From the NCBI RefSeq assembly GCF_024721585.1, contig NZ_CP102629.1:1178001-1242000 (forward strand): a stretch of 64,000 nt of DNA. The letters run 5' to 3'. Numbering within the stretch: position 1 is the first letter of the stretch; each line of letters begins with the position of its first letter. Below, piece by piece: positions 1 to 64,000 of the stretch. This DNA is from Sphingomicrobium aestuariivivum. GTDB lineage: Bacteria > Pseudomonadota > Alphaproteobacteria > Sphingomonadales > Sphingomonadaceae. The position numbers were made by a program, and so were the translations under genes. The notes below the pieces were generated by a model. The model was not told the origin of the DNA, did not search any database, and worked only from the letters and a program-made list of their open reading frames with translations.

Positions 1-168
1 GCAGGCCGGGGTCCCATCGCTCGAAATCCGATACGGTCCGACATCACGTGCGCTGCAATCGCGCCCGCCAGAGGGGCCCGGTCCGTAGGTGCTCAATCGA
101 CGGGCGCGGCAGGAAGTTTCACGATAAAGCGCCGACCCCGACCAAAAGAGGTGAAGCGCGGCGCCGCG

Positions 169-348
169 CTAGAAAGGCAGGCGCTGGTCGGTCAGGCGCT
201 GCATCGTATCACGGGCGCGCGCCTTCATCGCGGTGAGCCGCCCGACCTCCGCCAGGTCGGGAATCTCCCGTCCGCGCGCGCGGCGCAGCTGGCGGTCGAT
301 GTCGTGGTGCAGCTTGGCGATACGGTCGAAGGCGCTGGCCATGTTCAT
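169..348 (-). CDS. YdcH/DUF465-like small protein
   Basis: A 59-residue, highly charged, probably helical protein. The run AFDRIAKLHHDIDRQL followed by IPDLAEVGRLTAMKAR has the spacing of the DUF465/YdcH family: a short antiparallel helical hairpin with a P-D-x2-x2-L-K/R-x-K-like second helix. The cellular role of that family is not established. I chose the ATG at 348 because a GAGG sits just upstream and the family similarity begins there. A second ATG at 342 is also possible. The same frame stays open upstream to 684, but that part is Arg/Pro-rich with no family resemblance and is probably non-coding. It stands alone, with no co-directional neighbour. Family call is fairly secure, function unknown. 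Confidence 0.6.
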   Translation of the reverse strand: MNMASAFDRIAKLHHDIDRQLRRARGREIPDLAEVGRLTAMKARARDTMQRLTDQRLPF

Positions 349-691
349 GTCCTCGTCGGGCGAGGGGCAGCGATGGCGGGCGACCGGGAGGGAGAGGCCC
401 GGCAGTCCCGCGCATCGGCACCCCGGGCTTAGGGGGACGATGGCGCCGGAGAGGGAGGGGGCGACCCTGCCGGCATCCATCGATCCCGTACCAAACCAAC
501 CCTCGCGCGCGCGATCGGTTGCAGGAAATCGACCGACCAAGACCAAAGCCCGTAGACGCAATTCCATGCCCGAACGAGCGGTTCGTCGCACCCGCCGCAC
601 GCGGCCTCTTGCGTGACCTGCGGGCAACGCTAGGAAGGCCGCCCCGAGGGGCGCCTCTCGCGACTCATTTCGGGACAAATTCATCCACAGA

Positions 692-710
692 TTTTTTGAC
701 CGTCAAAAAA
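692..710. repeat. Perfect 8-bp inverted repeat (TTTTTTGA-CCG-TCAAAAAA)
   Basis: Seen directly: arms TTTTTTGA and TCAAAAAA around a 3-base centre. It reads the same on both strands apart from the centre. The weak A/T stem with flanking tracts could be a protein site or a DNA-unwinding/curved element. It lacks the GC-rich stem of an intrinsic terminator. Function unknown. Confidence 0.45.
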
Positions 711-798
711 GCGCGGATCGGCAGGGCTTTGCCGTTCAAAAAACCTTAAATCGGCGCACCGGCGAAAAAATGACTCTTGCGTTCACCGTCTGCCTTAG

Positions 799-814
799 AC
801 ACTATCCCTTGTGT
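799..814. promoter_or_regulatory. NrdR box 1 (ACACTATCCCTTGTGT)
   Basis: The 16-mer matches the NrdR consensus acaCwAtATaTwGtgt at both outer arms (ACACTAT...TTGTGT), with deviations only in the centre. NrdR is the ATP/dATP-sensing repressor of ribonucleotide reductase operons. It binds paired boxes about three helical turns apart. A second box begins exactly 32 bp downstream. A weak promoter (TTGCGT at 777-782, CACTAT at 800-805, 17-bp spacer) would be covered by this box. Confidence 0.7.
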
Positions 815-830
815 TGACCGACGGTTCGCC

Positions 831-846
831 CCGCAACATCTAGCGA
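831..846. promoter_or_regulatory. NrdR box 2
   Basis: CCGCAACATCTAGCGA aligns to acaCwAtATaTwGtgt with the core C-A-A-x-A-T-x-T-A-G conserved (8 of 10 core positions); the outer flanks are poor. Its value comes from position: centre-to-centre distance to box 1 is 32 bp, the spacing typical of paired NrdR boxes, and it is upstream of nrdA. A TTGACC at 814-819 between the two boxes could be an alternative -35 element. Confidence 0.6.
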
Positions 847-1041
847 TTGGGGCCGGGAATCCCTATTTCCGGCATGGGGCGAGTTGTGGGTAGCGGGGAT
901 GATGGGGATAAGTCGCTGGTTTGACTCTCCTTTTCCCCGTTTCGGCTTCCAACAGGGGGTTGGAACCGGTATGAACGAAACAAGAACATCGGACGGCCGC
1001 GAGTCGATCCGGATGCGATAACGGGGCCTAGGGAGAAGAAC

Positions 1042-2904
1042 ATGGATCTGGCATCGAGCAGCGATGTGACCGCCGACGACGTCACCGTCTCGGATTCGAA
1101 GAAGGTTCACGAGCGTCGCTTCAAGATCGAGACCGATCCCTCGCGCGATGCCAAGCTCACCGAGTTCGGCAAGGAAACGCTGAAGGATCGCTACCTCCTG
1201 CCGGGCGAGAGCTACCAGGACCTGTTCGCGCGCGTCGCCTCGGCCTATGCCGACGACCAGAAGCACGCCCAGCGCCTCTATGACGCCATCTCGAACCTCT
1301 GGTTCATGCCCGCCACCCCCGTTCTCTCGAACGGCGGCACCGGTCGCGGCCTGCCCATTTCCTGCTATTTGAACTCGGTCGACGACAGCCTCGACGGCAT
1401 CGTCGGCACGTGGAACGAGAATGTCTGGCTCGCCTCCAAGGGCGGCGGCATCGGCACCTATTGGGGCTCGGTCCGCGGCATCGGCGAACCCGTCGGTTTG
1501 AACGGCAAGACCTCGGGCATCATCCCCTTCGTCCGCGTGATGGATTCGCTCACCCTCGCCATTTCGCAGGGCTCGCTGCGCCGCGGCTCGGCCGCCTGCT
1601 ACATCGACATCCACCACCCCGAGATCGAGGAATTCCTCGAGATCCGCAAACCTAGCGGCGACTTCAACCGCAAGGCGCTCAACCTGCACCACGGCGTGCT
1701 GCTCACCGACGAGTTCATGGAAGCGGTCCGCGACGGCACCGACTTCGACCTGAAATCGCCCCGCGACGGCACCGTTCGCGGTTCGGTCAACGCCCGCAAC
1801 CTGTTCCAGAAGCTGGTCGAGACCCGCCTCGCCACCGGCGAGCCCTATATCGTGTTCGCCGACACGGTGAACAACAACATGCCCAAGCATCATCGCGATC
1901 TCGGCCTCAAGGTCTCGACCTCGAACCTGTGCTCGGAAATCACCCTGCCGACGGGCCGCGACCATCTCGGTGCCGACCGCACCGCGGTCTGCTGCCTGTC
2001 GTCGCTCAACCTCGAGACGTGGGACGAGTGGAACGGCAACCACCTCTTCATCGAGGACGTGATGCGCTTCCTCGACAATGTCCTGTCGGACTATATCGCC
2101 CGCGCCCCCGACGAGATGGCGCGCGCCAAATATAGCGCCGAGCGCGAGCGTTCGGTCGGCCTCGGCGTGATGGGCTTCCACAGCTTCCTCCAGGCCCGCG
2201 GCCTGCCCTTCGAGGGCGCCATGGCCAAGAGCTGGAACAACAAGATCTTCAAGCACATCCGCGCGCAGGCCGACGAGGCCTCGATGATGCTCGCCAAGGA
2301 ACGCGGCCCCTGCCCCGATGCGGCCGACATGGGCGCGATGGAGCGCTTCAGCTGCAAGATGGCGATCGCGCCGACCGCGTCGATCTCGATCATCTGCGGC
2401 GGCACCTCGGCCTGCATCGAGCCCATTCCGGCCAACATCTACACCCACAAGACGCTCTCGGGCAGCTGGTCGGTGAAGAACCCGCATCTCGAAAAGCTCC
2501 TCACCGCCAAGTCCAAGAACTCGGACCAGGTGTGGAACTCGATCCTCGAGAAGGGCGGCTCGGTCCAGCACCTCGACTTCCTCTCGGAAGACGAGAAAGC
2601 GACCTTCAAGACCAGCTTCGAGATCGACCAGCGCTGGCTCTTGGAGCTCGCCGGCGACCGCGCCCCGATGATCGACCAGGCGCAGAGCCTCAACCTCTTC
2701 ATCCCCGCCGACGTCGACAAGTGGGACCTGCTGATGCTCCACTTCCGCGCCTGGGAGCTCGGCATCAAGTCGCTCTACTACCTCCGCTCGAAATCGGTGC
2801 AGCGCGCCGGCTTCGCGGGCGGTGTCGAGGCCGACAACACCCCCGAGGCGGCCAAGTACGAGCTGCCCACCACCGACTATGACGAGTGCCTCGCCTGCCA
2901 GTAG
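1042..2904 (+). CDS. nrdA: Ribonucleoside-diphosphate reductase, alpha subunit (class Ia)
   Basis: Large catalytic subunit of aerobic ribonucleotide reductase, which reduces NDPs to dNDPs. It is 620 residues. Visible active-site elements: Cys108 in ISCYLNS, the thiyl-radical motif N295-L-C297-S-E299, a second redox Cys at 317/318 (CCLSSLNL), the radical-transfer tyrosines Tyr579-Tyr580 (SLYYLRSK) and the C-terminal shuttle pair Cys616/Cys619 (CLACQ). There is no N-terminal ATP-cone, so the protein is shorter than E. coli NrdA (about 760 residues) and the usual dATP overall-activity site is absent. The ATG is preceded by GGGAGAAG. nrdB follows 48 bp downstream. Paired NrdR boxes lie about 200 bp upstream. 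Confidence 0.96.
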   Translation: MDLASSSDVTADDVTVSDSKKVHERRFKIETDPSRDAKLTEFGKETLKDRYLLPGESYQDLFARVASAYADDQKHAQRLYDAISNLWFMPATPVLSNGGTGRGLPISCYLNSVDDSLDGIVGTWNENVWLASKGGGIGTYWGSVRGIGEPVGLNGKTSGIIPFVRVMDSLTLAISQGSLRRGSAACYIDIHHPEIEEFLEIRKPSGDFNRKALNLHHGVLLTDEFMEAVRDGTDFDLKSPRDGTVRGSVNARNLFQKLVETRLATGEPYIVFADTVNNNMPKHHRDLGLKVSTSNLCSEITLPTGRDHLGADRTAVCCLSSLNLETWDEWNGNHLFIEDVMRFLDNVLSDYIARAPDEMARAKYSAERERSVGLGVMGFHSFLQARGLPFEGAMAKSWNNKIFKHIRAQADEASMMLAKERGPCPDAADMGAMERFSCKMAIAPTASISIICGGTSACIEPIPANIYTHKTLSGSWSVKNPHLEKLLTAKSKNSDQVWNSILEKGGSVQHLDFLSEDEKATFKTSFEIDQRWLLELAGDRAPMIDQAQSLNLFIPADVDKWDLLMLHFRAWELGIKSLYYLRSKSVQRAGFAGGVEADNTPEAAKYELPTTDYDECLACQ

Positions 2905-2952
2905 GCGCGTTCATCGCAGCCCGCAGCCGACCGACCAACAAGGACCACGACC

Positions 2953-3993
2953 ATGAGCCTCCTCAAAGCCCGCAAGACCTACAAGCCCTTCGAATATCCC
3001 TGGGCCTATGACTTCTGGAAACGCCAGCAGCAGGTCCACTGGATGCCCGAAGAGGTCCCGCTGGGCGAGGATTGCCGCGACTGGGCGCAGAAGCTGACCG
3101 ATCACGAGCGCAACCTGCTCACCCAGATCTTCCGCTTCTTCACGCAGGCCGACGTCGAGGTGCAGGACTGCTACCACGAGAAATACGGTCGCGTGTTCAA
3201 GCCGACCGAAGTGAAGATGATGCTGGCCGCCTTCTCCAACATGGAGACGATCCACATCGCGGCCTATTCGCACCTGCTCGACACCATCGGCATGCCCGAG
3301 AGCGAATATTCGGCCTTCCTCCAGTATAAGGAGATGGCCGACAAGCACGATTACATGAACCAGTTCGGGGTGGAGTCCGACGAGGACATCGCCAAGACGC
3401 TGGCCATGTTCGGCGCCTTCACCGAGGGCCTCCAGCTGTTCGCCAGCTTCGCCATGCTGATGAACTTCCCGCGCTTCAACAAGATGAAGGGCATGGGCCA
3501 GATCGTCAGCTGGTCGGTGCGCGACGAGAGCCTCCACTGCGAAGGCATCATCCGCATGTTCCACGAATTCGTGAAGGAACGCGACTGCCTCACCCAGTCG
3601 GTGAAGGACGACATCGTCGACTGCTGCCAGAAGGTCGTGCGCCTCGAGGACGCCTTCATCGACCTCGCCTTCGAAATGGGCCCGGTCGAAGGCATGACCG
3701 CCAAGGACATCAAGAAGTATATCCGCTACATCGCCGACTGGCGCTTGGGTCAGCTCGGCTTCAAGCCGATCTACATGGTCGAGGAACACCCGCTCCCCTG
3801 GCTCGCCCCGCTCCTCAACGGCGTCGAGCACGCCAACTTCTTCGAGACCCGCGCCACCGAATATTCGAAGGGCGCCACGCGCGGCGACTGGAAGGACGTC
3901 TGGGACAATTTCGACACCCGCCAGAAGGCCAAGATCGGCAAGGCCGAAGACGCCGCCGACGAAGGCGAGGACATGTTCGCGGGGGCGAAGTAA
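2953..3993 (+). CDS. nrdB: Ribonucleoside-diphosphate reductase, beta subunit (class Ia)
   Basis: Radical-generating, ferritin-like diiron subunit, 346 residues. The metal ligands and radical site can be placed: Asp67 (QADVEV), Glu98 and His101 with the radical tyrosine Tyr105 in METIHIAAYSH, Glu158 (FTEGLQ), and Glu192/His195 (DESLH). The tyrosine shows a classical tyrosyl-radical enzyme rather than a Mn/Fe type lacking it. No ATP-cone is present at the N-terminus. The acidic C-terminal tail is the part that normally docks on NrdA. Ribosome site AAGGA precedes the ATG. It forms an operon with nrdA. Confidence 0.96.
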   Translation: MSLLKARKTYKPFEYPWAYDFWKRQQQVHWMPEEVPLGEDCRDWAQKLTDHERNLLTQIFRFFTQADVEVQDCYHEKYGRVFKPTEVKMMLAAFSNMETIHIAAYSHLLDTIGMPESEYSAFLQYKEMADKHDYMNQFGVESDEDIAKTLAMFGAFTEGLQLFASFAMLMNFPRFNKMKGMGQIVSWSVRDESLHCEGIIRMFHEFVKERDCLTQSVKDDIVDCCQKVVRLEDAFIDLAFEMGPVEGMTAKDIKKYIRYIADWRLGQLGFKPIYMVEEHPLPWLAPLLNGVEHANFFETRATEYSKGATRGDWKDVWDNFDTRQKAKIGKAEDAADEGEDMFAGAK

Positions 3994-4052
3994 GGGGTTG
4001 TAATATTTTCTAGCGCCTCCAATTTGCGAACCGCTCGGTAGCAAGGGGAGGT

Positions 4053-4865
4053 ATGTCCGACTTAATTATTTCTTTCCAAGGGCTCGATGCTAGCGAAGGC
4101 CACATTGAGGCCTTTGCGGGCTTGGAGTCTGTAGCGGGCGTGGCCCGTGCACTTACGCTTGTGGCGCACTATGCTGCTACTGGCGAAGTAAGGCATCGCT
4201 ATCCGTTCTCAGATGATGTCCAATTTTTCCTTGAAGATACCGAAGAAGGTAGTTTCAACTTCAGACTTCGGTTAGCGATCGCGACTGCTGTCTCTGCACC
4301 GATTGTGGTCTCCATGACCCATAATGCTGTTTATGATCTGACAAAAACAGTCTTCCAGCGCTGCATTGGGATCGAGCCGCAGGGCGTCGCGCCGCAGATT
4401 TCCGACCTGGATCGAACGAGGGGCGGCGATATCAACGCGCTTATCGAGGCAGTCGAACCAGCGCTCAAGAAGTCGCATTATGGTGTTGGCGACACGACTG
4501 CTAAAATCACGCTTCGAGAAGAACACACGCAAGAAATTATCGTCCGATTTGATAACGAGTCGAAACTTTACCTCACGCAGGACATCGCAGCTGATGATGA
4601 TGTGCAGCAAGTGTCGATCAGTGCGCTAAATGCGAATGATCGAACTGGGCGCGCTTATTTCTTAGACTTAAAACGCACCGTGCCGTTTCGTATATCGAAA
4701 CACGCAGCGCCTGATACGTTGTCGATCCTCTCTCGGAGTTTAGACGACTACGTGAACGAAGACCCGTCTCCGGTTCAAATCTCTTTTGAGCGCATAGAGG
4801 CCGCTGATGGGCGATTGAAAAGAGTTGTAATCTACAAAGCAGAGGACGTTGCGGGATCAAACTGA
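4053..4865 (+). CDS. Hypothetical protein, low-GC orphan
   Basis: A 270-residue protein I cannot assign to a named family. It starts MSDLIISFQGLDASEG and contains a hydrophobic stretch near residues 80-95 (AIATAVSAPIVVSM) but no clear signal peptide. The C-terminal half looks like mixed beta/alpha. The ribosome site is strong (AAGGGGAGG just before ATG). Base composition is clearly lower in G+C than its neighbours (many A/T-ending codons, TTA and AGA present), which suggests horizontal acquisition. It sits alone between nrdB and a dispersed repeat that starts 13 bp after its stop. A link to mobile or defence functions is possible but unsupported by any motif I can see. Confidence 0.75.
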   Translation: MSDLIISFQGLDASEGHIEAFAGLESVAGVARALTLVAHYAATGEVRHRYPFSDDVQFFLEDTEEGSFNFRLRLAIATAVSAPIVVSMTHNAVYDLTKTVFQRCIGIEPQGVAPQISDLDRTRGGDINALIEAVEPALKKSHYGVGDTTAKITLREEHTQEIIVRFDNESKLYLTQDIAADDDVQQVSISALNANDRTGRAYFLDLKRTVPFRISKHAAPDTLSILSRSLDDYVNEDPSPVQISFERIEAADGRLKRVVIYKAEDVAGSN

Positions 4866-4878
4866 AGCGTTTTGAAGC

Positions 4879-4940
4879 GGGGTCAGGGCGGCCTGACCCC
4901 GTCGGTCCTGTCGCGTCGATCGCGCGCAGGCCGTCCGCGG
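4879..4940. repeat. 62-bp dispersed repeat, copy 1 (hairpin plus conserved tail)
   Basis: It begins with a hairpin: GGGGTCA (4879-4885) pairs with TGACCCC (4894-4900), with two further G-C pairs and a 4-base loop. A 40-bp tail ending GCAGGCCGTCCGCGG follows. Copy 2 at 19569-19630 matches at 56 of 62 positions by my alignment. The two differences inside the stem are compensatory (A-T here, G-C there). Both copies lie directly after a + strand stop codon and before a convergent gene. Confidence 0.8.
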
Positions 4941-4957
4941 CGCGCCGCTTCGGCGTC

Positions 4958-4976
4958 GCCGTGCCCCCGGCACGGC
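4958..4976. terminator. 8-bp GC-rich hairpin in convergent intergenic region
   Basis: GCCGTGCC and GGCACGGC pair perfectly around CCC. It lies between the + strand gene ending 4865 and the - strand gene ending 5006, so it could help stop transcription from either side. There is only a short TTT after it on + and no U-tract on -, so intrinsic termination is uncertain. Confidence 0.35.
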
Positions 4977-5005
4977 TTTGGCCTCACTCGACGTAGCGTC
5001 GCTCG

Positions 5006-5290
5006 CTACGCTCCGCTCCCGCTACGCTCGGCGGCGCGATGGGCTTCCCATTCCTGCAGCCTCGTCGGCCCGTCATGGCGGCCGCCGACGAACCCCCACC
5101 ACAGCCCGGCGAGCATCGCCAGCGCGATCACGCCGCCGATCCCCCAGGCGAGCTTCGCCCCGCGCTCGCGCGGGCAGGGTGGAGGGCGCCAGCCTTCACG
5201 TTCCAGCTGGCGCATGGCCTCGTCGCGCGCATGCGCGCCGATCCAGTCCCACAGCGCCTCCCCCGGCGCGATATGATCCTGACGTGCCAT
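5006..5290 (-). CDS. Small single-pass membrane protein
   Basis: 94 residues: an acidic/amphipathic N-terminal part (MARQDHIAPGEALWDWIG), a Pro/Arg linker, one transmembrane helix at about residues 47-70 (LAWGIGGVIALAMLAGLWWG) and a short charged tail. No known domain recognised. A GAGGAG lies about 14 nt before the ATG, further than usual, so the start is not certain. It is probably inner-membrane. Convergent with the gene ending at 4865. Function unknown. Confidence 0.5.
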   Translation of the reverse strand: MARQDHIAPGEALWDWIGAHARDEAMRQLEREGWRPPPCPRERGAKLAWGIGGVIALAMLAGLWWGFVGGRHDGPTRLQEWEAHRAAERSGSGA

Positions 5291-5488
5291 GCCCCCAATG
5301 GTTGCTCCTCAGGGTTCACAAATGCCTGCTGATATAGGTTAAGAAAGCGGAACCCCTGCCCGCTCGCCCCGCGTTACACCCCGCCCCCGCAACGATCATG
5401 GTTAAGCCCACCGTCAAAACCGTTTACCCGCTGTTAAAAGCCTTGCCCTACGTAACGATCAACAGGCAGCAAACGGGGGCGTTTGGGG

Positions 5489-5608
5489 ATGTCGATTACA
5501 ACGTACATGCTGATCGTGCTGATCATCGGCCCGATGCTGCTCGGCCTCGCCGACCTCGCGAAAATCCTGCCGCACCGCCGCGACCCCGCCGCTCCGTCGG
5601 ACGATTGA
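5489..5608 (+). CDS. 39-residue predicted membrane microprotein
   Basis: Short frame encoding MSITTYMLIVLIIGPMLLGL, continuing with a charged, Pro-containing tail ending PSDD. It is one hydrophobic helix (about residues 6-20) with a positive patch after it (HRR), typical of single-span microproteins. G-rich sequence precedes the ATG but there is no clean ribosome site. It lies 65 bp upstream of the two-helix protein at 5674 on the same strand. Composition supports coding; conservation would need to be shown. Confidence 0.4.
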   Translation: MSITTYMLIVLIIGPMLLGLADLAKILPHRRDPAAPSDD

Positions 5609-5673
5609 GGCGTCAATCCTTTGGCAACACTGATCGCTTATCCTTCGAGTTCATCCGCAAGGGGCCAGCAGCC

Positions 5674-5967
5674 ATGATCCGCGCCGTTATCGGCATTTTC
5701 GCCCTCGCCCTCGTCGGTTCGCTTTTCTGGGGCGTGATCGAGCATCTGGCCGCTGCCGCCTTCGTCGGCGGGCTGCTCCTTCTCGGCATCCTGCCCGTCA
5801 GCGCGCTCTTCTTCGCCCGGGTGATCTACGGCAAGGCCGAACAGCGCGAGGGCGATGCCGACGCGCAATACGCAAAGCTCCAATACAAGCTGCACCTCGC
5901 CGAACAGGCGCGCGCCGCGCGCGAACGCGGCGAAAGCTGGACCCCGCCCAAGGGCTGGGACCGCTAA
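5674..5967 (+). CDS. Small two-helix membrane protein
   Basis: 97 residues with two transmembrane helices (about residues 4-22 and 27-50) followed by a charged, probably helical cytoplasmic tail (GKAEQREGDADAQYAKLQYK) ending PPKGWDR. No named domain. The frame is open upstream to 5398, but that stretch is Arg/Pro-rich and runs over the microprotein in another frame, so I start at the ATG where hydrophobic sequence begins (AAGGGG about 13 nt upstream). Its stop overlaps the convergent gene's stop by 4 bases. Function unknown. Confidence 0.6.
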   Translation: MIRAVIGIFALALVGSLFWGVIEHLAAAAFVGGLLLLGILPVSALFFARVIYGKAEQREGDADAQYAKLQYKLHLAEQARAARERGESWTPPKGWDR

Positions 5968-6257
5968 CCCCGGCTAATCGGGTCGCCCTTGCGCCGCTCG
6001 GCGCGCTTGGCGGCAAAGGCATCGACGAAGGCCTTCGATTCCTTGAGGCCCGCGCCCGTCGCGGTGCGCACGATGCGGACGGCGTCAATCTTGTCGCCGC
6101 GCCGCAGCGCATCCTCCATCCGACCCTTGGCCTCGGCGGGCAATTCTCCCACCGGCATCGGCGCGCGCATCTCTCCGTCCATCTTGAGCACCGAATTGCG
6201 CCCCAGCACATAGCCCACCGCCAGCGCCACCATCACCCAGAAGAAATTGTCCATCAC
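5964..6257 (-). CDS. Membrane-anchored L7/L12 C-terminal-domain-like protein
   Basis: 97 residues: an N-terminal membrane anchor (MMDNFFWVMVALAVGYVLG), a linker, then a region resembling the ribosomal L7/L12 C-terminal fold: ALRRGDKIDAVRIVRTATG, then AGLKESKAFVDA, comparable to the K-I-x-V-I-K-x-R-x-x-T-G-L-G-L-K-E-A-K pattern. Such domains occur fused to membrane anchors in proteins of unknown function, so this is not the ribosomal protein. It overlaps the upstream ppk2 by 4 bases (ATGA), implying translational coupling. Confidence 0.65.
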   Translation of the reverse strand: MMDNFFWVMVALAVGYVLGRNSVLKMDGEMRAPMPVGELPAEAKGRMEDALRRGDKIDAVRIVRTATGAGLKESKAFVDAFAAKRAERRKGDPISRG

Positions 6258-7027
6258 CCGTCCCCCTCATGATGCGCAACGGGCTGGAGCAACCCGAAGT
6301 CCTCGCCCAGCGGTTCATGCCCCAGCGCGGGCCAGTCGAGCACTTCCTCCGCCACCTGCATATCGGGCAGCCGGTCCAGCAAATCGCGGATCAGCGTCAG
6401 CCGCCCCTGCTTCTGGTCATTATAATCCACCACCGTCCACGGCGCGTGGGCCGTATGCGTCTTGGCGAACATCGCCTCGCGCGCGGCGGTATAGTCGGCA
6501 TAGCGCGTGCGCGCCGCCGCATCGATCGGCGACAGCTTCCAGCGCTTCAGCGGATCGGCCAGCCGCTCGGCAAAGCGCTCTTCCTGTTTCTCCTGGCTCG
6601 TCGACAGCCAATATTTGAACAGCCTGATCCCGTCATCGACCAGCATCTTCTCGAACACCGGCACTGCGTCGAGGAAGTCCGCCACCTGTTCCTCGGTCGC
6701 AAAGCCCATCACCCGCTCGACGCCCGCGCGATTGTACCAGCTGCGGTCGAACAGCACGATCTCGCCCGCCGACGGCAGGTGCGCGACATAGCGCTGGAAA
6801 TACCATTGCGTGCGCTCGTCCTCGCTCGGCTTGCCCAGCGCCACCGTCCGGCACTGCCGTGGATTGAGATGCTCGCTGATCGCGCCGATCGTGCCGCCCT
6901 TGCCCGCCGTGTCGCGCCCCTCGAGCAGCACGACGATCCGCTCGCCCTTCGCCTTGGCCCAATGCGCCATCTGCACCAGCTCGTGGCTCAATGGCTCGAG
7001 CGCGTCGCGATAATCCTTGCCCTTCAT
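6254..7027 (-). CDS. ppk2: Polyphosphate kinase 2 family protein (class I-like)
   Basis: One-domain PPK2, which transfers phosphate between polyphosphate and nucleoside diphosphates. Walker A is EGRDTAGKGGTI, Walker B FDRSWYNRAGVERVMGF, and the lid region follows (RFAERLADPLKRWKLSP). About 257 residues, the size of a single-domain enzyme. I use the ATG at 7027 (MKGKDYRDALEPL), just ahead of the conserved core; an in-frame start at 7063 would add 12 Arg-rich residues. Whether it prefers GDP or ADP cannot be read from sequence alone. It overlaps the L7/L12-like gene by 4 bases and is likely co-transcribed with it. Confidence 0.9.
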   Translation of the reverse strand: MKGKDYRDALEPLSHELVQMAHWAKAKGERIVVLLEGRDTAGKGGTIGAISEHLNPRQCRTVALGKPSEDERTQWYFQRYVAHLPSAGEIVLFDRSWYNRAGVERVMGFATEEQVADFLDAVPVFEKMLVDDGIRLFKYWLSTSQEKQEERFAERLADPLKRWKLSPIDAAARTRYADYTAAREAMFAKTHTAHAPWTVVDYNDQKQGRLTLIRDLLDRLPDMQVAEEVLDWPALGHEPLGEDFGLLQPVAHHEGDG

Positions 7028-7136
7028 GCCCCCGAGCCTGCGCCGAGCCTGCACGGCGCGCAAGCCCCCCCTGTCCTACGCCGCGCCCCTCTGCCATGCT
7101 CGCGCACACCGGCCCGACAAGGGCGCAAAGTTCCAT

Positions 7137-7154
7137 AAGTGGACAAAGTGGACA
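7137..7154. promoter_or_regulatory. Tandem 9-bp direct repeat AAGTGGACA x2
   Basis: Two perfect contiguous copies of AAGTGGACA, 45 bp upstream of the DUF1330 start and in the divergent gap with ppk2. Tandem short repeats at this distance could be a regulator site. No regulator is assigned. Confidence 0.35.
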
Positions 7155-7198
7155 CTGTTCGCTTTTCGTCCGACGACCAAGATCGAAAGGCCCGGCGA

Positions 7199-7615
7199 AT
7201 GACCCATATCCACCCGACAAGGGAACAGCTCGCCGCCTTCCGCGCCCTGCCCACGGACGGGCCGATCGAGATGCTCAACCTGCTGCGCTTTCGCGAGCAG
7301 GCCCGCTATCCCGACGACCACCCCGCCGGGCCTTGTTCGGGCGCCGATGCCTATCACCGCTATCTCGATGCCGCGGGCACGGTGACCGCGCGTCTCGGCC
7401 TCGACGTCATCTGGTCGGCAACCCCCGCCCTCACCCTCATCGGCCCCGCCGACGAGGATTGGGACATGGCCTTCATCGCCCGCTACCCCGACGCTTCCGC
7501 CTTCCTCACCATGATCGCCGATCCCGACTACCAGGCCGCGACCGTCCACCGCACCGCCGCGCTCGCCGACAGCCGCCTCCTCCGCCTCGCCCCCATTGCA
7601 ATGCAGCGCGACTAG
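7199..7615 (+). CDS. DUF1330 family protein
   Basis: 138 residues with the features of DUF1330, a ferredoxin-like alpha/beta dimeric fold: an early PIEMLNLLRFREQA strand-helix, AYHRYLDAAGTV, and the late segment RYPDASAFLTMIADPDYQAA, where a D-P-x-Y/E motif is typical. The biochemical role of the family is unknown. The start at 7199 has GAAAGG about 8-9 nt upstream; an in-frame start at 7139 would add residues unlike the family. Cytoplasmic, no signal peptide. Its stop codon overlaps a palindrome that may control the next gene. Confidence 0.75.
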   Translation: MTHIHPTREQLAAFRALPTDGPIEMLNLLRFREQARYPDDHPAGPCSGADAYHRYLDAAGTVTARLGLDVIWSATPALTLIGPADEDWDMAFIARYPDASAFLTMIADPDYQAATVHRTAALADSRLLRLAPIAMQRD

Positions 7616-7636
7616 TGTATCGCATTAGCAATACAC
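7615..7636. promoter_or_regulatory. Imperfect palindrome GTGTAT-N10-ATACAC
   Basis: GTGTAT (7615-7620) and ATACAC (7631-7636) are exact inverted copies; an inner GC pair (GC at 7622-7623 and 7628-7629... separated by ATTA) is also symmetric. It sits just before the ribosome site of the gene at 7650, in a typical operator position. GntR/YtrA-type regulators bind GTGTAT...ATACAC-like sites, but no such regulator is present in the window. Confidence 0.4.
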
Positions 7637-7649
7637 CTAGGAGATGATG

Positions 7650-8150
7650 ATGTTGCTTTCCCTCGCCGCCACCCTCGCCGCCGCCGCACCCATGCCCGAG
7701 GGCGATGCGCTGACCGCGCAGATCGAGGCGCTCGATGCAAAGATGTTCTGGGCCGCCTTCGAAGGCTGCGACCCGACCGGTGTCGATGCCATTGTCGATG
7801 ACGGCTACCGCATGGTCCACGATCTCGTCGGCATCGCGGTGGAGAGCAAGGAGGACTTTGTCGCCTCGATGGAAAAGCAGTGCGCCGCCCGCGCCCCCGG
7901 CGGCGAGAATGAAGGCTATGCCAACCGCCGCCTCCTCACGCCCGGCTCACGGACCATCAAGAAGCTCGGTGACTGGGGCGCGCTCGAGGAAGCACACCAC
8001 CAGTTCTACGAGCGCCGCGCCGATGGCAGCTGGGAGCTGACCGGTGGCGGGCGCTACCTCCACCTCTGGCGCTGGACCGGCGAGGCCTTCGTCCTCAATG
8101 AAACGCTGAGCCTCGACCACGGCCCCGCCCCGCAATATCCGCCGCAATAG
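7650..8150 (+). CDS. Secreted NTF2/SnoaL-like (DUF4440-type) protein
   Basis: About 166 residues with a short signal peptide (MLLSLAATLAAAAPMP). The mature part resembles the DUF4440/SnoaL NTF2-like fold: EALDAKMFWAAFEGCDP, DDGYRMVHDLVG, and late strands YERRADGSWELTGGGRYLHLW. These are small cone-shaped domains, enzymatic or binding, often in the periplasm. Three consecutive ATGs lie at 7644, 7647 and 7650; AGGAG at 7639-7643 gives normal spacing only to the third. Preceded by a palindrome and followed closely by the DsrE-like gene. Confidence 0.65.
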   Translation: MLLSLAATLAAAAPMPEGDALTAQIEALDAKMFWAAFEGCDPTGVDAIVDDGYRMVHDLVGIAVESKEDFVASMEKQCAARAPGGENEGYANRRLLTPGSRTIKKLGDWGALEEAHHQFYERRADGSWELTGGGRYLHLWRWTGEAFVLNETLSLDHGPAPQYPPQ

Positions 8151-8161
8151 ACAGAGAGACG

Positions 8162-8674
8162 ATGATGATCCTCACGCTCGCGCTGATCGCCGCCCAGCCG
8201 GCCGACTGGCCCACCGGTCCCGTCATCACCGGTCACGGCCCCCACGCGCCGGTCGAGCTGACGTCGCCGATGCCAACGGATGTGACGCTCGCCCACGCCT
8301 TCGACAGCGCCGGGCTCACCGAGGATCATCACAATCGAACGCTGCAAAGCGCGGCGCGCTTCATCAACATGCATGCCGCCGCGGGCGTGGACCCCGGCAA
8401 CATCCGCCCCGCCGTCGTCATCCACGGCGCCGCGGTCTTCTCGGTCGTCTCGGATGCCCGCTTCGAGGCCAAACACGCCCACGCCGCCAACCCCAACCGC
8501 GAGCTCGTGGAGGCACTGCTGGCGGCGGGCACCCGCATCATCGTCTGCGGCCAGTCGGCGGCGGCGCAGGATGTCGCGACCGCCGATCTCCTGCCGGGCG
8601 TCGAGATGGCGCTGTCGGCGATGACCGCCCACGCCCTGCTCCAGCGCGAGGGCTATAGCATCAACCCTTTCTGA
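8162..8674 (+). CDS. DsrE/DsrF-like family protein, exported
   Basis: 170 residues. The N-terminus MMILTLALIAAQPA looks like a short signal peptide. The rest fits the DsrE-like fold: RFINMHAAAGVDPGNIRPAVVIHGAA, later NRELVEALLAAGTRIIVCGQSAA with the single conserved-position Cys, then DLLPGVEMALSAMTAHALLQREGY. DsrE-like proteins handle sulfur transfer or have unknown roles; one Cys in the expected loop is present, but no partner sulfur genes are nearby. Starts 11 bp after the NTF2-like gene and is probably co-transcribed with it. Confidence 0.7.
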   Translation: MMILTLALIAAQPADWPTGPVITGHGPHAPVELTSPMPTDVTLAHAFDSAGLTEDHHNRTLQSAARFINMHAAAGVDPGNIRPAVVIHGAAVFSVVSDARFEAKHAHAANPNRELVEALLAAGTRIIVCGQSAAAQDVATADLLPGVEMALSAMTAHALLQREGYSINPF

Positions 8675-8751
8675 ACCATCTTCGTTCGGCGGGGATTCAG
8701 GCAATCGGTGCTAACAGGCGAGTCAGTAAGAGAGAGAAGGGAGTAGCAACC

Positions 8752-8910
8752 GTGAAGACCACCGCCGCCGCCAGCATCCTCGCCGGTAGCCTCGCCTTCG
8801 TCGTGACCCGCGCCGTGCGCGAGCGCCGTGCCAATGACGATGACGCGCCGGTGCGCTTCGCCGATGCCGAGGAAAGCCCCTTCGTCCGCGCCGCCCGCGC
8901 CGTCGCCTAG
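8752..8910 (+). CDS. 52-residue GTG-start small protein
   Basis: A GTG frame with a good ribosome site (AAGGGAG about 9 nt upstream) encoding VKTTAAASILAGSLAFVVTR then a charged tail (RERRANDDDAPVRF) ending VRAARAVA. The N-terminal half is a short hydrophobic helix, so it may be membrane-associated. No family recognised. Its stop overlaps the stop of the convergent nuclease gene by 4 bases, the compact packing seen across this window. Confidence 0.5.
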   Translation: MKTTAAASILAGSLAFVVTRAVRERRANDDDAPVRFADAEESPFVRAARAVA

Positions 8911-9410
8911 CACCAGCCCTGTCGCTGCCCGCCGCGATAGGGCCGCGCCAGCCCGCGCCGGATCAAATGGTCGGCGACATCCTCGCCATCGCGCTCCAGC
9001 CGCCCCAGCCGCCGTCCGTATCGGTCCCGTTCCTCGACATAGTGGATCTCGAACGGCCCGCGATTGACCCAGCGCTGCAATTCGGCCCTCGCGGAAATCG
9101 CCAGCGCCCGCTCTGCCTCGCATTGCGGCCGCCCGATCTCCGCCGTGTCGAAGCCGACGACCCGGAGCGGCGCGCCGCCCGCCAGCCGGATGCTGTCGCC
9201 ATCCGAGATGCAGGCGGTGTCCGCCCCCGAGACCTCGCACAGCGGGAACCGGCCCGACATGGTCAGCACCTTTTCCTCCTCGCGAATGACCCGGGCCGGG
9301 TCGCGGAAAAAGGCGACCAGCATCAGGATCGCGAGCAGCACCAGCGGCCGCTTCAGTCCCGCCAGCCAGCGAAAACGACGACCCGCCCTTTTCCGATGAT
9401 GAAATTTCAA
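8907..9410 (-). CDS. Membrane-anchored thermonuclease (SNase-like) family protein
   Basis: 167 residues. After a basic N-terminus, a hydrophobic anchor (LVLLAILMLVAFF) precedes a staphylococcal-nuclease-like domain: ACISDGDSIRLAGGAPLRVVGFDTAEI, with D-G-D and the R-V-x-G-F-D-T-x-E active-site pattern (Arg and Glu present), then RDRYGRRLGRL containing the second Arg, and a C-terminal LIRRGLARPY. It probably cuts DNA/RNA outside the cytoplasm using Ca2+. The start is TTG at 9410 with GAGGCG seven bases upstream. A tiny frame ends at the same place (TTGA overlap). Confidence 0.75.
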   Translation of the reverse strand: MKFHHRKRAGRRFRWLAGLKRPLVLLAILMLVAFFRDPARVIREEEKVLTMSGRFPLCEVSGADTACISDGDSIRLAGGAPLRVVGFDTAEIGRPQCEAERALAISARAELQRWVNRGPFEIHYVEERDRYGRRLGRLERDGEDVADHLIRRGLARPYRGGQRQGWC

Positions 9411-9487
9411 TCGTTTCGCCTCGAAATACAGGAATCGTTAACCATATTAGGGTAGAACAAGAAGTTGAAAGCGACGGCTTTCTTCAT
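9407..9487 (-). CDS. Possible 26-residue leader peptide overlapping the nuclease start
   Basis: ATG frame encoding MKKAVAFNFLFYPNMVNDSC and ending SRRND. AGGGAA lies at normal spacing upstream. Its TGA overlaps the TTG start of the thermonuclease-like gene (TTGA), a typical translational-coupling arrangement. The peptide is N-terminally basic and hydrophobic. It is also antisense to the candidate sRNA at 9440-9542, so the reading is ambiguous. Confidence 0.35.
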   Translation of the reverse strand: MKKAVAFNFLFYPNMVNDSCISRRND

Positions 9488-9542
9488 GATGTTCCCTATG
9501 ATCTCGGGGCTGGGTCGCCAAGCGATCCGGCCCCATTTTTTT
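9440..9542 (+). ncRNA. Candidate small RNA ending in a strong intrinsic terminator
   Basis: No + strand gene feeds the very strong terminator at 9506-9542, which suggests a short independent transcript. Upstream of it are a GAAAGC-GACG-GCTTTC hairpin (9467-9482), an unpaired pyrimidine-rich linker, and a possible -10 element (CATATT, 9443-9448) without a clear -35. This hairpin-linker-terminator layout is that of trans-acting sRNAs. The alternative is a coding explanation on the other strand. Confidence 0.3.
9506..9542 (+). terminator. Strong intrinsic terminator
   Basis: GGGGC pairs with GCCCC, continued inward by a U-G wobble, GG/CC, a G-U wobble and TCGC/GCGA: a continuous 13-bp stem closed by a CAA triloop (9519-9521). 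It is followed by A and seven Ts. Only the + strand carries the U-tract. Confidence 0.8.
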
Positions 9543-9597
9543 GCCCTCTCCCCCGGGCCCGATTGACGCCGACCGCGCGCCTCGCCATGCCAGCGGC

Positions 9598-10599
9598 ATG
9601 CGCTTCTTCTCGGACAATGCCGCCCCCGCCTGCCAGCCCGTGATGGAGGCCCTCGTCGCCGCCAACCGGCTCGACACCGCCTATGACGGCGATGAGTGGT
9701 CGCAGAAGATGGACGCAGCCTTCTCCGACCTGTTCGAGACCGAGGTCGCGGCCATCTGGGTGTCGACCGGCACGGCTGCCAACTGCCTCGCGCTCGCCGC
9801 CCTCTGCCCGCCGTGGGGATCGGTGCTGTGCCACCGCATGGCGCATATCGAGCAGGACGAGGCGGGCGCGCCTGGCTTCTTCACCCATGGCGCCAAGCTG
9901 CACCTTCTCGACGGCCCCGGCGCCAAGGTCGACCCCGAGGCTGTCGATGCCGCGCTGGCCGCGATCCGCAAGGACGTCCACCAGGTCCAGCCCGCCTGCC
10001 TGTCGGTCACCAATGCCACCGAATATGGCCTCGCCTACGGCCGCGCCGAGATGGAGGCACTGGGTGCCAAGGCCAAGGAGCATGGCCTCCGTTTCCATGT
10101 CGACGGCGCGCGCTTTGCCAATGCGGTCGTCTCGACCGGCCGCTCGCCCGCCGAGTTGACGTGGAAGGCGGGTGTCGATGCGCTCTCCTTCGGCTTCATC
10201 AAGAATGGCGGCATGAACGCGGAGGCGCTGATCCTGTTCGACCGCGACCTCGCCAATGACATCAAGGTGATGAAGAAGCGCTCGGGCCACCTGCACTCGA
10301 AGGGCCGCTTCGCCGCCGCGCAGATCCTCGCCATGCTCGAGGGCGAGACATGGGTCGCCAATGCGAGCAATGCCAACAAGGCGGCGAGCATCCTCGCCGA
10401 GGCCTGCGGCGATCGCCTCGTCTATCCGGTCGAGGCCAATGAGTTGTTCGTGAAGATGACGCCGAAGGAAGCCGCCAGCCTGCGGGACGAGGGTTTCGAC
10501 TTCTACGACTGGGCGGCAGGCGAAGTGCGCTTCGTCACCAGCTGGGACCAGGACATGGACGCGGTCCGGTCCTTCGCCGAGGCGATCGCCGCCCTATGA
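9598..10599 (+). CDS. Low-specificity L-threonine aldolase family PLP enzyme
   Basis: 333 residues, beta-eliminating-lyase/threonine-aldolase family (fold type I PLP enzyme cleaving L-threonine or allo-threonine to glycine and acetaldehyde). It starts MRFFSDNAAPACQPVMEA. The substrate/PLP segment RFHVDGARFANAV and the PLP-lysine region LSFGFIKNGGMNAEALI are visible. The family motif is usually S-F-G-G/x-T-K-N-G; here I replaces T before the Lys. The start at 9598 is the first Met at the family N-terminus, although an in-frame TTG exists at 9541. Its stop overlaps the transporter gene start by 4 bases (ATGA). Confidence 0.85.
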   Translation: MRFFSDNAAPACQPVMEALVAANRLDTAYDGDEWSQKMDAAFSDLFETEVAAIWVSTGTAANCLALAALCPPWGSVLCHRMAHIEQDEAGAPGFFTHGAKLHLLDGPGAKVDPEAVDAALAAIRKDVHQVQPACLSVTNATEYGLAYGRAEMEALGAKAKEHGLRFHVDGARFANAVVSTGRSPAELTWKAGVDALSFGFIKNGGMNAEALILFDRDLANDIKVMKKRSGHLHSKGRFAAAQILAMLEGETWVANASNANKAASILAEACGDRLVYPVEANELFVKMTPKEAASLRDEGFDFYDWAAGEVRFVTSWDQDMDAVRSFAEAIAAL

Positions 10600-11531
10600 G
10601 CCTGCCCACCGACGGCCTCCGGCAGGTCGCGCTGCCCTTCGTCATCTTCACGCTGATCTGGGGCTCGACCTGGATCGTCATCAAGGACCAGCTCGGCGTC
10701 GTGCCCGCGCCATGGTCGGTGACCTACCGCTTCATCATCGCGGCGGCCGGCATGGCGCTGGTCGCGCGCTGGAAGGGCGAGAGCCTGAAGCCCACCCCGG
10801 GGTTCCTCGGCGCCGCAGCCATCGTCGGGCTGAGCCAGTTCTGCTTCAACTTCAACGGCGTCTATGCCGCCGAGCATCACATCACCTCGGGGCTGGTCGC
10901 GACCGTCTTCGCGCTGCTGATGCTGCCCAATGCGCTGCTCGGCTGGTGGTGGCTCGGCCAGCGTCCCAACGCCCGCTTCATCCTCGCCACGCTGGTGGCG
11001 ACCGCGGGCATTGGTCTCCTTTTCCTCCACGAGCTGCGCGAGCGGCCCGACCTCACGCTCACCGCCCTGATGATCGGGGTCGGCTGGACGATCTTCGCCC
11101 TGCTCGCGGCAGCGGTCAGCAACGTCTACCAGGCGCGCGACAGCGTGAAGCGCTTCCCGCTCTTCTCGCTCCTCGCCTGGGCGATGGCGATCGGCGCGGT
11201 GGCCGATGGGATCATCGCCTATGCCCTGCACGGCGCGCCCACGGTGGAGTGGCGATGGGGCTATTGGGCGGGGCTGTTGTGGCTCGCCATTGCCGCTTCG
11301 GTCGTCTGCTTCTCGCTTTATTATCCGGTGGTGCGCCGCATCGGACCGGGCAAGGCGGCCTATTCCTCCGCCATGGTGCCGATCGTCGCCATGGCACTCT
11401 CGACCCTGTTCGAGGGTTTTCGCTGGACAAGCCTGAGCCTTGCCGGGGCGGGGGTGGCCTTTCTCGGCCTCGTCCTCGCGCTCTGGTCGCGCCAGCGCCC
11501 GATGAAAGTGACCAACCCCGACGCGGGGTGA
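10596..11531 (+). CDS. DMT superfamily transporter (EamA domains)
   Basis: 311 residues, ten predicted transmembrane helices in two EamA repeats. The first repeat starts FVIFTLIWGSTWIVIKDQLG, the hallmark of this family (W-G-S-x-W/F). The second ends AGAGVAFLGLVLALWSRQ. These inner-membrane carriers usually export amino acids or metabolites. Translational coupling to the threonine-aldolase-like gene (ATGA overlap) suggests an amino-acid related substrate, but that is inference. Confidence 0.85.
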   Translation: MSLPTDGLRQVALPFVIFTLIWGSTWIVIKDQLGVVPAPWSVTYRFIIAAAGMALVARWKGESLKPTPGFLGAAAIVGLSQFCFNFNGVYAAEHHITSGLVATVFALLMLPNALLGWWWLGQRPNARFILATLVATAGIGLLFLHELRERPDLTLTALMIGVGWTIFALLAAAVSNVYQARDSVKRFPLFSLLAWAMAIGAVADGIIAYALHGAPTVEWRWGYWAGLLWLAIAASVVCFSLYYPVVRRIGPGKAAYSSAMVPIVAMALSTLFEGFRWTSLSLAGAGVAFLGLVLALWSRQRPMKVTNPDAG

Positions 11532-11554
11532 GATTTAGAAATGGAGTTTTCGAC

Positions 11555-14164
11555 ATGGCCGATGCACGCATGAACCCCGAGGCGCCGCCTGCGCCCGACC
11601 ATGCCGCCATCTATGCGAAGGACTATCAGCCGCCCGCATGGTGGGTCCGCCATGTCGATCTCGACATGGACCTGTCGCCCGAAACGGCACGGGTGCGCGC
11701 CACTCTCGATGTCGAGAAGAACAGCGGCGGGCCGCTCCGGCTCGCGGGCGACGGGTTGAAGCCGCTTACCGTGCAGGTCGACGGGCAGGATGCACGCTGG
11801 ACATTGGATGGCGATGATCTCGTCATCGAGCTGTCGGGCGAGCGCCACGAGATCGTCACTACCGTCGAATTCGATCCCAGCGCCAATACCCAGCTGATGG
11901 GGCTCTACGCCTCGGGCGGCCTGCTCTGCACCCAGTGCGAGAGCGAGGGCTTCCGCCGCATCACCTTCCACCCCGATCGCCCCGACGTGCTGTCGACCTA
12001 TTCGGTCACCATGCATGCCGACGAGGCGGCCTTCCCCATCCTCTTGGCCAACGGCAACAAGGTCGCGGAAGGGCAAGGCGAGGACGGGCGCCACTGGGCG
12101 CGCTGGGAAGACCCCTTCCCCAAGCCCAGCTATCTCTTCGCGATGGTCGCTGGCGACCTGTCGGCGAACTCGGACAGCTTCACCACGATGAGCGGGCGCA
12201 AGGTCGACCTCAACATCTGGGTGCGCGAGAAGGACCTGCCGCTCACCGCCCATGCCATGCAGGCCCTGAAGGACAGCATGAAGTGGGACGAGGAGACCTA
12301 CGGGCGCGAATATGACCTCGACCTGTTCAACATCGTCGCCGTCGACGATTTCAACTTCGGCGCGATGGAGAACAAGGGGCTCAACATCTTCAACTCGCGC
12401 TACATCCTCGCCGATGCCGAGACCGCGACCGATTTCGATTTCGACAATATCGCGGGCGTCGTGGCGCACGAATATTTCCACAACTGGTCGGGCAATCGCG
12501 TCACCTGCCGCGACTGGTTCCAGCTCTCGCTGAAGGAGGGTTTCACCGTCTTCCGCGACCAGTGTTTTTCGCAGGACATGAACTCCGAAGCGGTCAAGCG
12601 CATCGAGGACGTGCGGCTGCTGCGCGCCATCCAGTTCCCCGAGGACAATGGCCCGCTCGCCCATCCGGTGCGGCCCGAAAGCTATATCGAGATCTCGAAC
12701 TTCTACACCGCCACCGTCTACAATAAGGGCGCCGAGCTCATCCGCATGATGCGCACCATCCTCGGCCCCGACAAATTCCGCGCGGGCTCGGACCTCTATT
12801 TCGAGCGCCATGACGGCGAGGCGGCGACCTGCGAGGATTTCGTCCGCGCGATGGAGGATGCCAGCGGGGTCGACCTCGCCCAGTTCCGCCTGTGGTACAG
12901 CCAGGCGGGCACGCCGCGGGTGAGCGCACATCTCGACCATGACGAGGCCGCGGGGCGCTGCACCCTCAAGCTCGCGCAGGAAGTGCCTGACACGCCGGGC
13001 CAGACGGACAAGGCGCCGATGGCCATTCCCCTGAAGCTCGCGCTGCTCGACCCGCAGAACGGCGCCGAGGTGGCGGGCGGCGAACAGCTCGTCATGCTCA
13101 CCGGGCCCGAGCAGAGCATCAGCTATGAGGCGGTGGGCGATGCCTGCCCGATCCTGTCGATCAACCGCGATTTCTCCGCGCCGATCGTCCTAAAGTCGGA
13201 CCGCACCGACGAGGAACTGGCCGCGCTCGCCCGCGTCGACGGCAATGCCTTCGCGCGCTACGAGGCGCTGCAGGAGCTGGCCTTGCGCGCGATGATCCCC
13301 GCGATCGAGCAGGATGCGCCGGTCGACCCTTCCCCCGTCATCGCGGCGATCGAGGCGACGCTCGGGGACCCCGCGCTCGACACCGCTTTCAAGGCCGAAG
13401 CGGTCCTGCTGCCGTCGGAGAGCATGATCGGCGAGCGGCTCGACCTCATCGACCCCGACAAGGTGCACGAGGTCCGGCGCGGCCTGTCGAACGCCATCGG
13501 CAAGGCGCTGGCGCCGCAGTTCGAGAAGATCCTCGAGGGCGAGCGACCCGCGGGCGATGACCTGTCGGTCGAGGCCAAGGGGCGCCGCGCGCTCAGGAAC
13601 ATCGCGCTCGGCTATCTCGCCTCGGGCGATGCGACAGCGGGGGCGAAGGCCGCCAAGGCACAATATGACAGCGCCACCGGCATGACCGAGCGGCAGGGCG
13701 CGATGGCGGTGCTCGCCAATCTCGACCAGCCGCAGCGGGTCGAAGCGCTGGGCGATTTCTACGCCCGCTACAAGGACAACAATCTCGTCCTCGACAAATG
13801 GTTCGGGCTTCAGGCGCGGGCCGAGCGCGAGGGCACGCTCGAGGAAGTGGCGCGGCTGTCGGAGCATCCCGACTTCACGCTGAAGAACCCCAACCGGCTG
13901 CGCTCGCTGATGGGCAATTTCACCGCCAACCAGTGGGTCTTCCATCATGCCTCGGGGCGCGGTTACGAAATGCTCGCGGACATGATCATCGCCGCCGACA
14001 AGCTCAACCCGCAGGTCGCGGCGCGCCTCGTGCCGCCGCTCGGCCGGTGGAAGCGGTTCGAAGCGAAGCGCGCCGAGCAGATGCGCGCGGCGTTGAAGAA
14101 GGTCGTGGAGACGGAAGGGCTGTCGAAGGACGTCTTCGAACAGGTGTCGAAGAGCCTCGGCTAG
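11555..14164 (+). CDS. pepN: Aminopeptidase N (M1 zinc metallopeptidase)
   Basis: 869 residues, the length of E. coli PepN. The substrate-anchoring exopeptidase motif GAMEN is in FNFGAMENKGLNIF, and the zinc site HEYFH-x18-E is in VVAHEYFHNWSGNRVT followed by LKEGFTVFRDQ. The N-terminal beta saddle and long C-terminal helical domain are present. It removes N-terminal residues from peptides in the cytoplasm. The frame is open far upstream (to 10712) across the transporter gene in a different frame; I start at the ATG at 11555, where the family begins (MADARMNPEAPPAPDH). It lies 23 bp after the transporter gene. Confidence 0.95.
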   Translation: MADARMNPEAPPAPDHAAIYAKDYQPPAWWVRHVDLDMDLSPETARVRATLDVEKNSGGPLRLAGDGLKPLTVQVDGQDARWTLDGDDLVIELSGERHEIVTTVEFDPSANTQLMGLYASGGLLCTQCESEGFRRITFHPDRPDVLSTYSVTMHADEAAFPILLANGNKVAEGQGEDGRHWARWEDPFPKPSYLFAMVAGDLSANSDSFTTMSGRKVDLNIWVREKDLPLTAHAMQALKDSMKWDEETYGREYDLDLFNIVAVDDFNFGAMENKGLNIFNSRYILADAETATDFDFDNIAGVVAHEYFHNWSGNRVTCRDWFQLSLKEGFTVFRDQCFSQDMNSEAVKRIEDVRLLRAIQFPEDNGPLAHPVRPESYIEISNFYTATVYNKGAELIRMMRTILGPDKFRAGSDLYFERHDGEAATCEDFVRAMEDASGVDLAQFRLWYSQAGTPRVSAHLDHDEAAGRCTLKLAQEVPDTPGQTDKAPMAIPLKLALLDPQNGAEVAGGEQLVMLTGPEQSISYEAVGDACPILSINRDFSAPIVLKSDRTDEELAALARVDGNAFARYEALQELALRAMIPAIEQDAPVDPSPVIAAIEATLGDPALDTAFKAEAVLLPSESMIGERLDLIDPDKVHEVRRGLSNAIGKALAPQFEKILEGERPAGDDLSVEAKGRRALRNIALGYLASGDATAGAKAAKAQYDSATGMTERQGAMAVLANLDQPQRVEALGDFYARYKDNNLVLDKWFGLQARAEREGTLEEVARLSEHPDFTLKNPNRLRSLMGNFTANQWVFHHASGRGYEMLADMIIAADKLNPQVAARLVPPLGRWKRFEAKRAEQMRAALKKVVETEGLSKDVFEQVSKSLG

Positions 14165-14180
14165 CGGCTAGTAAGCGCCT

Positions 14181-14762
14181 TTAATTTCCGGTGGTGATCC
14201 AGGTGGCGACGTCGCTCGCCACCCGGTTCGCTGCGCGGTTCAAGGCCGGCGCAACGTCGGTCGAATAGCCGAGCGCGGGTTCGCGTGCCTCGAAACGGCG
14301 GCTGGCGACGCGGTCACCGTCGGCCCACAGCGCTTCATAGCCCACCACCACTTCGTTCGTGTCGGCATCGAAGCCGAAACGATAGAGCGTGCCGGTGACC
14401 TTGAGCGCCGGCACCTGGTCTTGCTGGCGCGGGTCGACGACGAGCAGGTCGGTCGAGCGGTAGACGGTCTCGGACACGAGCTGCTGGAACAGGTTATCGG
14501 GACTGTCGACCAGCAGCAGGTCCTGGATATAGGCGACCGCCGTACCGCCGCGGAAGGCGGCGACGCGGGTGGTGGCGAGCGCCTCGGGCGTCAGCGGCAC
14601 CGCGAAGGTGACGGCGCGGTCGCGGCGCACGGTCGTGGCCGGTTCGGGCGCGCTCGAGGCGAGCGTGGTGAGCGAGGCGGGCGGATCCTCGCCGCCCAGC
14701 TTGGGCAGCCCGCACGAGGCGAGCGCGAGCGTCATCGCGGCAATCGTGAAAGCGCGGATCAT
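14181..14762 (-). CDS. ABC-type transport auxiliary lipoprotein (PqiC/Mla-associated)
   Basis: 193 residues. Signal peptide with lipobox LASC (lipidated Cys17): MIRAFTIAAMTLALASCGLP. The rest matches the auxiliary lipoprotein family found with MlaD-type operons: VPLTPEALATTRVAAFRGGT, then LFQQLVSETVYRSTDLLVVD and VASRRFEAREP. These periplasmic lipoproteins assist lipid transfer between the membranes. The start overlaps the mlaD stop by 4 bases (ATGA). Last gene of the four-gene operon. Convergent with pepN. Confidence 0.85.
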   Translation of the reverse strand: MIRAFTIAAMTLALASCGLPKLGGEDPPASLTTLASSAPEPATTVRRDRAVTFAVPLTPEALATTRVAAFRGGTAVAYIQDLLLVDSPDNLFQQLVSETVYRSTDLLVVDPRQQDQVPALKVTGTLYRFGFDADTNEVVVGYEALWADGDRVASRRFEAREPALGYSTDVAPALNRAANRVASDVATWITTGN

Positions 14763-15712
14763 CGGCCGTCTCCGGGTTCGTAATCGGGCAGTTTCTTCGG
14801 CCCCAGCGCGCCGCCGATGCCGTCGCTGTCGAGACGGGTCGAGAAGCGCTCGAGGCTCTGCGTCAGGGTGCGCAGGTCGCGCACGAGGCGGTCGGCCTCG
14901 GGCATGGTGGAATTGGAGAATTGCTGGAGGCCCGGGCGGGCATCGTCGACCGCCGCGTCGAGCGTGACAGTCGCGTCCTTCATCGCCGAGATGGCTTCCT
15001 GCAGCTCGGCCATGGCGGGGCCGGCATTTTCCTTGAGGATGACATCGGTGGTCTCGGCCACCGCGCCCCATTTCTCGGCGGCGACACCGGCGCGTTCGGC
15101 GGCCACGCTCGCCTGCGCGATGGCATCGGCGAGGTCGGGCGCGCGCGCGGCCAGCGTGTCGGTGGTCTTCTCGATATTCTCGAGGATGTCCGAAATGGAA
15201 TTCTGGTTCTCGTCCGACAGGAGCTCCGCCATGCGCTCGGTCAGGCGCTGGATGCGGTCGATGAGTTCGGGCGCGCTGTTCAGCACGCTGTCGAGGACGC
15301 TGGCCGAGGAGCGGATGACGGGGCAGCCCTGCGGGCCGACGTCGGTGACCGGCGGGGCGCCGGTCTGCGCGCCCGACAGCTGGATTTCGGAGACGCCGGT
15401 GAAGCCGACGCCCGAGATGGTCGCCTCGGTGCCCTGGAGGACGGGGGTGTCGGCATCCACGCTGATCCGGACCCAGACGAATTCGGGGCGTTGCGGCAAC
15501 AGGCTGATGCCCTGCACCTCGCCCACCGGCACGCCCGAGAAGGAGACGTTGGAGCCGCGGTTGAGCCCGCCCACGCCGCCCGGGAAGTAGATGTCGTAAC
15601 ACTTCTTCGCCGAGCCCGAGAGGCCCGCGATCCACACGGTGAAGACGAGCAGGCCCGCGAGGAGCGCGAGCACTACCGCGCCGACGAGGATATGGTTCGA
15701 TCTTGTTTCCAT
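14759..15712 (-). CDS. mlaD: MlaD family lipid-transport protein (MCE domain)
   Basis: 317 residues: an N-terminal membrane anchor (ILVGAVVLALLAGLLVFTVWIAGL), one MCE/MlaD domain (YDIYFPGGVGGLNRGSNVSF, GVPVGEVQGISL, EATISGVGFTGVSEIQL), then a long helical region of about 150 residues and a Pro-rich end. MCE proteins form hexameric rings that ferry phospholipids across the periplasm. The helical tail is longer than in E. coli MlaD. It lies 9 bp after mlaF in the operon and overlaps the lipoprotein gene. Confidence 0.9.
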   Translation of the reverse strand: METRSNHILVGAVVLALLAGLLVFTVWIAGLSGSAKKCYDIYFPGGVGGLNRGSNVSFSGVPVGEVQGISLLPQRPEFVWVRISVDADTPVLQGTEATISGVGFTGVSEIQLSGAQTGAPPVTDVGPQGCPVIRSSASVLDSVLNSAPELIDRIQRLTERMAELLSDENQNSISDILENIEKTTDTLAARAPDLADAIAQASVAAERAGVAAEKWGAVAETTDVILKENAGPAMAELQEAISAMKDATVTLDAAVDDARPGLQQFSNSTMPEADRLVRDLRTLTQSLERFSTRLDSDGIGGALGPKKLPDYEPGDGR

Positions 15713-15721
15713 TTCCCCCTC

Positions 15722-16513
15722 TTACCCCTCGACAACATGCGCGGCAGCACGCCCGCGTGGCCCCTGGAAATACTCCTGGATCCAGGGATGGTCCAGCGCG
15801 GTGAGTTCCGGGATGGTACCCACCGCGATCACCTTCTTCTCCGCGATCACCGCGACGCGGTCGCAGATATGGTAGAGCGTGTCGAGGTCATGCGTGATCA
15901 GGAACACGGTCAAATCGAGCTTTTTCTTCAAGGACAGGATGAGTTCGTCGAACTTGGCCGCGCCGATGGGGTCGAGCCCCGCGGTGGGCTCGTCGAGGAA
16001 GAGAAGCTCGGGATCAAGCGCCAGCGCACGGGCCAGCGCGGCGCGCTTCCTCATGCCGCCCGACAGCTCGCTCGGATATTTGGGCCCGGCTTCCGGCCCC
16101 AGCCCCGCCAGCGCGATCTTGTAGCCTGCGATCTCGTCGATCAGCGGGCGGCGGATGAAGGGGAAATATTCGCGGATCGGCACCTGGACGTTCTCGGCCA
16201 CGGTGAGGGTCGAGAAGAGCGCGCCGTTCTGGAACAGGATGCCCCAGCGACGGCGGATGTTCTTGGCCTCGTCCTCGTCGCGGTCGAGCATTTCCTCGCC
16301 GAGCACGCGGACCGAACCGGCGGCGGGCTGCTGGAGGCCGATGATCGAGCGCATCAGCACCGACTTGCCCGAGCCCGAGCCGCCGACCACCCCGAGGATC
16401 TCGCCGCGGCAGACGGTTAGGTCGAGTTCCGAATGGACGACCTGGTCGCCAAACTGGTTCCTGAGGCCCCTGACCTCGATGATCGGATCGCACTGCGGCG
16501 GCACCTTGATCAT
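15722..16513 (-). CDS. mlaF: ABC transporter ATP-binding protein, MlaF type
   Basis: 263 residues. Walker A GGSGSGKS (residues 44-51), Q-loop FQNGALFS, signature LSGGMRKRAALARAL, Walker B LLFLDEPTAGLDP and switch His in LITHDLD. FQNGALFS and SGGMRKRA are characteristic of the MlaF subfamily. It drives phospholipid transport with MlaE and MlaD. The same frame stays open upstream to 17284 across mlaE, but the real start is the ATG at 16513, which overlaps the mlaE stop by one base (TGATG). Confidence 0.93.
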   Translation of the reverse strand: MIKVPPQCDPIIEVRGLRNQFGDQVVHSELDLTVCRGEILGVVGGSGSGKSVLMRSIIGLQQPAAGSVRVLGEEMLDRDEDEAKNIRRRWGILFQNGALFSTLTVAENVQVPIREYFPFIRRPLIDEIAGYKIALAGLGPEAGPKYPSELSGGMRKRAALARALALDPELLFLDEPTAGLDPIGAAKFDELILSLKKKLDLTVFLITHDLDTLYHICDRVAVIAEKKVIAVGTIPELTALDHPWIQEYFQGPRGRAAAHVVEG

Positions 16514-17613
16514 CAGATCCACCCGATCTTGGAAAAGAAGACGGCGAAGACGGCATCGAGCACGATGACGAGGAAGATCGACTGGACGACCGCCGCGGTG
16601 GTGCGAAGGCCGACCTCTTCCGAATTCCCCTTCACCTGCATGCCCTGGTAGCAGCCCGCGAGCGCGATGAGGAACCCGAAGACGGGCGCCTTGATGAGGC
16701 CGACCCACAGGTCGGTGATGGGCACCACTTCCTGCAGCCGCTGGATGAAGGTCAATGGCGGGATCTCGAGGACGAGCCAGCAGAACAGCCCGCCGCCGAT
16801 CAGGCTCATGATCATCGAGAAGAAGGACAGGAGCGGCATCATGATGACCGCCGCCAGCATGCGCGGGATGACCAGCGCCTCGACCGGCGAGACGCCGATG
16901 GTGCGCATGGCGTCGATTTCCTCGGTGATCTTCATGGTGCCGAGCTGGGCGGCGAAAGCCGAGCCCGAGCGGCCCGCGACCATGATCGCGGTCATCAGCG
17001 TGCCCAGTTCGCGCACGGTGATGCGGCCGATGAGGTTGATGGTGAACACCTCGGCACCGAACTGGGCGAGCTGGACCGCGCCCTGCTGGCCGACGACGAT
17101 GCCGATGAGGAAGCTCATCAGGCCGATGATGCCCAATGCACGCACGCCGACGAGGTCGAAGCGCTGCACCACCGCGTTGAGACGGAAGCGCCTGGGACGG
17201 CGGATGACGCTGGCGAAACCGATCAGCGTGGCGCCGAAGAAGCCGAGCATGCCGAGGAAGGTCTTCCAGAAGTCGTGCGCCCACAGCCCCAGTTCCTCGA
17301 GGAAGGCGAGCGGACCGGGCGGCGTATCGGGCCGCACCTGCATCTCGTGATCGGCCTCGGCGACCTGCTTCAGCAGTTCGCGCTGCTCGGGGCTGGCACC
17401 CACCAGCTCGGCCTTGCGATGCTTGGCCGTGCGGTAGAGGAGCCAGGCGCCGACCGTGTCCATGCTCTCGACGCCGGACAGGTCGATGACCAGCGGGTCG
17501 GGCGCGGCGGCGATGTCGCGTTCGAGCCCGCCGACACGCGCGATCGTCAACGCGCCCGTCGGCTCGAGCCGTGCCGCCTCACCATGGGCGCTACTGGTTG
17601 CGGGGTCCCCCAT
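16513..17613 (-). CDS. mlaE: MlaE family permease with N-terminal STAS domain
   Basis: 366 residues. The N-terminal ~100 residues form a STAS-like domain (LVIDLSGVESMDTVGAWLLY); in the simpler E. coli system that role is played by a separate protein, MlaB, so this is a natural MlaB-MlaE fusion. The C-terminal ~260 residues are the MlaE permease: GIVVGQQGAVQLAQFG, RELGTLMTAIMVAGRSGSAF, MKITEEIDAMRTIGVSP. Start at ATG 17613 has GGAG at good spacing; an in-frame start at 17700 would add 29 residues unlike the family. First gene of the operon mlaE-mlaF-mlaD-lipoprotein. Confidence 0.9.
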   Translation of the reverse strand: MGDPATSSAHGEAARLEPTGALTIARVGGLERDIAAAPDPLVIDLSGVESMDTVGAWLLYRTAKHRKAELVGASPEQRELLKQVAEADHEMQVRPDTPPGPLAFLEELGLWAHDFWKTFLGMLGFFGATLIGFASVIRRPRRFRLNAVVQRFDLVGVRALGIIGLMSFLIGIVVGQQGAVQLAQFGAEVFTINLIGRITVRELGTLMTAIMVAGRSGSAFAAQLGTMKITEEIDAMRTIGVSPVEALVIPRMLAAVIMMPLLSFFSMIMSLIGGGLFCWLVLEIPPLTFIQRLQEVVPITDLWVGLIKAPVFGFLIALAGCYQGMQVKGNSEEVGLRTTAAVVQSIFLVIVLDAVFAVFFSKIGWI

Positions 17614-17719
17614 CGGCTCCACAGATGGGGCAAAGCGCCGCGCCCCGCAAGCGGCGAGAAGCGCCTTTCCCGCGGCAAAAGGCTTGGCGCGGGGCGACAA
17701 GGCCGTCTAGCAGGGAGCC

Positions 17720-18895
17720 ATGAGCGGGATTTTTCCTGAGGCCAGCGAACGGCCGATGCTGTTCGTGCCGCTGGGCGACGGGGCCATCAGCCCCTTCGGG
17801 CTGGCCCCGCGGATGCGTGCCTATCGCGTCGCAGCGATGATGGGGCTGGAGGCCGCCGGCGAGGATGCGCTGCGCGAGGATGGCGCCCGCCCCGTCATGA
17901 TCCAGGACGCGGGCCATGCCGTCAGCCCCGGCTGGCTCGACTATCTCATCGCCCGCCCCGGCACGGTCCTGTGCTACGAGGGCGTCGCCGTGCTCGCACA
18001 TGCCAGCCGCCCGGGCGAGCGCATCGAGGCGCAGCGGCTCATCGGCAAGGGCGATGCCACGCCGACCGTCCTCACCCTCGTCCATGCCGAGGATGTCGAC
18101 CTCGAGGCGATCGACCAGCGCCACCGCCCCTTCATCGCCCGCCTCGACGAGGAGGCCGACGTGAATGCGATCGAGCGCGCGCTCTATGGCGCAGCGACCC
18201 CGCGTGTCTCCGACGCCGTCAGCCTGACGCTGTTGAAGCCGATCGGCTTTGCCGCGACGCGGGCCGCCGCCCGCGCGGGGCTCACCGCCAATCGCGTCAC
18301 ATGGATCGCGGCCTTGTTCGCGCTCGCCGCCTTTGCCTTCTTCTGGTTGGGCTGGTTCGGGATCGGCCTCGTCGCCGCCGCCCTGTTCGCGCTGGCCGAC
18401 ACCATCGACGGCAAGCTCGCCAAGATCACCGGCACCTCCAACCTGTGGGGCCGGCGCCTCGACGGGCTGCTCGACCTTCTCCACCCGCCGCTCTGGTATA
18501 TCGGCTGGATGCGCGGGCTCGAGCGCGGCGAACAGGCATTGGAGCCCGTCTATGCGCTCCTGCTCCTCGTCACGATCGTCACCGCTTATGGCGCGATCCG
18601 CGGGAGCGAGATCCTGTTCGCCCGCGCCCACGGCTTTGCCATGCACCTGTGGAAGCCGTTCGACAGCCGCTTCCACGCGGTCGCGGCGCGGCGGAACATC
18701 AACATCCTCCTGCTCGCTGTGTCGGCGCTGCTCCTGAAACCCGAATGGGGCATCCAGTGGGTCGCCTTCTGGAGCCTGGTGACGGCGATGATCCTCGGAT
18801 CGCGGCTGGCGGCAGCGAAAAGTGCCGCGCTGCGCGGCGAGAAAGTGAAGAGCTGGCTGCTTCCGGTGGCCGATGAAAGTGACGAGGGCGCATGA
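17720..18895 (+). CDS. CDP-alcohol phosphatidyltransferase family protein with extra N-terminal region
   Basis: 391 residues. The C-terminal ~220 residues are a multi-pass CDP-OH-P transferase. The signature D-x2-D-G-x2-A-R-x8-G-x3-D-x3-D is met from Asp227 to Asp252 (DTIDGKLAK, then GRRLDGLLD), with Lys in place of Arg. It should transfer a phosphatidyl group from CDP-diacylglycerol, or a similar group, to an alcohol. The N-terminal ~160 residues are soluble and faintly resemble a nucleotidyltransferase-like fold, without a confident match. Overlaps the HAD phosphatase gene by 4 bases, like synthase/phosphatase pairs that make phospholipid headgroups. Acceptor alcohol unknown. Confidence 0.8.
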   Translation: MSGIFPEASERPMLFVPLGDGAISPFGLAPRMRAYRVAAMMGLEAAGEDALREDGARPVMIQDAGHAVSPGWLDYLIARPGTVLCYEGVAVLAHASRPGERIEAQRLIGKGDATPTVLTLVHAEDVDLEAIDQRHRPFIARLDEEADVNAIERALYGAATPRVSDAVSLTLLKPIGFAATRAAARAGLTANRVTWIAALFALAAFAFFWLGWFGIGLVAAALFALADTIDGKLAKITGTSNLWGRRLDGLLDLLHPPLWYIGWMRGLERGEQALEPVYALLLLVTIVTAYGAIRGSEILFARAHGFAMHLWKPFDSRFHAVAARRNINILLLAVSALLLKPEWGIQWVAFWSLVTAMILGSRLAAAKSAALRGEKVKSWLLPVADESDEGA

Positions 18896-19560
18896 CGACC
18901 GACCTGGCAATCTACGACATGGACAAGACGGTCACGCGCCGTCCTACCTACACGCCCTTCCTCCTGCATGTCGCGCTCGAGCGGGCACCGTGGCGGCTCG
19001 CGCTGCTGCCCGTCGTCGGGCTGTCGCTGGTGGCTTACGGCCTCAAGATGGTCGACCGCGCGCGGCTGAAGGAAATCAACCACCGGCTGCTCATCGGAAA
19101 GGCGGTAAGCGAGCGGGCGCTCGAGCCGCATATCGCGACCTTTGCGAAGAAGACGCTCGAAAACAACCTGCGCCCCGGCGCGGTGAAGGCGATCGAGCGC
19201 GACAAGGCCGAAGGGCGGATGGTCGTCATGGCGACCGCCAGCTACCGCTTCTACGCCGCCGCGATCGGCGAAGCGCTGGGCTTCGACCATGTCATCGGCA
19301 CCGGCACGGTGGGCGGGGTCGACGACCTCATCCACGCCAAGATCGACGGCTACAACTGCTATGGCGCGGCCAAGCTGACGATGATCGAGGAGTGGCTCGA
19401 CAAGGCGGGGCTGACGCGCGCCCATGTCCGCTTCTATTCGGACCACAATAGCGACGCCTTCGCCTTCGAATGGTCGGACGAGGCGGTCGCGGTGAATCCC
19501 GACGACGAGCTCATCCGCATCGCCAGCGTGCGGGGCTATTCAGTGGAAGATTGGGGATAG
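18892..19560 (+). CDS. HAD-IB family phosphatase
   Basis: 222 residues. Motif I DMDKTVT (catalytic Asp9 and Asp11), a cap region containing a hydrophobic segment (LALLPVVGLSLVAYG) that may touch the membrane, motif II with VVMATASYRF, motif III Lys around AAKLTMIEEW, and motif IV FYSDHNSD. The subfamily includes phosphoserine phosphatase and lipid-phosphate phosphatases. Coupling (4-base overlap) to the CDP-alcohol phosphatidyltransferase suggests it removes the phosphate from that enzyme's phospholipid product or supplies its alcohol. The exact substrate is inference. Confidence 0.85.
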   Translation: MTTDLAIYDMDKTVTRRPTYTPFLLHVALERAPWRLALLPVVGLSLVAYGLKMVDRARLKEINHRLLIGKAVSERALEPHIATFAKKTLENNLRPGAVKAIERDKAEGRMVVMATASYRFYAAAIGEALGFDHVIGTGTVGGVDDLIHAKIDGYNCYGAAKLTMIEEWLDKAGLTRAHVRFYSDHNSDAFAFEWSDEAVAVNPDDELIRIASVRGYSVEDWG

Positions 19561-19568
19561 CGCCAAGA

Positions 19569-19630
19569 GGGGTCGGGGCGGCCCGACCCCGTCGGTCCTG
19601 TCGCGCCGCGGGCGCGCAGGCCGTCCGCGG
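19569..19630. repeat. 62-bp dispersed repeat, copy 2
   Basis: Second copy of the element at 4879-4940. GGGGTCG pairs with CGACCCC with inner G-C pairs, followed by the same tail ending GCAGGCCGTCCGCGG. Relative to copy 1, the two stem changes are A to G and T to C, keeping the pairing. It lies 8 bp after the HAD gene stop and before the convergent cystathionine gamma-synthase gene. Confidence 0.8.
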
Positions 19631-19631
19631 T

Positions 19632-19695
19632 TGATCCTGTCTACGACACAAGGCGGACGACGCTTGCGCGTCGCTCGCCTTGTGCTCGGGGATCA
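19632..19695. terminator. Nested inverted repeat after repeat copy 2
   Basis: Three nested arm pairs are visible: TGATCC/GGATCA (outermost, including the - strand stop codon), CACAAGGCG (19647-19655)/CGCCTTGTG (19676-19684), and GACGC/GCGTC around TTGC. Located between convergent genes, it could act as a bidirectional termination structure; no U-tract is present. Confidence 0.4.
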
Positions 19696-20958
19696 GACCG
19701 ACTTCAGCGCATTCTCGAAGTCGGCGATGAGGTCGTCGGCCTTCTCGATACCGATCGAGATGCGGACGAGATTGTCCGAGATGTCGAGCTCCTTGCGGCG
19801 CTCGGCAGGAACCGACAGATGGGTCATGGCAGCCGGGGCCGAGGCGAGCGTCTCGGTGCCGCCGAGGCTGACCGCCAGCTTGGCGAGCTTCAATGCATCG
19901 AGGAAGGCAAAGGCCTCCTTCTCGCCGCCCTTGAGGTAGAGCGAGAAGGTCGAACCCGCGCCCAGTTCGTGGCGGTCGAAGATGTCCTTCTGGCGGCTGC
20001 CCTCGGCGAGGTGGCCGAGATAGGCGATGCGCTCGACCTTGGGATGGTCCTTGAGGAAGTCGCAGACGGCCTTGGCGTTCTCGGCGGCGCGGGTCATGCG
20101 CAGTTCGACCGTCTCGAGGCTGCGCAGCAGCATCCAGGCGGTGTTGGCATCGCAGATGCCGCCCATCGTGTTGCGGATACCGCGCACCTGGTCGAGCAGC
20201 TTCTTCTTGCCGGTGAGACCGCCGGCGATGAGGTCCGAATGGCCGCCGACATATTTGGTCAGGCTGTAGACGCTCATGTCGGCGCCATGGTGCTGCGGCT
20301 TGGCGAAGACGGGGCCGAGGAAGGTGTTGTCCATCGCGATGGGCGCGTCGGGCAGCATCGCGTCGCGCGCGGCGGCGACCGCCTCGACGTCGACCAGCGC
20401 GTTGGTCGGGTTGGCGGGGCTTTCGAGATAGATGAGCGACACCTTGCCGCCATTGGCCTCGGCCTTGGCCTTGGCTTCTTCCATCTTCGCCTCGATCTCA
20501 GCGCGGGTGGCCGAGGCGGGGAAGTCGACATAGCTCACGCCGAACTGCGGCATGATCTTCATGATGATGCCCTCGGACGCCGCGTAGAGCGGGCCCGACA
20601 TGAGGATGACGTCACCCGGGCGCGCGAAGGCAAGGATGAGGTTGCCGATGGCGGTCATGCCCGAGGAGAAGACGAGCGCGTCTTCCGAATCTTCCCACAA
20701 GGCGAGGCGATCCTCGAGGATTTCCTGATTGGGGTTGTTGAAGCGCGAATAGACAAGGCCCTTGGCGACGCGGTCGCTCTGGCCGGTCAGGTAGGCGAAC
20801 AGGTCCTTCCCGTCCTGCGCCTTCTCGAAGACGAAGGTCGAGGTGTTGAAGATCGGCGGCTTGAGGCTGCCTTCCGACAATTGCGGGTCGTAGCCGAAGC
20901 CCATCATCAGCGAATGGGGGTCGATCTGGTGGTTGCCGATCTTGGTCTCGTTGGTCAC
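19693..20958 (-). CDS. Cystathionine gamma-synthase / methionine gamma-lyase family PLP enzyme
   Basis: 421 residues, trans-sulfuration family (Cys/Met metabolism PLP enzymes). Visible: YSRFNNPNQEILEDRLALWE with the Y-x-R contact, ALVFSSGMTAIGNLIL, YLESPANPTN, and the PLP-lysine segment SVYSLTKYVGGHSD. It may make cystathionine from O-acyl-homoserine or cleave methionine/homocysteine; sequence alone does not separate these. Slightly longer than E. coli MetB (386). The start is GTG at 20958, with AGGAG about 12 nt upstream. It follows pgeF by 35 bp and may be read from the lgt operon. Confidence 0.85.
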   Translation of the reverse strand: MTNETKIGNHQIDPHSLMMGFGYDPQLSEGSLKPPIFNTSTFVFEKAQDGKDLFAYLTGQSDRVAKGLVYSRFNNPNQEILEDRLALWEDSEDALVFSSGMTAIGNLILAFARPGDVILMSGPLYAASEGIIMKIMPQFGVSYVDFPASATRAEIEAKMEEAKAKAEANGGKVSLIYLESPANPTNALVDVEAVAAARDAMLPDAPIAMDNTFLGPVFAKPQHHGADMSVYSLTKYVGGHSDLIAGGLTGKKKLLDQVRGIRNTMGGICDANTAWMLLRSLETVELRMTRAAENAKAVCDFLKDHPKVERIAYLGHLAEGSRQKDIFDRHELGAGSTFSLYLKGGEKEAFAFLDALKLAKLAVSLGGTETLASAPAAMTHLSVPAERRKELDISDNLVRISIGIEKADDLIADFENALKSV

Positions 20959-20993
20959 GGGAACTGCTCTCCTGAAATACGTTCGGGAGCGTC

Positions 20994-21770
20994 CTAGCGG
21001 GCCTCGGGGGCAATGCCAATCAGGCTGATCTGGCGACCGTTGTCGGGGGCCTCCTCATGGGTGGCGCGGCGGTAGCTGTAATAGCGCTCCGGCTGGCCGT
21101 AGGTGTCCTCGCCCGCCAGCCAGACGGTACCGATCCCCGCGCCCGCGAGCCGCGCGGCGACATAGGATTCCAGATCGAAATGCGCCTTGCCGCGCGCGCC
21201 CTCGCGGAAGAAGCGGGCATTGGCCGGATCCTCCTCGATGAAGGGCGCCAGCATGTCCTCGCCGACCTCGAAATTTTTCTGCGCGATGCAGGGACCGACC
21301 GCGGCATGGATGCGGCGCGGATCGGCGCCGAGCTTCAGCATGGCGCCGATGGTCTTGTCGGTGACCCCGCCGATCGCCCCGCGCCAGCCGGCATGGGCAG
21401 CGGCGACCACGCCCGCCTCGCGGTCCGCAAGCAGCACCGGCGCGCAGTCGGCGGTAAGGATGCCGAGAAGGATGCCGGGCGTCTTCGTGACCAGCGCGTC
21501 GGCCTTCGGGCGCCCATCCTCGTCCCACGGCTCGGTCACGATGACGACGTCGGGCGAATGGACTTGGTAGAGGCCGACGAGCGGCGCGCCCTCGATCAGC
21601 GCATCGGCGGCGCGGCGGCGGTTCTCGCGCACCTTTTCCGCGCCGTCGTCCGAGCCGAGGCCGGTGTTGAGGCTGTCGAACGGCGGCAGCGAGACCCCGC
21701 CCTCGCGCCCGAAGAATCCGTGCGGCACGCCGGAGAGCGGCGGGGCAGTGACGAAGGGCGGCGCGCTCAC
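20994..21770 (-). CDS. pgeF: Peptidoglycan editing factor / YfiH family (PgeF)
   Basis: 258 residues. The YfiH/laccase-domain family binds one metal through His72 (YQVHS), Cys109 (TADCAP) and His126 (AHAGWRG), all visible here. The family acts on purine nucleosides in vitro and in E. coli corrects misincorporated amino acids in peptidoglycan precursors. The frame continues upstream to 22346 only as a shadow of the methyltransferase gene. The start is GTG at 21770, overlapping the midA stop as GTGA. Ends PEAR. Confidence 0.9.
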   Translation of the reverse strand: MSAPPFVTAPPLSGVPHGFFGREGGVSLPPFDSLNTGLGSDDGAEKVRENRRRAADALIEGAPLVGLYQVHSPDVVIVTEPWDEDGRPKADALVTKTPGILLGILTADCAPVLLADREAGVVAAAHAGWRGAIGGVTDKTIGAMLKLGADPRRIHAAVGPCIAQKNFEVGEDMLAPFIEEDPANARFFREGARGKAHFDLESYVAARLAGAGIGTVWLAGEDTYGQPERYYSYRRATHEEAPDNGRQISLIGIAPEAR

Positions 21771-22744
21771 TGGCCCAACCCCGCGGGCACGGGCCAGCCG
21801 CGATGGTGAATTGCCATGACCTTGAACAGCGTGCCCATCCCGTCGTCCGACGACAGGCGGCGGCGCTGCGCGGCGATGTCGTCGGCGCGCTCGGGGTTGT
21901 TGCCGGCCAGCGTCATGGCGCGGGGGCCGAGCCCGAGGGTCTCGAGCCAGTTGCCCTGGCTGATGACGCGGCTGGTGCGCGCGCCGGCTTCCTGCGCGGC
22001 CCTGGCGAGCGCGACGAAATCGACATGGGTGGTGAGGTCGGCCTCGCCGGGAGCGCTGAGCGGATCGACCTTTTCGTGGCGCTTGACCGCCTGCAGCGTG
22101 TCGCGCTGCTCGCCGCCCGCATAGCCATAGTCGATGACGAGCGCCGCGCCGCCATGCTGCGCGAGATGCGCCGCCAGGCGGAATGCGATGTCGGTGGCGA
22201 CCTCGCTTGCCTCGCGCGCCACCTCGCCCTCGGGCTCGAAGGCGAGCTTGCCGTCCATCATCACCACGCGGCGCTCCTCCTCGCCGATGAACTGGCGGGT
22301 CGGGAGGGCATCGAAGAATTCGTTGGCGACGATGAGCAGCGGGCACTCGGGCAGGTCGTCAACGCTGTCATGCCAGACGGCGGTCGGATGGCGCCTTTCC
22401 TGTTCGGCGCGCAGCGCGGGGCTCGTCTCGACGAAATGCGTGGGCCCCGAGAAGCCGACCCCGCGCAGGAGCTTGAGCGCATCGCTCGCGAGCGTGCCTC
22501 GCCCCGGTCCCAGCTCGCAATAAGCGGCATCGGCAGGGGCTCCCGCGCGCAAAAAGCAGTCGGCGAGGCAGGCGCCGACCATCTCGCCGAACATCTGGCT
22601 GATCTCGGGCGCGGTGGTGAAGTCGCCGCCTTTGCCGAGCGGATCGCGGCTTGCGTAATAATGCGCGTTGGAGGCCGCGATATAGTCATGGACGGTCATG
22701 CCGTCCGCGGCGATGCGGTCCTTCAGGTCGCCGGCAAAGCTCAC
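21767..22744 (-). CDS. SAM-dependent methyltransferase, MidA/NDUFAF7 family
   Basis: 325 residues. N-terminal AADGMTVHDYIAASNAHYYA, then DFTTAPEISQMFGEMVGA, and the SAM-binding motif YCELGPGRGTLASDAL are the hallmarks of the NDUFAF7/MidA family. The mitochondrial member methylates an arginine of complex I subunit NDUFS2; bacterial roles are less certain. I start at the GTG at 22744 (VSFAGDLKDR), which overlaps the lgt stop as GTGA; the ATG at 22846 lies inside lgt. Middle gene of lgt-midA-pgeF. Confidence 0.88.
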   Translation of the reverse strand: MSFAGDLKDRIAADGMTVHDYIAASNAHYYASRDPLGKGGDFTTAPEISQMFGEMVGACLADCFLRAGAPADAAYCELGPGRGTLASDALKLLRGVGFSGPTHFVETSPALRAEQERRHPTAVWHDSVDDLPECPLLIVANEFFDALPTRQFIGEEERRVVMMDGKLAFEPEGEVAREASEVATDIAFRLAAHLAQHGGAALVIDYGYAGGEQRDTLQAVKRHEKVDPLSAPGEADLTTHVDFVALARAAQEAGARTSRVISQGNWLETLGLGPRAMTLAGNNPERADDIAAQRRRLSSDDGMGTLFKVMAIHHRGWPVPAGLGQ

Positions 22745-23691
22745 GCCACGCTCGTCGGTCCGGCGATCGGTTCGATGCGCTGGCGGCGCCCCTTGGCGGT
22801 GGCCATCAGGAAGATGCCGCCGAGGATCATCGGCACGCTGAGCCACTGGCCCATCTGGAGACCCGTATCGATCGCGAAGTCGCTGAGGTGGCTGTCGGGC
22901 TCGCGGACATATTCCACGCCGAAACGGAAGATGCCGTAGAAGAAGATGAAGGCGCCCACGAGCATGCCCGGATAATAGCGCGCCTTGGTCTGCCAGAACA
23001 TCAGCGCGAGGATGATGAACAGGACGAGGCCCTCGAGCACGGCTTCGTAGAGCTGGCTCGGATGGCGCGGGGGGCCGAGCACGGCGACTCCGTTCGCCAC
23101 TTCAACGAAGCGGATGGCCCACGGCACGTCGGTGACCCCGCCCCACAATTCGCCGTTGACGAAATTGGCCAGCCGCCCGAGCCCCAGCCCGATCGGCACA
23201 CAGCAGGCGACATAGTCGTGCACGCGCAGCCAGTTCAGCTTGTGCTTCCAGCTGTAGATCATGATCGCGAGGCTCACACCGACGACCCCGCCGTGGAAGC
23301 TCATGCCGCCATCGCGCAGGTTGATGATGCCGAACGGCGGCGGCAGGTCCACGCCGAAGATCGTCGTGCCCTGCGTGAGGTAGAGCTCGAGATTGTAGAA
23401 GAGGACGTAGCCGAGGCGCCCGCCGAGGATGACGCCCAATGCGGCCCACAGGACGAGGTCGTCGACATGGCGTTCGGCCATCGGCGACCCCGGCTGTCGG
23501 GCCAGCTTGCGCACGTACCAGTAGCCGAGGAAAATCCCGACGATATAGGCAAGGCTGTACCATTTGAGCTCGTAGAAGCCGAAATCCAGCGCGGTGTCCG
23601 ACAGGCCGAGGTCGGGGAAAGCCGTATATTCGAATGAGTTCTGCGCCGGATCGGGCGCAGGGGCGGTCGGAGCGGGCGAAATCGCGGTCAT
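22741..23691 (-). CDS. lgt: Prolipoprotein diacylglyceryl transferase
   Basis: 316 residues, seven-helix inner-membrane enzyme that transfers diacylglyceryl from phosphatidylglycerol to the lipobox Cys of prolipoproteins. The Lgt signature LGRLANFVNGELWGGVTD is clear. The H-G-G motif (MSFHGGVVG) with the essential His and an RHPSQLYEA motif are present. Start at ATG 23691 (MTAISPAPT), with AGGGAAG upstream; an in-frame ATG at 23721 would add 10 residues and enter the divergent promoter region. First gene of the - strand operon. Confidence 0.95.
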   Translation of the reverse strand: MTAISPAPTAPAPDPAQNSFEYTAFPDLGLSDTALDFGFYELKWYSLAYIVGIFLGYWYVRKLARQPGSPMAERHVDDLVLWAALGVILGGRLGYVLFYNLELYLTQGTTIFGVDLPPPFGIINLRDGGMSFHGGVVGVSLAIMIYSWKHKLNWLRVHDYVACCVPIGLGLGRLANFVNGELWGGVTDVPWAIRFVEVANGVAVLGPPRHPSQLYEAVLEGLVLFIILALMFWQTKARYYPGMLVGAFIFFYGIFRFGVEYVREPDSHLSDFAIDTGLQMGQWLSVPMILGGIFLMATAKGRRQRIEPIAGPTSVA

Positions 23692-23755
23692 ACTGGCTTC
23701 CCTAAGGCTTTTTCGCCTCATAGGGTACGGGCCAACAAAGGCAAAGGAGAGTTGA

Positions 23756-25417
23756 ATGCCGAGTGTGCTCGATCAGAAATATGAAGCGGTCCTCGCCGCG
23801 GTGAGTGGCGAAGGAGGTCGCATCGTGATCGGGCCCGACGCGCAAGGGCGGCCCACGATCGCCAATTTCCCGCCGACCCTCCCGATGATGTTCATGATGT
23901 TCGCGCAATTCTATGCGAACAATCCCTACATCATCTCGGGCGACGAGAAGCTGACCTATGCCGAGATCAACGCGCTCACCGACAGGATCGCCAAGGGGAT
24001 CGTCGCGCGCGGCGTGGAGAAGGGCGACCGCGTCGCCATCGCCATGCGCAACTGCACCAGCTGGATCGCCGCCTACATGGGTGTCCTCAAGGCGGGCGGC
24101 GTGGCCACCCTCATCAACGGCTGGTGGCGCGAGGAGGAGCTGCGCCATGCGCTCGAGCTGACCGGCCCCAGGCTCATCATCGCCGATGCCCCGCGCGCGG
24201 CGATGGCCAACGGCCTCGGCCATGGCGACATCACGCTCGACGTCGACATCGACCAGCCGGTCGAGACCGCGATGGCCGCGCTCCTCGATGCGCCCGAGGA
24301 CACCGCGCTGCCGCAGGTCACCCCCGACGACGATGCCACCATCCTCTTCACCTCGGGCTCGACCGGCAAGGCCAAGGGCGCGCTGTCGACCCACGGTCAG
24401 GTGGTGCAGGGCACCTATACCTATGTCACCTCGCTGATGGTGCTGCGCGGCATCCTCGAGAGCGAGGGCAAGCCGGTGCCCGAGCAGATGCGCGCGCTCG
24501 TCTCGGTGCCGCTGTTCCACGTCACGGGCGAAGTGCCGGTCATGCTGACGAGCTACGTCATCGACCGCGCGCTGGTGCTCATGCCCAAATGGGATGCCGA
24601 GCTCGCCATGCAGCTCATCCAGGACGAGAAGGTGACGGTGTTCACCGGCGTGCCGACGATGGCACTCGAACTGATGACGCATCCCAACAAGGACAAGTAC
24701 GACCTGTCCAGCCTCGGCGACATCAACTCGGGCGGCGCCGCGCGCCCCGCCGCGCACTTGAAGCGCCAGGACGAGGACCTGCCCGGCACGCGCTCGATCC
24801 AAGGCTATGGACTGACCGAGACCAATGCGGTCGGCTGCGGCAATTTCTGGCAGAATTACAAGGATCGGCCGACCAGCGTCGGACGTCCGCAAATCCCCTT
24901 CGTCGAGATCGGCATCTATGGCGATGACGGCAAGACGCTCCCTGCGGGCCAGACCGGCGAGATTGCCATCAAGGCGGCGGCGACCATCAAGGGCTATTGG
25001 GGCGACGAGGAGGCCACCAAGGCGGCCTATACCGACGAGGGTTATTTCCGCACCGGCGACATCGGCTATCTCGACGAGGAGGGCTATCTCTACATCGTCG
25101 ACCGGATGAAGAATATCATCATCCGTGGCGGCGAGAATATCGCGGCGGCCGAAGTCGAGGAGGCGCTCTACGCGCACCCCGCCGTGGCCGAGGCGGTGGT
25201 GCTCGCCAAGAAGGACGAGCGGCTGGGCGAGGTGCCCTTCGCCATCGTCTCCTGCCCCGAAGGCGGGTGCGTGGCCGAGGATTTGCGCGCCTTCTGCGCC
25301 GAGCGGCTCGCCGCCTTCAAGGTGCCCGAGGAGATCGTCGTCGCCGATACCGCGCTGCCGCGGCTCGGCACCGGCAAGATCGACCGCATCGCGCTCGCCA
25401 AGCAATATCGCGACTAG
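23756..25417 (+). CDS. Acyl-CoA synthetase (class I adenylate-forming enzyme)
   Basis: 553 residues. AMP-binding P-loop LFTSGSTGKAKGAL, motif YGLTETNA, the RTGDIGYLDEEGYLYIVDRMKN hinge in two parts (FRTGDIGYLD and YIVDRMKN) and the C-terminal catalytic Lys in GTGKIDR. It activates a carboxylic acid, probably medium- or long-chain, to its CoA ester. The start has AAGGAGAG just upstream. Divergent from lgt across 64 bp. First gene of a five-gene + strand run; the next gene starts 6 bp after its stop. Confidence 0.9.
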   Translation: MPSVLDQKYEAVLAAVSGEGGRIVIGPDAQGRPTIANFPPTLPMMFMMFAQFYANNPYIISGDEKLTYAEINALTDRIAKGIVARGVEKGDRVAIAMRNCTSWIAAYMGVLKAGGVATLINGWWREEELRHALELTGPRLIIADAPRAAMANGLGHGDITLDVDIDQPVETAMAALLDAPEDTALPQVTPDDDATILFTSGSTGKAKGALSTHGQVVQGTYTYVTSLMVLRGILESEGKPVPEQMRALVSVPLFHVTGEVPVMLTSYVIDRALVLMPKWDAELAMQLIQDEKVTVFTGVPTMALELMTHPNKDKYDLSSLGDINSGGAARPAAHLKRQDEDLPGTRSIQGYGLTETNAVGCGNFWQNYKDRPTSVGRPQIPFVEIGIYGDDGKTLPAGQTGEIAIKAAATIKGYWGDEEATKAAYTDEGYFRTGDIGYLDEEGYLYIVDRMKNIIIRGGENIAAAEVEEALYAHPAVAEAVVLAKKDERLGEVPFAIVSCPEGGCVAEDLRAFCAERLAAFKVPEEIVVADTALPRLGTGKIDRIALAKQYRD

Positions 25418-25423
25418 CAGCGC

Positions 25424-27535
25424 GTGCGGCTCGACCGGCGATCGCTGTTGATCGGCGGCGGCGTGGGGGTCGGCCTCCTCGTCGCCTGGCAGCTGTTCGC
25501 CGATGACGATCCGCGCGTTCCGGTCCCCGAGGGCGGGACGGCGGTGGGCGGGCTGGTCGCATTGGACCCGCAGGGCGGGATCACGCTGCACAGCCCGCAG
25601 GTCGAATATGGGCAGGGCATCTGGACCGCTTTTTCCCAAGCGATCGCCGATGAACTCGGCGCCCGCATGGAGGGCATTTCGGTCCAGCCGCTGCAGGCGG
25701 GATCCGGCTTTGCCAATCCGCTCATCGAGGAGGCGTTCGGCACCGAGGTGCGGCTGACCGCGGCGGCCACCTCGGTGCGCGCTTTCACGCTCGATATCCG
25801 CCGCGCCGCCGCCTCGATCCGCTCCTTGTTGCTCGAGGAAGCGGGCGAGCGCAGCGGGGCCGAGGTCAATTCGCTCCTCATCGCCAATGGCGAGATCCGC
25901 GCCGGCGAGACGGTCTTCGGTTTCGGCGACCTCGCCGAAGGCGCGGCAAGACGCGGGGCGCGTGCCGCCAAGCTCAGGCCATGGGCGGGCGGCGGCGTCA
26001 TCGGCACCAGCCCGCCGCGCGTCGACACGGCCCCAAAGATGCGCGGCACCTTCGCCTTTGCCGCCGACGTCCGGCTGCCAGAGATGGTCCATGCCGCCGC
26101 GCGGGTCGCGCCGCCGGGCGGACGCGTGACGCGGCTCGACCGTGCCGCCGCCACCGCCACCCCCGGGGTGGTCGAGCTGGTCGAGGCACCGGATTTCGTG
26201 GCGGTCGTGGCCGAGACCGGCTGGGCCGCCGAACGCGCGCTGAAGGCCGCCGACGTGCGGGTGACCAGCGCGCCGCTCGACGACGCGGCCATCGCTTCGC
26301 GCCTAGAAGAGGCGCTTGCGGCGGATGACGGGCGCCGCCTTCTCGACATCGGCAATGCGGACGCGGTGCTCGACGCCGCGGACGCGCCCTTGCTGGCCGA
26401 TTTTCGCGCCGCACCGCTCATCCACCACGGGCTCGAAGCGCCGTCAGCCACCGCGCGGCCCCGCAATGACGGCGGGCTCGATATCTGGGCGGCAACGCGC
26501 GCGCCCGATGCGACGCGCGGCGCTGTCGCTGCGGCCTGCGGGCTGTCGGCGGGCGCGGTCCAGCTGGTGCCGATGGGCATCGGCGATCCCTCGGGCCGCT
26601 TCCTCGAAAATGACGCCGCGCCGGTGGCGGGGCGCCTTGCCCTGAGGCTCGGACGACCGGTGCAGCTGCGCCTCGCGCATGGCGCCGCCGACCGCACCGG
26701 CCCGCTGGCCCCGCCGATGGCGGCGCGTATCGAGGTGGCGCTCGGCGGCGGCGGGATCGCGGGCTGGCGCGCGCATTATGCCGCACCGGCCGCGCTCGGC
26801 GCGTCGCTGGCGCGGATCGCAAAAGGCGATGCGGCCAGCCGTCTCGGCGCTGACGGCTTACCCTATTCGATCCCGTCGCAGGCGATCGCCACCACCACGC
26901 TCGACCTGCCGATGCGCAATGGCTGGCACCGCGGCCGCGAGGCGGCGTTCCACGCACTCGCCAGCGAGACCATGATCGACGCCGCCGCGCGCGCGCTCGG
27001 CCGCGAGCCCCTCTCCTTCCGCATCGGGCTGCTCGGCGGCGACGTGCGCATGGCGCGGCTGCTGACGCGGCTTGCCGCTGCTTCGGGCTGGGACGGCGGC
27101 GGCTCGGGCAGCCGGATGGGCGTCGCCTGCGCGCGGCTCGACGGCAGCCGCATCGCGCTCATTGCCGAGGCCAGCGGCAGCGCTGCCAATTTCCGCGTGA
27201 CCCGCCTCGTCGCGGCAGTCGACTGCGGGGCGATGGTCAATCCGCGGCTGGTCGAACAACAGGTGGCGGGCGGCATGCTCGCCGCGTTGCAGGAATTGCG
27301 CCTGACCGCGCCGCGCATCCTTGATGCCTTGCCGCGCGGCAATGCGCCCATCGGACCGGCGCTGCGCGACCTGCCCGAGATCGAGATCTACACCACCCCG
27401 TCGGGCGATCTGCCGGGCGGGGTGTCGAATCTCGGCGCCGCGATCCTGCCCGCCGCGGTGGCCAATGCGCTCGGCAATGCGGGGACAGGCCAAGGGCCAG
27501 CCTTGCGCAGCCTGCCATTTTCCGTAAGCGCTTGA
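25424..27535 (+). CDS. Molybdenum hydroxylase large-subunit homologue with degenerate active site
   Basis: 703 residues, related to isoquinoline 1-oxidoreductase beta-type (xanthine dehydrogenase family) proteins. The N-terminus DRRSLLIGGGVGVGLLVAW looks like a twin-arginine export signal. The family scaffold is clear (VDCGAMVNPRLVEQQVAGG near the C-terminus), but key motifs are altered. The usual H-A-P-M-E-P-M-N is HHGLEAPS (334-341), the G-G-G-F-G-R-R loop is GIGDPSGR (385-392), and the G-G-V-G-E loop with the catalytic Glu is GGVSN (665-669). No 2Fe-2S partner gene is adjacent. It may have lost hydroxylase activity. GTG start. Confidence 0.75.
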   Translation: MRLDRRSLLIGGGVGVGLLVAWQLFADDDPRVPVPEGGTAVGGLVALDPQGGITLHSPQVEYGQGIWTAFSQAIADELGARMEGISVQPLQAGSGFANPLIEEAFGTEVRLTAAATSVRAFTLDIRRAAASIRSLLLEEAGERSGAEVNSLLIANGEIRAGETVFGFGDLAEGAARRGARAAKLRPWAGGGVIGTSPPRVDTAPKMRGTFAFAADVRLPEMVHAAARVAPPGGRVTRLDRAAATATPGVVELVEAPDFVAVVAETGWAAERALKAADVRVTSAPLDDAAIASRLEEALAADDGRRLLDIGNADAVLDAADAPLLADFRAAPLIHHGLEAPSATARPRNDGGLDIWAATRAPDATRGAVAAACGLSAGAVQLVPMGIGDPSGRFLENDAAPVAGRLALRLGRPVQLRLAHGAADRTGPLAPPMAARIEVALGGGGIAGWRAHYAAPAALGASLARIAKGDAASRLGADGLPYSIPSQAIATTTLDLPMRNGWHRGREAAFHALASETMIDAAARALGREPLSFRIGLLGGDVRMARLLTRLAAASGWDGGGSGSRMGVACARLDGSRIALIAEASGSAANFRVTRLVAAVDCGAMVNPRLVEQQVAGGMLAALQELRLTAPRILDALPRGNAPIGPALRDLPEIEIYTTPSGDLPGGVSNLGAAILPAAVANALGNAGTGQGPALRSLPFSVSA

Positions 27536-27538
27536 GCC

Positions 27539-28537
27539 ATGGACAAGCCTGCCGACCATCCGACCTTTCCGCCGAAACGCATCGGCGTGCTCCTGACCAA
27601 CCTCGGCACGCCCGATGCCGCCGAGGCCAAGGCCGTGAAGCGCTATCTCAAGCAATTCCTGTCGGACCGCCGCGTGGTCGAGATCCCGCCGATCGCGTGG
27701 CAGCCGATCCTGCGCGGCATCATCCTCAATGTCCGCCCCAAGAAGAGCGCGGCGGCCTATCGCGAAGTGTGGACCGAGGACGGCTCGCCGCTTGCCGCGA
27801 TCACCAAGGCCCAGGCGGAGAAGCTCCAGCAGCGTCTCGGCGAGGAGATCATCGTCGACTGGGCGATGCGCTACGGCAATCCGAGCATTCCAGACGCGCT
27901 CGACCGCCTGTGGGATGCAGGCGCGCGGCGCATTTTGTTCGCGCCGCTCTATCCGCAGTTCTGCGCCGCCACCACGGCGAGCAGCATGGACGCGCTGTCG
28001 GACTGGCTGGGCGCGCGGCGCTGGCAGCCCGCAATCCGTACCCTGCCCCCCTATTTCGACCATGAGGCGCATGTCGCCGCGCTCGCCGACGATCTCGGCG
28101 CGCAGCTGGCCACGCTCGATTTCGAGCCGCAGAAGCTGCTCCTCAGCTTCCACGGCATGCCCGAGGCGACCTTGTTCAAGGGCGATCCCTATCACTGCCA
28201 CTGCCAGAAGACGGGGCGGCTGCTCACCGAAAAGCTGGGGATCGCGACCGAGGTGACCTTCCAGTCGCGCTTCGGGCGGGCCAAGTGGCTGACGCCGGCG
28301 ACCGACACCCGGCTCGAGGCGCTGCCGGGCGAGGGCATCAGCCGCATCGCCATCGCCGCGCCCGGCTTTTCGGCCGACTGTCTCGAGACGATCGAGGAGC
28401 TCGGAATCCGCGGCCGCGAGGACTTCCTTGCCGCCGGAGGTGAACAATTCGCCCGCCTCGATTGTCTGAATGATCGTAAGGCGGGCATGGACATGCTCGA
28501 AACGCTCGTCCGGCAGGAGCTCGCCGGCTGGGTTTGA
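27539..28537 (+). CDS. hemH: Ferrochelatase
   Basis: 332 residues, inserts Fe2+ into protoporphyrin IX in the last step of protoheme synthesis. Recognised by VLLTNLGTPDAAEAKAVKRY near the N-terminus, the conserved LFAPLYPQF segment, and the active-site His in LLSFHGMPEA. The C-terminal Glu-containing loop PGFSADCLETIEELGI is a family hallmark. The gene starts 3 bp after the molybdenum-hydroxylase-like gene and is 18 bp ahead of phaB, so it is embedded in an operon not otherwise about heme. Confidence 0.95.
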   Translation: MDKPADHPTFPPKRIGVLLTNLGTPDAAEAKAVKRYLKQFLSDRRVVEIPPIAWQPILRGIILNVRPKKSAAAYREVWTEDGSPLAAITKAQAEKLQQRLGEEIIVDWAMRYGNPSIPDALDRLWDAGARRILFAPLYPQFCAATTASSMDALSDWLGARRWQPAIRTLPPYFDHEAHVAALADDLGAQLATLDFEPQKLLLSFHGMPEATLFKGDPYHCHCQKTGRLLTEKLGIATEVTFQSRFGRAKWLTPATDTRLEALPGEGISRIAIAAPGFSADCLETIEELGIRGREDFLAAGGEQFARLDCLNDRKAGMDMLETLVRQELAGWV

Positions 28538-28555
28538 TCAACAGGGGAGTTGGAC

Positions 28556-29281
28556 ATGACGAGACGAGTTGCAGTGGTAACCGGTGGTACGCGCGGGATC
28601 GGCGAGGCGATCGCGGTCCATCTCAGGGACAAGGGCATGCAGGTCGCCGCGACCTATGCCGGCAACGAGCAGAAAGCCGCCGAATTCACCGAGCGCACCG
28701 GCATCCCCGCCTACAAGTTCGACGTCGCCGACTATGACGGCTGCCAGCAGGCGGTGAAGAAGATCGAGGACGACCTCGGCACGGTCGACGTGCTCGTCAA
28801 CAATGCCGGCATCACCCGCGATGCCACCATGAAGCGACAGAGCCACGAGCAGTGGCAGGAAGTCATCGACACCAATCTCGGCGGCTGTTTCAACATGGCC
28901 AAGGCCGTGTTCGACGGCATGTGCCAGCGCGGCTACGGGCGCATCGTCAACATCGGCTCGATCAACGGGCAGGCGGGCCAGTACGGGCAGGTCAACTATG
29001 CCGCTGCCAAGTCGGGCATCCACGGCTTCACCAAGGCGCTGGCGCAGGAAGGTGCGCGCTTCGGGGTCACGGTCAACGCCATCGCGCCGGGCTATATCGA
29101 CACCGACATGGTCGCCGCCGTGCCCGAGAATGTTCTGGAGAAGATCGTCGCGCGCATCCCCGTGGGGCGTCTTGGCAAGGCCGAGGAAATCGCCCGCGGC
29201 GTCGGTTTCCTCACCGACGAGAATGCGGGCTTCGTCACTGGCAGCACGTTGAGCATCAACGGCGGCCAGCACATGTACTGA
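28556..29281 (+). CDS. phaB: Acetoacetyl-CoA reductase (SDR family)
   Basis: 241 residues, short-chain dehydrogenase: NADPH-binding TGGTRGIGEA, NNAG, catalytic Ser/Tyr/Lys in NIGSINGQAGQYGQVNYAAAK split over IGSINGQ and YAAAK. The segment QYGQVNYAAAKSGIHGFTKA is typical of PhaB/PhbB, which makes (R)-3-hydroxybutyryl-CoA for polyhydroxybutyrate. No phaA or phaC is in the window, so a FabG-like role cannot be fully excluded. Start at ATG 28556 with GGGGAG upstream. Its stop overlaps the next gene's ATG (TGATG). Confidence 0.88.
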   Translation: MTRRVAVVTGGTRGIGEAIAVHLRDKGMQVAATYAGNEQKAAEFTERTGIPAYKFDVADYDGCQQAVKKIEDDLGTVDVLVNNAGITRDATMKRQSHEQWQEVIDTNLGGCFNMAKAVFDGMCQRGYGRIVNIGSINGQAGQYGQVNYAAAKSGIHGFTKALAQEGARFGVTVNAIAPGYIDTDMVAAVPENVLEKIVARIPVGRLGKAEEIARGVGFLTDENAGFVTGSTLSINGGQHMY

Positions 29282-29532
29282 TGTCCTTCCTCCCCGATCC
29301 GGTCGGCAAGCGCTCGGTCACGATCGGGGGCCACGAGACGTCGATCAGCCTCGAGCCGCTATTCTGGGAAGCGCTTAAGGTCGCGGCCAAGGAGCGCGGG
29401 CTGCCGGTCAACGCGCTGGTCGCGCAGATCGACCTTACCCGCTTCGACGAGACGGGCGCGGCGCGCACGGGGCTGGCGAGCGCGATCCGGCAGTGGCTGA
29501 TGGTCGAGGGGCCGATCGCCCGCCCAAGCTGA
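29281..29532 (+). CDS. Ribbon-helix-helix domain protein
   Basis: 83 residues, a near-complete match to the RHH_4 type: KRSVTIGGHETSISLEPLFW (ribbon plus first helix) then ALKVAAKERGLPVNALVAQID (second helix). Proteins of this kind bind DNA as dimers or are of unknown role. It begins one base inside the phaB stop codon, so it is translationally coupled to it and could regulate this operon. Convergent with the ATP-grasp gene 10 bp downstream. Confidence 0.8.
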   Translation: MSFLPDPVGKRSVTIGGHETSISLEPLFWEALKVAAKERGLPVNALVAQIDLTRFDETGAARTGLASAIRQWLMVEGPIARPS

Positions 29533-29542
29533 CCGACAATGT

Positions 29543-30394
29543 CTAGGAAAGGCGCATCAGCACCGCTTTGCGCAAGGCGGCACCGTCGTCGGGGGCGTAG
29601 CGCAGGAACATGTCGGGCTCGATCAGCTCCAGTTCCATCAGCAGCGGGCCCTTGTCCGTCATGACGAGATCGACCCGCGCATAAGCAGGCGGGAGCGGGG
29701 CACAGGCAAGCGCGGCCTCCGCCACCTTGCGCGCTTCCGACGGCGCCTCGACCTGCTCCTCGCTGCCGCCGAACTCGGGCTGGACGCGGAATTCGCCCGC
29801 CTTCGCGCGCTTCACCGCGGCATGGCTGTAACGGCCGTCGAAATAGAGGAGGCTCATCTCGCCGCCTGTGAGGATCTCGGGGAGGAAGGGCTGGACGATC
29901 AGGCGCCGGTCGCGCACGTCCTCGGGCAGCTCGTCGCTTGCGGACAGCGCATAGGTGCCCTCCCCGCTCGCCGACAGTCGCGGTTTCACCACGAGCTTGT
30001 CGGTCTTGAATGTGGTCGCGGCGCGGGCGAGCAGGCCGTCCTCCTCGCCATGCGCCTCGAGGGTCGGCACCACCGCCACGCCCTTGTCGCCAAGCTCGGA
30101 GAGATAGGCCTTGTCCGAATTCCAGCGGAGAATGGCGGGGTCGTTGACGCACGGCACCTTGCGGAAGGCGATGCGGTCGAGAAGGTCGAACCAGCGCCCG
30201 CCATCGAGGTGATAGCCCCAGGCGATGAGCGGCAGGACCGCATCGACCGAGCGCAGGAAGGCGTCGTCCGCCTCGTTCCAGCGGCAGGCCACGACCTCGT
30301 GCCCCGCATCCTCGAACAGCGCGCGCTGGCGCTCCAGTTCGCCCGCGTAGAACTGGGCGTCCCACTCGGAGGGGGTGAGGATGGCAAGGCGCAT
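29543..30394 (-). CDS. ATP-grasp domain protein (glutathione-synthetase-like)
   Basis: 283 residues. N-terminal Rossmann-like part (MRLAILTPSEWDAQ, DAVLPLIAWGYHLDG), then an ATP-grasp core: NSDKAYLSELGDKGVAVVPT, KLVVKPRLSASGEGTY (ATP-binding Lys and glycine loop), RLIVQPFLPEI, and metal-binding ARVDLVMTDKGPLLMELELIEP. It should ligate a carboxylate to an amine or thiol; the substrate is unknown. It starts 9 bp after gdh, likely in the same transcript. Confidence 0.8.
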   Translation of the reverse strand: MRLAILTPSEWDAQFYAGELERQRALFEDAGHEVVACRWNEADDAFLRSVDAVLPLIAWGYHLDGGRWFDLLDRIAFRKVPCVNDPAILRWNSDKAYLSELGDKGVAVVPTLEAHGEEDGLLARAATTFKTDKLVVKPRLSASGEGTYALSASDELPEDVRDRRLIVQPFLPEILTGGEMSLLYFDGRYSHAAVKRAKAGEFRVQPEFGGSEEQVEAPSEARKVAEAALACAPLPPAYARVDLVMTDKGPLLMELELIEPDMFLRYAPDDGAALRKAVLMRLS

Positions 30395-30403
30395 GGAGGC
30401 TTC

Positions 30404-33400
30404 CTAGCGGGCGAGCAGGATGCGCGCTTGGCTGGCGATCTGTGCGAGCATCGGGGTGGTCGATCCCCCCGCCTTCTGCGCGCGGTCGACGAGGCGGCGG
30501 AACTGGTCGATTCGCGGCGCATTGCGGCCGATCCACTGCTCCACCGCTTCCTCGACGCCGGCGCCGCCCCGCAACACCTTTGACAGGAAGTCGATGCGCA
30601 ATTGCTCGAAGTCGCGGGCGAGGCCGGCGACCAGCAGGCGTTCCCAATTGTCCTCGGGCACGAAGCGGATCAGCTGCTGCTGGGCCCAGTCGAGGCCGAG
30701 TGCCTCGCCGAGGCGCGTGTAGGCCGAGGTGAGGGTCAGCACGTCGGTGTCGCGGCGCTTGGCCAGTGCGGCGAGGCCGAAGACGCCATCGAGCTCGTAG
30801 AGATGGATGAGGGCATCCACCAGTTCGGGCTCGGCACCGAGGCCGGTGAGGCGTTCGCGGCGCGACTGCGCCTCGTTGCGGACTTCGGCGCGGATCAGGC
30901 GGCCGGCATTGCCCTCGACGGCTTCGAAGCCGGGACCGAACAGGTCGAGCAGCGCCGAGGCACGCGTTTCCGCGCCCGCCGAGCGCAGGATGTCGCTGAG
31001 GTGACTGCGCACCGAGCGCGCGGCGACCGCGAACAGTTCGATGCGGGTCTTCTCGTCGACCTCCGCCGTCTCGATGCGGCCCCACAGGTCCTTGAGACCG
31101 AGCAGCCGCTCGGCGACGATGAAGGCGATGGCGACCTGCCCCAAGGCGACGCCTTCCTCCTCGGTCATGTCGAGCGCGATCGACGGGCCGAGGCGGTTGA
31201 CGAGGCGGTTGGCGACCTTGGTGGCGATGATCTCGTTCTCGAGGCGGTGCGCGGCGACCGCGCCCTTATGCTCGGCGACGAGTTCGCGCGGGAAGGCGGC
31301 GAACAGCTCGCCCTCGAGCGCGGGGTCATTGGCAAGATCGAGCTTCTCGGCCGCTTCCTGCAGCGCCATCTTGGACATGGACAGGACGACCGCCAGTTCG
31401 GGACGGGTCATGCCGACATTGTCGAGCCCGCGGCGCATCAGCGCTTCCGAGCTCGCCAGCCCCTCGACGCGGCGGTCGAGACGGCCGGCGGCCTCGAGGA
31501 TCTCGATGGTGCGCACGAAGCCCGGCAGGCCCGGGGCACCGCGGGCCTCTGCGACCGACAGGGCGAGTGCCTGCAGGCGATTGTCCTCGAGCACCAGCGC
31601 ACCGACCTCGTCGGTCATGCGCGCGAGGAGAGCGTTGCGCTCCTCGAGTTCGAGGCGGCCCTCGTTCATCTCGCGGTTGAGCGGGATCTTGATGTTGACC
31701 TCGTTATCCGAGCAATCGACGCCGGCCGAATTGTCGATGAAGTCGGTGTTGATGCGGCCGCCCTCGAGCGCGAACTCGATGCGCGCCTGCTGGGTGATGC
31801 CGAGGTTGGCGCCCTCGCCGATCGCCTTGACGCGAAGCTCGCTCGCGTTGACGCGGATGGCATCGTTGGTGGGATCGCCGACGTCGCTGTTGCCCTGCGT
31901 CGAGGCCTTCACATAGGTGCCGATGCCGCCGAACCAGAGGAGGTCGGCGGGCGCCTTGAGGATGGTGGAGAGGATCGCCTGCGGGGCCATTTCCTCCTCG
32001 GCATCCTCGGGCACGCCGATGGCAGCGCGCGCCTCGGGGGTGAGGCGGATCGACTTTTGCCCGCGCGAGACGATCATCGCCCCCTTGGACAGCTTGGACT
32101 TGTCATAGTCCTGCCAGCTCGACCGGCCCATCTCGAACAGGCGCTTGCGCTCCTCCCAGCTCGTCGCGGGGTCGGGATCGGGATCGATGAAGATGTCGCG
32201 ATGGTCGAAGGCGGCGATGACGCGCAGTGCCTTGGACAAGAGCATGCCGTTGCCGAACACGTCGCCCGACATGTCGCCCACGCCGACCACGTCGATGGGG
32301 TCGGTCTGGACGTCCACGCCCATCTCGAGGAAGTGGCGCTGGACCGAGACCCACGCGCCCTTGGCGGTGATGCCCATCGCCTTGTGGTCGTAGCCGTTGG
32401 AGCCGCCGGAAGCGAAGGCATCGCCGAGCCAGAAGCCGCGCTCCAATGCGATGGCGTTGGCGACGTCGGAGAAGGTCGCGGTGCCCTTGTCGGCGGCGAC
32501 GACGAAATAGGGGTCGTCACCGTCGTGGATCACGACATTGTCGGGATGCACCACGCGATCGTCGACGATATTGTCGGTGACCGACAGGAGCGAGCGGATG
32601 AAGGTGCGATAGGCCTCGGTGCCTTCGGCGAACCAGGCCTCGCGGTCACCCGGGGGCGGCAGCTGCTTGGCATAGAAACCGCCCTTGGCGCCGGTCGGCA
32701 CGATGACGGCATTCTTGACGAGCTGCGCCTTGACGAGCCCCAGCACCTCGGTGCGGAAGTCGTCGCGGCGGTCGGACCAGCGCAGGCCACCACGCGCGAC
32801 GGGCCCGCCGCGAAGGTGGATGCCCTCGACGCGGGGGCCGTAGACCCAGATCTCGCGATAGGGGACGGGAGCCGGAAGACCGGGGATCTTGCCACTGTCG
32901 AACTTGAAGGCGAGGCATTCGCCGTCCTTCAGCGCGAAGGCGTTGGTCCTGAGCGTCGCCATCACGATGGCGCGGAACAGGCGCAAGATGCGGTCGTCGT
33001 CGATGCCCTGCACCATCGAGAGCGCATCGTCGAAATTGCGGAGCGCATTCTTGACGCTGGCGGCGCGGTCATCGCCTGCATGGGGATCGTGCGCCGCGAT
33101 GAAGGCCTCGATCAGCGAGGCGGTCGCGTGCGGCGCTTCCTGCAGCGTTTCCACCACGGTAGCGAGACCGAAGGCGACGCCGATCTGGCGCATGTACCGG
33201 AACCAGGAACGCAGCCAGACGACCGAGCGCGGCTCGAGGCCGGCGAACAGGACGAGGCTGTTGAAGCCGTCGTTCTCCGCCTCGCCCGACATCACCTCGG
33301 CGATCGCCTTCTCGATCACCTCGGCGCGTTCCATGATCGCGTCCATGTCGGTGCCCTCGGGCAGCTCGAGATGGAAATCGTGGACATAGCCGAGCGCACC

Positions 33401-35041
33401 ATCGGCGAGCGCGGTCGGGATTTCCTCGAGTACGTGGAAGCCGAAATCCTCGAGCACGGGGACGGCGTCCGACAGCGGGATGATGCCCTTGGCGCGATAG
33501 GTCTTGAGGCGCAGGCGGTTGGCCGCCTCGTGGGGCGCGCGGACGAGGCGCACGCTGCGCTCGTCGCCCTCGAGGGCGCTCATGCGGGCGATGTCGAGCG
33601 CGCCTTCGCGCGGACTGGTGCGCGCGCGGTAGCTCTCGGGCATGCCGGGCAGGTAGGAGAGCGCGAGACGGGTTGCGCGGCCGGCGCCGACCTCGTCGAT
33701 CAGCTCGCTCTCGACCGCGGGGGCCCAGCCGCGGACCATCTCGACCAGCGCCTTGTCGAGCGCGTCGACGTCGGGCAGCGGCATCGAGGGATCGGTCGCC
33801 ATGGTGTAGCGAAGGAGCGCCAGTTCGCCGTCGCCCAGTTCGACCGACCAGCTGGAGATGGGCGAGCCCACCTCGTCCTCGAGCATCATGGCGATGGCGA
33901 GGCGACGCGAGGTCGAGAGCTCGTCGCGCGGCAGCCAGACGAAGGCGTAGAGGTGACGCTGGAGCGCGCCCTGCAGGACGAGCAGCGTCGGGCGCGGCCG
34001 GTCGGCAAGGCTCATCGCGGTCAGCGCCGCAAGCCGGACTTCCTCTTCCTCGAAGCTGATGACGAGGTCGTGAGGCAGCGTCGAGACGGCATGGGTCAGC
34101 GCCTTGCCGCCATGGCTGGCGGGCGAGAAGCCGAGTTCCTTGTCGAGCGCGTCGAGGCGCTGGCGCAAGATCGGCACTTCGGCCGCGGGCGCGCGGAGCG
34201 CCTCCGAGGTCCACAGGCCTGCGTGGATCGAAATGCCCTCGTCGCGGCGCACCATGATGACATCGAGCGGCACGCGCCGGTGCACCGGCGAGACCTGGTC
34301 GGCCTTGAGGATGAGGTAGGAGCGGCCACCGGTGGTGAGCGCCTCGACGGCGGCGCGCACGACGCTCTCGTCCCACAGTTCGATGCCGTCGCGCAGCAGG
34401 CCGAGACCCTCGCCCGCCTCGCCGTCCTCGCCCACGAGGAGGTGGCCGAGCAGCGTGAAATTATTGTCGGCGAGCCAGTCGAGGAAGGCCGCCGCCTCGG
34501 GGCGCGGTTCGCGCAGGCGGTCGGCATCGGCGGCCATTTCGCCGAGCATCTGCTTCCAGTCGCGCACCGCGGCGCGGACATGGTCGAGCACGTCACGCAG
34601 CGCGACCGACAGGTCGTGGCGCCCGCGCGCGTCGGCGCGGTCGAGCTCGATGTAGATCAGGCTTTCGGGCGTGCCTTCCTCGCCGCCCCAGCCGGTGATG
34701 CGACCCTCGTCATCGCGCTGGACGCGGATGATGGGGTGGAGGAGGCGATAGACGGCGAGCCCGCGCGCGGCGATGGCGCCGGCGACGCTGTCGACGAGGA
34801 AGGGCATGTCGTCATTGACGAGCGCGAGGCGCATGCGGCGCCTGCCCGCCTCGCCGCCAGAACTCTCGAGCTCGAGGTTGAGCTGGCCCGCCTTGCGCTG
34901 CTGCGCGGCGGCGGCGACGAAGCGCGCCGCATCCTCGAGATCCTCGAGCCCGTATCCATCGAGGTCGCCTGGAAGCGCACTGGCCTCCATCGCCTGTTCG
35001 AGCAGTTCCACCCAGGCGGGATCGATCCCTTGTTCCGACAT
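30404..35041 (-). CDS. gdhB: NAD-specific glutamate dehydrogenase (large, GDH180-type)
   Basis: 1545 residues, the giant NAD-dependent enzyme that oxidises glutamate to 2-oxoglutarate and ammonia. Size and organisation fit the L_180 class: a long regulatory N-terminal half, then the catalytic core with VPTGAKGGFYAKQLPP (substrate Lys), GGLRWSDRRDDFRTEV, FVVAADKGTATFSDVANAIA, and the nucleotide-binding VGDMSGDVFGNGML. It usually works catabolically for growth on amino acids. Followed by the ATP-grasp gene. An unrelated long frame on the opposite strand (30602-35083) is a shadow. Confidence 0.95.
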   Translation of the reverse strand: MSEQGIDPAWVELLEQAMEASALPGDLDGYGLEDLEDAARFVAAAAQQRKAGQLNLELESSGGEAGRRRMRLALVNDDMPFLVDSVAGAIAARGLAVYRLLHPIIRVQRDDEGRITGWGGEEGTPESLIYIELDRADARGRHDLSVALRDVLDHVRAAVRDWKQMLGEMAADADRLREPRPEAAAFLDWLADNNFTLLGHLLVGEDGEAGEGLGLLRDGIELWDESVVRAAVEALTTGGRSYLILKADQVSPVHRRVPLDVIMVRRDEGISIHAGLWTSEALRAPAAEVPILRQRLDALDKELGFSPASHGGKALTHAVSTLPHDLVISFEEEEVRLAALTAMSLADRPRPTLLVLQGALQRHLYAFVWLPRDELSTSRRLAIAMMLEDEVGSPISSWSVELGDGELALLRYTMATDPSMPLPDVDALDKALVEMVRGWAPAVESELIDEVGAGRATRLALSYLPGMPESYRARTSPREGALDIARMSALEGDERSVRLVRAPHEAANRLRLKTYRAKGIIPLSDAVPVLEDFGFHVLEEIPTALADGALGYVHDFHLELPEGTDMDAIMERAEVIEKAIAEVMSGEAENDGFNSLVLFAGLEPRSVVWLRSWFRYMRQIGVAFGLATVVETLQEAPHATASLIEAFIAAHDPHAGDDRAASVKNALRNFDDALSMVQGIDDDRILRLFRAIVMATLRTNAFALKDGECLAFKFDSGKIPGLPAPVPYREIWVYGPRVEGIHLRGGPVARGGLRWSDRRDDFRTEVLGLVKAQLVKNAVIVPTGAKGGFYAKQLPPPGDREAWFAEGTEAYRTFIRSLLSVTDNIVDDRVVHPDNVVIHDGDDPYFVVAADKGTATFSDVANAIALERGFWLGDAFASGGSNGYDHKAMGITAKGAWVSVQRHFLEMGVDVQTDPIDVVGVGDMSGDVFGNGMLLSKALRVIAAFDHRDIFIDPDPDPATSWEERKRLFEMGRSSWQDYDKSKLSKGAMIVSRGQKSIRLTPEARAAIGVPEDAEEEMAPQAILSTILKAPADLLWFGGIGTYVKASTQGNSDVGDPTNDAIRVNASELRVKAIGEGANLGITQQARIEFALEGGRINTDFIDNSAGVDCSDNEVNIKIPLNREMNEGRLELEERNALLARMTDEVGALVLEDNRLQALALSVAEARGAPGLPGFVRTIEILEAAGRLDRRVEGLASSEALMRRGLDNVGMTRPELAVVLSMSKMALQEAAEKLDLANDPALEGELFAAFPRELVAEHKGAVAAHRLENEIIATKVANRLVNRLGPSIALDMTEEEGVALGQVAIAFIVAERLLGLKDLWGRIETAEVDEKTRIELFAVAARSVRSHLSDILRSAGAETRASALLDLFGPGFEAVEGNAGRLIRAEVRNEAQSRRERLTGLGAEPELVDALIHLYELDGVFGLAALAKRRDTDVLTLTSAYTRLGEALGLDWAQQQLIRFVPEDNWERLLVAGLARDFEQLRIDFLSKVLRGGAGVEEAVEQWIGRNAPRIDQFRRLVDRAQKAGGSTTPMLAQIASQARILLAR

Positions 35042-35137
35042 GCCCTCTTCCCTGACGCGTCCATGTTTGGCGGCGGGCTATAGACCCGCCTTCGAGGGGG
35101 CGACAAGAGCTAGTTTTGCCGGAAGTTCAGGGGCTTT

Positions 35138-37333
35138 TCAGCGCCCCGACTTGAGGATCGCGCGCTCGACCAGTTTGTGATCGATCACACGGGCGACGGG
35201 TGCGTGCCCGCCATTTTCGTCGCGACGGACGAGCACCAGTGCGAACTCCTCGTTGGCTCCGAGGCGCGCAAGGTCGATGGCATCGCGTTCGCGCAGGCGT
35301 CGGCACGCGGCATCGAGCCGGGAATTGGGCTTGGGTTCGGGCACCTCCTCGCCGCGCTTCAACGCTCGCTCGGCGGCGACGAGGCCCTTCAATCCGCCTT
35401 CGGCCTCGCTGACAAAGGCCTCGAACTCGCCCTGACCGAGATCTTGGCGGTGGCCATAGGAAAGCGCGGCAGCGAATTCGGTGAGGCGTGTCTTGTCGTA
35501 TTCGACCCCGAAGACGAGCTTGACGATCGGCGTCATCGGCGCGCGAGCCTGGACCGTCAGTTCGGCGGCTTCGAGAAGCGCGGCATAATGGTCGGGCTCG
35601 GCCTCGGCGACGAGGCTGAAGTCATAAGCCTGTCCGAGCGCGCGGTAGAGCGCCGAGCGGCTGCGGCTGTCGGCATCGTTGGACAGCGCGGCGGCTTCGC
35701 GCGCGGCCTCCAGCCAGGTCTCGAGCTGCGAGGGTTCGGACGCGACCTCTTCCTCGGCGACGTCCTCGACCTCTTCGGCTTCGGCGGCGAGTTCGAGCGG
35801 CTCGTCATCCACGATGTCATCCGTGATCACCGTGTCCTCGAGCGCTTCGGGGAGCGGGGCCGGTTCGTCCTCGACCGCCACCAGTTCTTCCGCGACCGGT
35901 TCGTCGGCGACGTCCGTAACATCTTCCACTTCCTCGACCGCTTCGAGCTGTCGGGCCTCGACGGCTTCCTCCGGCTCGAAAGCAGGCTCGTCGGCAACGA
36001 CAGGCGCAGCCTCTTCAACGAAGGCCGGCTCTTCGGCGGCAGCTTCGGCGAGCGGATCAAGAGCGACCGGCTCTTCCTCTTCAACCGGTTCGACGACGGG
36101 CACGTCGAGTTCGAGCGCCTCTTCCTCGTCGGCAAGGGCGGCAGCGGGGACATGATCCTCCTCGACCACCGCATCGAGTTCGAGCGGTTCGTCGGCCTCG
36201 GCAGCGGGATCCGACTCTTCGACGGCACCGAGCTCGAGCGTTTCGTCGAGCCCTTCCTCGCCCATGTCCGACAGCGGGTCGGGGCGGTCCATCTTCTCGA
36301 AGCGGCCGGTCAGCTCGGCATAGGCATCATTGTCGGTCTCGGCTTCTTCCTCGCCCTCGTCGTCCATCTCGTCCGGCAGGTCGACCGCCGCGAGCGCGGC
36401 ATAGTCGACGCTGTCGGTCTCGCGGTCTTCATCGTCGGGTTCGACGGGCGCGAAAGCCACGACGCCGGGCGCGCTCATGTCGACCTCGGGCAGCGGCTCG
36501 GGGACGAAGACTTCCTCGTCTTCCACCTCTTCCTCCGGCGAGGCGATGACCTCGGGCTCGCCCTCGGCTTCGGCCACGGCTTCGAGGACCACCTCTTCTT
36601 CGGCGGGTTGCTCGACGGCCTCTTCGGCTTCGGCGAGCACCTCCTCGGCGGCGGCGAGGATGTCGCCGACATCGGCGGCAGCATCGCCAGTTTCGGTTTC
36701 GGCCTCGACCTCGGCTCCGGCCTCGGCATCCTGCACCTCCGGCTCGGCTTGCGGGCCGTCGCCCTGCGGCAGCGGCGCGGGTGCATCGAGGTCTTCGAGT
36801 TCAGCGGCGGCCTCTTCCTCTGCCTTGGCGCGCGCTTCGGCATCGGCGGCGCGCTGTTCGGCGGTCTTCCAGTTCACGACCGCATAGACAAAGTCGATGG
36901 TCCGGTCGTCGGACGAGAAGGGCATGAGGATGCCGCGATAGACGGGACCGTCGCCGACTTCCTCGGCGCTGCCGCTCTCGAAGCCAACAGGCGCGCGGCA
37001 TTCCATCAGCCGCTCATAATGTTCGGCGACCGCGCCGAGCATCGAATCGCGCGGCACCTCGCTCAGCTTCTCGATCGATTCGCCCACCCCGCACTGGGTC
37101 CGGATCGCCTGCCCGACATAGGGCAGCGTGGGATCCTCCGCGCCATTGGTGAAATCCATCAGCACGCTGTTGAGGGCGAAATTCTGCAGATCGGCGGGTT
37201 TCAGGTCGTCGATCGAAGGGAAATCGCGCCCGTCGAGCAACGAATACCAGTAATTGTAGGCCCGCACCTGCATGCGGCGATCGGCGATCGCCGTTTCGGC
37301 ACTCTTGTCGAACTGCTTCTGATCCGCGTGCAT
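35138..37333 (-). CDS. PAS-like domain protein with a long acidic low-complexity middle
   Basis: About 731 residues. Residues ~1-150 resemble the alphaproteobacterial PAS_5-type domain (YNYWYSLLDGRDFPSIDDL, FALNSVLMDF). Residues ~160-560 are extremely rich in Glu, Asp, Ala, Val and Pro (AEEEAAAELEDLDAP, EEVEDEEVFVPEPLPEV), with no fixed fold expected. The last ~170 residues form an ordered, helix-rich domain (QLETWLEAAREAAALSND; KLVFGVEYDKTRLTEF). No signal peptide or membrane segment, so cytoplasmic. I use ATG 37333 (MHADQKQFDK); an in-frame ATG at 37372 adds 13 residues. Function unknown, possibly a scaffold or signalling hub. Confidence 0.75.
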   Translation of the reverse strand: MHADQKQFDKSAETAIADRRMQVRAYNYWYSLLDGRDFPSIDDLKPADLQNFALNSVLMDFTNGAEDPTLPYVGQAIRTQCGVGESIEKLSEVPRDSMLGAVAEHYERLMECRAPVGFESGSAEEVGDGPVYRGILMPFSSDDRTIDFVYAVVNWKTAEQRAADAEARAKAEEEAAAELEDLDAPAPLPQGDGPQAEPEVQDAEAGAEVEAETETGDAAADVGDILAAAEEVLAEAEEAVEQPAEEEVVLEAVAEAEGEPEVIASPEEEVEDEEVFVPEPLPEVDMSAPGVVAFAPVEPDDEDRETDSVDYAALAAVDLPDEMDDEGEEEAETDNDAYAELTGRFEKMDRPDPLSDMGEEGLDETLELGAVEESDPAAEADEPLELDAVVEEDHVPAAALADEEEALELDVPVVEPVEEEEPVALDPLAEAAAEEPAFVEEAAPVVADEPAFEPEEAVEARQLEAVEEVEDVTDVADEPVAEELVAVEDEPAPLPEALEDTVITDDIVDDEPLELAAEAEEVEDVAEEEVASEPSQLETWLEAAREAAALSNDADSRSRSALYRALGQAYDFSLVAEAEPDHYAALLEAAELTVQARAPMTPIVKLVFGVEYDKTRLTEFAAALSYGHRQDLGQGEFEAFVSEAEGGLKGLVAAERALKRGEEVPEPKPNSRLDAACRRLRERDAIDLARLGANEEFALVLVRRDENGGHAPVARVIDHKLVERAILKSGR

Positions 37334-37506
37334 TCGGCCCACCCCGGCTAATGATATCTTCTGCGGGAGCATGGCGGAGCGGGCTGAAAAAAGCGTTAAG
37401 CGCGCTGAAACCAGTCTTTGCGCGCGATGGACCCACCCAAGGCTTGAAAGGGGCGGGGCACCTTGGTAGAGGCGCGCATCCGCGAGCCCTTCGGGCCGAT
37501 GGAAAC

Positions 37507-37582
37507 GCCGCAGTAGCTCAGCTGGTAGAGCACGTCATTCGTAATGATGGGGTCGGGGGTTCGAGTCCCTTCTGCGGCACCA
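37507..37582 (+). tRNA. tRNA-Thr (anticodon CGT)
   Basis: Full cloverleaf: acceptor GCCGCAG (37507-37513) with CTGCGGC (37572-37578), D-arm GCTCAGCTGGTAGAGC, anticodon loop TTCGTAA with CGT at 37540-37542, T-arm containing GGTTCGAGTCC, discriminator A and an encoded CCA. It reads ACG codons. It lies between two oppositely oriented genes; no integrase or att-like duplication is visible next to it. Confidence 0.95.
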
Positions 37583-37652
37583 CTTCCTTTTACATCCAGA
37601 CCTGTTGCCGTGACGGTTCGTCGCGCATCGTCGCGCGTGTGTCAGTCACAGG

Positions 37653-37680
37653 AAAAAGGGAGCCGCCACCGGCGACTCCC
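37653..37680 (-). terminator. Intrinsic terminator of the autotransporter gene
   Basis: On the - strand GGGAG-T-CGCC and GGCG-G-CTCCC pair with one U-G wobble around GGT, followed by TTTTT. It lies about 40 bp after the autotransporter stop. On the + strand the pair is a C-A mismatch, so it works best for the - strand. Confidence 0.75.
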
Positions 37681-37721
37681 TCCCCCCCGTTTTCCGGCAC
37701 AAGAGGTGCGGGTGCTTCCCC

Positions 37722-40700
37722 TTAGAAGCGTACGCCCAGCCCGCCACGCAGGCTGACCCCTTCCACCTCGCCGAAATCGAATGACCCCTGCGCGAACAGC
37801 GAGATGCTGTCGTCGAAGGTCAATGCCACACCGCCGAGCGCCTGCCCGAACAGCCCTACTTCCTCGTCGCTGACGCGGATGCTGTCGGCGCCCGAGGTGA
37901 AGACGACGTCATTGGCGCCGCCGCTCTCGTTGACGAGGAACAGCCCCGCATAGGGATTGAGCGTCGCCTTGCCGGTGCCGAGGCGCGCGCCGGCGCGGGC
38001 GCCGAGGCGGGCGCGAAGGCTGTCGCTGTCCTCGAGCGCGAAGCTGCCGCCGTCAACGTCGAAGCCGTCGAGCGAGGCCGAGGCATAAGCCACGCTCGCT
38101 TCGGGCATGACGTAGAGACGGCCCATGTCCATGCGGTAGCGCAGGCCAAGGCTCGCCCCGAAGGCGTCGACGTCGAGCGTGTCGCGGAAGTCCGCGCTCG
38201 CAAGGTCCATCTCGAGTTCGCCCTGGTCGAACTTGATCATGGCATCGGCGCTGAGGCGACCGTCGTCATAGCCCGCGACAAGACCGATGTTGGTCATGTC
38301 GGCGTCCATCATGTTGCCGCTCTCGCGGATCCGGAGCTCGCGCGAGCCGGTGCCGGCGACGAGGCCGACATGGACCATGCCGAAGCGCGTGCCGATGCCC
38401 GCCTCGAGACCCGTGCCCTGCTCCTCGCCGGTCAGCGCGAAGCTGTAGCCGGTGCCGTCATGGCTGATCGCGAAATCGGTCGCATCGCGCTCCTGCTCGA
38501 CGTCATAGGCCTGACCGAACACGCCCCAGCGCCCATCGCCCGGCAGGGTGCGCAGTAGCGACAGGCTGTCGCGCGCCGCCTCGGCCGACTGGTGCCACAG
38601 GCCGGTGACGAGCACGCCCGCGCGGGCCGGCTCGATGACCTCGCGGTCGGGGGCGAGGGCGAGACCGATGAGCCCCGCCTCTTCGGTCAGGCGCCAGTTG
38701 AGGAAGCCCGCGTCGCGGGTCGTTTCCTCGACGGTGAAGACCGCGCCATCGGCATTGCCGGTGACCTCGACGAAGAGGATCTCGTCATCGAGCTCGGGCG
38801 TGAGGCCGACGACCTTGAGCGCGCTCGTGCCCTCGACGTCGCCGAGGACGAGGCGGTCGCCATCGCCGCTGGCGTCGAACAGCAGGGTGCTGCCCTCGCC
38901 CGCCACGAACAGGCTGCCCGTAAGGTCGAGCACGTCTTCGACGCCATTGTCGAGGAAGGCGATGGTGCCGTCATTCTCGAAGATCTCGAGGCCGGCGAAG
39001 TCCGCCATACCGTCGACGCGAACGGTGCCAGTGTTGACGAACATGTCGTCGCCCGCACCGAAGTCGCTGGTGCCGCCGGCGATGAACAGGCCGTCATTGG
39101 CGAACAGGTCGTTGCCGGCGCCGAGCATGAACAGCCCGTCGAAGGTGCCGCCAGCCTCGACCGTCACGGTCGTGCCGGCAAAGCCGCCATGCATCATCGG
39201 GGTCGAACCGAGGATCGGGTCGTCCGCCTCGTCGCCCGGCAGTTCGTCGCCGCCGATGAGATCGTCGGGATCGGCGGGCATGCTGTCGTCATAATCCTCG
39301 ACGAGGAGCGCATACTGGCCTTCGGCACCCTTGAGCATGCCGCCATCGCGGATGGTGACGCTGTTGTCGCCGAGACCCGAGATGCGCACGCCGGTGCCCT
39401 GCTGCGCCTCGACATGGCCCTCGATGGCCACGTCGACCGAGCTGTCGCCGCCGCTGACGATATTGATGGCGTTGGAGCCGAGTCCCGCGACCGAGACGTC
39501 GCCGACGGTCACGTCATGCGCACCGCCCCAGGTGTAGGCGAGGACATCGACGCCGTTGGCGCCGTCGCCCGAGGTCGCGATCGACCCCGCGCTCACGCTG
39601 ACATTGCCGCCGAAGCTGTCGATGAAGATGGCGTGGCTCGCACCATAGGGCGAGGGTTCGCCCTCGCCGTCGGCGAGTTCGGCGCCGATCGGCAGGCCGG
39701 GGCCGTCGAGGTCGTCGCCGGGATCTTCCTCGACCGGCGGGACATAGGTGCCGCCCGTGGTGGTGACGCTGTCGGCGGTGAGCGTGACGTCGGCGCCCTC
39801 GCTGACGATGCGGATGCCGCGCGCGCTGTCGCCCGAGGTGGCGATGATGCCGGCCTCGACGACGAGCGCATCGACCGGCTCGCCCAGTTCGCTGGTCATG
39901 CCGAGGCGGCCGATGGCGATGGCGTCGGCAAGGTCGCCCGAGGTGACCGCGCTGCCGACCGTGAATTCGCCCGCCTGCGCGAGGAAGGTGCGAAGGCCGG
40001 TCGCCATGAAGCCGGTGGTCTCGATGCTGTCGACGGTGACGTCCATGCGGTGGCGCATGCCGTCGAGCCAGACGGCGGCGGCCTCGTCGCCCGAGGTCGT
40101 CACCGAGCCTGCATCGAGGACGAGGTCGAAGGTGCCGTAGCCCGCGCCCCAGTCGATCGCGCGGAACTCGATGCCGGTGGCATTCTCGCCTTCGGTCACG
40201 ACCGAGCCGATGCCCACGTCCCAGCTCGAGATGGTGGTGGTCATGGTCACGCCGCGACCCGACCAGCCGTCGGTGTGGACGCTGCCGATGTCGGCGGTGA
40301 CGTGCGTGCCCTCGGCATAGGTGCGGTTGCCGAAGGTGAGGCCGATGCCGCCCGCCGCGTCGATCGAGCCGATCGAGATGTCGGCATTGCCGTCACCGCG
40401 GATACGCCCCGCCCAGCCATAGCCGGTCGAGCCCTCGAAGTCGGGATTGCCCTGATAGCCCTCGACGGTGATCGCGCCGATGTCGACGGTGATGTCGCCG
40501 CGGTAGCTCGCGACCGCCACCGCGCGCCCGAAGGTCTCGAAGGCATAGCCCTCGGGCGGGACGACGGAGAAGCTGACGCTGTCGGCAGTCATCGCGATAT
40601 CATCGAAGCCGGTCAGCGAGACGCCGAGGCCATTGGTGCCGCCGACCACGTCGACGTCGCCGAGCAGTGCCGAGACGCTGCCGTTGATGGCGGTCGCCTG

Positions 40701-42590
40701 GAGGCCGCTGGTATTGTCACCACCGACCACGTCGAGGTCGCCCAGTGCGACCGAGACATCGCCGCCCTCGGTATAGAGGTCGATCCCGATGGCCCACGGC
40801 AGGTCGAAGCTCGCCGAGGCGCTGTCCGCCATGAAGCTGATATCGTCGTTCGCGACGATCTCGGCGATGCGGCCGTCGGCGACATTCACGCTGCCGAGAT
40901 CGATGGAAACGCTGCCGCCGGTGCCGACGAGGAAGCCGTCGGCCCCGAGGCCGGCCACGCTGACGCTGCCCGCGGTGACGGCGACATCGCTGCCCGCGCC
41001 GCCCATCAGCACCATGCCATGCGCGCCGTCGCCGGCGGTCGACAGGCTGTCGAAGGCAGCTTCGAAATTGCCCGAGAGGTCGGCGGTGACGCCATAAGCG
41101 CCCGCGCCCTCAGTCGACAGGTCGCCGATCACGAGATCGACCTTGCCGAGCGTCGACAGGTCGAGGCCGTGGGCATAGGCGCCCGCCGTCGAGAGCGTGT
41201 CGAGATCGACCAGCAGATAGCCCTGCCCCGTCATGGCGAGGACGCCCGAGCTGCCCTCGCCCGCGGTGGTGATCGAGGTGCCGACCACGTCGGTGCGATA
41301 GATGCCGCCCGTCAGGACGACGCCGTTGGAATAGGCGCCGAGGGTCGAGATGCTGTCGACATAGATGCCATGCTCCTCGGCATCGCTGACGACCGCGGCG
41401 GCATTGTCGCCGGCGGTCGCGATGCTGCCGGCCTTGAGGAAGTTCCAGGTCTGGCTGGTCATCTCGACACCGGTCGAGCCATGGCCCGCGGTCGTAACGC
41501 TGCCGAGGTCGAGATAGTTGTTGAGATAGGCCTCTGAAACGACACCGCTGCTGTTCATGCCGCTGGTCACGACCTCGTCGACGAGGATGAGCGAGCCGCC
41601 ATAACTAGCGACCTGGCTGAGGCCGGTGGCGCCGTCGCCCGTGGTCTCGATCCGGTCGCCGATGGTCTCGCCGCCAAGCCAGTTGGTGATCTCGAGACCG
41701 GTCGCGCCGTCACCGGCGGTTTCGACCGAGCCGAACTGCGTGCTGGTCAGGAGGCCCTCGGTGACCACGCCCTTGGCATTGGCGCCCTCGGTGGTGAGCG
41801 TGTCGACGCTGACCTGCGCGATGCCATAGGCATAGACGTCCATCCCGACCGAATTGTCGCCCGAGGTGTGGACTTCGGTAAAGCTCACATAGGCATAGTC
41901 GATATCCGAATGGACACGCACGCCGGTGGCGTCATCGCCTTCGGTGATGACCACGCCGCCGCTGACGCTGGCGCCCGCGATGAGCTCGCCGCCGCCGCCA
42001 TACCAGCCGCTCTCGCCCGCGCCGCTGCCGAACGGGTCGAGCGGGTCGGACGGACCATAATAGCCGTAGCCGTCATCGGCGGGCTCGAAAAAGCCGTAGG
42101 AGAAAACATCGACGCCGGTCGAGCCGTTGCCCGAGGTGGTGACATTGGCGACCTGCACGGTGGCCTTGCCATAGGCATAGACGTCCACGCCCTCGCTATC
42201 CGCGCCGGTGGTGACCACGTCCTGCGCGTTGACGAAGGCCGAGCCGTAATAGCTGTCGGCGTCGATGCCCGGCGCGAAGTCGCCGCTCGTCGTCACGCTG
42301 CCGACGATGAGCGTGAGGTCGCCGTCTGCATATTCGGCGACGGTCGTGTCGCTCGTCTCGATGATGACTTCCTTGTCCTCATAGACCGGCGCGGGATCCA
42401 TGGGATCGATCGGGTCGATCGGATCGAGCGGGGGCAGGAGCAGTTCCGACATGTCGGGGGCGACGAGGCCGGCCATGTCTTCCGCCTGCGCATGGGCGGG
42501 CGCGGCGAGCGCGAGCGCGGCGATGCCGGCTGCGGCGAGCAGCTGCGCGCGACGGCTGGCGGGGGTGGGCTGAAGGACGGGTTTCGGCAC
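37722..42590 (-). CDS. Autotransporter with beta-helix repeat passenger and C-terminal beta-barrel
   Basis: 1622 residues. Signal peptide ASRRAQLLAAAGIAALALAA ending AHAQ. A Pro/Asp linker (LDPIDPIDPMDPAP) precedes a passenger of about 1200 residues built from imperfect ~20-residue units of the type V-T-T-x-G-x-x-A/S-x-G-V, e.g. SVTTSGDFAPGIDADS and VTTSGNGSTGVDVFS. This pattern predicts a right-handed beta-helix. The last ~300 residues are an autotransporter barrel ending GGLGVRF with terminal Phe. Start is GTG 42590 with GAGGAG 10 nt upstream. It is expected at the outer membrane with the passenger outside. No protease motif seen. Confidence 0.88.
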   Translation of the reverse strand: MPKPVLQPTPASRRAQLLAAAGIAALALAAPAHAQAEDMAGLVAPDMSELLLPPLDPIDPIDPMDPAPVYEDKEVIIETSDTTVAEYADGDLTLIVGSVTTSGDFAPGIDADSYYGSAFVNAQDVVTTGADSEGVDVYAYGKATVQVANVTTSGNGSTGVDVFSYGFFEPADDGYGYYGPSDPLDPFGSGAGESGWYGGGGELIAGASVSGGVVITEGDDATGVRVHSDIDYAYVSFTEVHTSGDNSVGMDVYAYGIAQVSVDTLTTEGANAKGVVTEGLLTSTQFGSVETAGDGATGLEITNWLGGETIGDRIETTGDGATGLSQVASYGGSLILVDEVVTSGMNSSGVVSEAYLNNYLDLGSVTTAGHGSTGVEMTSQTWNFLKAGSIATAGDNAAAVVSDAEEHGIYVDSISTLGAYSNGVVLTGGIYRTDVVGTSITTAGEGSSGVLAMTGQGYLLVDLDTLSTAGAYAHGLDLSTLGKVDLVIGDLSTEGAGAYGVTADLSGNFEAAFDSLSTAGDGAHGMVLMGGAGSDVAVTAGSVSVAGLGADGFLVGTGGSVSIDLGSVNVADGRIAEIVANDDISFMADSASASFDLPWAIGIDLYTEGGDVSVALGDLDVVGGDNTSGLQATAINGSVSALLGDVDVVGGTNGLGVSLTGFDDIAMTADSVSFSVVPPEGYAFETFGRAVAVASYRGDITVDIGAITVEGYQGNPDFEGSTGYGWAGRIRGDGNADISIGSIDAAGGIGLTFGNRTYAEGTHVTADIGSVHTDGWSGRGVTMTTTISSWDVGIGSVVTEGENATGIEFRAIDWGAGYGTFDLVLDAGSVTTSGDEAAAVWLDGMRHRMDVTVDSIETTGFMATGLRTFLAQAGEFTVGSAVTSGDLADAIAIGRLGMTSELGEPVDALVVEAGIIATSGDSARGIRIVSEGADVTLTADSVTTTGGTYVPPVEEDPGDDLDGPGLPIGAELADGEGEPSPYGASHAIFIDSFGGNVSVSAGSIATSGDGANGVDVLAYTWGGAHDVTVGDVSVAGLGSNAINIVSGGDSSVDVAIEGHVEAQQGTGVRISGLGDNSVTIRDGGMLKGAEGQYALLVEDYDDSMPADPDDLIGGDELPGDEADDPILGSTPMMHGGFAGTTVTVEAGGTFDGLFMLGAGNDLFANDGLFIAGGTSDFGAGDDMFVNTGTVRVDGMADFAGLEIFENDGTIAFLDNGVEDVLDLTGSLFVAGEGSTLLFDASGDGDRLVLGDVEGTSALKVVGLTPELDDEILFVEVTGNADGAVFTVEETTRDAGFLNWRLTEEAGLIGLALAPDREVIEPARAGVLVTGLWHQSAEAARDSLSLLRTLPGDGRWGVFGQAYDVEQERDATDFAISHDGTGYSFALTGEEQGTGLEAGIGTRFGMVHVGLVAGTGSRELRIRESGNMMDADMTNIGLVAGYDDGRLSADAMIKFDQGELEMDLASADFRDTLDVDAFGASLGLRYRMDMGRLYVMPEASVAYASASLDGFDVDGGSFALEDSDSLRARLGARAGARLGTGKATLNPYAGLFLVNESGGANDVVFTSGADSIRVSDEEVGLFGQALGGVALTFDDSISLFAQGSFDFGEVEGVSLRGGLGVRF

Positions 42591-42860
42591 GTGTCGGTCT
42601 CCTCGTTCGCGCGGGGAGACGGAGCGAACGACGCCCGTGACGGACAAGTCCGCGCGCCGTTCAATCATCCCCCCGCCCCGGCGGAAGGATGCGTGGGGCA
42701 ACCGACCGCCGGGATGCTTGTCGCCGCCCCCTGACTGGAGCCGGCTTCACCCTGCCTGTTGCAAATCGCCACGCACTTTCTTGTCATTTTGCCACGAACG
42801 ACCGTAAGCCTGCTGCGAACAACAACAGGATATGCGCGCGAAGCGGCGCGCGGTGGCGTA

Positions 42861-43958
42861 ATGACGATGTTGATGAAGCGTTTTTCCTATCCGGCCATCC
42901 TCGAGGCAGGCCAGCGTTCGGTATGGCGTCCCGCCACCGCCGCCGTGCTGCTCATCTGGCTGTTCCACTTCCTCACCGTGAACGGCATCGGCCTGTTCTA
43001 CTTCGGTGATGGCTGGCAATATCTCGACCAGCGGGTGTTCGTGATGGCCTTCGGTATCCTCACGAGCCTCGGGCTCGTGTGGGTGATGCAGGCGACATGG
43101 CGCTGGTCGGTCATGGCCAAGATCGCGCTGGTGACGGCCTGCGCCTGTCTTGCCGCCGCGCCCTATGCCACCGTCAACTGGTACCTCATGTATTACATCG
43201 AGGGCGACGTCGATAACTGGGACATTCCCTGGTGGATCGGCTGGTCGAAGGGCGCCAACCTGTTCATGGCGCAGATGGTCGCCACCGTGGCGGTGCAATA
43301 TGCCGTGCGCCTGCTCGCGCGCGAGGAGCGGCTCCACTCGATCGAGCGCGCGGCGCGCTCGAGCGAGCTGAAAGCGCTCCGCTACCAGGTCAATCCGCAC
43401 TTCCTCTTCAACTCCTTGAACGCGGTCGCCGCGCTGGTCGAGGACCAGCGGCACGAGGAAGCCGAGAACATGCTGATCGACCTTGCCCATTATTATCGCG
43501 CCGCGCTGACGGTCGACCCGCTCGCCGACGTGCCGCTGGGCGAGGAAGTCGAGGCGCAGCTCGTCTATGCCTCGATCGAGCAGCAGCGCTTTCCCGACCG
43601 CTTCGTGATGGAAACCGACATCCCACCCGAGGCCGCGCGCCTGCCCGTGCCCTCGCTCATCCTCCAGCCGCTGATCGAGAATGCGATCAAGCATGGGGTG
43701 GCGCGCTCGCGCTCCAAGGTGCGCGTCAGGATTACCGCGGTACGGACCGCCGACGGCGCGCTGCTCGTCAGCGTGCGCGACCGTCATGCGGGCGCGCTCG
43801 AACCCGACACGCGCAAGGCCAAGGGCACCGGTACCGGGCTCGGCAACGTGCGCGCGCGGCTCGTCGCCCGATACGGCAATGCCAGCGGGCTCGAGACCGA
43901 ACAGCATGACAATGGCTTCGAGGTGCGCCTTCGCGTGCCCGTCATGGAGATGGCATGA
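42861..43958 (+). CDS. Sensor histidine kinase, LytS/YehU type
   Basis: 365 residues. Four predicted transmembrane helices in the first ~170 residues (ATAAVLLIWLFHFLTVNGIG, VFVMAFGILTSLGLVWVMQ), then the His_kinase phosphoacceptor region ELKALRYQVNPHFLFNSLNA with the N-P-H-F-L-F-N motif, and an ATPase domain with LILQPLIENAIKHG and GTGLGNVRARL. It phosphorylates the LytTR regulator encoded next. The frame is open upstream from 42759, but I start at ATG 42861. Divergent from the autotransporter across 270 bp. Stop overlaps the regulator start by 4 bases. Confidence 0.88.
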   Translation: MTMLMKRFSYPAILEAGQRSVWRPATAAVLLIWLFHFLTVNGIGLFYFGDGWQYLDQRVFVMAFGILTSLGLVWVMQATWRWSVMAKIALVTACACLAAAPYATVNWYLMYYIEGDVDNWDIPWWIGWSKGANLFMAQMVATVAVQYAVRLLAREERLHSIERAARSSELKALRYQVNPHFLFNSLNAVAALVEDQRHEEAENMLIDLAHYYRAALTVDPLADVPLGEEVEAQLVYASIEQQRFPDRFVMETDIPPEAARLPVPSLILQPLIENAIKHGVARSRSKVRVRITAVRTADGALLVSVRDRHAGALEPDTRKAKGTGTGLGNVRARLVARYGNASGLETEQHDNGFEVRLRVPVMEMA

Positions 43959-44737
43959 GGACGCTGATCGTCGATGACGAACCGCTGGCGCGCCGCCGCC
44001 TGTCGCAGCTGCTCGCCGCCCTCCCCGACGTCGACCTCGTCGGCAGCGCGAGCGATGGCAGCGAAGCGCTACGCCTCAGCCGCGAGCACCGGCCCCAGCT
44101 CATGCTGCTCGATGTCGAGATGCCCGGCACCGACGGCTTCGACGTCGTAGAGGCGCTGGCGGCCGAGCCCGCAGGCCACGCCCCGCTGATCATCTTCACC
44201 ACCGCCTTTTCCAAATTCGCGGTGCAGGCCTTCGATTGCGGCGCGGTGGATTTCCTCACCAAGCCCTTGCGTCGCCAGCGGCTGGACCTCGCGCTCGAAC
44301 GCGCGCGGCGCAGCCTCGTGGCGCGCGAGGCCGACGGCCGCCTCGCCGCGCTCCATGCGCAGGTCGACGAATTGCGCCGCGACCGTGACAGCGCGGGCTC
44401 GAAGGCCGATCCGCTGTGGATCCCGCAGGGCGGCCAGCTCGTCCGCGTCATGCCCGAGGAGATCGACCGCATCGATGCCGAGGGCGAATATGTCCGCCTC
44501 CACGTCGACGGGCAGAATGTCCTCCACCGCATGTCGCTGACCCAGATGCTCGAAGAGATCGGCGATGACGGCATGCTGCGCGTCCACCGCAGCCACGCGG
44601 TCCACCACCGCGTCATCCGCGCGCTCACTCGCAACAGCTGGGGCGGGCCGGTGTTGCTGCTCGAGGACGACCGGCAGGTGCCGGTGGGCCGCAAGTTCGT
44701 GCCGCAGGTGAAGGCCGCGCTCGGCCTCGAGGGCTAG
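43955..44737 (+). CDS. LytTR family response regulator
   Basis: 260 residues. Receiver domain with acidic pocket Asp7/Asp8, phospho-acceptor Asp53 (MLLDVEMPG) and Lys in DFLTKPL, then a LytTR DNA-binding domain: EIDRIDAEGEYVRLHVDGQ, LEEIGDDGMLRVHRSHAVH. LytTR proteins bind direct repeats upstream of targets. Partner of the LytS-type kinase (ATGA overlap). The adjacent autotransporter is an obvious candidate target, but no binding site was demonstrated. Confidence 0.9.
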   Translation: MRTLIVDDEPLARRRLSQLLAALPDVDLVGSASDGSEALRLSREHRPQLMLLDVEMPGTDGFDVVEALAAEPAGHAPLIIFTTAFSKFAVQAFDCGAVDFLTKPLRRQRLDLALERARRSLVAREADGRLAALHAQVDELRRDRDSAGSKADPLWIPQGGQLVRVMPEEIDRIDAEGEYVRLHVDGQNVLHRMSLTQMLEEIGDDGMLRVHRSHAVHHRVIRALTRNSWGGPVLLLEDDRQVPVGRKFVPQVKAALGLEG

Positions 44738-44808
44738 GCCTTCCCCGACATAGCTGTCCGCTGGCTGCGGCCTCGCGCGCCTCTCCTTGCCACGCGCAAA
44801 GAAGAAGA

Positions 44809-44830
44809 GGCCCCGGATCGCTCCGAGGCC
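44809..44830. terminator. Bidirectional terminator hairpin
   Basis: GGCC-C-CGGA and TCCG-A-GGCC pair around TCGC. On the - strand the C-A mismatch becomes a G-U pair. CCTCCCCCTTTTT follows on + and a T-rich run (TCTTCTTCTTT) on -. It lies between the convergent regulator gene and the TonB receptor gene. Confidence 0.6.
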
Positions 44831-44865
44831 CCTCCCCCTTTTTCGGCCGTTCCCGGCGCTTCGGC

Positions 44866-47800
44866 TTAGAAGTCGAAGCGCGCGAGGAAGGTGAAGCGAC
44901 GGTCGTTGCGGAACGCCGAACGGGTGATCCGCGTGCCATCATAGTCGATCAGCTGGCTGGTCTGGGTGACCTCGTCGAGGAGGTTCACGCCCTGCACACC
45001 CACCTTCACATTATCCGTGACGGCGTAGAAGATCGACGCGTCGAGCTGCCCGGTGTCCTCGCCGTAGATCGGCGAGAAGGGGAAGATCACGTCGCGCGGG
45101 GTCTGCAGGAATTCCGAGCGCCAGTTGTAGGCGGCACGGGCCGACAGGCCGGCATATTCGTAGAACAGCACCGCGTTGACCGTGTGCTCCGAGACCCCCG
45201 CGAGCGGGAGACCCTGGGCGAACGGGCTCTGCTGGGCGCCGCCGGCATCGTTGAAGAACTCGCCGCCGTCCACATAGGTGTAGGTCAGCTGCGAGCCGAG
45301 GCCGCCGAGCGCGCCGGGCAGGAAGTCGTAGACCTGCTGGTAGGCGACTTCGACACCCTTGAGCGTGCCGCTCTCGAGGTTCTGCGGGCCATCGACGCGA
45401 ACGTCATAGCTCTGCCCGGTGACCGAGTTGGTCAGCTGGTTGACCACCGCACCCGAGGTGATGACGTCGTCGATGTCCTTCATGAAGCCGGTCACGGTGA
45501 TCGAGCCGACCGTGTCCCAATACCATTCGAACGAGAGGTCGTAATTCCACGCCTGCACCGGGTTGATGAACGGGTTGCCGGTGAAGATCGCGAACAGCGG
45601 ACCGCTGTCGAGCGTACCCGAGGCATTGAGGATGCCGATGTTGTCGCCGACCACGCCGCCGACGCCGTTGGCGGCAAGGTCGGGACGGCTGATCGCCTTC
45701 GACACCGCACCGCGCACCAGCATGCCGTTACCGAAGTCGAGGCGGGCGTTGAAGCTCGGCAGCCAGTTGTCGTAGCTGCGGCCCGTGCCGAGATCGGTGC
45801 TCGCACCGTTCAGTGCCGCGACATAGTCGGGCACGCGCTCGGGCGCCTCTTCGAGGAGGGTACAGAAGCTGCGGTTGAGGTCGGGGTTGCCCGCGATGAA
45901 GGCGCAGACCGCCTCGACGTCCGACACTTCGGCGATGCCGTTGCCGTTACCGCCCAGTTCCGGATTGTCGATGACGCCCGGCTCGGGGAAGCTCAGGATA
46001 CCGTCGCTGCGCACCGTGGTGCGGGCGTAACGGACACCGAAGTTGCCGTCGAGCACCCAGCCGTTACCGAACTCATGTTCGTAATCGGCACGACCATAGA
46101 GGCCGAGCGTGTCTTCGCCGACGCTGTTGATGCTGCCCGGCTGGAAGATCGGGTTGCCATCTTCATCGACCGGCAGGAGGTCGCGCGCTTCGGGCGATCG
46201 GGTGAAGTCCTGGATCGCCTGGAACTGCGCCTCGAGGGTGCCGCCGAGGTAGCTGTCGAGCAGGCCGTCGTCGCCATAGTAGTAACCCTGGCCGACCGGC
46301 TGCGCGACATTGCCGCGCTGGAAGCCGTCACCGAACGGGTTGTACAGGCTCGCCTGGTTCGGGAAGTCGACGACATAAGCGCCGCCGCCCGCACCGTAGA
46401 AGCGGTCGGGCTGGTTCTGGCCCCAGCTCCAGTCGCCGTTACGCGTGGTCCAGGTGTCACCGAGGTTCGACCAGACCTGGTAGGTCGCCGCACGGGTCTT
46501 CTGGTTGCGCTCGGCCCAGCGGGCGCCGAAGCGAACGCGCTGGAGCGGACCCATCTCGAGATCATATTCGACATCGCCCTTGAGCGAGTTGAGGTTGCCT
46601 TCGTTGCGCAGGCGACCGTCGAGGTGGAACCAGTAATAGATGCCTTCCGGATCGGCATTGGCGGTAAGGCCGGTGCCGTCCGCGCCCTGGCCGGCGGCGA
46701 GGAACTGGACGTTCGGGGTTTCGCCCGAATTGTCGAAGTAGATGTCGCTGAAGGTGCGCATCGCGGTGATCACACCGTCGAGGCTGCGATCCGAGTTGAT
46801 CGTCTGGAATTCGACGTTGGCACGCAGTCGATCGGTGAAGACCATGTCGACATCGACCGAGAAGTCCTCGGTCATCGCCTCGTCCTGCTGCACGAAGCGC
46901 AGGTTTTCGGTCGGGATGCCCTGGATGCCTTCCTGGCTGGTCTGGGTCAGCGTCGCTGCGACGAGCTGGTTGCCGATGATGACCGGGTTGGTGCCGGGCG
47001 CGATGATCGGGCTGAAGGCGTCGTCGTTGACCTGCGCCAGCACCGCGAATTCCTCGAGGCTGCCTTCGGTTTCGGCACGGAGATATTCGGTGGTGATGAG
47101 CAGTTCGCCGCCGGCGCTTTCGAACTGGGCGACGCCCGAGAAAGCGTTACGGTCGCGGGTCAGGTCGGTGGTGCGCACGCCCGCGCCCTTCGGCGCGATG
47201 ATCAGGCCCGAGGTGTCGAAGCCGTCGGGACCGACCGGGTCGACGTCGCCGTTGATGCCGCCCGAACCGGTCGGCAGCGAACGGAAACAGGGCTGGTCGG
47301 CGAGCAGCGTGGCTTCGCGGAAGCACGGGTCGGTGATCTGGCTGGCGTCGGTGCGCGTGACCAGTTCCTGCTGGGCGTAGGCCGCCTGCAGGCCGATGGT
47401 GCCGGCCTCGAAGTCCCAGGTGTTCGACACGAGGGCCGAGAAACCGGGCGACCATTCTTCGGCGAGGTCGCCGACATTGGCTTCGACCGTGCCCGCGACC
47501 TTGAGGCCCGGGTTGTCGAGCGGCTTGCGGGTGACGAGGTTGACCGTCCCCGAGATGCCGCCCTCGACCATGTCGGCGGTCAGGTTCTTGTAGACCTCGA
47601 CGCGGCCGAGCAGTTCGGGCGAGACGTCGTTGAAGCCGAGCGTACGGCCGCCGTTGGCCGAGAAGATGTCACGGCCGTTGAGTTCCGAACGGACGTAGGG
47701 AAGGCCGCGGATGATTACGCCCGAGCCTTCGACCGAGAAGCGGTCGGGATCGTCGCGCTGGACGAAGCGGCTGATGTTGACGCCCGGGACGCGCTGCAGC

Positions 47801-48111
47801 GATTCGGCGACCGAACGGTCGGGAAGCGCGCCAATGTCCTCGGCGGTGATGACGTCGACGAAGGTGTCGGCGTCGCGCTTGATGTCCTGCGCGGTGTTGA
47901 GGCTGCGGAGGAAGCCGGTGATGACGATGCTGTCATCTTCCTCGGTGATCGGGGCGTCGGTGCCCTCGAGCTCCTCGGCTTCGTCTTCGGCCTGGGCCGG
48001 ATCGCTCGCATCCTGTGCATAAGCGGGCTGCGACATCGCCATGACCATGGCAAGGCCCGAGGCCGTGCCGAACATGCGCAAGTTAAACAGATTCTTCTCT
48101 TCGGTAGCCAA
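44866..48111 (-). CDS. TonB-dependent receptor (Caulobacter-type)
   Basis: 1081 residues, outer-membrane receptor for energised uptake. Signal peptide GTASGLAMVMAMSQPAYAQ, an acidic linker, a TonB-box-like DSIVITG, the plug (DVITAEDIGALPDRSVAESL, VIIRGLPYVRSELNGRD, LTADMVEGGISGTVNLVTR) and a 22-strand barrel ending FTFLARFDF with terminal Phe. The plug layout is that of the large Caulobacter/Sphingomonas family, often for glycans. Start is TTG 48111, supported by GGGGAGG 5 nt upstream. Two operator-like sites for a LacI repressor lie 70-110 bp upstream. It probably imports the glucan fragments handled by this locus. Confidence 0.9.
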   Translation of the reverse strand: MATEEKNLFNLRMFGTASGLAMVMAMSQPAYAQDASDPAQAEDEAEELEGTDAPITEEDDSIVITGFLRSLNTAQDIKRDADTFVDVITAEDIGALPDRSVAESLQRVPGVNISRFVQRDDPDRFSVEGSGVIIRGLPYVRSELNGRDIFSANGGRTLGFNDVSPELLGRVEVYKNLTADMVEGGISGTVNLVTRKPLDNPGLKVAGTVEANVGDLAEEWSPGFSALVSNTWDFEAGTIGLQAAYAQQELVTRTDASQITDPCFREATLLADQPCFRSLPTGSGGINGDVDPVGPDGFDTSGLIIAPKGAGVRTTDLTRDRNAFSGVAQFESAGGELLITTEYLRAETEGSLEEFAVLAQVNDDAFSPIIAPGTNPVIIGNQLVAATLTQTSQEGIQGIPTENLRFVQQDEAMTEDFSVDVDMVFTDRLRANVEFQTINSDRSLDGVITAMRTFSDIYFDNSGETPNVQFLAAGQGADGTGLTANADPEGIYYWFHLDGRLRNEGNLNSLKGDVEYDLEMGPLQRVRFGARWAERNQKTRAATYQVWSNLGDTWTTRNGDWSWGQNQPDRFYGAGGGAYVVDFPNQASLYNPFGDGFQRGNVAQPVGQGYYYGDDGLLDSYLGGTLEAQFQAIQDFTRSPEARDLLPVDEDGNPIFQPGSINSVGEDTLGLYGRADYEHEFGNGWVLDGNFGVRYARTTVRSDGILSFPEPGVIDNPELGGNGNGIAEVSDVEAVCAFIAGNPDLNRSFCTLLEEAPERVPDYVAALNGASTDLGTGRSYDNWLPSFNARLDFGNGMLVRGAVSKAISRPDLAANGVGGVVGDNIGILNASGTLDSGPLFAIFTGNPFINPVQAWNYDLSFEWYWDTVGSITVTGFMKDIDDVITSGAVVNQLTNSVTGQSYDVRVDGPQNLESGTLKGVEVAYQQVYDFLPGALGGLGSQLTYTYVDGGEFFNDAGGAQQSPFAQGLPLAGVSEHTVNAVLFYEYAGLSARAAYNWRSEFLQTPRDVIFPFSPIYGEDTGQLDASIFYAVTDNVKVGVQGVNLLDEVTQTSQLIDYDGTRITRSAFRNDRRFTFLARFDF

Positions 48112-48182
48112 AAGATCCTCCCCGATATTATTGGCAAGCGCTGGAATCGCGCAGATTTTGACGGTTCAGGTGTAAAGAAGCG

Positions 48183-48196
48183 TGTGATCGCTCACA
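48183..48196. promoter_or_regulatory. LacI-type operator TGTGATCGCTCACA
   Basis: Arms TGTGA and TCACA around a CG centre, matching TGTGANCGNTCACA also found at 52420 and 55805. It lies in the divergent region between the TonB receptor (-) and halogenase-like (+) genes, so one site could control both. The LacI regulator is encoded at 53479. Confidence 0.7.
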
Positions 48197-48203
48197 AGAA
48201 AAG

Positions 48204-48217
48204 AATGGTCGTTCACA
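48204..48217. promoter_or_regulatory. Imperfect second operator (half site TCGTTCACA)
   Basis: The right half (TCGTTCACA) agrees with the locus consensus while the left half is degenerate. It is offset from the full site by 21 bp, about two helical turns, as expected for cooperative binding. Confidence 0.45.
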
Positions 48218-48311
48218 ATATGTCGCATTTCCGTTAATTTGCCGACATTTAGCGGGCTTCGGGGGCTTCGACTGTTGCGCCCGGGTTACAGGTGGAGAGG
48301 ACAGCAGCGGC

Positions 48312-49814
48312 ATGGGTTTGAAGAAGATCGTGATCGTCGGCGGGGGCACCGCGGGCTGGATGGCGGCGGCGGCGCTGTCGCGTCTGGTGCAGTCGCGAAC
48401 CGTGGAGATCACCCTCGTCGAGAGCGAACTGATCGGCACCGTCGGCGTCGGCGAGGCGACCATCCCGCCCTTCCAGAACTTCAACGACCGTCTCGGCATC
48501 CCCGAGACCGAATGGATGTCCGCCGTCCAGGGCAGCTTCAAGCTCGGCATCCACTTCGTGAACTGGGAAACGCAGGGCGACAGCTATTTCCACCCCTTCG
48601 GCAACTATGGCTATGCCGTCGACAGCGTCTCCTTCCACGAGATCTGGATGCGCTACCGCATGGCCGGCGATGCGCGCCCGCTGCACCATTTCAGCCCCGA
48701 GACCATGGCGGCGATGCACCGCAAGTTCATGCACCAGGAGGAAGGGCAGGAACTGCCGGCGATCAACTATGCCTACCATCTCGACGCGACCGCTTATGCG
48801 CGCTTCCTGCGGCGCTATGCCGAGGGTCGCGGCGTGGTCCGCAAGGAGGGCAAGGTCGTAAAGTCCGACCTTCATGGCGAGAGCGGCTTCGTGAAGTCGA
48901 TCACCATGGACGACGGCACCGAGATCGCGGGCGATTTCTTCATCGACTGCTCGGGCTTCCGCGGCCTCCTCATCGAGGGCGCGCTCGAGACGGGTTACGA
49001 GGACTGGACCCACTGGCTCCCGTGCGACCGCGCGGTGGCGATCCCGAGCGAGGGCGACGGTACCGTCCTTCCCTATACCCGCGCGACCGCGCACAGCGCG
49101 GGCTGGCAGTGGCGCGTGCCGCTGCAGCGCCGCAACGGCAACGGCCATGTCTATTGTTCGCAGTTCATGGAGGCCGACGAGGCCACCGACATCCTGTTGA
49201 AGAACATCGACGGCAAGCCGCTCGCCGACCCCAATCACCTGCGCTTCACCACGGGACGCCGGAAAAAATTCTGGAACAAGAACGTCGTCGCCGTCGGCCT
49301 GTCGGGCGGCTTCATGGAGCCCTTGGAATCGACCTCGATCCACCTCATCCAGAGCGCCATCGCGAAGGTCGCTGGCATGCTCAGCACCGACGGCATCACG
49401 CCGGCGCAGGAAGACACGTTCAACCGCCTGATGGGCAAGGAATTCAGCCGCATCCGCGACTTCCTCATCCTCCACTACAAGGCGACCAAGCGCGACGATT
49501 CGGACTTCTGGAATTACTGCCGGACGATGGACATCCCCGATTCGCTGCAGGAGAAGATCGACCTGTTCAAATTGAACGGGCAGGTCTTCCGCGAGGAGGA
49601 CGAGCTGTTCGCCGAGACGAGCTGGGTGGCGGTGATGATGGGCCAGGGCATCCTGCCCGGCCGCCCCAGCGCGATGGCGCAGAGCCTCGACCTCGACAAG
49701 CTGCGCGGCGAATATGAGGGCATGGACCAGTCGATCAAATATCTGGTCGGCAAGATGCCCGGCCACGACCAGTATCTGCAGCGCTTCTGCCCCGCCGCCA
49801 TGGCCGCCGAATAA
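48312..49814 (+). CDS. Tryptophan halogenase family flavoprotein
   Basis: 500 residues, FAD-dependent halogenase family. Dinucleotide motif VIVGGGTAGWMAAAAL, the W-x-W-x-I/V-P motif as WQWRVP (which blocks monooxygenase side reaction), the catalytic Lys77 in SFKLGIHF, and the Glu in FMEPLESTSIHLIQ, matching the halogenase active-site Glu region. All key residues seem intact. It needs a separate flavin reductase, not encoded here. Homologues beside TonB receptors are common in Caulobacterales/Sphingomonadales and their natural substrate is mostly unknown. Shares its upstream region, with LacI-type operators, with the receptor. Confidence 0.85.
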   Translation: MGLKKIVIVGGGTAGWMAAAALSRLVQSRTVEITLVESELIGTVGVGEATIPPFQNFNDRLGIPETEWMSAVQGSFKLGIHFVNWETQGDSYFHPFGNYGYAVDSVSFHEIWMRYRMAGDARPLHHFSPETMAAMHRKFMHQEEGQELPAINYAYHLDATAYARFLRRYAEGRGVVRKEGKVVKSDLHGESGFVKSITMDDGTEIAGDFFIDCSGFRGLLIEGALETGYEDWTHWLPCDRAVAIPSEGDGTVLPYTRATAHSAGWQWRVPLQRRNGNGHVYCSQFMEADEATDILLKNIDGKPLADPNHLRFTTGRRKKFWNKNVVAVGLSGGFMEPLESTSIHLIQSAIAKVAGMLSTDGITPAQEDTFNRLMGKEFSRIRDFLILHYKATKRDDSDFWNYCRTMDIPDSLQEKIDLFKLNGQVFREEDELFAETSWVAVMMGQGILPGRPSAMAQSLDLDKLRGEYEGMDQSIKYLVGKMPGHDQYLQRFCPAAMAAE

Positions 49815-49835
49815 GCGCTTGCACCTCGCAACGAG

Positions 49836-49876
49836 AAAGGCCCGCCCCCCGATGAGGGGAGCGGGCCTTTTCTTTT
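49836..49876. terminator. Strong bidirectional intrinsic terminator
   Basis: AAAGGCCCGC (49836-49845) pairs perfectly with GCGGGCCTTT (49861-49870), with an inner CCCC/GGGG extension. TTTTCTTTT follows on +, and AAAG at the left arm gives a T-run on -. It serves the convergent halogenase-like and GH3 genes. Confidence 0.8.
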
Positions 49877-49892
49877 GTCCCTTGGCGGCGGC

Positions 49893-52271
49893 CTAGAAGG
49901 AGCAGGCCATCCCTTCGGGCATGTCGACGCGCGACACTTCGGCGATGACCATCGAGAAGGGCGCTTCGCTCGAGATGGTGATGCTGTCGCCCATCCCCGG
50001 CATGCAGGCCTCGGTAATCAGCATCTCGCGATCGGCCTTGCCGGCCGCGACCGCCATTTCCTGCGTCACATCGACGGTGGTGTCGCCGACGCTGACGCGG
50101 ACGGCGCCCGCAGGCGCGGTGTCGACCGAATAGAGGATGCGGTAGCCGCCCTCGCCCTCGGGGCCGGCCAGCGTCAGGCTGCTGCCCGGGCCGAAGGTGA
50201 CGAGGCGGGCATCTTCCTGACGGTTGCGGTCATAGCCGCGCACGACCACGCCGCCGCCCGAACCGACGAGGTTGGGGAAGGCCGTGCCGCCCGCGCTCGC
50301 GGTGATCGAGGAGGCGAGGCGACCGTCGGCGTACCAGGTCGAGCCGGCAGCACCCAGATAGGCGCATTCCTCGCTGAGCTCGGGCAGCGCACTGGTCTCT
50401 CCGAGGCCGCGACCGTAGCCGACCTCGAACAGCGCCCCTTGCGCGCCGTTGACGGGGGTGCCGTCACAGGCGGCGGGCCAGCTGAACGAAAGGCGGCCGG
50501 TGGCGGGCATGGCGCCGTAGAGGACGTCGGCAACGCCCGCGCCCTCGCCGCCCGGCAGCCAGCTCGCCACGAAGGCGTCGGCGGCGTTGATCTCGCGGTT
50601 CATCCACATCGGGCGGCCCGAGAGGAAGACGGCGACGGCGGGAATACCGGCCTCTTCATACTGGCGGAGCAGTCCGAGGCCTTCCTCGTCGGCGAAGACC
50701 ATGTTCTTCCGGTCGCCCGCGAATTCGGCATAGGGCTCCTCGCCGAAGACCACGACGGCGACGTCGGGCTTGGCGTCATAGCTGCCGTCTTCCGACAGGG
50801 TCGCGCTGCCGCCGCTCGCGGTGGCGGCGGCCTCGAGGCCCGCCCAGATGGAGGTGGCGCCCGGGAACATGTCGTTGCCCAGCTCCTTGCCGCCCTGCCA
50901 GGTCAGCGTCCAGCCGCCCGCGGCCTGCGCGATCGAATCCGCGGCCGTGCCGGCAACGAGGATGTTGGTGCCGGGCTTCAGGGGCAGCACGCCGTCATTC
51001 TTGATGACGACCTGGCTCTTGGCGACCGCCTCGCGGGCGATACCGCGATGCTCGGCGCTGCCGAGCTTCGAAAGGTCGCCCGCATTGGCGCGCTCGGACG
51101 GACGCCGGGCATTGTTGCCGATGATGCCGGCGCGGATCTTCATGCGGAGCACGCGGCCGGTGGCCTCGTCGAGGCGCGCCATCGGGATGGTGCCGTCGTT
51201 CACTTGAGCGACCAGCGTGTCCATCAGCCCCTTCCAGTCGTCGGGGACCATGTAGATGTCGAGACCCGCGAGGAGCGACTGCGGGCAATTGGTGACGGTG
51301 CAGCCGGCAACCTGCTGGTGCCCGTTCCAGTCGCCGACGACGAGGCCGTCGAAGCCCAGTTCGCCGCGCAGCACGTCGGTCAGCAGGGCCTTGTTGCCGT
51401 GCATCTTCTTGCCGTTGATCGAGTTGAAGCTGGCCATGATCGTCTCGACCCCGGCGTCGATCGCGGCGGGATAGGGATAGGCGTGGATCGCCTTCAGCGC
51501 CTCGATGTCGCCGTTGACGTCGCCCTGGTCGACACCCTGTTCGGTGCCGCCGTCGCCAAAGAAGTGCTTGGCGGTGGCGATGACATGGCCTTCGCCGAGA
51601 CGGTCGGCATCGCCATTCGCGCCCTGCAGGCCCTCGACCAGCGCGGCGCCCATGGCGGCGACGATGCGCGGGTCTTCGGAATAGCTTTCGTAGCTGCGGC
51701 CCCAGCGGTCATCGCGCGCGACCGCCACGGTCGGCGAGAAGTTCCAGTCGATGCCGGTCACCTCGATCTCGGTCGCGGTAGCCGCGCCGATGCGGCGCAC
51801 GAGGTCGGTGTCGCGCGTCGCGCCGAGCCCGATATTGTGCGGGAAGATGGTGGCGCCGATCACGTTGGTGTGGCCGTGCACCGCGTCGGTGCCCCACATG
51901 GTCGGGATCACGGGCTCGTCGCCCTCGAGGGGCTGGACCGAGGCCATGTACATCTCGTCGGCATAGCGCAGCCATTCGCCGGCGGGGGCATATTCATCGC
52001 CATAGGGACCGCCGTTGCCGCCGTTGAGGTAACTGCCGAAGCGGTAGCGCTCCATATCCTCGGGGGTGAAGCTGTTGATCTGCGGCTGGATCAGCTGGGC
52101 GACCTTGCGCTCGACGCTCATGCGCGAGAGGAGGTCGGCGACCAGCGCGTCCTCGGCATCTTCGACGCTCGTGGCGGCGGGCGTGGAGGTGGTCTCTACG
52201 GTGGTGGTGGCGCAGGCGCTCAAGGCGGTGGCGGCCATCAACAGGCCGAGCGTAGGGGCGATGCGACGCAT
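49893..52271 (-). CDS. GH3 glucan beta-glucosidase lipoprotein (exo-beta-1,3/1,4-glucanase type)
   Basis: 792 residues. Lipobox LSAC in TLGLLMAATALSACATT. N-terminal GH3 barrel: IPTMWGTDAVHGHTNV, WNFSPTVAVARDDRWGRSYE, the K-H-F motif ATAKHFFGDGGTEQG, and the nucleophile Asp314 in GLVVGDWNGHQQ. The alpha/beta C-terminal domain and an extra ~150-residue beta domain follow, as in exo-glucan glucohydrolases (ExoP-like). It should release glucose from beta-glucans at a membrane surface. I use ATG 52271 (AGGAG eight bases upstream) rather than the GTG at 52280. An operator-like palindrome lies about 150 bp upstream. Confidence 0.92.
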   Translation of the reverse strand: MRRIAPTLGLLMAATALSACATTTVETTSTPAATSVEDAEDALVADLLSRMSVERKVAQLIQPQINSFTPEDMERYRFGSYLNGGNGGPYGDEYAPAGEWLRYADEMYMASVQPLEGDEPVIPTMWGTDAVHGHTNVIGATIFPHNIGLGATRDTDLVRRIGAATATEIEVTGIDWNFSPTVAVARDDRWGRSYESYSEDPRIVAAMGAALVEGLQGANGDADRLGEGHVIATAKHFFGDGGTEQGVDQGDVNGDIEALKAIHAYPYPAAIDAGVETIMASFNSINGKKMHGNKALLTDVLRGELGFDGLVVGDWNGHQQVAGCTVTNCPQSLLAGLDIYMVPDDWKGLMDTLVAQVNDGTIPMARLDEATGRVLRMKIRAGIIGNNARRPSERANAGDLSKLGSAEHRGIAREAVAKSQVVIKNDGVLPLKPGTNILVAGTAADSIAQAAGGWTLTWQGGKELGNDMFPGATSIWAGLEAAATASGGSATLSEDGSYDAKPDVAVVVFGEEPYAEFAGDRKNMVFADEEGLGLLRQYEEAGIPAVAVFLSGRPMWMNREINAADAFVASWLPGGEGAGVADVLYGAMPATGRLSFSWPAACDGTPVNGAQGALFEVGYGRGLGETSALPELSEECAYLGAAGSTWYADGRLASSITASAGGTAFPNLVGSGGGVVVRGYDRNRQEDARLVTFGPGSSLTLAGPEGEGGYRILYSVDTAPAGAVRVSVGDTTVDVTQEMAVAAGKADREMLITEACMPGMGDSITISSEAPFSMVIAEVSRVDMPEGMACSF

Positions 52272-52419
52272 GGGTGTCACTCCTGTTCAACGCGGGATCG
52301 GGCTTCGACGGGCCAGCGCTTGGGCTGCCCGCCTCGTTCCCGAACCGCTAATCTCTCTCCTGACGAGGATCCGACCCGTGCGGGAAGGCGCCTCGCTCCG
52401 CGCCAAGCTGTATCAGATT

Positions 52420-52433
52420 TGTGAGCGTTCACA
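52420..52433. promoter_or_regulatory. LacI-type operator TGTGAGCGTTCACA
   Basis: With one more matching base on each side (TTGTGA...TCACAA, 52419-52434) this is an almost perfect palindrome. It lies upstream of the GH3 gene, between it and the DUF4239 gene. Same consensus as at 48183 and 55805. Confidence 0.75.
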
Positions 52434-52444
52434 AGGGCTAGGGA

Positions 52445-53305
52445 CTAGCGCATCTCGAGATAGGGCTGGATCGCCTGCTCCATGTCGCGGTCTGGATCGA
52501 AGGAGAGGAGCAGCGCCTTCAATGGCGCCTGCTGCTCGCGCAGCATCCCCACCGTCGGCCGATCGATATCGATGATGAGGAGCATCGACAGGCTGAGGAG
52601 GAGGAACAACACCACCGCCGCCAGCCGCGCCCAGAAGCCGACCAGCGAATAGCCCAGGATCAGCGCGGCGATCATGATGTAGACCAGCAGCACCGCATAG
52701 ACCGCCGAGGGCACCTTCGCGAGGCGGGCGTTCTTGCGCGCGGTATCCATGTCGATGACCTCGTTGATCGAGCCGACGAACTGGGCGGTGATCGGGCTCG
52801 CGCCCTGCCCCTCCACCATCGCGCTGGTCTGCGCCCACATCTGCCCGAGCAGCACCTCGTTGCGCACGAGCCGTTCGGGTAACTCCTCGTCGATCCCCCC
52901 CGACAGGTCGAGCCGGTTCTGCGCATAATCCTCGAGCGTCTCGCGCAACTGGCCGCGCCACGGCTCTTCGATGAGCGAGGTGCGAAGATGCGCGGTGCCG
53001 ATGGCATTGGCCTCGACCAGCACCAGCTCGCGCCGCTCCTCGAACCGGCTCAATGACAAGGAAAAGGTGAAGCCCATCAGCAGCGCGAGCAGGCCAAGCA
53101 CCGCGGAGACGACATAAGCCTCCTGCCCTCCCTCTTCCTTGCGCTCGGGCAGGAACAGTCGCGGCGACTTGCGGATGGCATAGCCGACGAGCGCGGCGAC
53201 CAGCATGCCGCCGAACAGCACGAGCGAGATGTCGATGAGCGAGGAGCGGTCGAAGATATCGACGAGGGTTTGGGGAATGAAGATGTTCCCGTCTGCCTCG
53301 TTCAT
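52445..53305 (-). CDS. DUF4239 (bestrophin-like) membrane protein
   Basis: 286 residues with four predicted transmembrane helices: two near the N-terminus (ISLVLFGGMLVAALVGYAI; VVSAVLGLLALLMGFTFSLSL) and two near the C-terminus (VYAVLLVYIMIAALILGYSL; AAVVLFLLLSLSMLLIIDID), with a helical periplasmic or cytoplasmic middle. The ALLMGFTFSLSLSRFEERRELVLVEANAIG segment is the DUF4239 hallmark. Possibly a channel-like protein; function unknown. It lies inside the glucan locus but is divergent from lacI, with no operator near its own start. Confidence 0.8.
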   Translation of the reverse strand: MNEADGNIFIPQTLVDIFDRSSLIDISLVLFGGMLVAALVGYAIRKSPRLFLPERKEEGGQEAYVVSAVLGLLALLMGFTFSLSLSRFEERRELVLVEANAIGTAHLRTSLIEEPWRGQLRETLEDYAQNRLDLSGGIDEELPERLVRNEVLLGQMWAQTSAMVEGQGASPITAQFVGSINEVIDMDTARKNARLAKVPSAVYAVLLVYIMIAALILGYSLVGFWARLAAVVLFLLLSLSMLLIIDIDRPTVGMLREQQAPLKALLLSFDPDRDMEQAIQPYLEMR

Positions 53306-53478
53306 CCGCGCTTCCCTTCGCTGCCCCGCCGACTCCGGAAATTAACGCAAATCTATACGCGCATGCCGGGTGAACGGAAAGCTGGGCTGTTCGCCGATAA
53401 CTTGACTTCCTTGTCCCCGCGGAGCTTTTTGGCTTGTGGGGCCGCCCTGCGGAAGCGTAGGGCGCGCAGGGAGGGATT

Positions 53479-54522
53479 ATGAAAAAGCGTTCGGTGACCA
53501 TCGAGGATGTTGCGCGCGTGGCCAACGTGTCGCGCCAAACGGTAAGCCGCGTGCTCAACCGGCTGCCCTCGGTCAGCGCCGATGCCAAGGCCCGCGTCGA
53601 GGAGGCGATCGCCGAGTTGGGCTATGTCCCCAACCTAGCGGCGCGGCGCATGGGCGGCGCGAAAAGCTTCCTCATCATGGCGATCAACGATCGCGCCCGC
53701 ACCATCGAGAACTGGGCCGCGGGGCGCGGCAACGACTGGGTCGACCAGATGCTCTACGGCGGCATGATGGCCTGCGAGGAACGCGGCTATCACATGCTGT
53801 TCGAGCTGGTGGACACCGAGCCCGCGCTGGCGGCAGGGCAGATGCAGCGCATCCTCACCAGCCTCCAGCCCGACGGCTTCATCCTGACCCAGCCGCACAG
53901 CGAGAATCCCAAACTGGCCGAGCAATTGAAGGAGCGAGGGCGCCCCTTCGTGCGCATCGGCCTGCCCAATCCCGACATCCCCGCCGTCTCGGTCCACATG
54001 GACGAGGCGGGCGCCGCGCGCGCGGCGGTCGAGCATCTGATCGATTTCGGCCATCGCGACATCGCGCTGCTCGCGGGCAACAAGCAATATGCGGGCAGCA
54101 TCGCGCGCCGCGAGGGCTATGCCGAGGCGATGGCCGAAGCGGGCCACGAGCAGCGCATCGAGGAAGGCGACTTTTCCTACGACAAGGCCGCCGAGATCGC
54201 CGCCCACTGGTTCGACGGCGATGACGGCCCGAGCGCCATCATCGCCGAGAATGACGAAATGGCCTTTGCCGTGCTGCGCGAGGCGGGTCGGCGTGGCATC
54301 AAGGTGCCCGAACAACTGTCACTGCTCTCCTTCGAGGACACGCCCGGCGTGCGCTTCTCGGTGCCGCCGCTGACCGCCATCCGACAGCCGACCGCCAAGA
54401 TGATCGGCAAGGCCTGCGACCTCCTCATGGACCGCGCCGAGGGCAAGGACGCGGAGGAAGATGTCCACGTCCTGCCGTTCGAACTGATCATCCGCGAGAC
54501 CACGGGTCCCGCGCCCAAGTGA
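53479..54522 (+). CDS. LacI family transcriptional regulator
   Basis: 347 residues. N-terminal helix-turn-helix and hinge: VTIEDVARVANVSRQTVSRV, then AELGYVPNLAARRM. The sugar-binding periplasmic-binding-protein-like core has GHRDIALLAGNKQYAGSIAR, ARREGYAEAMAEAG, SAIIAENDEMAFAVL and PEQLSLLSFEDTP. It is the natural repressor for the TGTGANCGNTCACA sites around it. No such site lies before its own gene, so autoregulation is not apparent. AGGGAGGG precedes the ATG. The MFS gene follows 22 bp downstream. Confidence 0.92.
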   Translation: MKKRSVTIEDVARVANVSRQTVSRVLNRLPSVSADAKARVEEAIAELGYVPNLAARRMGGAKSFLIMAINDRARTIENWAAGRGNDWVDQMLYGGMMACEERGYHMLFELVDTEPALAAGQMQRILTSLQPDGFILTQPHSENPKLAEQLKERGRPFVRIGLPNPDIPAVSVHMDEAGAARAAVEHLIDFGHRDIALLAGNKQYAGSIARREGYAEAMAEAGHEQRIEEGDFSYDKAAEIAAHWFDGDDGPSAIIAENDEMAFAVLREAGRRGIKVPEQLSLLSFEDTPGVRFSVPPLTAIRQPTAKMIGKACDLLMDRAEGKDAEEDVHVLPFELIIRETTGPAPK

Positions 54523-54544
54523 CCTTGCGCGAAAGGCGCCGAGC

Positions 54545-55753
54545 ATGACCGGTTTCGAGCGCCGCCTCGTCCTTGCCAACCTCGGCGCCTTCACCGCCTT
54601 CATGCCGCTGCTCGTGCTGCTCTTGCCGCGGCGGATCGAGGCGGTGGCGCCGACCGGGGCGCTGGCGCAGCTCTCCCTCCTCCTGCTCGTCGGCGGCCTC
54701 GTCGCCAGCGGCGCGCATGTGCTGGGCGGCTGGTGGAGCGATCGCTGGATGGCGCGCACCGGCAGCCGCCGCACCCAGATCGCGATCGGCCTCGTCGCCG
54801 TCCTCGCCAGCCTCGTCGCGTTCGGCAGCGCGATGACCCTGACCGGCCTGATGGCAGCGATGATCGGCTTCCAGTTCAGCTTCAACATCCTGTTCGCGCC
54901 ATTGAATGCGCTCCTCGCCGACTATGTCCCCGATCCGCGCAAGGGACTGGTCGCTGGGGCGGCAGGCGGCATGCTTCCGCTCGCCGGCTTCACGGTCAGC
55001 ATCGTCGGCTGGGTTTCGGCCAGCGATGCCGCCTGGCCCTTCGCGATGGTCGCCGCCGCGGTAGGGCTCGGCATCGCCCCGCTGCTCCTCGGCTGGACCC
55101 GCGATCCCGTGATCGCCACCGCACCGCTCGGCGAAGCACCGGGCTCGGCGGCATGGAAGCTACTCAAGGGCGATTTCGCTTATGCCTGGATCGCGCGGCT
55201 GCTGGTCCAGTTGGGCGCGGTCGTGGTGATCAGCTACCTCTTCCTCTACGTCGACACGGTCGCGCGCGGGGCACCGGGCTTCGGGGAACGCAATGCCTCG
55301 TCGGCGGTGGCGCTGCTGGCGCTCGTCTCCAACCTCTTCGCCATCGCCGCGGGGCTGCTCGCGGGGCGGTGGAGCGACCGGCTCGGCGCCCGCCGTCCGG
55401 TTCTCGTCGCTACCGCGCTTCTCATGGCGGCGATGCTGGCGCTGCTCGCGCTCGCCCCGCACTGGGGGGTGGTGATCGCCGCCCATGCGCTCTTCACCGC
55501 TGCACTGACCGCCTTTCTCGCGGTCGACAGCGCGATGGTCGCCAGCCTCGTTGCCGGCCGCCGCCGCCGCGGCGCGCTCCTCGGCATGATGAACCTCACC
55601 AACACCCTGCCCTCGGTGCTCGCCCCCGCCATCGCGCTCACGCTCGCCCAAGCGGCGCTGGGCGGCGCGGCGCTCGTCACGCTGCTGTGGCTGGCGGCAG
55701 GTGCCACGGTCGTCGCCGCGTTGGCAGTGTTGCGCATCCGCACCATACGCTAA
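54545..55753 (+). CDS. MFS transporter (sugar-type candidate)
   Basis: 402 residues, 12 predicted transmembrane helices in two halves. The loop after helix 2 carries GGWWSDRWMARTGSRRTQI and the second half repeats it as AGRWSDRLGARRPVL, the MFS G-x-x-S-D-R motif. Similar to GPH/major facilitator carriers described beside glycoside hydrolases in sphingomonads, so an oligosaccharide or glucoside is the likely cargo. It is co-directional with lacI and likely co-transcribed. Substrate inferred from context only. Confidence 0.82.
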   Translation: MTGFERRLVLANLGAFTAFMPLLVLLLPRRIEAVAPTGALAQLSLLLLVGGLVASGAHVLGGWWSDRWMARTGSRRTQIAIGLVAVLASLVAFGSAMTLTGLMAAMIGFQFSFNILFAPLNALLADYVPDPRKGLVAGAAGGMLPLAGFTVSIVGWVSASDAAWPFAMVAAAVGLGIAPLLLGWTRDPVIATAPLGEAPGSAAWKLLKGDFAYAWIARLLVQLGAVVVISYLFLYVDTVARGAPGFGERNASSAVALLALVSNLFAIAAGLLAGRWSDRLGARRPVLVATALLMAAMLALLALAPHWGVVIAAHALFTAALTAFLAVDSAMVASLVAGRRRRGALLGMMNLTNTLPSVLAPAIALTLAQAALGGAALVTLLWLAAGATVVAALAVLRIRTIR

Positions 55754-55804
55754 CCCCTTCCCTTCAAGCGACAATCGCGGCACAAAAGCGATAGACGCGC
55801 ACTC

Positions 55805-55818
55805 TGTGATCGTTCACA
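55805..55818. promoter_or_regulatory. LacI-type operator TGTGATCGTTCACA
   Basis: Perfect arms TGTGA/TCACA around the CG centre, about 60 bp before the sugar transporter start and 50 bp after the previous gene. Third member of the locus-wide operator set. Confidence 0.75.
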
Positions 55819-55878
55819 GTCGCGCCTCGTTTCCCGGCAGGCCCCTGCCGGGTCATTCTCTATGGGGGAGGATTTTTC

Positions 55879-57321
55879 ATGGTTTCAGTGTCGCCCGATG
55901 CGGCCACCAGCACCGATAGCCGCCCGGTTATCGACGAGGACGGCGGCGTGCATGCGCCCGGCCTCAACTATTTCGTCTTCGCGCTCTTCTTCATCTTCGG
56001 CGGGATCACGTCATTGAACGACGTCATCATCCCCAAGCTGAAAGAGCTGTTCACGCTCAGCTACACCGAAGCCATGCTGGTGCAGTTCTGCTTCTTCACC
56101 GCCTACCTGCTGATCGGCATCCCCGGCGCCAAGCTCGTCAAGAAGATCGGCTACATGCGCGGCGCGGTGGCGGGTCTCGTCACCATGATGGCGGGCTGCC
56201 TGCTGTTCATCCCCGCGAGCCAGACCGCGACCTATCCGGTCTTCCTCCTCGCGCTCTTCGTCCTCGCCTCGGGCGTGGTCGTGGTGCAGGTCGTCGCCAA
56301 CCCGCTGATCAGCATGCTCGGGCCGCAAAGGACCGCGCACAGCCGCCTCACCTTCGCGCAGGCGTTCAACTCGCTCGGCACCACCGTCTTCCCGATCGTC
56401 GGCACGATCGTCATCCTCGGCAGCCTTGCCACGGTGACCGCCGACCAGCTGTCGGGTGTCGAACTCCAGCAGTATCGCCAGGAAGAGAGCGCTGCCATCT
56501 GGAAGGGCTATCTCGGCCTCACCGTGCTGATCGGCATCGTCGCGGCCGCCGTCTGGGCCTTCCGCAAGCGCCTGCCGCATGATGCCAAGAGCATGGGCGA
56601 GAGCAAGCTGGTGTCGTGGAACCGCTATGCCATCGGCATCGCCATCGTCCTCGTCGGCGGGCTCGTCGCGATCAACCGCTTCGGCCTGTTCGAGGAAGAC
56701 CAGGTGGCGCAGGTCGTCGGCCTGCTCATCATCCTCGGTGCGCCGATCCTGTGGCTCTTCGACAACGACCTCCTGAAGCGCACCCGCTTCGGCTATGGCG
56801 CGCTCAGCATCTTCCTTTACGTCGGTGCCGAGGTCGCGATCGGGTCGATCATCGTCAACTACCTGATGCAGGAAAGCGTCCTCGGGCTGCCCGAGAGCGA
56901 AGCCGGCAAGCTCATTGCCGTCTACTGGGGCGGCGCGATGGTCGGCCGCTTCATCGGCTCGGGCCTCTTGCGCATCTTCTCGCCCGGCAAGATCCTCGCC
57001 TTCAACTGCCTTGGTGCCATCGCGCTGATCACTGTCAGCATGATGTCGACGGGCGAAGTGGCGGGCTATTCGCTGCTCGCGGTCGGCCTCATGAACTCGA
57101 TCATGTTCCCGACGATCTTCAGCCTCGCCTGCGAGAAGCTGGGGCCGCGTGCGGCCGACGGGTCGGGCATCATCAACATCGCCATCTTCGGCGGTGCGGT
57201 GGTTCCCGTCGTGTTCGGCATGGTGGCCGATGCCACCAGCCTGTCGAGCGCGCTCGTCCTGCCGATCATCTGCTACGCGATCATCATGGGCTTCGGCATC
57301 TTCGCCCGGCGCCCTGCCTGA
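55879..57321 (+). CDS. Sugar MFS transporter (FGP/GluP-like)
   Basis: 480 residues, 12 helices. The fucose-galactose-glucose permease family is recognised by FALFFIFGGITSLNDVIIPKLK, FFTAYLLIGIPGAKLVKKIGY, VVQVVANPLISMLGPQ and FAQAFNSLGTTVFPIVG. These are proton symporters for hexoses. A central insertion (about residues 195-260) is longer than in E. coli FucP. It follows a LacI-type operator and has GGGGGAGGA before ATG. It would take up glucose released by the GH3 enzyme. Confidence 0.9.
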   Translation: MVSVSPDAATSTDSRPVIDEDGGVHAPGLNYFVFALFFIFGGITSLNDVIIPKLKELFTLSYTEAMLVQFCFFTAYLLIGIPGAKLVKKIGYMRGAVAGLVTMMAGCLLFIPASQTATYPVFLLALFVLASGVVVVQVVANPLISMLGPQRTAHSRLTFAQAFNSLGTTVFPIVGTIVILGSLATVTADQLSGVELQQYRQEESAAIWKGYLGLTVLIGIVAAAVWAFRKRLPHDAKSMGESKLVSWNRYAIGIAIVLVGGLVAINRFGLFEEDQVAQVVGLLIILGAPILWLFDNDLLKRTRFGYGALSIFLYVGAEVAIGSIIVNYLMQESVLGLPESEAGKLIAVYWGGAMVGRFIGSGLLRIFSPGKILAFNCLGAIALITVSMMSTGEVAGYSLLAVGLMNSIMFPTIFSLACEKLGPRAADGSGIINIAIFGGAVVPVVFGMVADATSLSSALVLPIICYAIIMGFGIFARRPA

Positions 57322-57352
57322 TGCGCTGACCGCCCGCGGGCGATCCAGAAGA

Positions 57353-57383
57353 GGGCGTCGCGGCCAGCCGCGGCGCCCTTTTT
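57353..57383 (+). terminator. Intrinsic terminator after the sugar transporter
   Basis: GGGCG-T-CGCGGC pairs with GCCGCG-G-CGCCC (one U-G pair) around CA, followed by TTTTTC. Strong + strand terminator that closes the glucan locus. Confidence 0.8.
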
Positions 57384-57447
57384 CTTTGTGGCTCGGAACC
57401 GCGCCCCCACAGCTCGCGCTTGGTCAGGAACAGATGGACGGGTGGAT

Positions 57448-58395
57448 ATGAGTAACAAGAAGTTCGTGGCAATCATCGGCGCCGGTTCGGTCGGCTGTTG
57501 GCTCGGCGGGCGCCTGCGCGCCGCGGGCCACGAGGTCGCCATCCTGCGCGAGAAGTCGCGTATCCAGCGCGACAACGAGATCATCGTCCTCGAGGAGGGC
57601 GAGGAAGAAGAACGCGTCGAGCTGCCGGTATGGGAGGCGCTCGAGCCCAAGCCCGACATCATCCTCCTCGCGGTAAAAGCGATGTTCCTGCCGCAGGTGG
57701 CGCCGCTCTTGGCCGCCAACATGAAGGAGGACACGCTCGTCCTGCCCCTGCAGAACGGCGTCCCCTTCTGGTTCGCGGGCGACGAGACGGTGATCGATGT
57801 CGATCCCGTCGGCTCGGTCCGTACCGCGGTCGGCCAAGCCAATATCATCGGCACCGTCGTCCACGCCTCGGTCAGCCGCAAGGGCGACTGGATCACTGTG
57901 GGCAAGGCCGACAAGCTCTTGCTCGGCGAACCCTCGGGCTCGCACAGCGCGCGCGTCGCCGAGCTGGTACAGCTGTTCCGCGACGCCGGCGTGCCGAGCG
58001 CACAGTCGGACAATATCCGCAACGACATCTGGTACAAATTGTGGGGCAATCTCACGATCAACCCCTTGTCCGCGCTGACCCGCCAGACGGTCGACCGGCT
58101 GCTCGACGACGAGGACGTGCTGTCCTTCATCCGTCGCGGCATGGAGGAATGCGCGGCGATCGGCGAGGCGATCGGTTGTTCGATCAGCGACAGCATCGAC
58201 GACCGGCTCGACGTCACCCGCACGCTGGGGGTGTTCAAACCCTCGATGCTACAGGACCTCGAGGCGGGCCGCCCGCTCGAATATAAGGCGCTGGTGGCCG
58301 CGCCCCGCGCCATCGCGCGCGAGCATGGCATCGAGACCCCCGCCATCGACGCGCTGCTCGGGATGATCCGCCAGCTCGATGGCGGCCTAGTCTAA
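57448..58395 (+). CDS. 2-dehydropantoate 2-reductase family protein
   Basis: 315 residues. N-terminal NADP-binding GAGSVGCWLGGRL, LLAVKAMFLPQV and LPLQNGVPFW; C-terminal domain with the substrate Lys region DIWYKLWGNLTINPLSALT and a helical end (FKPSMLQDLEAGRPLEYKAL). The PanE/ApbA family reduces ketopantoate for coenzyme A, but many paralogues act on other 2-keto acids, so panE itself is not certain. Start at ATG 57448 with GGTGGA upstream. Its 3' end overlaps the convergent ABC1 gene by 9 bases. Confidence 0.85.
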   Translation: MSNKKFVAIIGAGSVGCWLGGRLRAAGHEVAILREKSRIQRDNEIIVLEEGEEEERVELPVWEALEPKPDIILLAVKAMFLPQVAPLLAANMKEDTLVLPLQNGVPFWFAGDETVIDVDPVGSVRTAVGQANIIGTVVHASVSRKGDWITVGKADKLLLGEPSGSHSARVAELVQLFRDAGVPSAQSDNIRNDIWYKLWGNLTINPLSALTRQTVDRLLDDEDVLSFIRRGMEECAAIGEAIGCSISDSIDDRLDVTRTLGVFKPSMLQDLEAGRPLEYKALVAAPRAIAREHGIETPAIDALLGMIRQLDGGLV

Positions 58396-59712
58396 CGCCG
58401 CGTCGACCAGCGAGCGGATCTCGACCCGCGCCTTCAAGTTGGCCGCGAGCAGCGCGGTGCCCGAAATCTTGCGCTGGACGAACAGGGTCTCGGCGGGCGG
58501 CAGGTGCCACGCCGAGCGGTCCTCGGCGATCCGCATCCCCTGTTCGCGCAGCCCCGCGACAAAGCCGCGGTCGCCGAAATCGAACGGGCCGGGACGCGCG
58601 AATTCGGTGACGATCACGTCGATCATGCCGTCGACCAGCGCGCGATGCTTGTCGGCGGCCACGGCGCTCATGAAGCCCGCCGCCACCGCCGCCTCGCGCA
58701 CGCCGTCGCGATCCTCACGGCGTACGGCGGCGAGGATGTCGCGATAGGCAGCGGCGATGTCCGGATCGACGGCCCGCGCCGCGCCGAAGTCGAGCAGCAC
58801 CAGCCGTCCCGTCTCGGGCTGGTAGCGGTAGTTGGCGAAATTGGGATCGGTCTGCATGACCCCGAAATCGAACAGCTCGCGCAGCACCAGCTCGATGAGC
58901 TCGCCCATCACGCGGTCGCGCACCTCTTGCGGCTCGGTCAACAATTCCTCGATGGCCACGCCCTCGACGAAATCCATCGCGAGAATGTCGGGCGTCGTCA
59001 GCTCGGGCACCAGCCCCGGGACGACATAGCGGTCATCACCCTCGAGCCGCGCCTTGTAGGCCGCCAGCTGCTGGCCCTCGCGCTCGTAATCGGCCTCCTC
59101 GGCGAGCTGCGTCTTGGCCGCCTCGAGCAGCGGCGCGATGTCGAGTTCCTTCGGCAGCAGCCCCGACACGCGCAGCAGCGTCGCGACATTGTCGACATCG
59201 CTGTCGATCGATTGCGCCACCCCCGGATACTGGATCTTCACCGCCAGTTCGCGCCCGTCGGGAAGGGTCGCGCGATGCACCTGCCCGATCGAGGCCGCCG
59301 CCATCGGGGTCGGCTCGAAGCGCTTGAAACGGCGGCGCCAGTCGGCACCCCATTCGGCCTTGAGAAGGTTGTTCAATTGCTGCGGCGGCATGCGATGCGC
59401 CTGGTCGCGAAGACGGGCGAGGATGGCGGCAAGCTCGGGCGGCAACAGGTCGCCCGCGTCCATCGAGATCATCTGCCCCAGCTTCATCGCCGCGCCGCGC
59501 AGGTGCGAGAGGCGGTCGGTCACCCGCGCGATATTGGCCGGCGTCAGCATGAGGTCGCGGGCCTTTACCCCCTCCCCGCGCGCGAGCCGCCGCGCGCCTT
59601 CACCAACCATGCCGCCCACGACACCGAGGCCGAGCCGCGTGAACTGGCCGACGCGTGCGGCGCGGCCTGCGGGAACGGCGCGTGTCGGCCTGTCGTCTCG
59701 GGGATCGTCCAT
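58387..59712 (-). CDS. ABC1/COQ8-like (AarF-UbiB family) atypical kinase
   Basis: 441 residues. It carries the K-x-G-Q motif (AMKLGQMISMD), the A-rich loop PMAAASIGQVH, ATP-binding Lys in LAVKIQYPGV, MQTDPNFANYRY and metal-binding LLDFGAAR. MQTDPNxxN is the COQ8/ADCK3 pattern rather than the HADPHPGN of UbiB. Family members support ubiquinone synthesis as ATPases. No transmembrane anchor seen, unlike UbiB. The frame runs on to 60948 only as a shadow of the chemoreceptor gene; real start ATG 59712 (MDDPRDDRPT). Tail to tail with the reductase gene. Confidence 0.88.
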   Translation of the reverse strand: MDDPRDDRPTRAVPAGRAARVGQFTRLGLGVVGGMVGEGARRLARGEGVKARDLMLTPANIARVTDRLSHLRGAAMKLGQMISMDAGDLLPPELAAILARLRDQAHRMPPQQLNNLLKAEWGADWRRRFKRFEPTPMAAASIGQVHRATLPDGRELAVKIQYPGVAQSIDSDVDNVATLLRVSGLLPKELDIAPLLEAAKTQLAEEADYEREGQQLAAYKARLEGDDRYVVPGLVPELTTPDILAMDFVEGVAIEELLTEPQEVRDRVMGELIELVLRELFDFGVMQTDPNFANYRYQPETGRLVLLDFGAARAVDPDIAAAYRDILAAVRREDRDGVREAAVAAGFMSAVAADKHRALVDGMIDVIVTEFARPGPFDFGDRGFVAGLREQGMRIAEDRSAWHLPPAETLFVQRKISGTALLAANLKARVEIRSLVDAALD

Positions 59713-59728
59713 GCCCCCCAGATGGGAA

Positions 59729-59754
59729 GCGGGGGCGGCTCTCGCCACCCCCGC
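59729..59754. terminator. GC-rich hairpin between chemoreceptor and ABC1 genes
   Basis: GCGGGGG-C-GGC pairs with GCC-A-CCCCCGC around TCTC (on the - strand a G-U pair replaces the mismatch). No U-tract, so it may only slow transcription. It lies just after the chemoreceptor stop. Confidence 0.4.
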
Positions 59755-59783
59755 CCTTGGTCCCGTTCCTGCGCTCCGGCCGT

Positions 59784-61538
59784 TCAGGCCGCGCGCAAAT
59801 GCTCGAGGAATTCGTCGAGCTGGTATTTCAGCTCTTCCGATTGCGTGCGCAGCTGGCCGGCCGCATCGAGCACCGCCTTCGAACTGGCACCCGCCGTCCG
59901 CGCGGCCTGCCCGACCTCGGCGATATTGTCGTTGACCATCTGGGTGCCGCGCGCGGCCTCGTCGATCGAGCGCGCCACTTCGGTCGAGGCCAGCGACTGC
60001 TGCTCGACCGCCGAGGTGACCGCGAGGCTGACTTCCTCGAGATGGCCGACCTTGGCGGCGATCGCGCCCAGCGCTTCGGCGCTTTCCGACGAGCCTGAAC
60101 GGATCGATCCCAGGAGGCTTGCGATCTCGCCAGTGGCATCGCGGGTCTGCCCCGCCAGCGCCTTCACTTCGGCGGCCACGACCGAGAAGCCCTTGCCCGC
60201 CTCGCCCGCGCGCGCCGCCTCGATGGTGGCGTTGAGGGCAAGCATGTTGGTGCGTCCCGCGATCGAGCCGATGAGGCCGATGATATCGTCGATGCGCGCG
60301 ACCGAATTGGCCAGCTCCTCGATCCGCGCGTCGGCGGCGCGCACGTCCTGCGCGACCTCGCGGGTGATATTGGCGGCGCCGCCCATCTGGCGGTTGATCT
60401 CGCCGATCGACTCGTTGAGCTCGTCGCCCGCCGACGCCACTGTCATCACGTTGGACGAGGCCTGCTGCGAGGCCGAGCCGACGAGCTGCGCCTGCTGCAT
60501 GGTCTGTTCGGCGGTGCTCGCCATGCCTTGCGCGGTGGCGTGCAGTTCGTCCGAGCTTTCGCCCACTTCGCGCGCGACGCGGCCGACATATTGTTCGAAG
60601 CGTGCGGCCAGTTCGAGCATCTCGAGACGGCGTGCCTCGTCGGCCGCTTCCTTCTCGGCTTCGCGTGTCCGCTGGGCCTCGACCTCGCGGCGCGCGGCAT
60701 CGGCCTGCGCACGCTGGAGCTCTTCCATCTCGGCAGCATTGGCCTTGAAGACCTCCATCGCGCGGGCCATTTCGCCGACCTCGTCGTAACGCTCCTGTTC
60801 GGGCACCTCGACATTGCGCTCGCCGCGCGCGAGGCGCAGCACCGCATCGGTCAGGCGCCGCACGGCATTGGACAGGTCGGTGGACGTGCTGAAGGCCGCA
60901 CCCGCGCCGACCAGCATGACGATCACGACCATGATCGAGATGCCCCATTCGGTCTGGGTCGCGAGCGTCTGCGTATGCTCGTGGAGCCTGGCTTCTTCCT
61001 GCGCCGCGATTTCCTCGACCTCGGCGATGTCGGCGGTGATCTTGGCGGCATCGGCCTCGACCCGCCCGAGCAGCGCCAGCGTCGCCTCGTCCATCACCAC
61101 CTCTTCCACTTCCTGTGCCGCGAAGTGCGTCTCGGCCTCGTCGATTATCGCGCCGAGATCGTCGAGCCGGACGCGCACGTCGGCCAGGTCCTTGCGCTCG
61201 ATCTCGAGGTCGGCGAGCGCCAGCGATTCATCGACCATCTGGTAGGCGCGCCCGAGCGAGGCGAGCGCCTTCTCGCGGTCCTCGTCATGATGCGCCTCGA
61301 GATAGGCGGTGGCATAGCCGGTCGCGCGCGCGGCTTCGGTCTCGAGCCGCGAGGCGGTCAGCGCGAAGCTGGCGGTTCGGGCATATTGCTCGGCATCCGA
61401 ATTGATCGAGATGACGCTGACGCAGCTGGAAATACCGAGGATGGCGGTGAGACCGAGGACGGCGCCGAAACCGCTCCGCAGTTTGACGTTGATTGCCTGC
61501 CGCTCGTACCAGCCGGACAGGACGGGAATCTTAAACAT
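59784..61538 (-). CDS. Methyl-accepting chemotaxis protein
   Basis: 584 residues. First transmembrane helix at about 20-45 ([20 protein letters not shown]), a helical periplasmic sensor region of about 150 residues, second helix ([18 protein letters not shown]), a HAMP domain and a long coiled coil. The signalling tip is [35 protein letters not shown] (split as two motifs), with R replacing the usual Q in A-x-Q-T-N. No cheA, cheW or cheY is nearby, so it works with chemotaxis genes elsewhere. Ligand unknown. It stands alone. Confidence 0.9.
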
Positions 61539-61652
61539 GCTTTACAAATCCGCTACTTAACTACTGACGCGGAGCTTGCCCGTCTTGGCTCACTCTTAGC
61601 GAAGCGGAATTGATCGGAGATGCTTAAAACGCCGTAAATGTGAACGTTCCCG

Positions 61653-61670
61653 TACCGTCTTTTGACGGTA
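61653..61670. repeat. 7-bp inverted repeat TACCGTC-TTTT-GACGGTA
   Basis: Perfect arms around a TTTT loop, located between the DUF4126 gene stop (61703, - strand) and the chemoreceptor start. It could be a weak terminator of the - strand hmgA-fahA-DUF4126 operon or an operator. No U-tract follows. Confidence 0.4.
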
Positions 61671-61702
61671 GCGTAGCGGGTCCGGACGGCGAACGACCCG
61701 TT

Positions 61703-62170
61703 TCAGGCTGCGAACGACACGATCAGTATGATCCCGCCGATGACGAACGCATCCTCGAGCAGCGCGGCGGGAAGGTCACGGCCGAATCGCTTGCCCAGCG
61801 ACAGGCGGAGGGGGAGCGTCGCATAGGTGCCGACAAGCGCACCAAGTGCACCAAGCGCGGCGCCGAGCCAGCCCGAGGCCGGATCGCTTGCCCCGAGCGC
61901 GATCGCCCCGCCGACGAGCGCCCCCATCGCGCTGCGGCCGATGACGGCGGGCACCCAGGTGCGCTTCCGCGTCGTGACCTTGTCGCCATAGAGCTCGCCC
62001 AGCGCGAGCAGGGTCAGCAGCGCGGCGGGCGCGGGCGCGCCGAGCCAGCCGAGCCCCGTGCCGGCGATGTCGAGCCAGCCGAAGGCCGCGCTCCACGCCA
62101 CCAGTGCGATGGCTGCGAAGGTGCGCGGCCCGTTGAGGACTCCCGCGAGGAGGGCGAGCAGCAGCGTCAT
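61703..62170 (-). CDS. DUF4126 membrane protein
   Basis: 155 residues, about four transmembrane helices: [51 protein letters not shown] and ALLEDAFVIGGIILIVSFA. The GELYGDKVTTRKRTW and LPAALLEDAF segments mark DUF4126. Role unknown. Start at ATG 62170 overlaps the fahA stop as ATGA; an in-frame ATG at 62200 lies inside fahA. It is the last gene of the homogentisate operon. Confidence 0.8.
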   Translation of the reverse strand: MTLLLALLAGVLNGPRTFAAIALVAWSAAFGWLDIAGTGLGWLGAPAPAALLTLLALGELYGDKVTTRKRTWVPAVIGRSAMGALVGGAIALGASDPASGWLGAALGALGALVGTYATLPLRLSLGKRFGRDLPAALLEDAFVIGGIILIVSFAA

Positions 62171-63465
62171 CCGCGCGCCGCCAACACGCGTCCCGAACAT
62201 TCGCCGAGCGAGATGCCGGGCTGGCCCTCGGCATGCGCCCGCGCGGTGAGCGTCACTTCATCCCCATCCTCGAGGAAGGTGCGGGTCTCGCCATTGGGCA
62301 GGGTAATCGGCGTCTTGCCCCCTTCCGACAGCTCCATCATCGAGCCGAAGCCCGATTTTTCGGCGGTCGAGAGCGTGCCCGTGCCGATGAGGTCGCCGGG
62401 CTGGAGGTTGCAGCCGTTGCTGGCATGGTGGGTGACGATTTGCGCCGCCGACCAGTACATGGCCGCAGCCGCCTCGCCCTCGCTCAGCCGATAGGGCGCT
62501 TCGCCCGCAGCGCGCATCTTCTCGGTCGACAGCAGCACTTCGAGGCGGATGCCGAGCGCGGCCTTCTCTGGCCCGCCCTGCAGGTAATCGAGCGGCTCGG
62601 GGTCACCCTCGGGGCGCTTGGGCATGTCCTGCATGTAGGGCGCGAGCGCCTGCGGGGTGACGACCCACGGGCTCACGGTAGTGAGGAAGCTCTTGGCGAG
62701 GAACGGCCCCAAGGGCTGGTATTCCCACGCCTGCAGGTCGCGCGCCGACCAGTCGTTCAAGAGGCAATAGCCCGCGATATGGCTCTCCGCCTCGCCGATG
62801 GGGATCGGTTCGCCGAGCGCGTTGCCCTCGCCAATCCAGATGCCCATCTCGAGCTCGTAATCGAGCCGCGCCGAAGGGCTGCGCACCGGCGCGGCACCGT
62901 CTTCGGCGGGGCGCTTCTGGCCCGCGGGGCGCACCACCGGATGGCCCGAGGCGCGGATGCTCGAGGCACGGCCGTGATAGCCGATCGGCACATATTTATA
63001 GTTGGGCAAGAGCGGATTGTCGGGACGGAACAGCTTGCCGATGTTGGTCGCGTGATGGATGCCGACATAGAAGTCGGTATAGTCGCCGACCAGCGCGGGC
63101 AGCTCCATCTCGACCTTGTCCTTGCCGATGAGATGCTGGCCGACGACGGCGCGATAGTCGCTGTCGGTGAGCAGCTGCGACAGGCGGCTGCGAAGGCCCT
63201 GCATCGCCTCGGCGCCCAGCGCGAAGAGCGCGTTGAGCATCGGCTGCTGGAGCGCCTCGCGCACGTCCTCGTCCTCGATCAGCTCGCCCTGCGCCAAAGC
63301 GTCGAGATCGAGCACATAGTCGCCGATCGCAGTGCCGATACGCGGCAGGCCGTCGTCCGCCGAGAAGACACCGAGCGGCAGGTTCTGGACGGGCCAGTCG
63401 GCATGGCCGTTGGCGCCGTCGACCCAGCAGTCGAGATCGGGCGAATTGGTCGGGTCGTTATGCAT
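62167..63465 (-). CDS. fahA: Fumarylacetoacetase
   Basis: 432 residues, hydrolyses fumarylacetoacetate to fumarate and acetoacetate, the last step of tyrosine breakdown. N-terminal SH3-like domain ([20 protein letters not shown]), then the FAH fold: [16 protein letters not shown] (catalytic region), [30 protein letters not shown] (metal Glu), [18 protein letters not shown] and [16 protein letters not shown]. The frame begins 8 bases before the hmgA stop, so translation is coupled. Active in the cytoplasm. Confidence 0.95.
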
Positions 63466-64000
63466 CGGTCACCTTTGCTTTGGGGAAGCCCTGCCAGGCT
63501 TCGTCATAATCGGGCTGCGCGCTTTCAACTGCGAAATCGGTCGGGCGGTAGGGCCAGCAGGTCTCGACCATGAAGGCCAGCGTGCCCTCGTAACGCTCGG
63601 GCTCGAGATCGGCTGCGCTCGCCTTCTTCCACGTGTCGACGTCGGGGCCGTGGCCGCTCATGATATTGTGCAAGCTGATGCCGCCCGGCGAGAAGCCCTC
63701 GGCCTTGGCGTCATATTGCCCGAGAATGAGCCCCATCGCCTCGCTCATCACGTTGCGGTGGAACCACGGCGGGCGGAACGTGTCCTCGGCCACCATCCAG
63801 CGCGGCGGGAAGATGACGAAGTCGGCATTGGCGCGCCCCGGCACTTCTGACGGGCTGGTCAGCACGGTGAAGATCGAGGGGTCGGGATGGTCGAAGCTGA
63901 CCGTGTTCATCACGTTGAAGCGCGACAGGTCGTAGCGCATCGGCGCGACATTGCCGTGCCAGGCGACGACGTCGAGCGGGCTGTGGTCGAGCATGGTCGC
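63458..64000 (-). CDS. hmgA: Homogentisate 1,2-dioxygenase (C-terminal part, cut by window edge)
   Basis: Only the C-terminal ~180 residues are inside the window; the gene continues beyond 64000. The iron ligands of the family are seen: [20 protein letters not shown] with the metal His, then [14 protein letters not shown] with the Glu, and [10 protein letters not shown] after the SGHGPD motif with the last His. It opens the homogentisate ring using Fe2+ and O2 to give maleylacetoacetate. Overlaps fahA by 8 bases. No start can be given. Confidence 0.92.

Follow-up and report, generated by a model that had tools for sequence, protein, structure and literature searches.

The window, i.e. the whole stretch of DNA analysed here, comprises 64,000 nucleotides of the Sphingomicrobium aestuariivivum genome (NZ_CP102629.1, positions 1,178,001 to 1,242,000). 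It harbors a gene for a flavin-dependent halogenase (HAL), which opens with ATG 200 bp away from a divergently oriented gene for a TonB-dependent receptor (TBDT) and is accompanied by genes for a GH3 enzyme, a LacI-family regulator and two sugar-type MFS transporters (Table 1). The initial annotation had described a glycan locus with no indole metabolism nearby, and both statements agree with the annotated neighborhood, where none of the ten genes between 42834 and 58392 is of the indole kind. The top NCBIfam model for GH3 is the exo-beta-1,3/1,6-glucosidase NF052331, with 247 bits far under its cut-off of 1330. The bestrophin-like protein grouped with at most one other member when 84 sources were clustered. 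SapC, Cupin_8 and a dedicated flavin reductase are absent from the annotated neighbors of HAL, and the sole PF01613 match of the genome lies approximately 436 kb from HAL. Elsewhere in the window we noticed a large protein that carries an autotransporter domain at its C-terminus (PF03797; 37722-42701), an adjoining His_kinase/LytTR two-component pair (42759-44737) and, at 35138-37372, two long ORFs overlapping on opposite strands (744 aa on the minus, 724 aa on the plus strand), of which the 744-aa ORF is acidic, repetitive and has no Pfam match.

Table 1. Genes and predicted operator sites of the halogenase locus (coordinates refer to the window).
Feature	Coordinates	Strand	Evidence or remark
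HAL, flavin-dependent halogenase, BrvH/Xcc4156 type, 500 aa	48312..49814	+	PF04820, nearest solved chains, catalytic residues
TonB-dependent receptor (TBDT), TonB-Xanth-Caul subfamily, divergent from HAL	44866..48111	-	TIGR01782 576 bits (cut-off 310); PF00593, PF07715
LacI-type operator GTGTGATCGCTCACAA, TBDT-HAL gap	48182..48197	.	1 mismatch to TTGTGANCGNTCACAA; 115 bp before HAL, 71 bp before TBDT
Putative additional, weaker operator GAATGGTCGTTCACAA, offset by 21 bp	48203..48218	.	4 mismatches, by eye
GH3, beta-glucosidase-like	49893..52280	-	PF00933, PF01915
Operator TTGTGAGCGTTCACAA, 139 bp before GH3	52419..52434	.	0 mismatches
Bestrophin-like protein, between GH3 and LacI	52445..53305		PF14023
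LacI-family regulator, presumed operator binder	53479..54522	+	PF00356, PF13377
MFS transporter a (MFSa)	54545..55753	+	PF07690
Operator-like CTGTGATCGTTCACAG, 60 bp upstream of MFSb	55804..55819	.	2 mismatches
MFS transporter b (MFSb), FucP/GluP type	55879..57321	+	TIGR01272 gluP 254 bits, cut-off 203

The HAL protein scores 637 bits against the Pfam family Trp_halogenase (PF04820), the match covering residues 5-458 of its 500 and profile positions 1-455 of 458. It contains GGGTAG at residues 10-15 with the GxGxxG glycines G10, G12 and G15, furthermore K77, the motif W265-Q-W-R-V-P270 and the stretch FMEPLESTSI with E336 and E339, the latter of which we take to be the catalytic Glu by PrnA numbering. 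An alignment of 78 sequences from the laminarin-type loci defined below, one of them being that of the window, shows K77 in 77 sequences and W265, W267, P270, E336 and E339 in all 78; the earlier statement that catalytic Lys, Glu and W-x-W-x-V-P are retained can therefore be confirmed. Such near-invariance argues against the reading that the enzyme no longer halogenates and acts as a flavin oxidase/monooxygenase or serves the cassette as a structural partner. That reading, which we regard as quite unlikely, draws on tandem copies in our wider survey, 9 of 92 sequences, that have lost the catalytic Lys, which makes non-catalytic roles within the family conceivable. The Lys-less copies (L118:8633, L125:9041, L129:10035, L177:4886, L183:6355, L185:6967, L190:7269, L193:6994 and L215:7740) occur one each in loci with several halogenase genes, are grouped in the leaf order of the tree and may represent non-catalytic partner subunits.

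Regarding solved structures, the closest chains by sequence are the tryptophan halogenase of Pseudoalteromonas sp. L11 (9luq, 504 bits), Xcc4156 of Xanthomonas campestris (6y1w, 483 bits) and BrvH of Brevundimonas sp. BAL3 (6frl, 460 bits), with PyrH (313 bits) and PrnA (296 bits) more distant. A structure model of HAL built from 28 sequences (mean pLDDT 82.4, residues 338-341 below 50) gave the same ranking by fold, with 9luq at 46-47% identity, Xcc4156 at 46% (TM-score 0.92) and BrvH at 42%, followed by PyrH and PrnA at 34-36%. HAL shares fold and catalytic motif with PrnA, RebH and PyrH, but these enzymes reach only 31-36% identity in the structural match and act on free tryptophan (PMC8269204). 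In the sequence alignment, the region-1 loop of HAL is shorter than that of PyrH, whose long region-1 segment was not found, and no longer than that of BrvH, and region 2 shows no insertion relative to BrvH or Xcc4156. HAL thus lacks this feature of a tryptophan halogenase proper. Besides the PF04820 family, GxGxxG and WxWx(I/V)P, HAL has in common with BrvH the catalytic Lys (K83 of BrvH aligns with K77) and a region-1 loop of similar length; the BrvH variant K83A was reported to be inactive, i.e. this Lys is essential (PMC5945002). The loops of Xcc4156 were described as short, its substrate site as open and its substrate as possibly a peptide, and both BrvH and Xcc4156 have crystal structures and brominate indoles, their native substrates being stated as unknown (PMC7336383). 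From this homology HAL is best regarded as an intact flavin-dependent halogenase, variant A, of the BrvH/Xcc4156 group, with halogenation as its predicted activity. The suggestion of an undescribed biochemical system could not be upheld for the enzyme itself, since this kind has already been described (PMC7336383). Differences concern the setting and the known activity: a second halogenase gene was reported upstream of BrvH (PMC5945002), whereas HAL is assigned to a LacI/laminarin-type regulon, and, between Xcc4156 and HAL, indole-derivative bromination has been demonstrated for the former only (PMC7336383).

Related loci were collected by a scan of named genomes, and the best 80 of 565 (62-72% identical, many on short contigs) were compared. 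Among these best 80, TBDT is present in 77, LacI in 67, GH3 in 65, MFSa in 58, GH16 in 47 and the FucP-type MFSb in 26. The gene caller found HAL in 77 of the 80 and missed it in L049, L063 and L082, where it was detected by tblastn. In 71 of these 77 loci TBDT is the immediate neighbor of HAL, divergently oriented in 68; the remaining six comprise five with a short called ORF in between and one at a contig end. Gene order beyond HAL differs between groups of relatives. The joint presence of GH16, GH3 and TBDT suggests the use of laminarin (beta-1,3-glucan), hence the gene families of the window locus together with GH16 suggest a laminarin utilization set. Gene content and the LacI-type operator resemble the known TonB-dependent carbohydrate utilization loci (TBDT, GH, MFS, LacI), from which this locus differs by its receptor-paired halogenase, and related cassettes by SapC and Cupin_8 as well. 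A strong PF04820 match is found in 44 of 79 genomes of the window's family, so the trait is widespread there without being shared by all.

A further link between these genes is provided by a LacI-type operator, TTGTGAGCGTTCACAA or a near copy, which occurs in the TBDT-HAL gap, before GH3 and before a distant GH16 gene. Scanning the window with at most three mismatches to TTGTGANCGNTCACAA yielded five sites; shuffled sequences had 1.2 on average and reached five in 1 of 100 shuffles. With the same limit, 63 of 77 HAL genes (window, L003 and relatives) have a site upstream, as against 0 of 77 shuffles, which preserve base composition only. For GH3 the upstream count is 41 of 57, and for other genes it is 7 of 588; one site of the window entered these counts twice. 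The consensus was picked after viewing the gaps, so independent tests are GH3, the GH16 gene of the same genome and the whole-genome search. The latter returned only five sites with at most one mismatch and none for the reversed control. Three of the five precede laminarin-type genes, namely the TBDT-HAL pair, GH3 and GH16, the last being situated more than 1.1 Mb from the window locus, its called start 30 bp away from where the operator begins. The two others are found at C1:2063755, between aldehyde dehydrogenase and subtilase genes, and in the window at 35175-35190; this one-mismatch site 134 bp upstream of a gene for NAD-glutamate dehydrogenase (30404-35041, minus strand) may reflect chance or a further regulon member. 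Few sites were found in relatives before LacI (1/76), MFSa (0/59), GH16 (1/46) and FucP (2/27, window counted). In most maps these four genes lie downstream of TBDT on its strand, hence they may be read from the receptor promoter. Receptor, GH3, GH16, transporter and regulator all fall within the predicted regulon, with GH16 encoded elsewhere in the genome behind the same operator. Co-regulation of HAL with the beta-glucan genes, as proposed in the initial annotation, and likewise with the receptor is accordingly a prediction that is well supported by the sequence, and the neighboring LacI protein presumably binds the operators.

Beyond the laminarin type, we surveyed 55 strong-match loci (L003, the strong-match clusters L118-L131, and L176-L215, the latter being the 40 best-scoring clusters outside G000, G010 and G125 and not a random draw). 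Their enzymes are of alpha-glucan, beta-glucan or fucoside types, and the commonest neighbor shared by halogenase loci is a TonB-dependent receptor. When weaker tandem copies are included, 81 of 93 HAL genes adjoin a receptor, 72 by a script that looks through HAL, SapC and Cupin_8 and nine by inspection (receptors identified by Pfam in L178, L180, L192 and L199, and a short ORF in between in L190, with four genes, and L205). A receptor is encoded within the fetched stretch in 52 of the 55 loci; the exceptions are L200, a contig of 6 kb, as well as L207 and L215. Recurrent cassette members are SapC (PF07277) and Cupin_8 (PF13621). Among another 35 loci, where matches are weaker and other subfamilies are included, 17 of 40 HAL genes adjoin a receptor (16 by script plus L139 by Pfam). 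No adjacent receptor was called for the weaker PF04820 proteins of other genomes at L132-L138, L140-L146, L220, L222, L224, L225, L227 and L231. Four plasmids, selected from 56 matching records, carry similar arrangements: TBDT, a 2OG-Fe(II) oxygenase, HAL, GH32 and amylosucrase in Catenovulum; TBDT, HAL and GH95 in Asticcacaulis; TBDT and HAL, with GH68 approximately 6 kb off, in Sphingomonas; and a HAL cassette with GH16/GH3/GH43 in Sphingobium. On the Catenovulum plasmid a protein with TPR and 2OG-Fe(II) oxygenase domains (PF13759; L296:7439-8959) is inserted between receptor and halogenase, i.e. a kind of oxygenase besides Cupin_8.

The survey bears directly on the substrate that had been proposed first, an aromatic group of beta-glucosides from plants or algae that the locus would take up. 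Such a function would fit the predicted co-regulation of HAL with GH3 and the receptor, and the open active site of the homologues could take a larger substrate (PMC7336383). The L215 halogenases are situated beside GH67 and an arabinofuranosidase, and those of L207 (L207:8860-11208) beside GH94. The substrate of GH67 and arabinofuranosidase is a plant polymer able to carry aromatic esters. No receptor occurs in the stretch read of these two glycan loci (GH94 and MFS in L207; GH67, arabinofuranosidase and GH3 in L215), which favors a link to glycan use in general, slightly raises the aromatic-glycoside reading and lowers one in which the receptor is the target. Nevertheless, homologues reside with GH13, GH13 and GH97 in the second copy of the same genome and elsewhere with GH29, with GH95, with GH32 and amylosucrase, and with GH68 about 6 kb off, i.e. 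in alpha-glucan, fucoside and sucrose or fructan loci, and to our knowledge laminarin and maltodextrin contain no aromatic groups. As a general rule an aromatic-aglycone substrate is therefore not supported, and for the present enzyme we consider it improbable.

The relation between halogenase and receptor appears to be closer than that to any glycan. The genome encodes two halogenases, the second in an alpha-glucan locus with the order MFS, LacI, TBDT, HAL, GH13, GH13, GH97, and 16 plug-domain proteins. Only two of the latter exceed the TIGR01782 cut-off, and these are the neighbors of the two halogenases. Across 44 diverse pairs, HAL and TBDT distances are correlated (r 0.33; 0 of 2000 permutations as high), and r rises to 0.51 once nine laminarin-type pairs are added; common descent of whole loci contributes to this correlation. 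For 34 of 53 pairs the closest HAL belongs to one of the three nearest receptors, compared to an expectation of 3. The laminarin-type HAL proteins form one clade of 79 leaves, whose sole survey member comes from a GH16/GH3/LacI locus. A further case is Sphingobium sp. RAC03 from an algal phycosphere. Its LacI (70% identical), GH3 (65%), GH16 (57-59%) and MFS proteins (55-61%) resemble those of the laminarin loci, and operators with two mismatches precede both the receptor and GH3 genes. The RAC03 halogenase, however, is only 51% identical to the laminarin-type halogenases, and its receptor has no close match in these loci (28-35% to a laminarin-type receptor over pieces of approximately 350 residues); the best full-length match, at 24%, is to the alpha-glucan receptor of L003. 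In RAC03 the receptor and halogenase genes are separated by SapC and Cupin_8, and L214 is the nearest locus for both its receptor (67%) and its halogenase (73%). A regulon for what is apparently the same glycan thus contains another receptor along with another halogenase, as if the two had been exchanged as a pair. That HAL follows the receptor more than the glycan enzymes over evolution is thus supported by the sequence comparisons.

Two assumptions on the target deserve most attention. Our tentative preference is that HAL works as a partner of the receptor and modifies some component of the receptor system, perhaps the receptor polypeptide itself. Linkage and operator are observed in the DNA and halogenation is predicted from homologues, and this choice of target is our guess. 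A LacI regulator of the beta-1,3-glucan (laminarin) regulon would repress HAL together with TBDT. As known from characterised homologues, a housekeeping flavin reductase would supply FADH2, which reacts with O2 and halide; bromide would probably be the preferred halide, as with BrvH and the Xcc enzymes. K77 and E339 would steer the hypohalous acid onto an aromatic ring in an active site that is probably open and devoid of the long lid loops seen in tryptophan halogenases. The ring may belong to an aromatic residue in one of the polypeptides that make up the receptor system, most likely in the co-produced receptor, and the modification may occur in the cytoplasm ahead of export, both of which we guess. 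One point against the receptor as target is that HAL has no signal peptide and looks cytosolic (judged by eye), whereas the mature receptor resides in the outer membrane.

The other assumption, nearly as likely as a polypeptide of the receptor system, is that HAL halogenates a small, free aromatic compound such as an indole-like signal or a defence substance, is induced by algal glucan and is linked to the receptor through shared induction only. It is consistent with the bromination of free indole, not tryptophan, by BrvH (PMC5945002) and with the action of the Xcc enzymes on indole derivatives (PMC7336383), co-induction is predicted as well, and the linkage could come from shared regulation alone. 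However, the indole activity of BrvH is so low that its authors doubt indole to be the natural substrate (PMC5945002), and the lineages of halogenase and receptor travel together across several glycans. Moreover, apart from glycan genes no family occurs in more than 15 of the 84 clustered sources; the histidine-specific methyltransferase family PF10017 is found in 15 of the 84, in Erythrobacter-like loci as far as the map shows.

For a target in the receptor, 123 HAL-linked receptors (79 laminarin-type, 44 diverse) were aligned with 30 from HAL-free genomes, which resulted in more than 3000 columns for proteins of approximately 1000 residues, i.e. an alignment that is poor in the variable parts. 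No column with Trp, Tyr, His or Cys was both universal in the 123 linked receptors and absent from the 30 unlinked ones. Two tryptophans are enriched without being universal, W547 with 94, 50 and 0% and W997 with 92, 66 and 23% in laminarin-type, diverse and unlinked receptors, respectively. Glycan binding could be the source of this enrichment, and a modified receptor tryptophan is not supported by this pattern. Receptors of the same subfamily were found in 11 of 15 HAL-free genomes, hence such receptors exist without a halogenase. A gene for a RiPP-like substrate peptide was also considered, and none is generally evident among the annotated genes beside HAL: the TBDT-HAL gap measures 148 bp in the median (66 divergent pairs) and frequently carries the operator, and the order beyond HAL is variable. 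A wider formulation, which we find rather doubtful, is that receptor-paired halogenases, along with the Cupin_8 oxygenases and SapC of sister cassettes, attach halogen or hydroxyl groups post-translationally to the TonB-dependent receptor or to a surface partner and thereby tune its recognition, its stability or its resistance against phages and toxins.

Linkage of such halogenases to receptors was not found described in the open-licence PMC literature, as judged by title and start of abstract, and the term TonB has no occurrence in the Xcc4156 paper (PMC7336383). Such neighbors do occur in genome annotations. To the extent of the open-licence literature, the enzyme kind is therefore known and the receptor pairing, the regulon and the paired swap are new. 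The pairing with a receptor whatever the sugar represents a new place to look for the natural target of these halogenases. A family that mostly occurs with TonB-dependent receptors under a predicted shared repressor indicates which growth condition would induce the enzyme and which protein or compartment should be inspected, and the induction condition would still be useful for finding the product if neither the receptor nor its partner is the target. If one of them is, this would represent a new kind of bacterial surface-protein modification, and in the wider formulation a system for modifying proteins that is tied to carbohydrate receptors across several proteobacterial groups.
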